NCBI GenBank assembly: GCA_903918755.1
Contig: CAIXFN010000059.1
Location: forward strand, 1-42,591
Source: an uncultured Pedosphaera sp.
GTDB taxonomy: Bacteria > Verrucomicrobiota > Verrucomicrobiia > Limisphaerales > Pedosphaeraceae
Direction of reading: 5' to 3'
DNA: 42,591 nt
Shown: positions 1-42,591 of the stretch, one piece after another
How the letters are laid out: each line of letters starts with the position of its first letter
How positions within the stretch are numbered: the stretch's first letter is position 1
The notes under the pieces: model-generated
Database searches by the model: none
What the model was told of the DNA's origin: nothing
Seen by the model: only the letters and a program-made list of their open reading frames with translations
Made by a program: the position numbers and the translations under genes

Positions 1-138
1 CGCACTAGCTGGGAAGTCGCAACGAAGAGTTCCTGAGGCGGCAAACAATGCGTTTCAAACACATCAACATATTAGCTTACTTATAGTATTAGGCGATACA
101 ATTATCGCGCTTTTTGACGATTATTTCAACAGGCTGCT
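1..138. other. AT-rich left flank; no gene seen
   Basis: This stretch is clearly richer in A+T than the rest of the window. In the frame of the methylase gene that follows it carries stops at 34, 73 and 115, so the missing N-terminal part of that protein is not encoded here in frame. The second frame is open but gives no recognisable DUF1156 sequence. It may be the flank of an insertion or deletion that cut the methylase gene. Confidence 0.5.
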
Positions 139-1989
139 ATGCCGCTCGACTACATCCGAGCGGAGGGGAAGGCTGGCCGAATGGGCGTTCGTTTGCTTGG
201 CATCGTTGCCGAAGGAGCAGGTGGGCGAATTTACCTTTCGCCAATTCCTGAGCATGAACAAATCGCTACGGATGTCAACATGGGCGATGACATCCCAGAC
301 TCGGACCTGCCTCGAAATCCAAGAGATTTCAAAACACCCAACTACGGCATGACAAAACATCGTCACTTGTTCACAAAGCGGCAGCTTTCGCTTCTCTCGA
401 ACTACAGCACGTTGGTGGAGGCAACTCGGGTCAAGATGCTGTCGGCGTCCGAATGCACGGCTGAGTATGCGGATGCCATCGCAACTTATCTTGCCCTTGG
501 CGTAAGCAAGACTGCCGACTACAACTCGTCGCTCGTAGTTTGGAGTCACACCCGCAACCAGGCCAAATCTACCTTCGCTCGGCAAGCTCTTGCAATGGTT
601 TGGGATTTTGCTGAGGTCAATCCGTTCGCCGGCGCAGCCGGTGACTTTCAAGTGACCTTGGACGGAATCGCGCGAACAATTCGACAACTCGCAGTGGCGA
701 GGACGGCAGGACATGCAGAACAGCTGTCTGCGGCGAAGCTCTCATCACCAACGAAGGTTGTATTTTCCACCGACCCCCCATATTACGATAACATCGGCTA
801 CGCTGATTTGTCGGATTTCTTCTATATTTGGCTGCGAAGGGGAATTCAAAGCGTTTACCCAAGTTTGCTCGGAACCCTTTTGGTTCCGAAGGCAGACGAA
901 TTAATTGCTGACTGCTATCGCCAAGGCAGCAAGGAAACCGCGCGCGAGTTCTTCGAGACTGGAATGAGAAGTGTGTTCGCGCGGATGCGGGAGCTTAGTG
1001 ATGAACGGTTTCCGACCACTGTTTACTATGCTTTTAAGCAAACGGAAGCAGAAGAAGATAGTGATGATAGTGATGATTTGGAGGACGATGTTGGCAACCG
1101 CACGTCAACGGGTTGGGAAACTTTTCTTCAAGGCTTGGTGGATACTCAATGGCAGGTTGACGGCACCTGGCCGATGCGAACTGAGCGTGGCGCCCGGAAT
1201 ATCGGCATTGGAAAGAATGCCCTCGCATCCTCGATTGTTCTCGTTTGTCGCGTCCGACCGTCAGACGCAGGCGTGGCTTCGCGCCGCGATTTTCTGGCCG
1301 CGTTGAAGCGGGAGTTGCCCGAGGCGTTGCGGAATTTGCAAAAGGGCAACATCGCGCCGGTGGATTTAGCGCAAGCGGCCATTGGGCCAGGCATGGCAGT
1401 GTTCAGTCGCTATGCGCGAGTGCTCGAAACCGATGGCACGCCGATGGGCGTGCGAACCGCGCTCTCGATCATCAACCAGTCACTCGATGAGGTATTGGCC
1501 GAACAGGAGGGCGAGTTCGACGCGGACACACGCTGGGCGCTGGCGTGGTTCGATCAATTTGGTTTCGCCGAGGGGGCGTACGGGCAGGCCGAAACGCTTT
1601 CGACAGCCAAGAACACCAGCGTGGCCGGCATGGTCGAGGCGGGCATTTTGGCGGCCAAGGGCGGCAAAGTGCGGCTGCTCAAGAAGGAGGAACTTTTGGC
1701 CGATTGGGATCCGGCCACGGATGAACGGCTGACGATCTGGGAGTCCACCCATTACCTGATCCGGGCGCTCGACCAGGGGGAGCAAGCCGCCGCTGCGCTG
1801 CTGAAAAGATTGGGCGCGATCGCGGAAATCGCGCGGGACCTCAGTTATCGCCTTTACACTGTCTGTGAACGACGGAAGTGGGCGCAAGAGGCGATGGGAT
1901 ATAACGCGCTCGTGCTGGCGTGGCCGGATTTGAAGCGGTTGGCGGAGGAACTGAAGGATTTTGGGCCGGCGCAAGGGGAATTGATTTGA
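139..1989 (+). CDS. DUF1156-family DNA adenine methylase, N-terminally truncated
   Basis: The 616 residues match the middle and C-terminal parts of DUF1156 proteins, which are predicted adenine-specific DNA methyltransferases of defence islands. The methylase motif DPPY is at residues 212-215, followed by YDNIGYADLSDFFYIWLR. Family landmarks GIVAEG, TPNYGM, FARQA and APVDLAQAAIGPGMAV are in order. Full-length relatives are about 900 residues or more and carry the AdoMet-binding FxGxG motif in the missing N-terminal third, so this product is probably not an active methylase. No good ribosome-binding site precedes the ATG, and upstream stops close the frame. The first ~1.1 kb has lower GC than the rest, and an acidic run (EEDSDDSDDLEDD, near residues 304-317) interrupts a conserved stretch. 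It lies 35 bp upstream of the ABC-3C genes. It may be a pseudogene or a fragment kept for another role. The family call is firm; activity is doubtful. Confidence 0.82.
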   Translation: MPLDYIRAEGKAGRMGVRLLGIVAEGAGGRIYLSPIPEHEQIATDVNMGDDIPDSDLPRNPRDFKTPNYGMTKHRHLFTKRQLSLLSNYSTLVEATRVKMLSASECTAEYADAIATYLALGVSKTADYNSSLVVWSHTRNQAKSTFARQALAMVWDFAEVNPFAGAAGDFQVTLDGIARTIRQLAVARTAGHAEQLSAAKLSSPTKVVFSTDPPYYDNIGYADLSDFFYIWLRRGIQSVYPSLLGTLLVPKADELIADCYRQGSKETAREFFETGMRSVFARMRELSDERFPTTVYYAFKQTEAEEDSDDSDDLEDDVGNRTSTGWETFLQGLVDTQWQVDGTWPMRTERGARNIGIGKNALASSIVLVCRVRPSDAGVASRRDFLAALKRELPEALRNLQKGNIAPVDLAQAAIGPGMAVFSRYARVLETDGTPMGVRTALSIINQSLDEVLAEQEGEFDADTRWALAWFDQFGFAEGAYGQAETLSTAKNTSVAGMVEAGILAAKGGKVRLLKKEELLADWDPATDERLTIWESTHYLIRALDQGEQAAAALLKRLGAIAEIARDLSYRLYTVCERRKWAQEAMGYNALVLAWPDLKRLAEELKDFGPAQGELI

Positions 1990-2024
1990 TTCCGGGAGTG
2001 GAAGATACTGGCCAAAGAACCTGA

Positions 2025-2945
2025 ATGACACTGTTCCAACAGAGCCTGTTTGAGCTGAGCCTGCGACTGGCGTTCCACGAAAAGCGGGGGGATGAGTTCC
2101 AGGTGTTCTTCAGCCGGCTGATGGGCCTGCGGTATCCGACGGAGTTCATGGCCACGCGGCCTTGGGGCAAGCTGGGGGATCGGAAATGCGACGGGTATCA
2201 CGCCCCGACGCGGACCCTTTTCCAATGTTTTGCGCCAAACGATGTGGCGCTGGCGGATACGCTCGGCAAAATGACGGAAGATTTCACAGGCGCGTTGCCC
2301 CATCAAAAGGTGTTTTGGGACCGCTGGGTTTTTGTGCATAATGCTCCCGAGGGGCGACTCCCCACCGATGTGGTGCAAATGCTGGCGAAGTTCCAGCACG
2401 ATCACCCTGGCGTCACCGCGGAAGCCTGGGGATTTTATGCGCTACGCAAACTAGCCTTGGAATTGAGCGAGGTGGATCTGCGTTCCCTGCTGCCGGCGAT
2501 TCCGACCCCAGCGGATTTTGCCGATCTGGGATTGCGGGATCTCGAGCCCATCGTGGCGCACCTGGCGACGGGCGAGGAACCGCAGGAAGGGGAAGTCTCC
2601 CCACCGCCGCCGGGAAAAATCGCGCACAACCGGTTGTCGCCAGCGGCAGCCCGGCAGCTCACTTTGGGCATGGCGTATAGCCGGCTTTTGAAGCAATTTC
2701 TCGCCGCAATGCCCGACAAAACCGACGGGGACAGGATTGCCGCGCTTTTTCGGGCGAAATATCAGTTGCTGGCCAGGGAAGGCGGGGAGCCGGATGCCAT
2801 CCTGATGGATCTGTTCGCTTTTGCCGCCGGTCCGTTGCGGAGCGGCAATTTGCGGCGGGATGCGGCGGTCTGGACAGTGCTGGCTTATTTATTCGAACAC
2901 TGCGAGATTTTTGAGCGCCCGGGAGAGCCGGGAAACGCGCCATGA
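2025..2945 (+). CDS. ABC-3C system C-terminal-component-type protein
   Basis: This 306-residue protein is the first gene of a three-gene ABC-3C module. These conflict systems combine an ABC ATPase, a small middle component and a variable effector/sensor protein. I recognise the family mainly by its context and by the N-terminal pattern: FHEKRGDEFQVFF, then RPWGKLGDRKCDGY (residues 45-58) and LFQCFAP (65-71). The GD-x-K-x-DG and FQ-x-x-AP elements recall a restriction-endonuclease-like core, but the expected second lysine is not evident. A nuclease role is therefore only a suggestion. The C-terminal half (from about 215) is helical and ends in FEHCEIFERP, a typical tail of these proteins. Its TGA overlaps the ATG of the next gene (ATGA), which implies translational coupling. 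No signal peptide or membrane segment is seen, so it should be cytosolic. Confidence 0.68.
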   Translation: MTLFQQSLFELSLRLAFHEKRGDEFQVFFSRLMGLRYPTEFMATRPWGKLGDRKCDGYHAPTRTLFQCFAPNDVALADTLGKMTEDFTGALPHQKVFWDRWVFVHNAPEGRLPTDVVQMLAKFQHDHPGVTAEAWGFYALRKLALELSEVDLRSLLPAIPTPADFADLGLRDLEPIVAHLATGEEPQEGEVSPPPPGKIAHNRLSPAAARQLTLGMAYSRLLKQFLAAMPDKTDGDRIAALFRAKYQLLAREGGEPDAILMDLFAFAAGPLRSGNLRRDAAVWTVLAYLFEHCEIFERPGEPGNAP

Positions 2946-3190
2946 TATTACCGACGAAGCGACTCAGCATCGAAAGCTCACTCCTGGGAGTGGGAGCGGA
3001 TGTGCTCGGACTGCTCGACCGACCCAAGACGGTTTCCAGGATTTGGGAGGAATTGAAGAGCGTTCGGAAGTCGCTGAATGACCGGGGGGAGCGATTGACG
3101 TTCGAGTGGTTCGTGCTGGCGCTGGACTTCCTTTTCCTCACAGATGCGATTTCCCTGCACGAGGGCGTTCTGCAAAGGAGGCAACCATGA
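2942..3190 (+). CDS. ABC-3C middle component, MC6 type
   Basis: This small cytosolic protein of 82 residues starts MILPTKRLS and continues SLLGVGADVLGLLDRPKTVSRIWEEL, then FEWFVLALDFLFLTDAI. This is the pattern of ABC-three-component middle component 6, a winged-helix-like adaptor thought to link the ATPase to the effector/sensor protein. The start overlaps the preceding stop by ATGA, and its own stop overlaps the ATPase start the same way. The length is normal for the family. The family is defined by comparative genomics, so the biochemical role is unproven. Confidence 0.72.
   Translation: MILPTKRLSIESSLLGVGADVLGLLDRPKTVSRIWEELKSVRKSLNDRGERLTFEWFVLALDFLFLTDAISLHEGVLQRRQP
3174..3181 (+). promoter_or_regulatory. 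Strong ribosome-binding site fixing the ATPase start
   Basis: AAAGGAGG lies five bases before the ATG at 3187, inside the end of the MC6 gene. It supports 3187 as the start of the ATPase over an in-frame codon further upstream (3106), which would extend far into the MC6 gene and add a non-conserved leader. Confidence 0.75.
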
Positions 3191-4941
3191 TCCGCGAGGT
3201 GTTCAGCACCCTGCCGAGTTTCAAGGAATTGAGATTGCGACGGGGGCTCAACGTGCTGTTGGCCGACCGGATGGACACGGCGACCGACCGGCAGACCCGA
3301 AACCGCGCGGGCAAATCCAGCCTCGTCGAGGTGATCCATTTTCTACTGGGTGCGAAAGCCGATAAAGAATCCATCTTCCGAAACCAGAGTCTGCGTGAAG
3401 CATACTTTGGCTGCCGTATGGTTGTGGGCGGGGAGAAAGTCACGGTTCGACGGTCGGGCAGCGAACCAGCGCGAGTGTTGGTTGACGCGGATGGTATGTC
3501 TGACTGGCCGGTCCGGCCGAAGGAAAGGAATGGCGACGGACCTTCACTTAGTAATGAAGACTGGAAGGAATTGCTCGGTTGGGAGTGGTTCGGACTACCC
3601 GTGGGCGAGGAGGCGAAGGGCTCGCAGCAACCCTCCCTGCGCTCGCTGATCAGTTATTTCGCGAGGCGCGAATCCGCGAAAGGGTTTCTGGAACCGGTCC
3701 GGCAAAGCGAGGAGCAGAGCAAATGGGATCAGCAGGTCGCGCTGGCCTACCTGCTCGGGCTGGACTGGACCATTGCGCAACGCCTGGAACAAGTGCGGCG
3801 GCAGGAAAAGGCGCTGGCGGAGCTGCGAAAGGCAGCCAAGGAAGGAGCGATCGGCGCGTTTATTCCCAAGGCGAGTGAGTTGCAAACGCAACTGGTGCTT
3901 TTGGAGACGAACGCTGACCGAGTCCGCAAAACGCTGGAATCCTTTGAGGTGCTGCCCGAATACCATGAACTGGAGCGGGAAGCGAGCCAGCTCACGCTCA
4001 AGATCAGCGGCCTGGTGGACGAAAACACCCTGGACGCACAATTTCTGGCCACCATGGAACTGGCCTTGCTGGAGGAAGCGCCGCCGTCCGAGGAGGTGGT
4101 GGAAAAAGTTTACGCCGAGGCCGGGGTGTTGTTGCCGGAGGCGATTTTGAAGCGCCTGGAAGAGGTGCGCGGGTTTCATCGTTCGGTGGTCGCCAATCGC
4201 CGCGGTTATCTGCAAAACGAGATTTCCGGGGCACGAGATCGAATCCGCAAACGGGACCTGGAGAAAGCCGGCTGCGACCAAAGGCGCGCCGAGATCATGA
4301 AATTGTTGCGGTCAAAGGGGGCGCTCGATCAATTTCAGCAATTGCAACGAGAACTAACCCGGCTGGATGCCGCGGTGGAATCGCTCAAGCAACGCTTCCG
4401 CGCGGCGCAACAATTGGAAAGCAGCAAGGTCGATCTCGACATCGAACGACGGCAGCTCGAAAGCCGGTTACGGACGAATCTATTGGAGCAAAATAGCCGG
4501 GTCGAAACGGCCATCCGGGTTTTTGAGGCCATTTCCAAGTCCCTCTACGAGGACGCGGGCAACCTGGTGCTTAATCCCACCCATAATGGCTTGGAAATCG
4601 AGATCAAGATTCAGGGGCAGCGAAGCAAAGGGATTCAGAACATGCAGATATTCTGTTTCGACATGATGTTGATGCAACTTTGCGCGGAGCGAAAGATGGG
4701 CCCGGGTTTCGTGATTCACGATAGTCATCTCTTTGATGGAGTGGATGAACGGCAGGTCGCCAGAGCGCTGGCGGTTGGGGCAAAGAAGGCTGATGAATGT
4801 GGCTGGCAGTATATCGTGACGATGAATTCCGATGCGATACCGAGGTCCTTCCCTGAGGGTTTCGATCTGACGGCGCATATTTTACCGGTGCGGTTAACTG
4901 ATGCCCGCGAGGACGGGGGGCTGTTCGGGATTCGTTTCTAA
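3187..4941 (+). CDS. ABC-3C ATPase, DUF2326 type
   Basis: This 584-residue SMC/RecF-like ABC ATPase is the motor of the ABC-3C module. The N-terminal half-domain carries the P-loop RNRAGKSS (residues 38-45, Lys43), followed by EVIHFLLG. A long helical, coiled-coil-rich middle runs from about 205 to 470. The C-terminal half-domain has the Walker B-like strand FVIHDS (508-513) and the D-loop-like HLFDGVDERQ. These features match DUF2326 proteins, whose ATPase halves meet by folding the coiled coil back. The start chosen has a strong AAAGGAGG site and an ATGA overlap with the MC6 gene. Four bases separate its stop from the next gene. By analogy with other ABC ATPases of conflict systems it may sense or clamp nucleic acid and license the effector; that is inference. 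Confidence 0.8.
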   Translation: MIREVFSTLPSFKELRLRRGLNVLLADRMDTATDRQTRNRAGKSSLVEVIHFLLGAKADKESIFRNQSLREAYFGCRMVVGGEKVTVRRSGSEPARVLVDADGMSDWPVRPKERNGDGPSLSNEDWKELLGWEWFGLPVGEEAKGSQQPSLRSLISYFARRESAKGFLEPVRQSEEQSKWDQQVALAYLLGLDWTIAQRLEQVRRQEKALAELRKAAKEGAIGAFIPKASELQTQLVLLETNADRVRKTLESFEVLPEYHELEREASQLTLKISGLVDENTLDAQFLATMELALLEEAPPSEEVVEKVYAEAGVLLPEAILKRLEEVRGFHRSVVANRRGYLQNEISGARDRIRKRDLEKAGCDQRRAEIMKLLRSKGALDQFQQLQRELTRLDAAVESLKQRFRAAQQLESSKVDLDIERRQLESRLRTNLLEQNSRVETAIRVFEAISKSLYEDAGNLVLNPTHNGLEIEIKIQGQRSKGIQNMQIFCFDMMLMQLCAERKMGPGFVIHDSHLFDGVDERQVARALAVGAKKADECGWQYIVTMNSDAIPRSFPEGFDLTAHILPVRLTDAREDGGLFGIRF

Positions 4942-4945
4942 ATCT

Positions 4946-7900
4946 ATGGCACAAAGCAACCACGAACGCATCGGGAAGGCACTCGAAACTTTGAAGGCGG
5001 GACTCCCGGCCTTCGTGGAGCGCGAACTAAAATCCGCGCACGGAGCGAAATGGTGGGGGACGGTGAAACAAATCACCGGGGCGGGAATGCAGGTCGGCGG
5101 AACGGAGGCCGCGCCGGAGTGGGACGCGGGGTCCGTGCTGAAGGTGCTTTGGGAATGCTGGAATGATGTGTTCGCCAAGACCCTGGGGAGGGCGGAGCGC
5201 AGCCTGACGAGCGAATTGATCGAGGTGCGCAACAAGTGGGCGCATCAGAAAACGTTCACCACGGACGACGCGTACCGGGCGATCGACTCGATGCAACGTT
5301 TGCTCAATGCCGTGGGAGCGCGGGAACAGGCGGATGAACTGACCAAGCAATCCGCGGAATTGCTCCGCTTGAAATTTGACGAGCAGGCCCGGCATGAGCG
5401 GCGGAAGAGCCAGACGACACTGGGTCTCGACGCGCCGCTGGCAGGGCTCAAGCCCTGGCGGGAGGTGGTAACCCCGCACCCGGATGTGGCCTCGGGGCGG
5501 TATCAATTGGCCGAATTCGCGGCGGACCTGTGGGAAGTTTATCAGGGGCGCGGTTCCGAGGAATACCGCGATCCCCAGGAATTCTATCGGCGGACATTTC
5601 TCACGGTGGGATTGAAGGATCTGCTGGTACGGGCGGTGCGGCGGCTGGCGGGGGATGGCAGCGATCCGGTGGTGGAACTGCAAACCAACTTTGGCGGGGG
5701 CAAGACCCACTCGATGCTGGCCTTGTATCACCTGTTTTCGGGGCGGCCGGTGACGGACTTGACGGGGTTGGAACCGGTGATGCAGGAAGCGAAGCAGGCG
5801 CTGACCACCGGGGTCAGACGGGTGGTGCTGGTGGGCAACAAGATCAAGCCGGGGCAACCCGATAAGAAGGACGATGGCACGGTCGTGCGCACGCTGTGGG
5901 GTGAACTGGCCTGGCAACTGGGAGGGAAGGACGGGTATGCGCTGTTGCAGGGGGCGGACGAGACCGCAACGAATCCGGGGGACGCTTTGGGCAAGCTGTT
6001 GCGGAAGTATTCGCCGTGCCTGATTTTGGTGGATGAGTGGGTGGCCTATGCGCGGCAATTGCACGATGACAAGGATTTGCCCGGCGGCGACTTTGAGACG
6101 CAATTCACCTTCGCCCAAACCCTCACCGAAGAAGTGAAGGCCGCGCCAAAAGCCATGCTCGTGGTCAGTCTGCCCGCCTCAACGGACGGTGGCGGCGGGG
6201 TGTCGCCCACCAGCGATGCCCACGATGAAGAGGTCGGGGGTGTGCGGGGACGGGCAGCCCTGGCGGCGTTGCGGAATGTGGTGAGCCGTGTGGCCACGGC
6301 CTGGCGGCCGGCGAACGCGGACGAGAGTTTCGAGATCGTGCGGCGGCGGTTATTCCAGCCGATCACGGACAACGCGCTCTTCACCTCGCGGGATAATACC
6401 GCCAAAGCGTTTTGTGATTTGTACCGCCAGCATCATCAGGAGTTTCCGGCGGAATGCCAGGGACCGGATTATGAGCGCAAGCTCAAGGCCGCGTTCCCCA
6501 TTCATCCGGAGGTTTTCGCCCGGCTGTATCAGGACTGGTCGGGGCTGGTGAAGTTCCAACGGACCCGTGGCGTGCTCCGTTTAATGGCCGCGGTGATCCA
6601 CCGGCTGTGGGCCGACAACGACAAGGGGCCGTTGATCCTGCCCGCCAGCATCCCCTTGGATGATCCCGGGATTGTGTCCCAGCTCACGGGCTATTTGCCG
6701 GGCGGATGGGAGACGGTGATCGAACGCGACGTGGATGGTCTGGGTTCTCTGCCGCGCAAACTGGACGGAGATCGACCGAATTTGGGGCGTTATCAGGCTT
6801 GTCTCCGGGTGGCGCGGACGCTGTTCCTGGGTTCCGCGCCGACGCCCGGCGCGGCCAACCGGGGGGAGGAAGATCGGCGGATAAAATTGGGGTGCGTGCA
6901 ACCGGGCGAAGCGCCTGCGGTATTTGGGGACGCGCTGCGTTATCTCGCCCAGGCGGCGACCTATCTTTACCAGGACAATGCCCGCTATTGGTACGCGACG
7001 CAACCAACGGTTACCAAGCTGGCCGATGACCGGGCCGAAATGCTGAAGCGCGAGCCGGAAAAGGTGGCGGAAGAGATTCAGCGGCGAGTGAAAGAGGATC
7101 TGAAGACCCGTGGTGAGTTTCCGAAGATTCACGCTTTTCCCAGCGGGTCGGGAGACGTGCCGGATGAATTGGAAACGCGATTGGTGGTGCTCACCGTGGA
7201 CAAGCCGTTCGCGAAAGAGGGGCCGAATCCGGCCCTCCAGGCGGCGACGGAGATTTTGGAAAAGCGGGGCAACAGTCCGCGGCTTTATCGCAACACGCTG
7301 GTCTTCCTGGCGGTGGACCGGAGCCGACTGGATGAGTTGGAGGCGGCCACCCGGCACTTCCTCGCGTGGAAGTCCATTTGCGACGAGGCTGGCCAACTGA
7401 ATCTGGATCCGTTCCAGACCCGCCAGGCAAATTCGCAGCGAGGCACTTGGGATAAAACGTCCCACGGCCGGATTTTTGAGACTTTTCAATGGCTGCTGGC
7501 CCCGATGCAAACCAGCGCCCAGTCCCCGCTGGAATGGCAATCTTCGCGGGTCAGTGGCAACGATGCCCTGGCGGTGCGGGCCGCCAAGAAGCTGAAAAAT
7601 GACGGCCAACTGATCGCGTTGTTTCACTCGACGTCGCTCCGGCTGGAATTGGACAAGATTCCGTTGTGGCGCGGGGAGCATGTGGCCGTGAAACAGTTGG
7701 TGGAGGATTTTGCAAGCTACCTTTATCTCCAGCGTCCCCGCGACCCCGAGGTTTTGATCACGGCGATCCGCGAGGGCATAGGTTCGGTGACGTGGCGTTC
7801 CGAGACGTTTGCGTTTGCCGAGAGTTTTGACGAGAACGCCGGCCGCTATCTGGGCCTGCGGGCCGGGAAAGTGGTGCCGGTCTCCGAGAGCGCGCCGGGC

Positions 7901-8305
7901 TTGCTGGTGAAGGCCGAGCGGGCGGCGCGGCAACTGGCCGAGGAGGAGGCCGCCAAGCCCGCGCCAATTACGCCAATCATTCCGCCGACTGGTCAGCCGA
8001 CAACGGTCCCGGGGCAACCGGGCGAGAGGACGGGCCCGGCACCGGTGCAGCCCGGACCAGCCGGGGAGAAGCCGAATCATTTCTTCGGCAATGTGGGGGT
8101 GGATGCCGCCCGGATCAGTCGCGACATGGACACGCTGGCCAAGGAGGTGGTGCAACACTTGGCGAGCCTGCCGGGCGCGGTGGTCAAAGTGACGGTGGAG
8201 ATTCAGGCGAGTGTGCCTTCCGGGGTGCCGGACGCGACGGTGCGGACCGTGAGTGAGAATTGTCGCACGTTGAAATTCACGAGTCACGGATTTGAAAAGG
8301 AGTGA
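4946..8305 (+). CDS. Swt1-like HEPN / DUF499 ATPase
   Basis: This large cytosolic protein has 1119 residues. Residues 1-150 form a helical Swt1-like HEPN domain with the catalytic-type motif RNKWAH (95-100, R-x4-H), the signature of HEPN ribonucleases. A DUF499 P-loop ATPase module follows, with Walker A TNFGGGKTHS (247-256) and Walker B LILVDEW (359-365). A proline-rich linker near 1015-1050 leads to a small C-terminal domain ending in TLKFTSHGFEKE. DUF499 and DUF1156 proteins are known neighbours in defence islands, which fits the methylase gene at the other end of this cassette. The ATG at 4946 is chosen because the HEPN domain begins right there and it sits four bases after the ATPase stop; an earlier in-frame codon (4901) would overlap that gene. 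It is probably the effector/motor subunit. RNA cleavage is predicted, not shown. Confidence 0.82.
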   Translation: MAQSNHERIGKALETLKAGLPAFVERELKSAHGAKWWGTVKQITGAGMQVGGTEAAPEWDAGSVLKVLWECWNDVFAKTLGRAERSLTSELIEVRNKWAHQKTFTTDDAYRAIDSMQRLLNAVGAREQADELTKQSAELLRLKFDEQARHERRKSQTTLGLDAPLAGLKPWREVVTPHPDVASGRYQLAEFAADLWEVYQGRGSEEYRDPQEFYRRTFLTVGLKDLLVRAVRRLAGDGSDPVVELQTNFGGGKTHSMLALYHLFSGRPVTDLTGLEPVMQEAKQALTTGVRRVVLVGNKIKPGQPDKKDDGTVVRTLWGELAWQLGGKDGYALLQGADETATNPGDALGKLLRKYSPCLILVDEWVAYARQLHDDKDLPGGDFETQFTFAQTLTEEVKAAPKAMLVVSLPASTDGGGGVSPTSDAHDEEVGGVRGRAALAALRNVVSRVATAWRPANADESFEIVRRRLFQPITDNALFTSRDNTAKAFCDLYRQHHQEFPAECQGPDYERKLKAAFPIHPEVFARLYQDWSGLVKFQRTRGVLRLMAAVIHRLWADNDKGPLILPASIPLDDPGIVSQLTGYLPGGWETVIERDVDGLGSLPRKLDGDRPNLGRYQACLRVARTLFLGSAPTPGAANRGEEDRRIKLGCVQPGEAPAVFGDALRYLAQAATYLYQDNARYWYATQPTVTKLADDRAEMLKREPEKVAEEIQRRVKEDLKTRGEFPKIHAFPSGSGDVPDELETRLVVLTVDKPFAKEGPNPALQAATEILEKRGNSPRLYRNTLVFLAVDRSRLDELEAATRHFLAWKSICDEAGQLNLDPFQTRQANSQRGTWDKTSHGRIFETFQWLLAPMQTSAQSPLEWQSSRVSGNDALAVRAAKKLKNDGQLIALFHSTSLRLELDKIPLWRGEHVAVKQLVEDFASYLYLQRPRDPEVLITAIREGIGSVTWRSETFAFAESFDENAGRYLGLRAGKVVPVSESAPGLLVKAERAARQLAEEEAAKPAPITPIIPPTGQPTTVPGQPGERTGPAPVQPGPAGEKPNHFFGNVGVDAARISRDMDTLAKEVVQHLASLPGAVVKVTVEIQASVPSGVPDATVRTVSENCRTLKFTSHGFEKE

Positions 8306-8336
8306 AGGGGGTGAAGGGCGGGAATTCTGAGGTTTA

Positions 8337-8360
8337 GACAGGATTGACAGGATTGACAGG
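8337..8360 (+). repeat. 9-bp tandem repeat GACAGGATT
   Basis: The unit GACAGGATT occurs twice, followed by a third partial copy, GACAGG. Short arrays of this flavour are scattered in intergenic DNA of several bacterial phyla. No function is evident here. Confidence 0.75.
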
Positions 8361-8372
8361 AGGTAACAGAGG

Positions 8373-8402
8373 TACCCTCCTTCGCTGAAGCTACGGAGGG
8401 TA
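8373..8402 (+). repeat. Stem-loop repeat element with 8-bp perfect stem
   Basis: TACCCTCC (8373-8380) is perfectly complementary to GGAGGGTA (8395-8402), with a 14-base loop that itself contains TTC/GAA complementarity. No T-run follows, so a dispersed hairpin repeat is more likely than an intrinsic terminator, although it could still help end transcription of the defence cassette. Confidence 0.6.
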
Positions 8403-8470
8403 GGCCTGAGGGGGAGACGGTGAAGGGGGCGGGAGGGCGGACCGGGATTGGTGATGGGGGAGTGCGCCAC

Positions 8471-8570
8471 GTGGTGTCGCGCCGCTTTCAGGGCGCGGGA
8501 GGGAAAAGGCCGGCAAACCCAGCCGGTTTAGGCTGGGCTGAGGGATCACGGCCTTTCAGGCCGTTCCGAT
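8471..8570 (+). repeat. Triple-hairpin dispersed repeat, copy 1
   Basis: This is one of three direct copies (others near 11679 and 12269). Each has three successive inverted repeats: a GCGCC/GGCGC-type stem with a GCTTTCAG-like loop, a CCCAGCC/GGCTGGG stem, and an ACGGCC/GGCCGT stem with a TTTCA loop. In this copy the second loop is longer (GGTTTA), and the stretch between stems 2 and 3 differs from the other copies. It lies between the defence cassette and the phosphoesterase gene. Confidence 0.75.
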
Positions 8571-8815
8571 TGGGGGCGGGGGGCCGTTCGACAGGCTCAC
8601 GGACCGTTGGGGGCAGGGTGGGAGGGGAAATGTCAAAGCCTCCTTACATCGTCTCCTACAAGTGTGGAGCCCGGCGGGCGGGGAGCCGGGCCGGAGGGAG
8701 CATTGGATGTGCCGCCCCGCGGGGGCTTGCGGTTGAGGGGAACGCGGGGAGCTATAGACATGGCGCGCCGCTGGCGCTTTTGCCGACCTTTACCGAATAT
8801 TTTGAATTGGTTTGG

Positions 8816-11425
8816 TTAATCGCCGTCGGAGTCGCCTTTGGCGTGGGTGACGAGGAAGGCGGAGTGGCGGGGGGCGGGCATGGGGCTGTTCGGGCCGCGG
8901 ACGGAGTGCCATACGATTTCGTTGAGGAGGTGATCGTCGGCGGCGTCTTCTTTGGAAAAATCCATTTTGCGCGAGGCTTCGCTGCCCCAGGCGAGGCGCT
9001 GGTTGTGGGCGTGGAGGTCCACGTTCGCGGGCAGGGGATCGTAGGGTCGCAGGTCGGGCACGGCCTGGAACGCGTTGTACATGGGGGCGGCGGCGGCGTC
9101 AAATTGGGTCATGGGCTGCAGGCCGAGGATGAGTTCGATGGTGCGGACCATGCTGGTGGTGGAATACATGGTGGAATCCACGCTGCCGCGCTTGATGTAG
9201 GGGCTGATGGCGAAGGCGATGGTGCGGTGGGCGTCCACGTGGTCGGGGCCGTCCTGGGCGTCGTCTTCGATGACGAAGATGGCCATTTGGGGCCAGAACT
9301 TGGAACGGGAGAGCGCGGCCACGACGGTGCCGAACGCGACGTCGTTGTCGCCGAGGTACGCGGTGGGGGTAAACTGATTGGTGCCGGTGCCGGCGGTGTG
9401 GTCGTTGGGCAGGCGGACGATCTGGAGCCGGGGCATTTCGCCCTCGGTTTCGAAGCGGTGGAGTTCGGACACGAAGCGTTGGGCGCGGAGGGTGTCGGGG
9501 TAGCTGGTATCAAAGCCGTGGAACCAAGGGTCGAAATGGTCTTTGAGGGCGGCCATCCGGGTGGTGGCGGGAGCGTTGGTGGTGCGGCCGTTCTCGGTGA
9601 ATTCACCGTAGCTGCGGTAGGTGACGCCGGCGGCGCGGGCGCGGTCCCAGAGGTAACCGCCGGCAGAGGCGGCGATGGGGAGTTGGCCTTCGGAAGGGTA
9701 GGGGTATTTTTTGGCGCGGTTGTGGCCGTAACTGAGAGGCCAGGTTTTCTCGACGAAGTCGGTGGCGTAGGCGGCCATGGACCATTCGTGGCCGTCGGCG
9801 CTGACTTCGGCGTCGGCGAAGAAGTTGTCGAGGAGGACGAAATCGCCCGCGATTTTGTGATGGTTGGGGGTGACATGCCGGGGGAAGAGGCAGAGATTGG
9901 TATCGCCATTGCCGCCGGGCATATCGCCGAGCACCTGGTCGTAGGTGCGGTTTTCCTTGATGATGTAAACGCAGTATTTGATGGGGGTGGGGCCGCCGGG
10001 GCGGAGGGGGATCGGGTTGTCCGCCGCGGGCGGGACCCGGTCCACGCTGCGGGGCGGGGTGCACCGGAAGGCGGTGGTGGTGAACTCGGCGAGTTGGTGG
10101 GGGAAATCGCGACCGGCGGCGAGGTCGATGATGCTCAGGGAGCCGGGGAATAATTCGGAGATGCTTTGGACGGGACCGGTGCGGCGCACGCCCGGTCGGG
10201 GGCCGCGGGGATTGGCGGCGGAGGTGGTGCCTTTGCCATTGGCAACGAGCAGTTGGCGGCCATCGGGGGTGACGCGCACGGAGGTGGGATACCAGCCCAC
10301 GGGAATGAAACCGAGCGAGCGGCTCCGGCCGAGGGTGTGGACGTCAAAGACGGCGATGTTGTTATTGCAGGCGTTGGCGACGAACAGGGTGTTTTCGTCC
10401 GGCGACAGCGCGAGGCTGTTGGGGGTGGACCCGGGCGGCGCATCGGGGGTGAAGGCGGCCTGGAGGGTTTCGACGGGGCGGCCGGTGGCGGTGGCGAGGA
10501 TGGTGACGGTATTTTGATTGGCGTTGGCGACGAAGAGGTGGCGGCGGTCGCGGGTGAGGATCATCTCGTTGGGATGCTCGCCGGTGGGCCAGAAATCCAC
10601 GACTTGATGGGAAGTCAGATCGATGACGGCCACGCCGGCCTGGGCCCACAGGCTGACATAGAGACGTTGGCGGCCTTCATCCAGCCGACAGGCGTAGGGG
10701 AAGGGAGCGGCCGGGCTGGTGGGATCCAGGGCGGCGGCGGCGCGTTTGGTGATGGCGGCGACATCGGGATCGACGGGGGCGGTGTTGGTGAAGCGGAGCG
10801 AGGCGGAGGAACCGCCGGGGTCGGCCTGGAGCAGGATCTCCTGGCGGTTCGAGCGGGTGAACAGATCGACTTCGGACACGCTCTGGCCCCAGACATTGGC
10901 GACGTAGAGGCTGCGGGCGTTGTGAGCGACGGCGAGGCCGCTGGGGATGCCGCGTTCGGCGGCGTCGCGCAAATGGATCGGTTGGTTGGTGGCGAGCTGG
11001 CCTTCCTTGAAATCGAAGACGTGGATGAGTTCCTCGCCGCCGCCGCTGCAATAGAGCCGGGCGCCGGAGGAGGAAAATTCCAAGCCGTAAAAGGATTCAC
11101 CGAGGCGGGTGCGGGAGACGACGGTGGCGGAGCGGAGGTCCACGATGACGATTTCATGGGGGCCATGGCCGGAGTGCAGGACCGCGGCATAACGGCCGTC
11201 CGGGTGCACGGCAATGTTGACGGGGAAATCGCCGAGGGGCACTTGTTTACCGGCGGGGCGGAGGGACCATTGGTTGGGGAGCAGGACGGAGCCGTCGGGG
11301 CGCAAGCCGGGGAGGTTTGCGTGGTTCGTCACGTTGGCGAGGGGCTCGGCGGGAGTGGTCGGGGCGGCGCCGAAAAAAGCCAGGATGAGGGCGGTGACCG
11401 GCAGGCAGGGGAGCAGCTTCATCAT
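8816..11425 (-). CDS. Secreted beta-propeller / phosphoesterase protein
   Basis: This 869-residue protein starts with a signal peptide (about residues 1-26, MMKLLPCLPVTALILAFFG then a Pro/Ala region), so it is exported. Residues ~30-470 are YncE/cytochrome-cd1-like beta-propeller repeats: blades such as NIAVHPDGRYAAVLHSG, GLAVAHNARSLYVAN, MILTRDRRHLFVANAN and LALSPDENTLFVANA. From about 488 comes an alkaline-phosphatase-fold phosphoesterase domain, recognised from ENRTYDQVLGD, VLLDNFFADAEVSADGHEW and FVIEDDAQDGPDHVDAHR. This is the known bifunctional YncE/alkaline phosphatase architecture; substrates are unknown. Metal-binding Asp/His residues appear kept (DNFF, DGHEW, EDDAQDGPDHVDAHR). It stands alone, bracketed by direct copies of the triple-hairpin repeat, with weak translation signals upstream. 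Function beyond family level is not inferable. Confidence 0.88.
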   Translation of the reverse strand: MMKLLPCLPVTALILAFFGAAPTTPAEPLANVTNHANLPGLRPDGSVLLPNQWSLRPAGKQVPLGDFPVNIAVHPDGRYAAVLHSGHGPHEIVIVDLRSATVVSRTRLGESFYGLEFSSSGARLYCSGGGEELIHVFDFKEGQLATNQPIHLRDAAERGIPSGLAVAHNARSLYVANVWGQSVSEVDLFTRSNRQEILLQADPGGSSASLRFTNTAPVDPDVAAITKRAAAALDPTSPAAPFPYACRLDEGRQRLYVSLWAQAGVAVIDLTSHQVVDFWPTGEHPNEMILTRDRRHLFVANANQNTVTILATATGRPVETLQAAFTPDAPPGSTPNSLALSPDENTLFVANACNNNIAVFDVHTLGRSRSLGFIPVGWYPTSVRVTPDGRQLLVANGKGTTSAANPRGPRPGVRRTGPVQSISELFPGSLSIIDLAAGRDFPHQLAEFTTTAFRCTPPRSVDRVPPAADNPIPLRPGGPTPIKYCVYIIKENRTYDQVLGDMPGGNGDTNLCLFPRHVTPNHHKIAGDFVLLDNFFADAEVSADGHEWSMAAYATDFVEKTWPLSYGHNRAKKYPYPSEGQLPIAASAGGYLWDRARAAGVTYRSYGEFTENGRTTNAPATTRMAALKDHFDPWFHGFDTSYPDTLRAQRFVSELHRFETEGEMPRLQIVRLPNDHTAGTGTNQFTPTAYLGDNDVAFGTVVAALSRSKFWPQMAIFVIEDDAQDGPDHVDAHRTIAFAISPYIKRGSVDSTMYSTTSMVRTIELILGLQPMTQFDAAAAPMYNAFQAVPDLRPYDPLPANVDLHAHNQRLAWGSEASRKMDFSKEDAADDHLLNEIVWHSVRGPNSPMPAPRHSAFLVTHAKGDSDGD

Positions 11426-11483
11426 GATGGGGATGTTATGACAGCATTGGCGGGGGCGGGGAAGGGGGAAGTTGGGGGGGACA

Positions 11484-11652
11484 AACCCGGAGGGTTCATA
11501 GCCAGTGGCCGGTGGTTGAAGAGCGTAGCGACGACACCACCGGGCTACGGTTCCAAAGAATCAGCATCCTGGAGAGATGCCAGCGGCAGATGGATTTGCC
11601 AATGAGGGAGGCAATCTGATGGCCAGCCGCCGGCTGCGATCCCTCCGGGATC
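11484..11652 (+). repeat. Dispersed hairpin cluster (CCGGTGGT-type)
   Basis: Several perfect inverted repeats follow one another: CCGGTGGT (11509-11516) with ACCACCGG (11536-11543), GCATC (11564-11568) with GATGC (11576-11580), and GATCCC (11638-11643) with GGGATC (11647-11652). The loop of the first holds GAGCGTAGCGACG. The last bases of the window carry a matching GGTGGTCGGAGCGTAGCGACG, apparently the first arm of another copy. This looks like a REP-type dispersed repeat family. Confidence 0.65.
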
Positions 11653-11678
11653 GGGTTGATTTTGAACGTGCGTTCCGG

Positions 11679-11790
11679 GGGTGTCGCGCCGCTTTCAGGG
11701 CGCCGGAACAAAAATGCCGGAAAACCCAGCCTGTTAGGCTGGGCTATCGAATCACGGCCCTTCAGGCCGTTCGGATGACGGGCCGGTGGC
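11679..11790 (+). repeat. Triple-hairpin dispersed repeat, copy 2
   Basis: This is the best-preserved copy. Stem 1 is GCGCC (11686-11690) with GGCGC (11699-11703). Stem 2 is CCCAGCCT (11725-11732) with AGGCTGGG (11736-11743), eight perfect pairs around GTT. Stem 3 is ACGGCC (11754-11759) with GGCCGT (11765-11770). It ends in TCGGATGACGGGCCGGTGG, shared with copy 3. It separates the phosphoesterase gene from the vapB/vapC remnant. Confidence 0.8.
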
Positions 11791-11813
11791 GGTGGCAGTC
11801 TCGAGGGATGGGA

Positions 11814-11876
11814 TCACAGGCAGAGGACGTCGTATTGACGGATCATTGGGTCGGACGAGGCCAAGAGAATTCTCAT
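11814..11876 (-). pseudogene. vapC: VapC (PIN toxin) remnant with internal deletion
   Basis: A 20-codon frame starts with ATG overlapping the vapB stop (ATGA), exactly where a VapC toxin gene normally begins. It reads MRILL, the usual first residues of VapC, and then jumps to SSDPMIRQYDV, which resembles the last strand and helix of VapC (the x-S-D-P-x-I-x-x-Y-x-V segment). The roughly 100 residues between, including the PIN catalytic acids, are absent. I read this as an in-frame internal deletion that leaves the toxin dead. The reading is based on memory of the family pattern. An unrelated short frame is possible but unlikely given both the position and the matching ends. Confidence 0.6.
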
Positions 11877-12100
11877 TTCGCCTCAAAGGCCCGCAGGATT
11901 TCTTCGGGCAGTGGTGCGTTGAAGTCTCCTGGCACCGTGAATTGTGCCCGCGCCAAACCAAAGGGACGGAGGCCAGGGACGGGGGGCGGGGTTGACTCCA
12001 GGATAGTGAGTAGGGCGGCGGCCTGGTCGGGCAGGTGGTCGGCGGGTTTGGCCACGACGTGGCCGTGATCCAGTTGGACTTCGAAGGTCCGGTAACTCAT
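11873..12100 (-). CDS. vapB: VapB-type antitoxin
   Basis: This 75-residue protein starts MSYRTFEVQLDHGHVV, continues LPDQAAALLTILE, and ends in RPFGLARAQFTVPGDFNAPLPEEILRAFE. That C-terminal tail is typical of VapB/DUF2281-like antitoxins, which wrap a PIN toxin through this segment. The N-terminal part is a short beta/AbrB-like region that would bind the operator. The ATG at 12100 is the first one giving the family N-terminus; longer reading of the frame runs antisense to the next gene and is not credible. The toxin that should follow is reduced to a 20-codon remnant, so this antitoxin has apparently lost its partner. It lies between copies 2 and 3 of the triple-hairpin repeat. Confidence 0.72.
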   Translation of the reverse strand: MSYRTFEVQLDHGHVVAKPADHLPDQAAALLTILESTPPPVPGLRPFGLARAQFTVPGDFNAPLPEEILRAFEAK

Positions 12101-12541
12101 GTCGTGAAAATATGCGATTGCCCGGACGGCCGCAAGGCCATACCCGGGATACCCGTGTGCGGCAGTGGTTAATCGCCGTAGGTCGTGGGTGGCTGATGCG
12201 GCCTGAAGAGATGGCGGGGGACGGGATGCGGGCGGTTTCAGCGGGGGAAGAAGAAGGGGCGTGCCCCGTGGTAGCGCGCCACCTTCAGGGCGCTGAAAGG
12301 AAAATGCGGGAAAACCCAGCCTGTTAGGATGGGCTATCGAATCACGGCCTTTCAAGCCGTTCGGATGACGCGCCGGTGGGGGGCGGGCATGGCGGACGGG
12401 ATGGGACAATTGGCACAGGGAATGCTTTTGCATGGCAGTGGTTTGCTGCTGAAATGATGCAAGAGTTTGATAAAAAACAATTTGACGATAGACTTGGATT
12501 GTCCCGGGGGCATGGCGGGTGCTGGGGTGACAGGTAAAACG
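12101..12541. other. Gene-free interval of 441 bp with repeat copy 3
   Basis: The interval separates the divergent vapB gene and the exopolysaccharide locus. It carries triple-hairpin copy 3 (12269-12379). The last ~110 bases before the next gene turn AT-rich (around 12420-12495) and probably hold its promoter, although no clear box pair stands out. Short open frames here look like chance. Confidence 0.55.
12269..12379 (+). repeat. Triple-hairpin dispersed repeat, copy 3 (decayed)
   Basis: The copy has the same order of three stems as copies 1 and 2. Stem 2 has a mismatch (CCCAGCC against GGATGGG) and stem 3 has lost its inner pairs (GGCCTTTCAAGCC), so this copy has drifted. It shares AAAACCCAGCCTGTTAGG and GCTATCGAATCACGGCC with copy 2. 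Confidence 0.75.
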
Positions 12542-13723
12542 ATGGCAACCGAATTGGAATCGGTGGGGGCAGGGCAGTCGCGGTTCACGCTGGACGGAAG
12601 TCCGGCGCTGGAGCGGCATCTCCAGAGGGTGTGTACGCAAGTCGCGGAGGGGGTGGCGGCCGTGGTTTCTCCCGGGAGCCTGGAGGGGGTGTTGCTCGGG
12701 GGCGGGTATGGTCGCGGGGAAGGCGGAGTGTTGCGGACGCCGACCGGGGATGAGCCGTACAACGATCTGGAATTTTATGTTTTTACGCGGGGCAACGCGG
12801 TGCTGGCGGAACGGCGGTATCGCGGGAAGTTGCATGCCCTGGGTCACGCATTGACGCCGATGGCGGGGATCGAGGTGGAATTCAAGGTGTTGACGTTCTC
12901 CAAACTGCGCGGGGCCGGGCCTTCCATGTTTTATTATGATCTGCTGGCGGGGCACCGTTGGGTCGTCGGGGAGGAGTCGCTGCTGGCGGGGTGCGAGCAT
13001 CACCGGGAGGCGGGGGCGATTCCCTTGCATGAAGCCACGCGCCTGCTCATGAATCGGTGCAGCGGGTTGCTGTTCAGCCGGGAGCGGCTGGAGCGGGCGA
13101 ATTTCGGGCCGGAAGAAGCGGATTTTGTGGGGCGGAACCTGGCCAAGGTGCAACTGGCGCTGGGGGATGCCTGGCTGGCGGCGGGGGGGCGGTACCATTG
13201 GAGTTGCCGGGAGCGGCAGCAGCGGTTGGAGGCAGCGCCGGGGACGGCCGCCGAGGCGGATTGGCTGGCGGCGGTGCGCCGACACCATACGGCGGGGGTG
13301 GAATTCAAACTGCACCCGGTGCGGGCCAACGCGGGGCGCGAGGAATTGGCGGCGCGGCATGCGGAGTTGAGCCGGCTGGCGCGGGAATTCTGGCTGGCGC
13401 TGGAAAGCCGGCGGTTGGGGACGCCATTTGGCAGTCCACGCGCCTATGCCGAGAGCGCGGTGGACAAGTGTCCGGAGACGTCGCCGTGGCGGAATCGGTT
13501 GGTGAACGCCCGGGCCTTCGGGGCGGGGGCGGCGTGGGGTCCCCGCGCCAGTCGGTATCCCCGGGAACGATTATTGCACGCGCTGGCGTTGCTGCTCTGG
13601 GAGCCCGGGGTGCTGGCGGAGGCGGGTGGCCGGCGGCTTTTGCAGCAGGAATTGCACACGGAGGCGGCGGATTTTTCCGGGCTGGTGGCGGCCTACGAAC
13701 AATTGTGGCAGCGGTTTAACTGA
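12542..13723 (+). CDS. Nucleotidyltransferase-like protein of the EPS locus
   Basis: This cytosolic protein of 393 residues has the marks of the polymerase-beta nucleotidyltransferase fold: GGGYGRGEGG (residues 53-62), an acidic pair NDLEFYVF (Asp75, Glu77) and a third acidic strand EVEFKVL (111-117). The spacing suits the hG[G/S]-x-[D/E]h[D/E] signature plus a distal acid. The rest is helical. I know no named function; such proteins occur beside glycosyltransferases, so a sugar- or protein-modifying nucleotidyl transfer is possible but unproven. The ATG at 12542 is preferred, as upstream in-frame starts (ATG 12512, TTG 12467) reach into the AT-rich promoter-like stretch; the start is uncertain. 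It is followed after two bases by a glycosyltransferase gene, so it probably heads the operon. Confidence 0.68.
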   Translation: MATELESVGAGQSRFTLDGSPALERHLQRVCTQVAEGVAAVVSPGSLEGVLLGGGYGRGEGGVLRTPTGDEPYNDLEFYVFTRGNAVLAERRYRGKLHALGHALTPMAGIEVEFKVLTFSKLRGAGPSMFYYDLLAGHRWVVGEESLLAGCEHHREAGAIPLHEATRLLMNRCSGLLFSRERLERANFGPEEADFVGRNLAKVQLALGDAWLAAGGRYHWSCRERQQRLEAAPGTAAEADWLAAVRRHHTAGVEFKLHPVRANAGREELAARHAELSRLAREFWLALESRRLGTPFGSPRAYAESAVDKCPETSPWRNRLVNARAFGAGAAWGPRASRYPRERLLHALALLLWEPGVLAEAGGRRLLQQELHTEAADFSGLVAAYEQLWQRFN

Positions 13724-13725
13724 GT

Positions 13726-14934
13726 ATGCGCATCCTGGTCGTTTATCCTTACATTCCTTATCCCCCGGACCGGGGGACCTATCAGCGGACGTATCACCTG
13801 CTGCGGGCGCTGGCGCGGGATCACGAGGTGGACCTGCTGGCGTTGAGCGAGGGGGGCGAGCGACTGGAACAGCAGCCGGTGTTTGCGGAGTTTTGTCGGC
13901 GCGTGGAGTTCGTGCCGTTCCAGCATCCGAAATGGCCGCGGCTGTTTCCCGATCGCTTGCTGAACCCGCTGCCGACCACGGTGGTGCATTGGCAATTGCC
14001 GCAGGTGGCGGAGGCGATCCGGAAGTTTGCGGCGGGGCAAACGTATCAACTGGTGCACGTGTGCGACATCGTGATGGCGCAGTATTTTTTCGCGCAGCTG
14101 GCGGACCGGCCGCTGGCGATCGACCGGAGCCGGGTGGACTGGCAGTTCCAACTGGCGCAGCGGGAGGCGATGTCCAAGGGCATGCGGCAGGCGCTGTTGG
14201 ATTGGGAGAATCTGGCCAAACTGGAGCGGTTCGAACGGCGGATTGCCAAACGCGTGGCGGTGGAGGTGGTGTGCGGGCCGGATGATGAGACGTTCATTCG
14301 GGAGCGGATCAGCCGGGAAGTGGCGGTGGAGGTGGTGACCAACGGGGTGGATCTGGATTACTTCCGGCCGGAAGCGGCGAAGGACCGGCGGGGGCTGGAG
14401 CCGACGGTATTGTTTTGCGGGGCGATGGATTACACCCCGAATGTGGATGCCTTGCGGTGGTTTTTTACCGAGATGCACGCGGCCTTGCGGAAACGGGTGC
14501 CCAACTGCCAGGTGTTAATCGTGGGCAAGGCGCCGGTGCCGGAAGTGCAGGCCTACGGGGCATTGCCCGGGGTGACGGTGACGGGGGGCGTGCCGGATGT
14601 GCGGCCGTATTACCGGCGGGCGTGGCTGCAGATTGTGCCCTTGCGGATCGGGGGCGGAACGCGGTTAAAGATTCCGGAGAGCATGGCCATGGGGACGCCG
14701 GTGGTTTCGACCACGATCGGGGCCCAGGGTTTGGGCTTGCGGCACGGGGACGATTTATTGCTGGGGGATACGCCGGAAGCCTTTGTGGAGCAAACTGCGC
14801 GCGGGTTGACGGACACGGCCTTGCGAGGGCACCTGGAGGAGGAAGGCCGGAAGACGGTGCACGCGCGGTTGGCGTGGCCGATGCTGGGGAAGCAGTTGAG
14901 CGATTATTATGCAAAACGGTTTGGGCAAGACTGA
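13726..14934 (+). CDS. GT4-type glycosyltransferase
   Basis: This is a 402-residue GT-B glycosyltransferase. The N-terminal domain opens MRILVVYPYIPYPPDRGTYQR, close to sugar transferases associated with EpsH/PEP-CTERM exopolysaccharide loci. The C-terminal nucleotide-sugar domain contains VVTNGVDLDYFRP, a CGAMDYTPN strand, and VPLRIGGGTRLKIPESMAMGTPVV, the family-4 sugar-nucleotide signature with its Glu. No membrane segment is seen, so it should act at the inner face of the membrane on a lipid-linked glycan. It starts two bases after the nucleotidyltransferase-like gene, and its last 26 bases overlap the next gene. Donor and acceptor sugars cannot be told. Confidence 0.87.
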   Translation: MRILVVYPYIPYPPDRGTYQRTYHLLRALARDHEVDLLALSEGGERLEQQPVFAEFCRRVEFVPFQHPKWPRLFPDRLLNPLPTTVVHWQLPQVAEAIRKFAAGQTYQLVHVCDIVMAQYFFAQLADRPLAIDRSRVDWQFQLAQREAMSKGMRQALLDWENLAKLERFERRIAKRVAVEVVCGPDDETFIRERISREVAVEVVTNGVDLDYFRPEAAKDRRGLEPTVLFCGAMDYTPNVDALRWFFTEMHAALRKRVPNCQVLIVGKAPVPEVQAYGALPGVTVTGGVPDVRPYYRRAWLQIVPLRIGGGTRLKIPESMAMGTPVVSTTIGAQGLGLRHGDDLLLGDTPEAFVEQTARGLTDTALRGHLEEEGRKTVHARLAWPMLGKQLSDYYAKRFGQD

Positions 14935-15307
14935 GCGCTATGAATTTCTGCGTCACCGGCGGTTTTGGTGGCCGGTGGCGGCCCTGCTTTTGCTCAGCGC
15001 CGCGGGTGGGGTGGCGGTCTGGCGGGCGGGGTTGTCCTGGGTGGCGGTGGTGAACGATTCCGGGATGGAAATCAAAATGCTGAAAGTAAAAGCCTGCGGG
15101 CAGGAGCAGACCTTTGCCGAGGTGGGGGAAGGCGAATCCGTGCGCCTGAGCTTGCAGAGGAAGGGTGGGCCATCCGAAATCAGCATTGCTACGAACGGCA
15201 TGGAGATGTGGCATGGGGATTACATCGAAGCGCAGGGCGGGTATCACGGGATCGTCCGGTTGCAACGGGATGGCCAGGTCGATTCAACCGTGACCCAGAC
15301 CTGGTAA
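14909..15307 (+). CDS. Small single-pass membrane protein, unknown
   Basis: The protein has 132 residues, with a basic N-terminus (LRHRRFWW) and one transmembrane segment (about 20-38). An outside domain of about 90 residues follows that looks beta-rich (WVAVVNDSGMEIKMLKVKA, ESVRLSL, YHGIVRLQ). I do not recognise a family. It begins inside the end of the glycosyltransferase gene (26-base overlap), which supports co-translation within the exopolysaccharide operon. No other in-frame ATG gives the membrane segment. It may be an envelope-anchored accessory of polysaccharide assembly. Confidence 0.55.
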   Translation: MQNGLGKTERYEFLRHRRFWWPVAALLLLSAAGGVAVWRAGLSWVAVVNDSGMEIKMLKVKACGQEQTFAEVGEGESVRLSLQRKGGPSEISIATNGMEMWHGDYIEAQGGYHGIVRLQRDGQVDSTVTQTW

Positions 15308-15347
15308 TTTGCGGGAACCAATTTCAAACCAAAGCAGTCTCACCAAC

Positions 15348-16838
15348 ATGGTAACTGAAAATCTTATAGCCAAAATGGGCGCACCGGTGGTCGGGGATCG
15401 GAAGCCGCCGATTGCGATCCTGGGCGTGCCGTTTGACAACGTGACCGTGGCGGACACGCGCCGGATTTTCGGGGAAATGATCGCCTCCAAGAAGCCGCAT
15501 TATGTGGCGACGGCAAATGTGGATTTTGTGGTGCAGGCGCTGGGGGACGTGGAACTGCGGCGGATTTTGGCGGATGCGGATCTGATCCTGTGCGACGGCA
15601 TGCCGCTGGTGTGGGCGTCGCGCTTGCTGGGGAACGCCTTGCCGGAGCGAGTGACGGGGTCGGACATGGTGCCGAAACTGCTGGCGGACGCGGAACAAAA
15701 CGGGTGGCGGGTGTTTTTTCTGGGGGGCAAGGAGGAGAGCATCGCGCGGGCGACGGCCAACGTGCGGGCGAAGCACCCCAAAATCCAACTGGTCGGGGCC
15801 TATTCGCCGCCGTTCAAGCCGCTGCTGGAGATGGACCAGGAGGATATTTTGCGGCGGATCAAGGAAGTGCAACCGGACATTTTGCTGGTGGCGTTCGGCT
15901 GCCCGAAACAGGAGAAGTGGATCCGGATGAATTTTGAGCAGGCGGGAGTGCCCTTGAGCATCGGGGTGGGGGCCACGATTGATTTTCTGGGCGGGATTGT
16001 GAAGCGGGCGCCGGTGTGGATGCAGCGGACGGGCCTGGAATGGATCTTCCGGCTCTTGCAGGAGCCGCGGCGGTTGTTCCGTCGCTACTTCACGGATTTT
16101 TGGGTGTTTGGCCGGGCGATCCTGCGGCAGTGGTGGGCGTTGCGCGGCGTGCGGAATCAGGCAAAACGCCTGAACCCGGTGAGTTCCGAATCCGGTTGCG
16201 GCGGCACGTGCGAGGTGGTGCGCTGCTCCGAGCGATTGGATGCGGCGACCGTGCGGGAGTATGAGGAGCTGTGGAAGCAATTGGCGGCGTGCGATGCGAA
16301 CCTGATTTTTGATTTGCATCAGGTGAACTACCTCGACAGCACCGGAGTGGGATTGCTGGTGCGGATGCAAAAGCAATTGCGCGGTAAGAACCGGCAGTTG
16401 GTGTTGGCGGCGGCGACGCCGCAGGTGCAACGGGTGCTGGCCTTGATGAAATTCACCGAGTTTTTTGCGCTGGCGGCCGACTTGAACGCCGCCCGGCTGC
16501 TGATTGCCGACCGGGCCGGGGAGAAGAACGTGGTGATGACCGTGGAGATGGCGGGCAAGGAGGAGGTGCTGGTGTGGCAGGGAGATATTGTGGCGGTGAA
16601 TGAAGAGGCCGTGTGGAAAATGACAAAACTCCACCTGGAGGCGGCGGCCGGGCGCGGGGCGGGGTTGACGATCCTGCTGGCGGAGGTGCGGTTCATTGAC
16701 AGCGCGGGGGTGCGGGTCATGTTGAAGACCCGGAAGGAAGCGTTGAAGCTGGGACTGAAACTGAAATTTGCGGCCGCCTCGCCGCCGGTTTTGAATGTGT
16801 TGCGGATTTTGCGACTGGAGGTGCACTTGCTGGGTTGA
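15348..16838 (+). CDS. WecG/TagA/CpsF glycosyltransferase fused to two STAS domains
   Basis: The protein has 496 residues. Residues ~18-250 are a GT26 (WecG/TagA/CpsF) glycosyltransferase: TANVDF (55-60), ADLILCDGMPLVWASRLLG (77-95), RVTGSDM (101-107), AFGCPKQEKWI (182-192), GVGATIDFLGG (206-216) and RAPVWMQRTGLEWIFRLLQE (220-239). Such enzymes add N-acetylmannosamine-type sugars to lipid-linked intermediates. It continues into two STAS domains: one around 285-385 with YLDSTGVGLL (Ser331, the usual phospho-site), and a second around 395-496 with FIDSAGVRVM (Ser452). Free STAS proteins bind anti-sigma kinases or other regulators, so the fusion suggests regulated glycosyl transfer. The start at ATG 15348 avoids a TTG extension (15309). 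It sits between two glycosyltransferase genes. Confidence 0.88.
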   Translation: MVTENLIAKMGAPVVGDRKPPIAILGVPFDNVTVADTRRIFGEMIASKKPHYVATANVDFVVQALGDVELRRILADADLILCDGMPLVWASRLLGNALPERVTGSDMVPKLLADAEQNGWRVFFLGGKEESIARATANVRAKHPKIQLVGAYSPPFKPLLEMDQEDILRRIKEVQPDILLVAFGCPKQEKWIRMNFEQAGVPLSIGVGATIDFLGGIVKRAPVWMQRTGLEWIFRLLQEPRRLFRRYFTDFWVFGRAILRQWWALRGVRNQAKRLNPVSSESGCGGTCEVVRCSERLDAATVREYEELWKQLAACDANLIFDLHQVNYLDSTGVGLLVRMQKQLRGKNRQLVLAAATPQVQRVLALMKFTEFFALAADLNAARLLIADRAGEKNVVMTVEMAGKEEVLVWQGDIVAVNEEAVWKMTKLHLEAAAGRGAGLTILLAEVRFIDSAGVRVMLKTRKEALKLGLKLKFAAASPPVLNVLRILRLEVHLLG

Positions 16839-16855
16839 TGGATTGATTGAGGCGT

Positions 16856-18010
16856 ATGCGAATTGCTATTTCCACCACGGTGATGCAGCGCGGCAAGTCC
16901 GGGGTGGGCCAGACCATCCTCGCGCTGGTGAAGGCCCTGCTGGCAGAGCCCGGCGACCATGAACTGGTGCTGCTGGTGCTGGCGGAGGATGTCCCGTTGT
17001 TCCAATTTGCCGCCGGACGGGCGGAAATCGTGACGGTGCCGGAAAGTTACCGGCCGGCCATTCGGAATATCCTCTGGCACCAGACCCAGCTGCCGGCGGT
17101 GCTCAAACGGCTGCGGATCGATGTGGTGCATGTGCCCAGCTACCGGCGCTTGCTGTACCGGAGCCCGTGCGCGACGGTGGCCACAATCCATGATCTGGCG
17201 CCGTTCCATGTCCGCGGCAAATACGACATGGCCCGGATGTTTTACGGCCGGGTGGTGGTGCGGATGCTGGCGCGGCGGCAGGATGAGATTATCACCATCA
17301 GCGCGAATACCGCGCGGGATGTGGAACGGTTTTTTGGCGTGCCGGTCGCGCGGCAAAATGTGATTTGGAACGGGATTGATCATGTCCGGTTCCAACCCGG
17401 GAACGCTAGTGAGGCGCGCGCCGAAGCGGCGCAACGATGGCAACTGGCGGCCCCCTTCTTTCTCTATATTTCGCGCCTGGAGCATCCGGCGAAGAATCAT
17501 GTGCGGTTGATTCAGGCGTTCAATCGCTTCAAGAATCGCACAAATTCCAACTGGCAGTTGGTCCTCGGGGGCAGCGACTGGCATGGCGCGGAAGTCATCC
17601 ACGCCGAGGTGGCGGCGTCGCCTTACGCCCGGGACATTCGCTGTCTGGGGTTTGTGGATGATGCGACGCTGCCGGTGCTTTACCGGGCGGCGGAAGTGAT
17701 GGTGTATCCTTCGTTGTTCGAGGGGTTTGGACTGCCGCCGGTGGAAGCGATGGCGTGCGGGTGTCCGGTGTTGAGTTCGACGCGGGGGTCGCTCGCGGAA
17801 GTGGTGGCCGGCGCGGCGGAGACCCTGGAGCCGGAGGATGTGGACAACATGGCGGCGGGATTACAGCGGCTGGCGGAGGACGGGGGACGGCGGGGGCAAT
17901 TGCGGGCGGCTGGATTGGAGAATGCCCGGCGATTCGATTGGGGGCAGAATGCCCGGCAGGTGCTCGCGGTGTACCGGGCGGCCTTGGTGCGGCGGTCCGG
18001 GAAGGCGTGA
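16856..18010 (+). CDS. GT4-type glycosyltransferase
   Basis: This is a 384-residue GT-B glycosyltransferase. It begins MRIAISTTVMQRGKSGVGQ, has TIHDLAPFH, IITISANTARDVERFFGV and NGIDHVRFQP. The C-terminal E-x7-E motif is PSLFEGFGLPPVEAMACGCPV, typical of mannosyl/glucosyl transferases of family 4. It is soluble or peripheral. ATG 16856 is preferred to TTG 16847 because it is preceded by GAGG and starts the Rossmann strand directly. The gene lies 17 bases after the GT26-STAS gene in the same operon. It is unlike the first GT4 protein of this locus in sequence, so the two probably add different sugars. Confidence 0.9.
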   Translation: MRIAISTTVMQRGKSGVGQTILALVKALLAEPGDHELVLLVLAEDVPLFQFAAGRAEIVTVPESYRPAIRNILWHQTQLPAVLKRLRIDVVHVPSYRRLLYRSPCATVATIHDLAPFHVRGKYDMARMFYGRVVVRMLARRQDEIITISANTARDVERFFGVPVARQNVIWNGIDHVRFQPGNASEARAEAAQRWQLAAPFFLYISRLEHPAKNHVRLIQAFNRFKNRTNSNWQLVLGGSDWHGAEVIHAEVAASPYARDIRCLGFVDDATLPVLYRAAEVMVYPSLFEGFGLPPVEAMACGCPVLSSTRGSLAEVVAGAAETLEPEDVDNMAAGLQRLAEDGGRRGQLRAAGLENARRFDWGQNARQVLAVYRAALVRRSGKA

Positions 18011-18254
18011 AGGGCGGGACGAAATCCGAACGGGGGGAACTTTGGCATGAATCCAGCGTTTCCCGATCTGATTGAGCAATTGAGAAACGTGCAATAAATT
18101 GATAATAAACGCTTTGTGATGAACCGACGAGACCCCCAACCGACCCGGACACGAAAATCCGGGTTGCAAATGCAATGAATTTGCGCACCCAATTGGCGTC
18201 GGGCGAAAGAGCGTTACATTTTGGCGGGGTTCGGCGAACGTTGGCGACACGGAA
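18011..18254. other. Intergenic region with promoter-like AT-rich segment
   Basis: This 244-bp gap is the longest inside the exopolysaccharide locus, between the second GT4 gene and the Wzc-like gene. It contains an AT-rich promoter candidate near 18080-18108 and a stem-loop, ACCCGGA (18143-18149) with TCCGGGT (18158-18164). A second transcription unit for chain-length control and export could start here. Confidence 0.45.
18080..18108 (+). promoter_or_regulatory. Candidate sigma-70-like promoter for the export genes
   Basis: TTGAGA (18080-18085) and TAATAA (18103-18108) are 17 bases apart in an AT-rich island ahead of the Wzc-like gene. The match to consensus is partial. Confidence 0.3.
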
Positions 18255-20276
18255 ATGAACGAGGTTCCAGACAATTCAAGGGCATCCAAGCCCGGCGAGG
18301 CCGAGTCAGCGCCGGTCGAGGAGCGACTGCCCGCGGCGGAGGGGGCGACCAAGCCGGCGAAACCCGCGGGGTTGCCGTTTGATCCGCTGCGCTTGGTGAC
18401 CGCCTTGTTGCGCCGCTGGCTGCTGATTCTCATCTCAGGGGCGGTGCTGGGCGTGCTGGGCGGATTGGGGGCATATTCCAAATTCTCGGCCGACTACAAA
18501 GCCGGCGCCCAACTGATGCGGCAGGAGCCTTCCTCGACGTTCCGGGCCTCGGAACTGGGGGAGCCGTTCAAACCGCGCCAATTATCCGTGACGACCCTGG
18601 TGGGATTCATGAAGTCGCCGGCGGTGATGCAACGGGTGGCGGAGCAGGTGCAACTGCCGGCGCGGATGGTGTCGGGCGGGTTGACGATCACCCCGGAGCG
18701 CAACACCGACCTGATCAACCTGACGTACACCACCAAGCGGAGCCGGCAAACGGCGGCGCGCGTGCTCAATGCGTTTGGGAACGAAGTGGTGCGGATGACC
18801 CGGGAGATGCAGTCGCAGGAGGCCTCGGAAATCAACCGTTTGCTCAAGCGGCAGGTGGCGAAGGCGGACGATGACCTGCGCACGATCAACAATGAGCTGC
18901 TGGAGTTTTCGAAACAGGCCGGGATCATCAACGCGGACAAGGAAATTGATGCCTACTTGCGGAGTTTGGGCGATGTGGACATGAAGTTTGAGACCATGCG
19001 CATCGATTATGAGACGGCGGATTTGAAGATCGCCGCGCTGGAAAAGGAACTGGCGCTCAACAATCCGATGGCGGAACGCTTGACGATGGCGCGGGAAAAG
19101 CTGGCACAGATGCTGCAGCAATTCACGCCGGCCAATCCGCTGGTGGAAGAGCAGAAGGGGGTGGTGGCGGAATTGGAGGCGAAGATGAAGGAGTCGGAGG
19201 ATAAGCCGATGGCCGCGCCCCGGCAGGGCGAGAGCGGGCTGGCGACGACATTTTATACGGAGTTGATGAGCCTCAAAACGCAGAAGCAGGTGATTTCGGC
19301 GCAATTGGAGAAGCTCAAGACGGTGCGCTCCGGCTTGGAAGACAAGCTGAAGGGACTGCCGGAGAAAGGGATGCAACTGGCCCGGATGAAGGCCCGGCAA
19401 CAAGCGCTGGAATCCGCCCAGGCGCTCCTGACCAGCCGGCAGCGGGAGGCGCAGGTGTATGAAGAGAATCCCCTGGGGTATTACCGGTTTTTTGACGCCA
19501 AGGTGGACGATGTGGAAATGTCCGGTCGCGGGAAGAAGGTGATCATGGTGACGGTGGCGGCGGGATTCTTTGGGGTATTTCTGGCGATGTTCGGTGTCTG
19601 CCTGGTGGAGTCTTTTGATGACCGGATTGTGACCAAGTCGGATTTGAAACGGGTGACCAAGCTGCCGCTCCTGGCGACCCTGCCGGACCTGGATGAGTTG
19701 GACAGTGTCGCCCAGGCCAATTGGTCTTTCCGCACCTGGCTGGCCTTGAAGGCCAAGTTTCTGGAAGGGCCGCGGGGGGAAATCGTCTGCGGCTGGCTGT
19801 CAGCCCACCGGTCCGAAGGGTGTTCGACGTGGGTGGATTTGCTGGCGCGGGCGGCCGCCCAGCGGAGTGAGAATGTGCTGGTGGTGACCAATCACGCGCC
19901 CGTCAACGGGGCGGTGCAGCCGTTGGAGGGAGCGCTGGCGGATCCGGCGTCAGTCGGAATTAAACGCGGTACGCCGCGCTGGCTGCTGACCCCGCCAGAC
20001 TGGCATTGGGACGCGGAGCGCCGGCGGCAGTGGCGGACGGCGATGGAGAAATGGACCCAGGCGGAAGGCTTGGTGGTGCTGGTGGCACTGACCAAGGTGG
20101 ATCAGCCCGAAACGTTGTTATTTGAAGGGGACCTCACCCAACTGGTGTGGGTGGCGCGCAGTGGCTACTCCCGGAGCAAGGAAACCGCGGAGCGCTTGTT
20201 CAATATGCAAAACGCCGGGTGTCGCTTTGCTGGGACCGTGCTCAACTCTGAACCGAAGATTCTACCCTGGGCATGA
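18255..20276 (+). CDS. Wzc/GumC-like polysaccharide chain-length protein with degenerate kinase domain
   Basis: This inner-membrane protein has 673 residues. A cytosolic Pro/Ala-rich leader is followed by TM1 (about 54-74), a long periplasmic coiled-coil region (about 75-420), and TM2 (about 428-450). The cytosolic tail resembles a bacterial tyrosine kinase/ParA fold. Wzz/Wzc proteins set chain length and dock to the Wza export channel. In the tail, the place of the P-loop GEGKST reads SEGCST (residues 520-525), so the ATP-binding lysine is Cys523, and no Tyr-rich C-terminal cluster is seen. It therefore probably has no kinase activity. A FAGTVLNSEP-like end of the ParA fold is kept. Its stop overlaps the next start (ATGA), coupling it to the export protein. 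Confidence 0.85.
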   Translation: MNEVPDNSRASKPGEAESAPVEERLPAAEGATKPAKPAGLPFDPLRLVTALLRRWLLILISGAVLGVLGGLGAYSKFSADYKAGAQLMRQEPSSTFRASELGEPFKPRQLSVTTLVGFMKSPAVMQRVAEQVQLPARMVSGGLTITPERNTDLINLTYTTKRSRQTAARVLNAFGNEVVRMTREMQSQEASEINRLLKRQVAKADDDLRTINNELLEFSKQAGIINADKEIDAYLRSLGDVDMKFETMRIDYETADLKIAALEKELALNNPMAERLTMAREKLAQMLQQFTPANPLVEEQKGVVAELEAKMKESEDKPMAAPRQGESGLATTFYTELMSLKTQKQVISAQLEKLKTVRSGLEDKLKGLPEKGMQLARMKARQQALESAQALLTSRQREAQVYEENPLGYYRFFDAKVDDVEMSGRGKKVIMVTVAAGFFGVFLAMFGVCLVESFDDRIVTKSDLKRVTKLPLLATLPDLDELDSVAQANWSFRTWLALKAKFLEGPRGEIVCGWLSAHRSEGCSTWVDLLARAAAQRSENVLVVTNHAPVNGAVQPLEGALADPASVGIKRGTPRWLLTPPDWHWDAERRRQWRTAMEKWTQAEGLVVLVALTKVDQPETLLFEGDLTQLVWVARSGYSRSKETAERLFNMQNAGCRFAGTVLNSEPKILPWA

Positions 20277-21325
20277 AACTTTTACCGGCTTGGGCGGTAT
20301 TATTGACAGCCACGGTTCTGTTTTTGAGTGCCGGGGCAGGGGCGCGCGCCCAAAAGGCAATTATTCCGGTGGTGCCCAAGCCGGAAGCGCCGAAGGTGTT
20401 CGCCGCCTCGAATGCCAAAGCCCGGGCCGCCTGGCAGAAACATCTCACCCTGGGGCCCAACGATGTGATCAACATTTCGTATTATGGGAAATCGGAGTTG
20501 GACCGGGCGAACCTATTGATCGGGCCGGATGGGCGGTTGAGCTACCTGCAGGCGCAGGGGGTCATGGCCAGCGGGTTGACCATTGATGAACTGCGGGACG
20601 TGATGACGACAGAGATTGCGAAGTATTATCGCAACCCACGGCTCATGATTTCGCCGGGGGAATTCCGGAGTAAGAAGTTTTATATCCTGGGGAAAATTGT
20701 GGACAAGGGAGCCTTTACCCTGGACCGGCCCTTGACCCTGCTGGAAGGGGTGGCGCAGGCGGGGGGGCTGGAGACGGGGCTCTACCAGTTAAACACAGTG
20801 GAACTGGCGGATTTTCAGCGGAGCTTTCTGATTCGCAACCGGCAGCGGGTGGCGGTGGATTTTGAGAAATTGTTCCGTGAGGGCGACCTATCCCAAAACA
20901 TCCTGCTGGAACCGGATGACTACCTGTATTTTCCCTCCGCCAACAACAATGAGATCTATGTCCTAGGCTCGGTGAAATCCCCCGGGGCGCAGGGTCTCGA
21001 CATGAATGCGAATGTCCTGCAAGTCGTGACGCTGGCGGGTGGATTTACGGAACGCGCGTTCAAGGAGCGGGTGCTGGTGGTGCGGGGCAGTCTGGATCAT
21101 CCGCAGCGGATCATCGTGGACTGCGGCGCTGCGCTGGCGGCCAAGGCGCTGAGTTTCCGGCTGCAACCGCGCGACATTATTTATGTGTCTGACCAGCCGT
21201 GGGCCCGGGTGGAGGATTTGGCGGACCTGGCGGCAACCTCGTTCATTGAAACGGTGGTCACGATTTGGACCGGCGGCAACATCGGTCCGCTGATCACCCA
21301 TCCGTTTGTGCCGACGCTCAAATAA
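20273..21325 (+). CDS. Wza-type polysaccharide export protein (SLBB)
   Basis: This 350-residue protein has a signal peptide of about 26 residues ending ARA-Q and no lipobox cysteine, so it is probably periplasmic or peripheral at the outer membrane. A Poly_export domain (LGPNDVINISYYGKSELD, GPDGRLSYLQAQG) is followed by SLBB-type repeats (YILGKIVDKGAFTLD, PLTLLEGVAQAGG, EIYVLGSVKSPG, VVTLAGGFTE). Such proteins build the outer-membrane polysaccharide channel. It is coupled by ATGA to the Wzc-like gene, and nine bases later comes a paralogue. Confidence 0.88.
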   Translation: MKLLPAWAVLLTATVLFLSAGAGARAQKAIIPVVPKPEAPKVFAASNAKARAAWQKHLTLGPNDVINISYYGKSELDRANLLIGPDGRLSYLQAQGVMASGLTIDELRDVMTTEIAKYYRNPRLMISPGEFRSKKFYILGKIVDKGAFTLDRPLTLLEGVAQAGGLETGLYQLNTVELADFQRSFLIRNRQRVAVDFEKLFREGDLSQNILLEPDDYLYFPSANNNEIYVLGSVKSPGAQGLDMNANVLQVVTLAGGFTERAFKERVLVVRGSLDHPQRIIVDCGAALAAKALSFRLQPRDIIYVSDQPWARVEDLADLAATSFIETVVTIWTGGNIGPLITHPFVPTLK

Positions 21326-21334
21326 TGGCTGGCG

Positions 21335-22432
21335 ATGAACGCGCGCTTATTCAATTGGGGGTCGGTCGTGGGAATTGCCCTGGCGGCAGTGGGATTGGGG
21401 TTGGCGGGCTGTGCCGTCACCAAGGGACCGAGTTTTGATCCGCGGGCCAAGGCGGTGGGGGCCGGGGGAACGAACGCGTCCGGGATTTTCACGAACGCCA
21501 CTGCGAGCAAGATCAAGCCCGAGTGGTTGGTGCCCTCCAAGGAACCCTACCGGCTGGGGCCGGGGGACAAGTTGGAACTCGAATTGGTCGGCCGGACCGG
21601 CACGCGGACGACCACCTTTGTGTGCCCGGATGGCAAGATCTACTACGACCTGCTGCCGGGAATGGATGTGTGGGGGCTTTCGCTGGAGGAGGCCCGGCAC
21701 GCGCTGGAAACGGAATTGGCGAAATATTATGTGCGGCCGCAGCTTTCGGCGAACCTCTCCCGGGTGGTCAGCAAGCGGGTCTGGGTGTTGGGGCGGTTGA
21801 ACAAGTCCGGCCTGTTTCCGTTGGATGGGCCCATGACGGTGATCGAGGCCATCTCCCGGGCCGGCGGTCTGTTCACCTCACGCTTCAACGGGACCACCGA
21901 AGAATTGGCCGATCTGAATCACAGCTTTCTGATCCGGGGCGGGGAGATGTTGCCGATCGATTTTAAGAAGCTCTTGCGGGAGGGGGATACGGCGCAGAAT
22001 ATTTACCTGGAGCCGGATGACTTCATCTATCTGCCCTCCTCGCTTTCTTCCGAGATTTACGTCCTGGGGGCGGTGAACGGGCCGCGGCCGGTGGGGTACG
22101 CGGACAATATCACGCTCACAACGGCCATTGCCAAGGCCCTGGGAACCTCGCCGCAGGCGCAACTCACCCACGTGGCAATCGTGCGGGGCTCGCTGGTGCA
22201 GCCGAAAATCGCGATCGTTGATTTCAATGCGATTCTCAAGGGGCGGGCGACGGATGTACGGTTGGAAGCGCGGGATATTGTGTACGTGCCCCTCAGTCCC
22301 TACCGGACAATCGATCGCTACGCCAAGATGATCACGGACACCTTTGTGCGCACGGTGGCGGCGAACGAGGGCGGTCACGCGGTGGATTCGAAGTTTGGCG
22401 GGGTGGGCGTGAGCAGTCCGCTCACCAAATAA
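21335..22432 (+). CDS. Wza-type polysaccharide export lipoprotein, second copy
   Basis: This 365-residue protein has a lipoprotein signal (LGLAGC, Cys26), then a Poly_export domain (LGPGDKLELELVGR, PDGKIYYDLLPGMDVWG) and SLBB repeats (VWVLGRLNKSGLFPLD, MTVIEAISRAGG, EIYVLGAVNGPRPVG). It is clearly paralogous to the preceding gene (shared SFLIR, REGD-x-x-QNI-x-LEPDD, EIYVLG) but lipidated. The pair suggests a hetero-oligomeric channel or two export proteins working with one chain-length protein. ATG 21335 gives the lipobox at the right distance. It is the last exopolysaccharide gene of the run, and the ureide genes start 28 bases later with no visible terminator. Confidence 0.88.
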   Translation: MNARLFNWGSVVGIALAAVGLGLAGCAVTKGPSFDPRAKAVGAGGTNASGIFTNATASKIKPEWLVPSKEPYRLGPGDKLELELVGRTGTRTTTFVCPDGKIYYDLLPGMDVWGLSLEEARHALETELAKYYVRPQLSANLSRVVSKRVWVLGRLNKSGLFPLDGPMTVIEAISRAGGLFTSRFNGTTEELADLNHSFLIRGGEMLPIDFKKLLREGDTAQNIYLEPDDFIYLPSSLSSEIYVLGAVNGPRPVGYADNITLTTAIAKALGTSPQAQLTHVAIVRGSLVQPKIAIVDFNAILKGRATDVRLEARDIVYVPLSPYRTIDRYAKMITDTFVRTVAANEGGHAVDSKFGGVGVSSPLTK

Positions 22433-22460
22433 GCGGCAGACCAACCAAGCGAAAGGTCAA

Positions 22461-23708
22461 ATGCTGGAGCCGGCGAGAACGGTGGTTGAATTGCAGGAAT
22501 TGCGCGCGCTGACCGGGGATGCCAATGGGGCGCAGCGGGTGGCGTTTACGCCCGTCTGGCGGGCGGCCCGGGCGTGGCTCGCGGAAAAACTGGCGGCCCT
22601 GCCGGTCGAGGTGCACACCGACGCGGCGGGTAATTTGTGGGCGACGTTACGGGGCCTGGAGGAGCGGGCACTGTTGATCGGCGGCCATCTGGATTCGGTG
22701 CCCAACGGCGGCTGGCTGGACGGCTGCCTGAACGTGCTGGCGGGGTTGGAAATCCTGCGGCGTGTGAACGCCGAGTTTCAGGGCCGGCCGCCGGTGACGG
22801 TGCGCTTGGTGGATTGGGCGGATGAGGAGGGAGCGCGGTTTGGCAAGAGCCTGTTCGGTTCGTCCGCCTGCGCCGGGACGCTAAACCTGGCCGAGGCGCG
22901 CGGTTTGCGCGACGCGGGCGGGCGGGGATTGCCCGAGGTGTTGCGGGAGGTGGGCATCGACCTGGAGCGCGTGAAGGAAAGCGGGGTGGAATTGCGCACC
23001 GCAGCGGCCTACCTGGAATTGCATATTGAACAAGGGCCGGTGTTGCTCGATCTCGGACTGCCGTTGGGCGTGGTATTGGGCACGTTTGGGGTGGAGCGGC
23101 ACGCCATTACGTTCAAGGGCCAGGCGGCGCACTCCGGGAGCACGCCGATGAACCGGCGGCGGGACGCTTTTCTGGCGGCCGCGCGGATGAGTCCGGAGAT
23201 TTACCGGATTGCGGCGGAGCACGGCGGGGTTTGCACCATCGGATCCTGCGAGACGAAGCCGGGCATCGTGACCAGCGTGGTGGCGGAATGCCGGATCACG
23301 CTCGATCAGCGGCACTTGGACGCCGGGGCGCTGGCCCGGATGTGGGAGGCGGCGCGCATGGCCAGCGAACGATTTGCGCAGGAGGGCGGAGTGAGCGTGA
23401 CGTGGGAGAGAATTTGGCAAATCGAACCCATCCCTTTCCATCCGGCGTTGATCGATTTGTGCGCCGGGGCGATCGCCGAATCGGGGGCCCGGCCGCAGCG
23501 GATGCCTTCGGGCCCATTGCATGATGCCGCCGAGGTGGCGCGGGCGGGCGTGCCCACGGTGATGCTGTTTGTGCAGAGCCTGGGGGGCATCAGCCACAAC
23601 AAAATCGAGGATACCCGGGAGGAGGATTTGCGGTTGGCGGTGACCGCGTTTGACCGGTTGGCGGACAAGACGATGGCCTGGCTGCAGGAAACGGGGCGTA
23701 AAAGTTGA
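22461..23708 (+). CDS. M20-family Zn amidohydrolase (allantoate / N-carbamoyl amino acid type)
   Basis: This cytosolic dinuclear-zinc hydrolase has 415 residues and belongs to the AllC/HyuC/ureidoglycolate amidohydrolase group. The metal ligands are in place: GGHLDSV (His76), NGGWLDGCLN (Asp87), DWADEEGARF (Glu122/123), LELHIEQGP (His188) and GGISHNKIED (His379). Members hydrolyse allantoate, ureidoglycolate or N-carbamoyl amino acids, releasing CO2 and ammonia. Sequence motifs alone do not separate these substrates. The next two genes encode ureidoglycine aminohydrolase and malate synthase, which makes allantoate or ureidoglycolate the best guess. AAAGG lies a few bases before the ATG. Confidence 0.85.
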   Translation: MLEPARTVVELQELRALTGDANGAQRVAFTPVWRAARAWLAEKLAALPVEVHTDAAGNLWATLRGLEERALLIGGHLDSVPNGGWLDGCLNVLAGLEILRRVNAEFQGRPPVTVRLVDWADEEGARFGKSLFGSSACAGTLNLAEARGLRDAGGRGLPEVLREVGIDLERVKESGVELRTAAAYLELHIEQGPVLLDLGLPLGVVLGTFGVERHAITFKGQAAHSGSTPMNRRRDAFLAAARMSPEIYRIAAEHGGVCTIGSCETKPGIVTSVVAECRITLDQRHLDAGALARMWEAARMASERFAQEGGVSVTWERIWQIEPIPFHPALIDLCAGAIAESGARPQRMPSGPLHDAAEVARAGVPTVMLFVQSLGGISHNKIEDTREEDLRLAVTAFDRLADKTMAWLQETGRKS

Positions 23709-23786
23709 ATGGCCGGGGCAATTTTGGAATGGCCAAACCGGGGGAAAGTCTCTAGGTAATGCGGCAATTAACGACATAGCGAAATC

Positions 23787-24530
23787 ATGACCGAATTATT
23801 TGGAGCCACCCGCAGCGTGATCAAAGGCCGGTACGCGTTGCTTGCCCCGGGCGGATTTGCGGCCGGCAATCTCCCGGGGTGGGAGAAGGCCACTGCGTTT
23901 GTACAAATTTCCCCGGCCATGGGGGCGGGCTTTTGCCAATCGCTGATCACCCTGGGGCGCGACGCGGAGGGGCGCGGTAACACTGGGGCGTTGGAGTATT
24001 TTGTTTATGTGGTGGAGGGTTCCGGTGCCTTGACCGTGGATGAAAAAAAGCACCGGTTCGAGGTGGGCAATTTTGCCTATGTGCCGCCGGGCAAGGACAT
24101 TTTTTTCCAGGGTTCGGTCACGCCGATGAAACTGCTGGTGCTGCAAAAGAAATACGTGCCACTGGCGGGGGCCGCGCGTCCGCCGGCCGTTTTCGGCCTG
24201 GATCGTGAAGTGAAGGCTCAGCCTTTGGCGGGCAATGCGGACATCAAAAAGCAGGCGCTCCTGCCCGAGGGGCCGGGATTTGACCTGGCGGTGAATCTTT
24301 TGACGTACCCGCCGGGCGCGGCATTGCCCGCGGTGGAAACGCATTACATGGAACATGGTATTCTGATGCTGAAGGGGCAGGGTCTGCAGCGTTTGGAGTC
24401 GGACCATTTTCCTGTGCAGACGGGGGATGTGATCTGGGCGGCGCCGTATTGTCCGCAATGGTTTGTAGCGGTAGGCAAAGTTCCGGCTGTCTGCCTCGTA
24501 TACCAGGATGTGAACCGCGATCCGATTTGA
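23787..24530 (+). CDS. allE: (S)-ureidoglycine aminohydrolase
   Basis: This 247-residue bicupin protein matches AllE/YlbA, the Mn-dependent enzyme that turns (S)-ureidoglycine into (S)-ureidoglycolate and ammonia. Family landmarks are the start [37 protein letters not shown] and FAYVPPG in the first cupin. The second cupin has [30 protein letters not shown], with the metal-binding E-x-H-x3-E pattern, and [16 protein letters not shown]. It lies between the M20 amidohydrolase and malate synthase genes, which supports ureide breakdown. The 78-bp gap before it shows no obvious promoter or terminator. Confidence 0.9.
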
Positions 24531-24546
24531 GCTGACTTTTTCGACT

Positions 24547-26154
24547 ATGAATGCGTCTTCCTCATCCCCGAACTGGCCTGCAGGCCTGGAACTTCTGGCC
24601 CCATTGGACGCGACGGGAGGTACCGTCCTGACGCCCGCGGCCGCGGAGTTTCTCGTCCAATTGGCCCGGCGATTTGATGGGACCCGGCGGGAACTGCTGG
24701 CGGCCCGCGAGGTTCGGCAGCGTGAAATTGACGCCGGGATTTTTCCCGACTTTTTGGCCGCGACGAAGGCCGTCCGCGAGGGCGATTGGAAAGTGGCACC
24801 GGTGCCGGCGGATCTGCAGGACCGGCGGACGGAAATCACCGGACCGACCGAGCGCAAGATGATCATCAATGCGCTCAATTCCGGGGCCAAGGTGTTCATG
24901 GCGGATTGCGAGGATGCCACTTCGCCCACGTGGGCCAATGTGCTGCTGGGTCAGGCCAATTTGCGGGACGCGGTCAACCGGACGATTGATTTCACGAGTC
25001 CGGAAGGCAAAAAATATGCCCTGGCGGAAAAGGTCGCCACGCTGATGGTGCGGCCGCGGGGTTGGCATCTGCTGGAAAAGCATGTCCGGGTGGATGGACG
25101 GCCAATGTCCGGAAGTTTGTTTGATTTTGGTTTGTACTTTTTCCATAACGCACGGGCATTGGTGGGTCGCGGTTCCGGGCCTTATTTTTACCTGCCCAAA
25201 CTGGAGAGCCATTTGGAGGCGCGCTTGTGGAATGACGTGTTCGTGTATGCCCAGGACCAACTGCAGATACCGCGCGGCAGCATCAAGGCCACGGTGTTGA
25301 TCGAGACGATCCTGGGGACATTCGAGACGGAGGAGATTTTGTATGAATTGCGGGAGCATTCAGCGGGTTTAAATTGCGGGCGTTGGGATTACATTTTCAG
25401 CTTTATCAAGAAGTTCAGCAACCGTCCGGAATTTGTGATGCCGGACCGCTCGCAAGTGACGATGACGACGCATTTCATGCGGTCGTACTGCCTGAATGTG
25501 ATCCGCAGTTGCCATCGCCGCGGGGCGCACGCGATGGGCGGGATGGCGGCGCAAATCCCGATCAAGAACGACCCGCAGGCGAATGAAGCGGCGCTGGCCA
25601 AGGTGCTGGCCGACAAGGAACGCGAGGCTAGTGATGGGCATGATGGCACCTGGGTGGCGCATCCGGGTTTGGTGCCGGTGGCCTTGCAAGCCTTCGACAA
25701 GCACATGCCGCAGCCGAACCAGATTTCCCGGCTCCGCGAGGATGTACACGTGACCGCGGCGGATTTGTTGCAGGTGCCGTCGGGAACCATCTCTGAGGAA
25801 GGTTTGCGGGCGAACATCCGCGTGGGCTTGCAGTACCTCGAAGCCTGGCTCGGCGGGTTGGGTTGCGTGCCACTTTACAACTTGATGGAGGATGCCGCCA
25901 CTGCGGAAATTTCTCGGTCCCAGGTCTGGCAATGGCTCCGCTATGGCGCAACGCTGGACGACGGTCGGAAAGTCACTCCGGAACTTTATGACGCCATCCT
26001 GCCCACAGAGTTGGCGCGGATTGAGCGGGAAATCGGGACCGCGCGTTACACGGGCGGGAATTTTGATCGGGCCACGCGGCTGTTTACCGAGATGAGCAAG
26101 CGTCCGACCCTGGTGGAATTTCTGACGCTGCCGGCGTACGACCTGCTGGCGTAG
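24547..26154 (+). CDS. aceB: Malate synthase A
   Basis: This 535-residue enzyme joins glyoxylate and acetyl-CoA to give malate. It has the malate synthase signature [15 protein letters not shown] (residues 270-284), [12 protein letters not shown] near 118, [14 protein letters not shown] and TVLIETI. The length matches the A form of about 530 residues. Isocitrate lyase is absent from the window; instead the gene directly follows two ureide-degradation genes. Glyoxylate from ureidoglycolate is therefore the likely local substrate, although a housekeeping glyoxylate-shunt role is not excluded. ATG 24547 follows the ureidoglycine aminohydrolase stop by 16 bases. Confidence 0.94.
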
Positions 26155-26223
26155 GAACTGACGGCGATTTGCGCGCGCGAAGGTCGGCTTGCCAACGCGG
26201 AGGGAATCCAGTATCAGGGACTC

Positions 26224-27096
26224 ATGAATATTAGCCCCTCCCTTCACACGCTCGTCCTGGCCACCGGCGCGGCGGTCGCGCTGATCGCCGCCACTTCGCC
26301 GGTGTCCGCGGCGGACGCTCCCAAACCCCTGCGCGTCCTGTTGCTTACGGGCGGCTGCTGCCATGATTACCCGGCCCAAATGGACATTCTGAAAAAGGGC
26401 CTGGAAGCCCGGGCCAACGTCATCGTGGATCAAATCCATTCGGACGATGGATCGACCAAGCCGCCGTTGGCCATCCTGGGCAATCCGGAATACGCCAAGG
26501 GCTATGATCTGGTGATTCACGATGAGTGCGGCGCGGACATCAATGATCCCGCGACGGTGCTCGGGGTGTTGAAGCCGCATCGGGATGGTATTCCGGGCGT
26601 TAACCTGCACTGCGCCATGCACTGCTACCGCATCGGCAATCCCGGCGATCCCGTCACCCTCGGTACGCCGCACGGCTATTGGTTTGAGTATCTGGGGCTG
26701 CAATCCAGCGGACATGGCCCGCAATTGCCCATTGAGATCAATTTCACCAACCAGGCGAGCCCGATCGCCAAAGGTTTGTCCAATTGGACGACGATCAACG
26801 AGGAGCATTACAACAACATCCACGTGTTCGACACCGCCCGCCCGATTGCCGATGGTGTGCAGGTGATCCTTAATCGCGACCGCAAGCCAGTGCGCACGAA
26901 TGATTTCGTGGTGGCCTGGGCGAACGAATACGGTGCCAAGAAAACCAAGGTGTTCAGCACCACCATCGGTCACAACAATGCCACCGTGTCCGATCCCCGG
27001 TATCTGGATCTCGTCACTCACGGAGTGCTCTGGGCCACCGGCCATTTGCAGGAGGACGGCACCCCCGCTCCCGGCTACGGGCCCGGCGGTAAGTAA
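26224..27096 (+). CDS. Secreted ThuA-like protein
   Basis: This 290-residue protein has a signal peptide (MNISPSLHTLVLATGAAVAL, cut near AA-AD at about 30), then a ThuA/class-I glutamine-amidotransferase-like fold. Landmarks are LRVLLLTGGCCHDYPAQ, YDLVIHDECGADIN, GVNLHCAMHCYR, INEEHYNN and HNNATVSDPRYLDLVTHGVLWA. ThuA was named for trehalose use, but most exported relatives in Verrucomicrobia and Planctomycetes are uncharacterised and sit near sugar-related genes. It stands alone downstream of malate synthase with a 69-bp gap. Confidence 0.87.
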   Translation: MNISPSLHTLVLATGAAVALIAATSPVSAADAPKPLRVLLLTGGCCHDYPAQMDILKKGLEARANVIVDQIHSDDGSTKPPLAILGNPEYAKGYDLVIHDECGADINDPATVLGVLKPHRDGIPGVNLHCAMHCYRIGNPGDPVTLGTPHGYWFEYLGLQSSGHGPQLPIEINFTNQASPIAKGLSNWTTINEEHYNNIHVFDTARPIADGVQVILNRDRKPVRTNDFVVAWANEYGAKKTKVFSTTIGHNNATVSDPRYLDLVTHGVLWATGHLQEDGTPAPGYGPGGK

Positions 27097-27152
27097 GCGG
27101 TGGGGAGGAAAGCGCCAAGTGTTTTCAATTCCCCTTTTTCCGCCGCCCCTGC

Positions 27153-27158
27153 TATAAA
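27153..27158 (+). promoter_or_regulatory. TATAAA box directly before the SDR start
   Basis: TATAAA ends five bases upstream of ATG 27164. At the normal -10 to +1 distance, transcription would begin at or next to the start codon. A -35 box is not clear. Confidence 0.3.
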
Positions 27159-27163
27159 ACGGC

Positions 27164-27973
27164 ATGGCATCACGATTGGCTAACAAGTGGGTTTTGATCA
27201 CCGGAGCTTCGAGCGGCTTTGGCGCGGCGGCGGCGCGGCAGTTTGGGGCGGAGGGCGCCCGGTTGCTGCTGGGTGCGCGCCGGATGGACCGGTTGGAAGC
27301 GGTGGCGGCGGAAGCGCGGCAGGCGGGCGCGCCGGAAGCGCATATTCACGCGTTGGATGTCTCCTCGACCCCGAGCGTGAACGCCTTTTTGGCATGGAGC
27401 CGGGAGCGGATTGCGGCGTCGGCCGCCACTCCCGAGGCCGTGGCGCTGGATGTGCTCATCAATAATGCCGGGGGCGCGTTGGGGCTGGAACCCATTGCCG
27501 AGGGGCGGGATGAGGATTGGGAAACCATGATGCAAACGAATGTGCTGGGCATTCTGCGCATGACGCGCGCCGCGTTGCCGTTGATGGTGAATAATCCCGG
27601 CGGCTCGATCATCAATGTCGGTTCCCTGGCGGGCCGGGTGGCCTACGAGGGCGGGGCGGCCTATTGCGGGGCGAAGGCGGCCGAATTGCAGATCACCAAG
27701 GCGTTGCGTCTCGAGTTGAGTGGGACGGGCGTGCGGGTGAGTTCCGTGGATCCCGGACTGGCCGAAACCGAATTCTCGCTGGTGCGCTTCAAGGGCGACG
27801 CTGCCAAGGCCAAAAAGCCGTATGAAGGCACCTTCCCGCTCGTGGCGGACGACATCGCGGAAATCCTGGTCTGGGTGGCCAGCCGTCCGCCGCATGTCAA
27901 CATCGACGAAATGCTCATCAAACCGACGGACCAGGCCGCGATTCACAAGATTTATCGCCGGAAAACGGTTTGA
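27164..27973 (+). CDS. SDR-family NAD(P)-dependent oxidoreductase (YdfG-like)
   Basis: This 269-residue classical short-chain dehydrogenase is cytosolic. It has the cofactor loop TGASSGFG (13-20), NNAG (100-103) and the catalytic Ser154, Tyr167 and Lys171 (YCGAK), then SSVDPGLAETEFSLVRFKGD. GARRMDRLEAV after the second strand has Arg residues that favour NADP. The C-terminal part (DDIAEILVWVASRPPHVNIDEMLIKPTDQA) resembles YdfG, which acts on 3-hydroxy acids such as serine or 3-hydroxypropionate. The exact substrate is open. A TATAAA box at 27153-27158 ends five bases before the ATG and no ribosome-binding site is seen, so the mRNA may be leaderless. Confidence 0.9.
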   Translation: MASRLANKWVLITGASSGFGAAAARQFGAEGARLLLGARRMDRLEAVAAEARQAGAPEAHIHALDVSSTPSVNAFLAWSRERIAASAATPEAVALDVLINNAGGALGLEPIAEGRDEDWETMMQTNVLGILRMTRAALPLMVNNPGGSIINVGSLAGRVAYEGGAAYCGAKAAELQITKALRLELSGTGVRVSSVDPGLAETEFSLVRFKGDAAKAKKPYEGTFPLVADDIAEILVWVASRPPHVNIDEMLIKPTDQAAIHKIYRRKTV

Positions 27974-28041
27974 GGATTTTTGCGGGGAAGTGGCAGAAAT
28001 TCCATGGAATCTAAAGATTTGCCCCCAAATTTGGCGCCCCG

Positions 28042-28323
28042 ATGCCTCACGTTCTGATCATCCATGAAGTGGCGGATTATCCCGCCTGGAAAAAGATCTT
28101 CGACGCCGCCGCCGGCATCCGTCGCGAAGCGGGCGAACGGTCCTACCAGGTGCTGCGGTATCAGCACGACCCCAACAAGATCGTGCATTTTTCCGTGTGG
28201 ACTTCGCTGGCCGATGCCCGCCAGTTCTTTGAATCACCCAGATTGATCAAAATCCGGGCTGAGGCGGGGGTGAAAGCGCCCGAATTCATCTACCTCGAGC
28301 AAATCGAGGCGGGGACGCTTTAA
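28042..28323 (+). CDS. Small dimeric alpha/beta-barrel (ABM-like) protein
   Basis: This 93-residue cytosolic protein has the ferredoxin-like pattern of antibiotic-biosynthesis-monooxygenase/Dabb proteins: HVLIIHEVADYPAWKKIFDAAAGIRREAG, then SYQVLRY, IVHFSVWTSLADARQFFESPRLIK, and FIYLEQIEAG. Such proteins form dimeric barrels, and many act on quinones or other small aromatics or have unknown roles. It follows the SDR gene after a 68-bp gap and converges with the VOC gene. The ATG gives the first strand directly. Confidence 0.72.
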   Translation: MPHVLIIHEVADYPAWKKIFDAAAGIRREAGERSYQVLRYQHDPNKIVHFSVWTSLADARQFFESPRLIKIRAEAGVKAPEFIYLEQIEAGTL

Positions 28324-28333
28324 TCGTCGCGGG

Positions 28334-28711
28334 TCAGCGCATTGAGTGGAGACCAATGAGGTTGCCCTCGGTGTCGAGGATGAAGGCGATGAAGCCATAT
28401 TCGCCAATCGACATTTTCTCTTTTTGAATTTGCCCGCCGTGTTGCGCGGCGCGGGCGGCTTCCACGGAGCAATCGGCACAAGAAAAATAGACAATGGTGC
28501 CGCCAACGCCCGAGTCTTTTCCCGGCATTTTGGCGAGTGCACCGAGGCTGCCGGGCAGGTTGGGGTGCATGGGGAAGGCAAACATTTCCAAACCGACGTC
28601 CGTGAGGTGCTGAAGCGTCACTTGAAAAGTGTTCTCGTAGAAAGCCCGGGCGCGGGGCATGTCCTGCACGTAGATTTCAAACCAACCGACGGGATTTCGC
28701 GGAGGATTCAT
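28334..28711 (-). CDS. VOC-family (glyoxalase-like) protein
   Basis: This 125-residue vicinal-oxygen-chelate protein has two beta-alpha-beta3 modules: GWFEIYVQDMPRARAFYENTFQV at the N-terminus and VYFSCADCSVEAARAAQHGGQIQKEKMSIGEYGFIAFILDTEGNLIGLHS at the C-terminus. The single-chain length suggests a dimer. Metal ligands cannot be assigned surely. Relatives range from glyoxalases to dioxygenases and resistance proteins, so only the fold can be called. It is encoded on the minus strand, 55 bases after the sialate esterase gene in transcription order, and may be co-transcribed with it. Confidence 0.85.
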   Translation of the reverse strand: MNPPRNPVGWFEIYVQDMPRARAFYENTFQVTLQHLTDVGLEMFAFPMHPNLPGSLGALAKMPGKDSGVGGTIVYFSCADCSVEAARAAQHGGQIQKEKMSIGEYGFIAFILDTEGNLIGLHSMR

Positions 28712-28766
28712 GGGGGGCAGAGGCTCTCGTTAAATGGTTGGGTTAAGAACTGACGTTCTGATTGGG

Positions 28767-30290
28767 TTACTTTTTCGGGGCGGTGATCATGGGGAAGTCG
28801 TCGGTACGGAACGGGGTGGCGGGGAGGCCATCCTTGTTCCAGAGGTTGACGACCGGGCAGTCGGCCCAACCGTAGCGGACGGCGACGGGTTTTTCCACGG
28901 TGGCGTGGCTCACGAGAATTTCGTTGCCGGAGATGATCGCGTCGGCCCAGACGAATTTGTGGTCTTCGCCGCAAATGGCAAAGCCTTTGAGGGCACCCTC
29001 GCGGGCTTCCAAACCGGCCCCGACATGGTCGAAATGCAGGGCGATCTGGTGATCGCGGACTTCCATCGATTTGTAAACGGGGCCGGAGTAAACAATGTTT
29101 TCGCCGTAGGCGATGCCGCGGGCGGCGAGGGCAAGGCGGGCGCCGACGGGTTGTTTGCGCGTGGGGTGGATGTCTTTGGGATCGCCGACGTCCGTGATGA
29201 CGGCCATGCCGGCGTTGGGCAGAACCTTGGTGGAGAGGAGTTGCGCCTCGCGGAGTTCCGCCCAGGTGCTTTCGGCGGGGTCGGGCTTGATAGGGTTGAA
29301 GGGGGCCAATTGGACGGTGAGGAAGGTGAAGTCGCCCTGCGCCCAGTCGGTGCGCCAGTTGCGGATCATATCGGCAAACAAGGTGCGGTATTGCTCGGCG
29401 CGGCCGGCATTGGCTTCGCCCTGATACCAGAGCGCCCCTTTGAGGGCGTAGGGAATGAGCGGGGCGATCATGCCGTTGTAGAGTTCCGTAGGGCGCCAGG
29501 CGGGAGGGTTGGGGACGCGACCGACGGGCTTGCCGGCGGCCTTGTTTTCCGCGCTCGATTTTTCAAAGGCGGCATGGGCTTCATGATAACGCTTCACGTC
29601 TTCGAGGTATTTTTCCAGGATTTCGGTGATATAGCGCGGATTGGCCTCCAGGACGGTGCGCTTCATCCACACCTCGGCCGGGGAACCGCCCCAATCGGAT
29701 TCGATCATGCCGACGGGCACGTGCCGGGCTTTTTCCAAATCACGGCCAAAATAGTAGCCGACGGCGGAAAAGTTCCGGACGCTGTCCGGACCGGCTTCCC
29801 TCCAGGTGGCTTTGACGTCGGTCACCGGGCCTTCGGCCTTGAGTTTGGGAACATGGAAGAGGCGGATGTTGGGGTTGACGGAATTCGTGACATCCGCGCC
29901 CGATTCGAAGGAACGGCCCAACGGAAACTCCATATTCGATTGCCCGCTGCAGAGCCAGACTTCACCAATGAGCACGTTTTTGACCGTGAGCGTGTTCTGG
30001 CCGGTGACGGTGAGCGTGTCCGGTCCACCGCCGGCGCTGACGGCGGCGAGGCGAACCATCCATTTGCCATCCCGGGCCATGGTGGTGACCGTTTGATCGC
30101 GAAACCGGACGGTGACTTGCTCGCCTTCGTCGGCCCAACCCCAAACCGGCAGGGGCAAGCCTTGTTGCAAAACTGCATTATCGCTGAACAGGGCGGGCAG
30201 CCGGACCTCCGCACGGGCGGCCGATTCGGTCAGGGAAAGCAGGGATCCGATCGCCAGGCAGGCGCCGAGTAAGGAAGGGCGGTTGATCAT
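28767..30290 (-). CDS. Secreted sialate O-acetylesterase
   Basis: This 507-residue exported enzyme has a signal peptide of about 27 residues (SLLSLTESAARA). Landmarks are LPALFSDNAVLQQG and the nucleophile motif GQSNMEF (Ser118). The SGNH-like body follows: VGYYFGRDLEKARHVPVGMIESDWGGSPAEVW, LKGALWYQGEAN, and DIHPTRKQPVGARLA with the catalytic Asp/His. Such enzymes remove O-acetyl groups from sialic acids or other acetylated glycans outside the cytosol, and are common in polysaccharide-degrading Verrucomicrobia. It is divergent from the antiporter gene. The true substrate may be an acetylated plant or algal glycan. Confidence 0.92.
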   Translation of the reverse strand: MINRPSLLGACLAIGSLLSLTESAARAEVRLPALFSDNAVLQQGLPLPVWGWADEGEQVTVRFRDQTVTTMARDGKWMVRLAAVSAGGGPDTLTVTGQNTLTVKNVLIGEVWLCSGQSNMEFPLGRSFESGADVTNSVNPNIRLFHVPKLKAEGPVTDVKATWREAGPDSVRNFSAVGYYFGRDLEKARHVPVGMIESDWGGSPAEVWMKRTVLEANPRYITEILEKYLEDVKRYHEAHAAFEKSSAENKAAGKPVGRVPNPPAWRPTELYNGMIAPLIPYALKGALWYQGEANAGRAEQYRTLFADMIRNWRTDWAQGDFTFLTVQLAPFNPIKPDPAESTWAELREAQLLSTKVLPNAGMAVITDVGDPKDIHPTRKQPVGARLALAARGIAYGENIVYSGPVYKSMEVRDHQIALHFDHVGAGLEAREGALKGFAICGEDHKFVWADAIISGNEILVSHATVEKPVAVRYGWADCPVVNLWNKDGLPATPFRTDDFPMITAPKK

Positions 30291-30402
30291 GAAAACAGTG
30301 CAGCCGACCCGACGGGTTTCGTCAATCGAGAAAATGGACCCGGGAGGGGATTTGTGGCCGTGGCGCTTTCAAAATAGCCGTTCGCGGATTAGAATTGGCG
30401 CG

Positions 30403-31989
30403 ATGTTGGCGGAAATCGAATTCGTGGTGGCGCTGCTGGTGGCGGTGGCGGGAATTGCCTTGCTGGCGCAGCGTCTGACCCTGCCGTTGCCGATCCTTTT
30501 GGTGTTGGGCGGGCTGGGAATCGGCCTGGTGCCGGGGTTGCCGCATCTGCGGTTGGAGCCCAACCTGGTCTTCCTGATTTTTTTACCGCCGCTGCTCTAC
30601 CCGGCGGCGGTGATGACTTCCTGGCGGGATTTCCGGGCGAACCTGCGCCCCATTTTGCTGCTGGCGATTGGGTTGGTGCTCTTTACGACTTGCATTGTAG
30701 GGTGGCTGGCACCGCATTTCATTTTGGGACTGCCGCTGGCGTCCGCATTTGTCCTGGGGGCGATCATTTCTCCGCCGGACGCGGTGGCGGCCACGGCGAT
30801 CACCGAGCACCTGCAAGTGCCGCGACGGATTGTGACGGTGCTGGATGGCGAGAGCCTGGTGAATGACGCTACCGCCCTAGTGGCCTATCAATTGGGGGTG
30901 GCGGCGGTGGTCTCGGGCGGATTTTCTCTGCCGCATGCCGTGGGGCAATTTGTGGTGATCGGAGCGGGCGGGGTGTTGTTGGGTTTGTTGATTGGCTGGG
31001 TGTCCACGGCAGTCACGGCGCGGTTGGACGATCCGGCGATCCAGATTACTGTCTCTGTGTTGACGCCGTTTACGGCTTATCTGCTGGGGGAGGCGGCGCA
31101 CGTATCCGGGGTATTGGCGGTGGTCACCGCCGGGTTATATTTCGGGTGGCGGGCTCCGGACATTATTGATTCCCGGATGCGGCTGCGGGCGTATCCATTC
31201 TGGGAAATGATTGTGTTTCTATTAAACGGTTTCATTTTCATTCTGATTGGATTGCAGTTGCCCCAGATTCTGGCGGGAGTGGCGGGAGAAAACCGGACCG
31301 AATTGTGGCATGACGCCTTGGGGATCAGTGTGTTGGTGATCGTATTGCGCATCATTTGGGTGTTCGCGGCCACCTATCTGCCGCGTTATGTCTCGCGCCG
31401 CATGCGGACGGACGATCCGTATCCGGGGTGGAAGAATGTAGTCATCGTGGCATGGACGGGGATGCGCGGGGTGGTTTCGCTCGCGGCGGCGCTCGCATTG
31501 CCCGAATTGACGGATGAACGGAAGCCCTTTCCCGGGAGGCATTTGATCCTGTTTTTCACCTTTGTCATCATCATCGCCACGCTCGTCCTGCAAGGATTGA
31601 GCCTGCCGCTGATCATCCGTCGCTTGGGTATTGTAGGCGACGGCGGGGCGGAGCGCGAGGAGCGGGAGGCGCGGTTGAAAGCCAACGAAGCTGCGATGGC
31701 GCGATTGACGGAACTGGCGAAGTCCAGCCACGCGACACCGGAAGCGCACAGCCGGTTGGTGGAGGAATACCGGGATCGGATCCGGCAGTTGGAGGTCTGC
31801 GAACTGGCCGGAGGTGACGGAGAGCCGGAGGGACCGGTGATTGGTTTTGAGCGTCTGCAACGCGAGGCTCTGCTGGTGGAACGGCAGACCATCATCCGGC
31901 TTCGAAATGAACAGATTATTAATGATCAAGTCATGCGCCGGATCGAACGCGATCTGGACCTGGCGGAGGCGCGGTTGAAGTTTGAATAG
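30403..31989 (+). CDS. CPA1-family Na+/H+ antiporter
   Basis: This 528-residue inner-membrane protein has about 12 membrane helices in the first ~420 residues and a cytosolic, charged, helical tail of about 100 residues. The CPA1 core motifs are FLPPLLYPAA, GAIISPPDAVAATAI and LDGESLVNDATALVAY, where the Asp of the ND pair binds the ion. TGMRGVVSLAAALALP lies in a late helix. It exchanges Na+ (or K+) for protons and serves pH and salt balance. ATG 30403 is chosen because the first membrane helix follows at once; longer forms overlap the divergent esterase gene. The 112-bp gap upstream should hold both promoters. Confidence 0.92.
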   Translation: MLAEIEFVVALLVAVAGIALLAQRLTLPLPILLVLGGLGIGLVPGLPHLRLEPNLVFLIFLPPLLYPAAVMTSWRDFRANLRPILLLAIGLVLFTTCIVGWLAPHFILGLPLASAFVLGAIISPPDAVAATAITEHLQVPRRIVTVLDGESLVNDATALVAYQLGVAAVVSGGFSLPHAVGQFVVIGAGGVLLGLLIGWVSTAVTARLDDPAIQITVSVLTPFTAYLLGEAAHVSGVLAVVTAGLYFGWRAPDIIDSRMRLRAYPFWEMIVFLLNGFIFILIGLQLPQILAGVAGENRTELWHDALGISVLVIVLRIIWVFAATYLPRYVSRRMRTDDPYPGWKNVVIVAWTGMRGVVSLAAALALPELTDERKPFPGRHLILFFTFVIIIATLVLQGLSLPLIIRRLGIVGDGGAEREEREARLKANEAAMARLTELAKSSHATPEAHSRLVEEYRDRIRQLEVCELAGGDGEPEGPVIGFERLQREALLVERQTIIRLRNEQIINDQVMRRIERDLDLAEARLKFE

Positions 31990-32004
31990 GCCGGCGGCGG
32001 TCGG

Positions 32005-32736
32005 TCAGTATTTCAAAATGCGAGCGAGAAAGTCACGGGTCACCTGACTTGTGGGGTGTTCAAAGATTTGGGCGACCGGGCCGAGTTCGGCAATCCGGCC
32101 GTGAGCGAGGAGGGCGACCTGGTCGGCGACGCGGCGGGCGAAGCCCATTTCGTGGGTGACGAGGACAAAGTCCCGGCCCTCGGCGCGGAGTTCCTCGATC
32201 ATGTCTAGGACCTCGCCGGTCATTTCGGGGTCAAGCGCGGAGGTGGGTTCGTCGAAGAGCAGCACGCGGGGCTTGATGGCGACCGCGCGGGCGATGGCGA
32301 TGCGCTGGCGCTGACCGCCGGAAAGTTCCGCCGGGCGTTTGTCGGCGTGGTCCGACAAGCGGAAGCGGGCGAGCAATTGCCGGGCGATTTCGCGGGCGGC
32401 GGCCGGGGGATGGCCGTGGGCTTTTTCGAGGGGCAGGGTGAGGTTGGCGAGGGCGGTGAGGTGGGGAAACAAGTTAAAGGACTGGAAGACCGTGCCGATG
32501 CTCCGGCGATGCCGCAGGAGTTCTTCCTCGCGATAAACGATGGGGGCGTCATTCAGGAGGACGGTTCCAGACGTGGGATATTCCAGCCCGGCCAGAATGC
32601 GCAGGAGGGTGGATTTGCCGCCGCCAGAAGGCCCGATCAAAGCCAGGGTATGGACCTTTTCCAAGGTCAGGGAGAGATTATCGAGGACACGTTGAGGGCC
32701 GAAATCCTTGGCGACATTTTGGAGAACCAATTTCAT
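32005..32736 (-). CDS. Polar amino-acid ABC transporter, ATP-binding protein
   Basis: This 243-residue ATPase of the GlnQ/HisP class has Walker A GPSGGGKST (35-43), Q-loop Gln85, signature LSGGQ (138-142), Walker B VLLFDE (158-163) and an H-loop in LVTHEMGFA. It powers the permease encoded just upstream in transcription order, whose stop is four bases before this start. It is the last gene of a three-gene minus-strand operon and converges with the antiporter gene after a 15-bp gap. Confidence 0.95.
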   Translation of the reverse strand: MKLVLQNVAKDFGPQRVLDNLSLTLEKVHTLALIGPSGGGKSTLLRILAGLEYPTSGTVLLNDAPIVYREEELLRHRRSIGTVFQSFNLFPHLTALANLTLPLEKAHGHPPAAAREIARQLLARFRLSDHADKRPAELSGGQRQRIAIARAVAIKPRVLLFDEPTSALDPEMTGEVLDMIEELRAEGRDFVLVTHEMGFARRVADQVALLAHGRIAELGPVAQIFEHPTSQVTRDFLARILKY

Positions 32737-32740
32737 GGGG

Positions 32741-33535
32741 TCAGGTTTCGAAACGGTTCCGGGCCTCCAGATGGCGGGTCCACAACGAGATGGGCAGGGT
32801 CAGCAGCAGGTAACCGGCCGCGAGGGGCAGATAAGTCTCCAAGGTGCTGAAGGTATACGAGTTCACCTCCTGGGCATTGAGCGTGAATTCACTGATGGCG
32901 ATGATGGAAAGGAGGGAGGAGTCTTTGACCAGCGAAACGAACTGACCAGCCAGGGGGGGGAGGCTCTGGCGCAGCGCCTGGGGAAAGACCACGTAGCGGT
33001 AAGTTTGCCCACGGGTGAGCCCGATGGCCTGGGCGGATTCCAACTGGGACTTGCCCACACTTTCGATGCCGGCGCGGATGACCTCAGAGATATAGGCGCC
33101 GCTGAAGCAGGAAAGGGTTAGGACGCCTACGACATAGCGGTTGGAGAGGCCAAAAGCGTTGGCCACAACGTAGAAGAAGATCAGGATTTGCACCAGAAGG
33201 GGCGTGCCGCGCACCAGTTCCAGATAGAGCCGGCTGAAATAGCGAAGCGCCAGCCAGCGGCTGCGGCGGGCGAGGGCAAAGAACAAACCGATAGCAGTGC
33301 TCAGGACGAGCGCGGCGAGGGAAATGAGGATGGTGGTCCACCAGCCCTGCCAGAGCTTTTGACGGTATTTATAGATCGCGCCCCAATTCCACTGGTAGTC
33401 CACCCGGTGAAACGAGAAATAAAGAATGGCCGCGACCAGGCCGAGGACGAGGCCAAAATTCAAAACCCGGGTTCGCCACGGCGGCGGGGAGGCACCGGGT
33501 TCCGGCGAAGCCGTGAAATAATCGGACCAACTCAC
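32741..33535 (-). CDS. Polar amino-acid ABC transporter, permease
   Basis: This 264-residue membrane permease of the HisM/GlnP class has about five helices, ELVRGTPLLVQILIFFYV, and the ATPase-docking loop GIESVGKSQLESAQAIGLTR. It starts with GTG two bases after the stop of the binding-protein gene. Only one permease is encoded here, so the channel is likely a homodimer. Confidence 0.94.
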   Translation of the reverse strand: MSWSDYFTASPEPGASPPPWRTRVLNFGLVLGLVAAILYFSFHRVDYQWNWGAIYKYRQKLWQGWWTTILISLAALVLSTAIGLFFALARRSRWLALRYFSRLYLELVRGTPLLVQILIFFYVVANAFGLSNRYVVGVLTLSCFSGAYISEVIRAGIESVGKSQLESAQAIGLTRGQTYRYVVFPQALRQSLPPLAGQFVSLVKDSSLLSIIAISEFTLNAQEVNSYTFSTLETYLPLAAGYLLLTLPISLWTRHLEARNRFET

Positions 33536-33537
33536 GG

Positions 33538-34320
33538 TCAGAAGTAGAAGGGATAGCCCAGCTTGCGGAAAGCCTCTTTTTGCTTGTGCAGGTAACGGTC
33601 ACCCAATTCCTCAAAGCCCTTTTGGGCGCGGAACTCCTGGAGGAAGTGGTTGACCTGGTCGAGCAACTGGGTATTGCCCAGGCGCACCCCGACGGCCCAG
33701 GATTCTTCCCGAAACGGTTGGAGCAGGGCGCGGGTGGTGTCTGGATTGCGCTGCCAGTTCTGATAGGTGGACATTTGGTCGTAAATGAAACCATTCACCT
33801 TGCCCTGGGTGACCTCCATGACCGCCGCGGACTCCTCGTCGAGAACCAAAACCCGGGCCTGCTTGATCTGGCTGGCAGCGTAATTTTGCCCGGTGGTGCC
33901 CTGTTTGACCGCGATGGTTTGGCCGGGTTTGTCCAAATCAGCAATGGATTGGAGGGCGGAGTTTTTGTTCACCAGCAGGCAAAGCCCGGTTTTCAGGTAC
34001 GGCTCGGAAAAGGCGATCGACTGGGCGCGCTCGGGGGTGGCGGTCATGGAGGAAATGATCAGGTCAATTTTGCCGGTCTTGAGTGCGGGAATGAGACCGG
34101 CGAAGGAGAGGTTTTCAATCCGCACCGGCCGGCCGAGGGATTTGCCGAGCGCCCGTGCCAGATCAACACTGATACCCGCCGGAGCGCCGTTGGTGTCGGT
34201 CATTTCGAACGGTGGATATTTAAGCTCCATGCCGACGACCAATTCGCCGGCTGGCCGGGGGGAGCAACCGGTCAAAAAGCAGAGCCAAGGAAGCAAGAAT
34301 AGGTAGATGGATTTCATCAT
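33538..34320 (-). CDS. Polar amino-acid ABC transporter, substrate-binding lipoprotein
   Basis: This 260-residue periplasmic family-3 solute-binding protein is anchored by a lipobox (FLTGC, Cys19 when counted from the first Met). Typical stretches are VVGMELKYPPFEMTD, GISVDLARALGKSLG, IPALKTGKIDLIISSMTATPERAQ and AVKQGTTG. Amino-acid specificity cannot be read safely. It heads the operon. The 90-bp divergent gap to the glycosidase gene must hold its promoter. Confidence 0.93.
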   Translation of the reverse strand: MMKSIYLFLLPWLCFLTGCSPRPAGELVVGMELKYPPFEMTDTNGAPAGISVDLARALGKSLGRPVRIENLSFAGLIPALKTGKIDLIISSMTATPERAQSIAFSEPYLKTGLCLLVNKNSALQSIADLDKPGQTIAVKQGTTGQNYAASQIKQARVLVLDEESAAVMEVTQGKVNGFIYDQMSTYQNWQRNPDTTRALLQPFREESWAVGVRLGNTQLLDQVNHFLQEFRAQKGFEELGDRYLHKQKEAFRKLGYPFYF

Positions 34321-34410
34321 ATCGGCGCGGACAGAGTAAACCTGCGGCGATACCGGCGCAATCCCCTGATTCGGTTCGCCAAGGACGGTGGTTTATGCGA
34401 ATTTAGGGGC

Positions 34411-35883
34411 ATGAAGAACCCGCTGCTGTATGAGGTCAACACCCGGTGCTGGCTGCGGGAATGGGCGGAACGGGAGGGGCGGAAACTGACCCTGGCGACG
34501 ATTCCGGAGGCGGAGTTGCAAGGCTGGCAGGAGTGGGGATTCACCCATATCTGGCTGATGGGGGTATGGGAGACGAGCCCCCAAAGCCGGATGCAGGCGC
34601 AGGAGGACCCGCAACTGCGGGGGCTTTACGATGAGGTGTTGCCGGGTTGGCGGGAGGAGGATGTCCCCGGTTCGCCCTACGCTATTGGCGAGTACGAGGT
34701 GGCAAAATCGCTGGGGGGCAACCGCGCGCTCGAGAAGTTGCGCGGGCGGTTGGCGAAACGCGGGATGAAGCTGATCCTGGACTTTGTGCCCAACCATTTT
34801 GGGTCGGGGCAGCGATGGGCGAAAACGCAGCCGGATTGGTTCGTGAACGGAGGGGAGGGTGATCCGGGGGTGGTTCCCGTCGAAACGCCGGCGGGTCCAC
34901 GCTGGCTGGCGTTGGGCAAGGATCCCAACTTTCCTCCCTGGCCGGACACCTTGCAGATCGAATTCCGGCGTCCTGCGGCGCGCGTTGCCATGATCCGGGT
35001 GTTGGAAGGTATTTCCCGCCAATGCGATGGCGTCCGGTGCGACATGGCCATGCTCGTGCTGAATGAAATCTTTGCGCGGACATGGGCTCATCAGCCGCTC
35101 GAGGCGGAACCGCCCACGACCGAATTCTGGACCGAAGGCATCGCGGCGGTGAAGCAGCGTGCGCCGGAGTTTATGTTCCTGGCCGAGGCATATTGGGGCT
35201 TGGAAGGGCGGTTGCAGGAGTTGGGGTTTGATTACACCTACGACAAGCATGTCTATGATTGCCTGATGCACCACCAACTGGGGGAACTGCAAAGGCACCT
35301 GCGGGAAGCGCCCGCCAGCTATGTCGCGCGGAGCGCCCACTTCCTGGAGAATCACGACGAACCGCGGGTTGCCACCCGGCTGTCCCCGGCGGAACAGCGG
35401 GCGGCGGCTTTGGTGATTCTCGGCCTGCCGGGAATGGGATTCCTGCATGAAGGCCAGCTGACGGGCGCGCGGGTGCGGGTGCCGGTGCAATTGGGGCGGC
35501 GGCCGGTGGAGCCGATGGCGGGCGGGATTGGGCGGATGTACGAGGAGTTACTGCGAGTGCGGGCGGTATCAGCCCTGGCGAGTGGGGAGGGGCGGGTGTT
35601 GCGGCCGGAGCCGGCCTGGGCGGACAATCTCACGGCGCAAAATTTTGTGGTCACCCAATGGCAGGTCAAGCCAGGGGAATTTGACTTGGTGGTGGTGAAT
35701 CTGGCGGCGCACCGATCGCAGTGCCGGGTGCGCTTGGAAATCGCTGGTTTACCGGGGCGGCAGTGGACACTCCGGGACCGACTGGGAACCGAGGTGTATG
35801 AGCGATCGGGCGACGAAATGGCGGGAGCGGGATTGTTCCTGGACTTGCCGGAACACGGTAGTCAAATCTTCCAATGCAAATAA
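34411..35883 (+). CDS. GH13 alpha-amylase-family glycosidase
   Basis: This 490-residue (beta/alpha)8 enzyme carries all four GH13 regions: DFVPNH (124-129), GVRCDMA with nucleophile Asp211, LAEAYW with acid/base Glu259, and FLENHDEPR with Asp316. A C-terminal beta domain ends at ...GSQIFQCK. No signal peptide is present, so it acts in the cytosol, probably on maltodextrins, glycogen or trehalose-like sugars. It is shorter than most amylases and lacks an obvious calcium-binding B domain. The subfamily cannot be called. Confidence 0.9.
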   Translation: MKNPLLYEVNTRCWLREWAEREGRKLTLATIPEAELQGWQEWGFTHIWLMGVWETSPQSRMQAQEDPQLRGLYDEVLPGWREEDVPGSPYAIGEYEVAKSLGGNRALEKLRGRLAKRGMKLILDFVPNHFGSGQRWAKTQPDWFVNGGEGDPGVVPVETPAGPRWLALGKDPNFPPWPDTLQIEFRRPAARVAMIRVLEGISRQCDGVRCDMAMLVLNEIFARTWAHQPLEAEPPTTEFWTEGIAAVKQRAPEFMFLAEAYWGLEGRLQELGFDYTYDKHVYDCLMHHQLGELQRHLREAPASYVARSAHFLENHDEPRVATRLSPAEQRAAALVILGLPGMGFLHEGQLTGARVRVPVQLGRRPVEPMAGGIGRMYEELLRVRAVSALASGEGRVLRPEPAWADNLTAQNFVVTQWQVKPGEFDLVVVNLAAHRSQCRVRLEIAGLPGRQWTLRDRLGTEVYERSGDEMAGAGLFLDLPEHGSQIFQCK

Positions 35884-35910
35884 TGTGAACAAAACATTGC
35901 ACCGGCAGTG

Positions 35911-35965
35911 CTTTTCTGCAAAAACTTAAAAAATTAAGCTTTTGAACGACGCCGAAGCAGAAAAG
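35911..35965 (+). promoter_or_regulatory. Nested inverted repeats in the gltB leader
   Basis: CTTTTCTGC (35911-35919) and GCAGAAAAG (35957-35965) are perfectly complementary. Between them CTTAA (35925-35929) and TTAAG (35934-35938) form an inner pair. The element fills the AT-rich gap directly before the gltB ATG at 35971, so in mRNA it could hide the start, or in DNA serve as a dimeric operator. No known regulator site is recognised. Confidence 0.45.
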
Positions 35966-35970
35966 TAGAA

Positions 35971-38900
35971 ATGCAATTAGAAAACCAGCAAATACCTGAG
36001 AGCCAGCGAGTTACGACGAACGGACTGCCTCCGAAACAGGGTCTTTACGACCCGCAATTTGAGCATGACGCCTGCGGAGTCGGTTTTGTGGTCAACGTCA
36101 AGGGCAAGCGTTCCCATGAGATCGTGCGCCAGGCTATTCAAGTATTGCTCAACCTGGATCATCGCGGCGCTTGCGGGTGCGAGGTAAACACGGGGGACGG
36201 AGCCGGCATCCTGATTCAGATGCCGCATGGTTTTCTGAAAAAGGCGGGCGCGGCCGCCGGGATAGAATTGCCCGCGGCCGGGCAATACGGTTCGGGACTG
36301 GTGTACCTGCCACCCGACCCGGTCCAGCAGAAGGAATGCGAACAGCTTTTTGGGCGGATTGTGGCCGAGGAAGGCCAGCATGTGATTGGTTGGCGGTTGG
36401 TGCCGACGGACAACTCCTCGCTCGGTAAGACTGCGCGGGATTCCGAACCCGCCATGCGGCAGGTGTTTATCCGCCGGGATCCGAAGTTGACCGACGACGC
36501 GGCCTTTGAGCGGAAGTTGTTTGTGATCCGGAAACGGGCTACCAATGAAATTCGGCGAGCGGGTTTTCCCGGGAGCAAATATTGGTACGTCGCGAGCCTG
36601 TCCTACAAAACTTTTGTTTACAAAGGGATGCTGAACACCGAACAGGTGGGCAAGTATTTCACCGATCTCGCGGACCCGGATCTGGATAGCGCGCTCGCGT
36701 TGGTGCATTCACGATTCTCCACGAATACTTTTCCGAGTTGGGAGCGGGGACACCCCTACCGGTACATCGCCCACAACGGGGAGATCAACACACTGCGGGG
36801 CAATATCAACTGGATGCGGGCGCGGGAATCGCTGTTCCAATCGCCGCTGCTGGGGGATGATCTGAAGAAGATCCTGCCGATCATCAACACCGATGGCAGC
36901 GATTCGGCGATGTTCGACAACTGCCTCGAATTGCTCGTCATGGCGGGCCGCTCCCTGCCGCATGCGATCATGATGATGATCCCGGAGCCGTGGACCAACC
37001 ACGAGAGCATGAGCGAGGAGAAAAAGGCTTTTTACGAGTACCACAGCTGCCTGATGGAGCCGTGGGACGGGCCGGCTTCAATTGCTTTCACGGACGGCCG
37101 GATGATCGGGGCGGTGTTGGATCGCAACGGCTTGCGACCCTCGCGATATTATGTAACCAAGGACGACCTGGTGGTCATGGCGTCGGAAGTCGGCGTGCTC
37201 GACATTCCGCCCGACCGCGTTTTGCGCAAGGGACGTTTGCAGCCGGGTCGCATGTTCCTCATTGACACCGAGGAAGGCCGGATTGTCGCCGACGAAGAAA
37301 TCAAGCAAAAGATTGCGGCGGCGCACCCTTACCGGCTCTGGCTGGACCAGAACATGGTCAAGCTGGCGAAACTGCCCGAGGTCAATCATTTGCCGGAACC
37401 CAGCCACGAAACCGTTCTGCGGAGACAACAGGCGTTTGGTTACACGTTTGAAGATCTGCGGATCCTGATGGTGCCGATGGCGCGCGATGGAGTGGAAGCG
37501 GTGGGTTCGATGGGCACCGACACGCCGGTGGCAGTGTTATCCGACAAGCCGCAAAACCTGTTTAATTACTTTCAGCAACTGTTCGCGCAGGTCACCAACC
37601 CGCCGATCGACTGCATCCGGGAGGAGATCGTGACCTCCGCGGAAACCACGATTGGTTCCGAGCGCAATCTGTTGGATCCTCAACCGGAAAGCGCGCACTT
37701 GATCGAGCTCAAGTCGCCGATCCTGACCAACGAGGAATTCGCCAAGCTGAAGCATATCAATGAGTCGGGCTTCCGCTCGGTGACGCTGCCGATGCTCTTC
37801 CGCGCCGCGGCCGGCGAGGCCGGATTGGCCGCCGCCATGGATGAACTTTGCTTGCGGGCGGACCGGGCGATCGCGGACGGGGTCAATATCCTGATCCTTT
37901 CGGATCGTGGGATTGACCGGGAAAATGCCCCCATTCCTTCTTTGCTGGCGGTGGCGGGATTGCATCATCATTTAATCCGCGAGGGAACCCGGACGCGCGT
38001 GGGATTGGTTTTGGAAACCGGCGAACCGCGGGAAGTGCATCATTTTTCACTGCTGATCGGCTATGGCGCCGGCGCAATCAATCCTTACCTGGCGTTTGAG
38101 ACGCTGGACGACATGATCCGGCAGGGATTGTTGCGGAACATCAAGCACAAGGATGCGTGCAAGAATTTTGTCAAAGCCGCAGTCAAGGGCGTGGTGAAGG
38201 TGATTTCGAAGATGGGGATTTCGACCATCCAGAGTTACCGGGGCGCGCAGATTTTTGAAGCGATCGGCTTGAAGCAGGTGGTGATCGACAAGTATTTCAC
38301 CTGGACACCATCACGGATTGAAGGGGCGGGTTTGGACGTGATCGCCCGCGAAGTGCAAATCCGGCATCAGCATGCCTTCCCGGACCGTCAGGTCAATGGC
38401 CACACCTTGGATGTGGGCGGCCAATACCAGTGGCGGGCGGAAGGCGAACTGCATTTGTTCAGTCCGCAAACCGTGCACAAGCTGCAACAGGCCTGTCGCA
38501 CGGATAACTACAAGATTTTCAAGGAATATTCCGGACTGGTGAACGACCAGTTGAAGCAGCATGCGACGTTGCGCGGATTGCTGGATCTGAAATTTGCGCC
38601 GACACCCATTCCGATCGAGGAAGTGGAAACGGTCGAAGCGATTTTGAAGCGGTTCAAGTCGGGGGCGATGTCGTTCGGTTCGATCAGCCAGGAGGCGCAT
38701 GAGAGCATGGCCATCGCGATGAACCGGATTGGCGGGAAGAGCAATACGGGAGAAGGGGGCGAGGACCCCGCCCGGTTCGTGCCCGACGCCAATGGCGATT
38801 CGCGGAACAGCGCGATCAAGCAGGTGGCTTCCGGCCGATTCGGGGTCACCAGCAATTACTTGGTGAACGCCAAGGAATTGCAGATCAAGATGGCGCAGGG

Positions 38901-40608
38901 AGCCAAGCCGGGTGAGGGTGGCCAGTTGCCGGGCGGCAAAGTGTATCCTTGGGTGGCCAAGGTGCGTCATGCGACGCCGGGCGTCGGTTTGATTTCTCCG
39001 CCGCCGCATCACGACATTTACTCGATCGAAGATCTGGCGGAATTGATCCACGATCTGAAGAATGCGAACCACCATGCGCGCATCAGTGTGAAGCTGGTGT
39101 CGGAAGTGGGCGTGGGGACGGTCGCCGCCGGGGTGGCAAAGGCTCATGCGGATGTCGTTTTGATCAGCGGTTTTGACGGCGGCACCGGGGCCTCGCCGCA
39201 GACGAGCATCAAGCATGCGGGCATTCCCTGGGAGTTGGGTTTGGCGGAGACGCACCAGACTTTGGTGCTCAACAACTTGCGGAGCCGGATCGCGGTGGAA
39301 ACCGACGGCCAACTGAAGACCGGCCGGGACGTGGTGGTCGCCGCCCTGTTGGGGGCGGAAGAATTCGGGTTTGCCACGGCGCCACTGGTGGCGCTGGGAT
39401 GCATCATGATGCGGGTTTGCCATTTGAACACCTGTCCGGTGGGAGTGGCCACCCAGGATCCCGAACTGCGGAAGAACTTCAAGGGGGACCCCGCGCACGC
39501 GGTTAATTTCATGAAGTTTATCGCGCAGGAGGTGCGCGAGTTGATGGCGCAACTGGGATTCCGGAAATTGACGGACATGGTGGGGCGCACGGACCGCCTG
39601 GAAGCGCGGGTGGCGGTGGAGCATTGGAAAGCCAAGGGTCTGGATTTCTCGAAGTTACTCTACCAACCCAAGGTTGGCGACGAGGTGGGCCGGTATCAGC
39701 AGATGAAGCAGGACCATGGCCTGGACAAGGCGCTGGACAACACCGCGTTGTTGCAGCTTTGCGCCCCCGCCTTGGAACGTGGCGAAAAAGTGGTCGTGGA
39801 TTTGCCGATCCGCAATGTCAACCGCGTCGTGGGGACAATCCTGGGGAGCGAACTGACCCGCCGGTATGGCGCTGCCGGATTGCCGGACGACACCATCCGA
39901 TTGAACTTCAAGGGATCCGCAGGCCAGAGTCTCGGGGCGTTCATGCCCAATGGAATCACCCTGACGTTGGAAGGCGATGCCAATGACTACGTCGGCAAGG
40001 GCTTGTCCGGCGGCAAGATTATCATCTACCCGCCCAAGACCGCGACCTTTGCGCCGGCGGAGAACAGCATCATCGGCAATGTGGCGTTTTATGGCGCGAC
40101 GAGCGGTGAGGCCTTCATCGGGGGCATGGCGGGCGAGCGGTTTGGGGTGCGCAACAGCGGCCTGCATACGGTGGTGGAATCCGTGGGGGATCACGGCTGT
40201 GAGTATATGACCGGGGGGCGGGTGGTGGTCCTGGGACCGACGGGACGAAATTTCGCGGCGGGGATGTCCGGCGGTGTGGCCTATGTGCTGGATGAGGCGG
40301 GCGAATTCCCGCGGAATTGCAATCAGCAGATGGTGGCGCTGGAGAAATTTGAGGACGCGGCCGAAGCGGAGGAAGTGCGCTTGCTGATTCAGCGGCACGC
40401 GGAGTACACCCGGAGCCAGCGGGCGTTCAAGATCCTGGCGCTGTGGGAGGAATTTGCCCCGAAATTCGTGAAAGTGATGCCCAAGGATTACAAGCGGATG
40501 TTGGAATCCATCCGCCGGGTGACGGCGGCCGGATTGAGCGGGGAGGAAGCCTTGATGGCTGCCTTCAACGACAATGCGAAAGACGTTTCCCGGGTGGGAG
40601 GCGGCTAG
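35971..40608 (+). CDS. gltB: Glutamate synthase large subunit
   Basis: This 1545-residue alpha subunit of NADPH-type glutamate synthase moves the amide nitrogen of glutamine to 2-oxoglutarate. It has a short propeptide and then the class-II amidotransferase nucleophile Cys35 in EHDACGVGF, which should become the N-terminus after cleavage. [27 protein letters not shown] follows. The FMN/synthase domain has [14 protein letters not shown] and [13 protein letters not shown]. The 3Fe-4S cysteines are Cys1144, Cys1150 and Cys1155 ([12 protein letters not shown]). A GXGXG beta-helix closes the chain ([19 protein letters not shown]). Length is normal. It is followed after 114 bp by gltD. Confidence 0.97.
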
Positions 40609-40670
40609 GATTCGGGGCCGGGGGTCCGTCAGCGCGGTGGGAGGAAAGCCGCCCGCGCGCCGACCCAAGA

Positions 40671-40684
40671 TCATCCCGGGATGA
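40671..40684. repeat. Perfect 14-bp palindrome between gltB and gltD
   Basis: TCATCCCGGGATGA is its own reverse complement. It lies in the 114-bp gltB-gltD gap, 38 bases before gltD, and is followed by an AT-rich stretch with six T in a row. It could be an operator or a weak attenuator-like hairpin; the loop-free stem makes a hairpin less likely. Confidence 0.4.
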
Positions 40685-40722
40685 AATAAATCGCTGACTT
40701 TTTTAACTAACGGACAACTAGA

Positions 40723-42204
40723 ATGGGAAAACCGACAGGCTTTATTGAGTATTTGCGTGAGCTGCCCCTGGACCGTACCGCCTTGGAACGGATTCGGGAC
40801 TGGAACGAATTTCACCTCCACCTGGACGAGAAGAAACTCCAGGACCAGGGGGCCCGCTGCATGGATTGCGGGATTCCTTTTTGCCACACGGGTACGCTGA
40901 TCAGCGGGATGGCCTCGGGTTGCCCCATTAACAACCTGATTCCGGAGTGGAACGACCTGGTATTCCGGGGCTTGTGGCGGGAGGCGTTGGAGCGGTTGCA
41001 CAAAACCAACAATTTTCCAGAATTCACCGGCCGGGTTTGTCCCGCGCCTTGTGAAGGTTCCTGTGTTCTGGGGATTTCCAATCCGCCGGTGACCATCAAA
41101 AACATCGAGTGCTCCATCGTGGACAAGGGATGGGAAGAGGGGTGGGTCGTGGCGGAACCGCCCGCCGTCCGCACGGGCAAAAAGGTGGCGGTGGTGGGAT
41201 CGGGACCCGCCGGGTTGAGCGCGGCGGCCCAATTGAATCGGGCGGGACATTGGGTCACGGTGTTTGAGCGGGCCGACCGGGTGGGCGGGTTGCTGATGTA
41301 CGGCATTCCCAACATGAAGTTGGACAAAGGAACGGTCCAGCGCCGCGTGGATTTGCTGGCCAAGGAAGGAGTGACCTTCCTCACGAACACGGAAGTGGGC
41401 CGGAATTATCCCGCCGAAAAGTTGCTGCAGGAATTTGACGCGGTGGTGCTCTGCACCGGGGCGACGAAGCCCCGGGATTTGCCCATCGAAGGCCGGTCCT
41501 TGAAAGGGATTCATTTCGCGATGGAATTCCTGCACGCCAACACCCGGAGTGTGCTCGACAAGGTGGCAGGCGGGAGTCCGATCAACGCCCTGGGCAAAGA
41601 CGTGGTGGTGATCGGGGGCGGGGATACGGGAACGGATTGCGTGGGCACTTCCATGCGGCATGGCTGCCAAAGCCTGGTGCAGGTGGAAATCCTGCCCCGG
41701 CCAGCGCAGGAACGGGCCAAGGACAATCCGTGGCCGGAATGGCCCAAGGTTTACAAAATGGATTACGGGCAGGAGGAAGCGGCGGCCAAGTTTGGCGCCG
41801 ATCCCCGGGTGTATCTTACCACGGCGACGAAATTTGAGGGCGATGAGACCGGACACGTCAAGGCGGTGCACACGGTTGAAGTCACGTGGACAAAGAATGA
41901 AAAGGGCCAGTTTGTTCCCCAGCCGGTGGCGGGAACGGAAAAAGTGCGGCCAGCGCAGTTGGTCCTGTTGGCCATGGGATTTCTCGGGCCGGAACAGCCG
42001 TTGCTCGAGCAACTGGGAGTGGAGCGCGATCCGCGGTCGAATGCGAAGGCCGAGCACAACAAATTTGCGACCAATTTGAAGGGCGTCTTTGCCGCCGGGG
42101 ATGCCCGGCGCGGGCAGAGTTTGGTGGTCTGGGCGTTCAATGAAGGCCGGGGAGCGGCGCGCGAATGTGACCGTTACCTGATGGGCCGGACCAATCTGCC
42201 TTGA
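40723..42204 (+). CDS. gltD: Glutamate synthase small subunit
   Basis: This 493-residue beta subunit passes electrons from NADPH through FAD to GltB. The N-terminal iron-sulfur region has Cys46, Cys49, Cys54 and Cys67, then a second set at Cys106, Cys110 and Cys114. The FAD-binding loop is GSGPAG (159-164), and the NADPH loop is GGGDTG (298-303). The end reads [23 protein letters not shown], standard for the family. Order and strand with gltB indicate one operon. Confidence 0.97.
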
Positions 42205-42259
42205 GGCCGTGGCCCGTGGGGTGGCGCCCGTTGCAGTGCCGGCGCGCCCGGACGAGACT

Positions 42260-42300
42260 TCGAGGAGATGCTCCCCTGAGGGGTGAGGGGAGTTCCTCGA
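42260..42300 (+). terminator. Nested stem-loop after gltD, possible terminator
   Basis: TCGAGGA (42260-42266) pairs with TCCTCGA (42294-42300), and inside it CTCCCCT (42271-42277) pairs with AGGGGAG (42286-42292). The strong stem 56 bases after the gltD stop may end transcription, but no T-tract follows, so it could equally be a dispersed repeat. Confidence 0.4.
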
Positions 42301-42303
42301 TGC

Positions 42304-42319
42304 CAACCGGCGCCGGTTG
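42304..42319. repeat. Perfect 16-bp palindrome
   Basis: CAACCGGCGCCGGTTG is fully self-complementary and is followed by five A. On the minus strand this would be preceded by a T-run, so it does not look like a plus-strand intrinsic terminator. A protein-binding site or repeat fragment is possible. Confidence 0.4.
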
Positions 42320-42568
42320 AAAAACCTTGCCGGTGCTTCTTCAGGGGTAAAATGTCAACCATGTTGCGCGAATTGCATAACATGGACTTCAATTTTAGAA
42401 GGGGTTGCCCTCACCTTCCCGGTGCAGGCTGCGCGTCCCGTGCAGGGACCATTTCGTCACAGGGTTGTTCAAGAATTTTGTGTCGGGGCGGGTACAAAAG
42501 GAGACGGCTGCGAGTTCAAAATGAGACAGCCCTTTCGCTTTGGAATACCAGCCCTTGGTCGAGGGTTT

Positions 42569-42591
42569 GCGGTGGTCGGAGCGTAGCGACG
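42569..42591 (+). repeat. Partial CCGGTGGT-type dispersed repeat at window edge
   Basis: The last bases, GCGGTGGTCGGAGCGTAGCGACG, match the first arm and loop of the hairpin cluster near 11509-11535 (GGTGGTT...GAGCGTAGCGACG). The second arm would lie beyond the window. Confidence 0.5.

Follow-up and report, generated by a model that had tools for sequence, protein, structure and literature searches.

The gene at positions 15348..16838 on the forward strand of the window, by which we mean the whole stretch of 42,591 nucleotides from an uncultured Pedosphaera sp., encodes a WecG-type glycosyltransferase that continues into two STAS domains. This raises the question of whether an enzyme of polysaccharide synthesis can itself carry part of a regulatory phospho-switch, as considered in an earlier note on this DNA, which had suggested that glycan synthesis might be switched by phosphorylation or nucleotide binding.

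Architecture of the fusion protein and its polysaccharide locus

The reading frame opens with an ATG at 15348, with a TTG at 15309 as a possible alternative start, and codes for a GT26-STAS-STAS protein of 496 amino acids, as judged by profile matches and by an AlphaFold model (window protein plus 45 related loci) with a pLDDT of 89.9 and a pTM of 0.87. The catalytic GT26 part (WecG/TagA/CpsF) together with its C-terminal appendage, which contains R235 and R242, covers approximately residues 20-247 (15405..16088, forward strand) and was delimited by PF03808, Foldseek, and an alignment with TagA. The WecG profile PF03808 matched residues 77-247 with an E-value of 6.8e-67 and 224.9 bits against the Pfam cut-off of 27.4, and TIGR00696 scored 156.6 against a cut-off of 69; on the same protein, the equivalog models EpsA and TarA both remained below their cut-offs. 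In a phmmer comparison with TagA (7mpk, E-value 7.9e-39), T55, D83, R235, and R242 aligned with T37, D65, R214, and R221, in agreement with the earlier description of the catalytic motifs as intact, and Foldseek superimposed the GT part on the 7mpk structure with a TMt of 0.95. T37, D65, and R221 are proposed active-site residues of TagA, and the appendage that bears R221 is required for both catalysis and membrane binding, according to the available text of the source (PMC6493773). By its profile matches, its equivalents of T37, D65, and R221, and its appendage, the protein is assignable to the GT26 family, and it probably adds a sugar early in surface polysaccharide synthesis.

A model helix comprising residues 240-266 extends from the appendage toward the first STAS domain, and the end of this appendage-derived helix plus the linker occupy 16089..16202. 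STAS domain 1 (approximately residues 286-390, 16203..16517; Pfam, model, and Foldseek) is attached right behind the membrane-binding-type appendage of the GT part, and STAS domain 2 (approximately residues 402-496, 16551..16835; Pfam and model) follows, all on the forward strand. The two stretches matched PF01740 with an E-value of 4.5e-25 and 87.9 bits over the whole protein (Pfam). The putative phospho-acceptors are Ser331 in a D-S-T-G motif (codon at 16338..16340, forward strand) and Ser452 in a D-S-A-G motif (codon at 16701..16703, forward strand), and in the model each of them opens a helix that follows a strand of the STAS fold. The best Foldseek match of the STAS part was RsbV of the RsbV/RsbW complex (TMt 0.81), and by fold and helix-start serine the fused domains are predicted to be of the RsbV/SpoIIAA type. 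Pfam, the model, and Foldseek thus agree with the earlier assignment of two C-terminal STAS domains with serines at the phospho-site positions. A chance resemblance or an annotation artefact is ruled out by the Pfam matches, the AlphaFold model, and the serine conservation in 30 fusions that is described below.

The neighboring genes lie on the same strand. Upstream of the fusion there are a 418-aa reading frame (12467..13723), a GT4 glycosyltransferase gene (13726..14934; domain scan and synteny), and a 132-aa reading frame (14909..15307); both reading frames have no Pfam match and adjoin the fusion in many relatives, as indicated by synteny. A further GT4 gene (16847..18010; domain scan and synteny) is found directly 3' of the fusion in many relatives as well. 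It is followed by the gene of a Wzc/Wzz-like chain-length protein with a degenerate P-loop (18255..20276), which has no Pfam match and was identified by reading, and by two genes for Wza-like polysaccharide export proteins with Poly_export and SLBB matches in Pfam (20273..21325 and 21335..22432). The P-loop of the Wzc-like protein reads S-E-G-C-S-T in the window. Among the 27 Wzc-like rows that reach this position, the P-loop lysine is present in five (L072, L140, L145, L153, and L155), and the remaining rows have C, R, or A at this position or a broken motif; no tyrosine cluster was found in the C-terminal tails of the Wzc-like proteins shown. Judged from these motifs, many of these loci may no longer be under BY-kinase control, and a serine switch in its place could be compatible with that. 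At the other end of the window, positions 139-8305 contain Hma-like defence genes. The HmaB match (E-value 2.9e-223) covers only the C-terminal two thirds of the profile, with the contig starting just upstream, the HmaC match has an E-value of 0, and PDC-M68A/M68B proteins with ABC-3C CTD10 domains are encoded between the two.

Recurrence of the fusion and conservation of its serines

In 221 of 293 genomes of the order, some match to the fusion protein was obtained at E-values of 0.001 or lower, many of these being plain GT26 proteins, and at least 64 of the 293 encode a GT26 protein with one or more STAS domains. This number is a lower bound that counts the genomes whose GT26 row in a 68-row alignment had at least one STAS domain, with plain GT26 rows of long frames outside the count; it includes six catalytically dead forms (G276, G260, G272, G250, G285, and G166) and two forms with one STAS domain (G050 and G076). 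Two peptide patterns recovered at least 546 relatives, of which the best 80 named loci were analyzed with motifs taken from their alignment. By their titles, 76 of these 80 come from Verrucomicrobiota lineages, among them subdivision 3/Limisphaerales, Opitutaceae, and Akkermansiaceae; of the other four, three are labeled simply 'bacterium' and one bears the name of an archaeon. The contig titled Methanomassiliicoccaceae archaeon (L196), with a GT26-STAS gene and a Wzc match, is likely a mis-binned bacterial contig. Three of the best 80 of 546 (L199, L206, and L207) have GT26 without STAS. One-STAS versions occur in some Akkermansiaceae and Opitutales, and two isolates among the best 80 of 546, Rubritalea marina DSM 17716 and Haloferula luteola YC6886, have such a version. 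In R. marina, it shares a 14-kb locus (L198) with a stand-alone STAS gene and a gene for KP, the candidate kinase/phosphatase described below. The number of order genomes and the named loci rule out an oddity of one genome or an assembly join. The architecture had been called unusual for a GT26 enzyme, and it is indeed a variant form, but not a singular one, as it recurs in Verrucomicrobiota.

The earlier note had named a lack of conservation of the serines among homologous fusions as evidence against a phospho-switch, but they proved to be conserved. Aligning 30 fusions from the order showed S331, S452, D330, D451, and G454 in 30/30 each, and T332 and G333 in 29/30 each. The stretch D330-G333 is the sole run of four neighboring STAS columns that is conserved in at least 29 of the 30 fusions, and the mean column conservation was 0.54 and 0.56 in the two STAS domains versus 0.80 in the GT part. 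The wider set of 68 GT26 rows at order level, which includes the 30 aligned fusions, had serine at the first position in 62 of the 65 rows that possess the first STAS domain, and at the second position in 57 of the 60 rows whose second STAS domain could be read. Among the 80 named loci, the best of the at least 546 relatives, the first serine was found in 72 of the 77 that have the domain, and T55, N57, D83, R235, and R242 were present in 79 of 80, the exception being L188; these named loci partly coincide with the order genomes and do not form an independent set. Regarding other STAS matches in the window's own genome, a stand-alone protein has the motif D-S-S-G, and a 655-aa STAS-bearing frame (L003), which is probably a SulP transporter, reads D-A-T-G.

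A candidate kinase/phosphatase partner

The window's own genome encodes one protein with both HATPase_c_2 and SpoIIE domains (589 aa, termed KP in the following), among 27 HATPase_c_2 and 2 SpoIIE matches. Its gene lies directly 3' of the gene for a 100-aa STAS protein and 5' of a response regulator gene (RR), in a run with genes for a Bac_transf priming enzyme, a GT4 and a GT2 glycosyltransferase, a flippase, and a methyltransferase-like protein, which is a second polysaccharide operon. In the window's assembly, the KP half is on contig C13 and the fusion half on C59. The kinase residues E53, N57, D88, G109, and G111 and the phosphatase residues D385, D403, D522, and D577, which we take to be the catalytic positions, were kept in 60 of 60 KP rows, a set that includes genome repeats and leaves out two loci with a partial match. 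A GAF domain is located between kinase and phosphatase in the KP of the relative L077, and none was found at threshold in the own-genome KP. On contig C13 (L060, 15006-19477), genes for a YfiR/HmsC-like protein, a TonB receptor, and a PAS histidine kinase are found beside the priming-enzyme and KP genes, and these are a possible signal input.

KP is encoded in a polysaccharide locus together with the fused STAS domains in L072-L081 and L091, and in six of these (L073, L074, L075, L076, L081, and L091) KP and the fusion are within one polysaccharide gene stretch of less than 20 kb. The L075 stretch has no priming-enzyme match, L091 has a different gene order and no flippase match, and L076, which belongs to the window's own genus, ends within the GT26 gene. 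An RsbW-like kinase, which the earlier note had proposed to look for near such loci, is encoded in the own genome on another contig and, in several relatives, within the cluster of the fusion, and the predicted kinase/phosphatase KP is a candidate for the interaction partner whose absence would have spoken against switching. In most loci examined, a stand-alone STAS gene adjoins KP. In L075, L116, L117, and L118, two stand-alone STAS genes are arranged in tandem 5' of KP, a possible route to the tandem fusion.

KP and the fusion tend to occur together. A full KP was detected in 50/64 fusion genomes versus 22/229 others (Fisher p 2.6e-26), in 30/40 fusion genera versus 11/78 (p 7e-11), and in 20/26 fusion families versus 5/36 (p 8e-7); these tests were thinned by genus and family and are not fully phylogeny-corrected. 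KP presence was read by hand, with a strict set at E-values of 1e-75 or lower and a looser limit, to about 1e-54, for the named loci, in which two fragmentary cases (L193 and L195) are included. Contig-end fragments matching only the GT part (G140, G159, and G225) were excluded from the fusion set, and G140 and G159 are thus scored as KP-only. In 11 of the 64 fusion genomes, KP is on the contig of the fusion within about 25 kb. In 14 of the 64, no full KP was found; fragments were seen in G019, G216, and G008, and some KP-less fusion genomes are incomplete, such as G291 (73%) and G163 (67%). We also inspected 11 of the 22 KP-only genomes, and all 11 contained a STAS-KP-RR cassette, with a whole priming-enzyme match nearby in two and a broken-up one in one, which indicates that KP has its own substrate and does not require the fusion.

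A link between KP and intact serines was apparent in the raw counts, as both serines were intact in 73/80 cases with KP versus 12/22 without (p 2e-4). On independent pairs of the tree, this link was unsupported (8 pairs, serine state seldom differing, median p 1), and we therefore do not use it as proof. In the serine test, G076, with one STAS domain whose serine is present, was scored as 'not both intact'. The KP-fragment genomes G019 and G216 were left out of the order-genome test and counted as KP in the tree-pair test, from which L192 with its uncertain KP was left out; the truncated rows G240, G044, G259, and G163 were dropped from the order-genome test and scored on the residues present in the tree-pair test. 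Of the 14 untruncated rows of fusions without KP, 7 still had both serines. KP is present, yet the first serine is replaced by G in L177 and L183 and the second by T in L152, and G014, G055, and G147 have KP and one changed serine each. L207 has KP in its genome and GT26 without STAS.

A clade of eight rows (L077, L078, L079, L080, L087, L088, L089, and L188; SH-aLRT 99 in a quick tree) has a GT26 part without N57, D83/G84, and the appendage, and R101 and G104 are also lost in the seven rows of this clade in which these positions were read. Each of the eight nevertheless retains both STAS serines. The gene order KP, RR, GT26-STAS-STAS is found in five of the eight members (G276, G260, G272, G250, and L188), and in G276, G260, G272, and G250 the KP and RR genes overlap by 4 bp, with a gap of 6-150 bp to the fusion when the furthest-upstream start is taken. 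The sequence stretches retrieved for these five contained no further STAS. When whole genomes were searched, G250 and the L188 genome, G309, had no stand-alone STAS protein below 150 aa; G276 and G272 had one each, and G260 had a weak one; in G166 and G278, KP lies beside stand-alone STAS genes on a contig other than that of the dead GT26-STAS-STAS gene. As catalysis appears to be lost but the serines persist throughout the clade, the STAS part is presumably held for something besides catalysis. That the STAS pair seems to have outlived the catalytic residues, mostly beside the predicted kinase, is to us the most striking single result.

A proposed partner switch joined to its effector

The architecture, the catalytic and phospho motifs, the cluster shared in relatives, the co-occurrence, and the gene order of the dead clade are firm at the level of sequence comparison. 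The best reading of these data, to which we give somewhat better than an even chance, is a partner switch resembling SypA/SypE that is covalently joined to its effector, a polysaccharide glycosyltransferase. The fusion would be a GT26 transferase that belongs to a Wzx-type exopolysaccharide locus, acts early, and is associated with the membrane, and its two STAS domains would form the effector-side half of a partner-switching module. KP, as a predicted RsbW-like serine kinase with a SpoIIE/PP2C phosphatase whose gene lies with those of a stand-alone STAS protein and a CheY-like response regulator at the same locus in several relatives, would phosphorylate and dephosphorylate Ser331 and Ser452 or bind the unphosphorylated STAS domains. 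The switch would alter the availability, the membrane placement, or the active-site closure of the transferase, and with it the amount of polysaccharide that is started. The early pathway position is our interpretation; by analogy to SypA, the unphosphorylated form would be the active one, and the effect would presumably concern enzyme activity rather than transcription. Slime production may then be switched directly on the enzyme and not via gene expression. With respect to the original suggestion of switching by phosphorylation, the conserved serines and the candidate kinase/phosphatase speak in its favor, and the phosphotransfer from KP to the two serines is the step that we infer; no observation points to nucleotide binding as the switch.

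This partner-switch reading is supported by the invariance of D330-S331 and D451-S452-G454 amid otherwise variable STAS domains in 30/30 fusions, by the intact KP in the own genome, the shared clusters in relatives, and the co-occurrence, by the order KP-RR-GT26-STAS-STAS and the retention of both serines in the dead clade, and by the position of STAS domain 1 directly behind the appendage that TagA needs for catalysis and membrane binding. Fusions with both serines but without KP, KP genomes with changed serines, and the location of the two halves on different contigs in the window's assembly speak against it, as does the stand-alone STAS protein beside KP in most loci, which may be the sole substrate of KP. 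If KP indeed acts only on the latter, the fused domains could be a competitor or sink that binds the kinase or titrates the partner of the stand-alone STAS protein, and the enzyme would report the level of the EPS machinery and not be the step under control. The STAS-KP-RR cassette, itself conserved and found without the fusion in the 11 inspected of the 22 KP-only genomes, would agree with such a sink, and a pure binding protein might likewise have kept both serines in the dead clade. However, there are compact loci without a stand-alone STAS gene beside KP, including those of G250 and G309 with none below 150 aa genome-wide, and a sink does not obviously need intact phospho-serines, so that we regard this explanation as unlikely.

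It was also conceivable that the STAS domains are structural and serve dimerization, membrane hold, or docking to the priming enzyme or flippase without any phosphorylation, which are roles that STAS domains play in SulP transporters or MlaB. The attachment of STAS domain 1 directly to the membrane-binding appendage, the one-STAS versions in some Akkermansiaceae and Opitutales, and the fusions that keep STAS without KP would all be compatible with this, but nowhere are the STAS domains better conserved than in D-S-T-G, and several relatives have KP in the cluster of the fusion, which makes a purely structural role unlikely in our estimation. That the STAS domains are classical anti-sigma antagonists, with the fused protein freeing a sigma factor to regulate EPS transcription and the GT part reporting or anchoring, is very improbable. 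The closest STAS structures, which are of the RsbV/SpoIIAA type, speak for it, but the cluster genes that were mapped or scanned, without a sigma-specific search, included no recognized sigma factor gene, and the catalytic residues of the GT part are kept in most fusions.

If the partner-switch reading is correct, an early transferase step of EPS synthesis would be subject to serine phospho-switching, and the loci concerned mostly encode a Wzc-like protein without the P-loop lysine. We tentatively extend it, with the balance rather against this extension, to the view that partner switching was moved off gene regulation onto a biosynthetic enzyme in Verrucomicrobiota, where it gates chain start, and that the dead clade represents a pseudoenzyme, a dedicated client of KP, and perhaps a dominant partner of an active transferase.

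The fusion shares the fold and catalytic residues with TagA/TarA, WecG, and CpsF of GT26, but TagA ends at the appendage, whereas two STAS domains follow it here. With RsbV/RsbW and SpoIIAA/SpoIIAB and their phosphatases SpoIIE/RsbU, it has in common the STAS fold, the phospho-serine motif, and the families of kinase and phosphatase. The RsbV/RsbW and SpoIIAA/SpoIIAB systems act on sigma factors, and their kinase and phosphatase are separate proteins. Among the papers listed, our search found none on STAS-WecG/TagA fusions, on STAS domains in verrucomicrobial exopolysaccharide synthesis, or on partner switching in Verrucomicrobia, which is weak evidence of novelty, as subscription papers were mostly outside the search. 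Precedents for STAS-linked control of polysaccharides, as far as the available text of the sources goes, are All4160 and SypA/SypE. All4160 of Anabaena combines an N-terminal STAS domain with a glycosyltransferase (PMC8256260), and HEP polysaccharide synthesis depends on it (PMC4390870). It resembles the present protein as a STAS domain fused to a glycosyltransferase, but its STAS domain is at the opposite end and the available parts of both sources mention no kinase partner. SypA, a free single STAS domain (PMC8256260), controls biofilm formation of Vibrio fischeri and is phosphorylated at Ser56 by SypE (PMC4517449); the STAS serine, the bifunctional kinase-phosphatase, and the polysaccharide locus (syp) are shared features, whereas here two tandem STAS domains reside within a transferase and the response regulator is encoded by a separate gene. 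Both of these sources describe the mechanism or target of SypA as unknown (PMC4517449, PMC8256260). With the STAS domains covalently joined to the candidate target, this question turns into a direct enzyme assay, and if both the enzyme gating and the pseudoenzyme interpretation are true, free STAS proteins such as SypA may likewise have a glycosyltransferase as their target.
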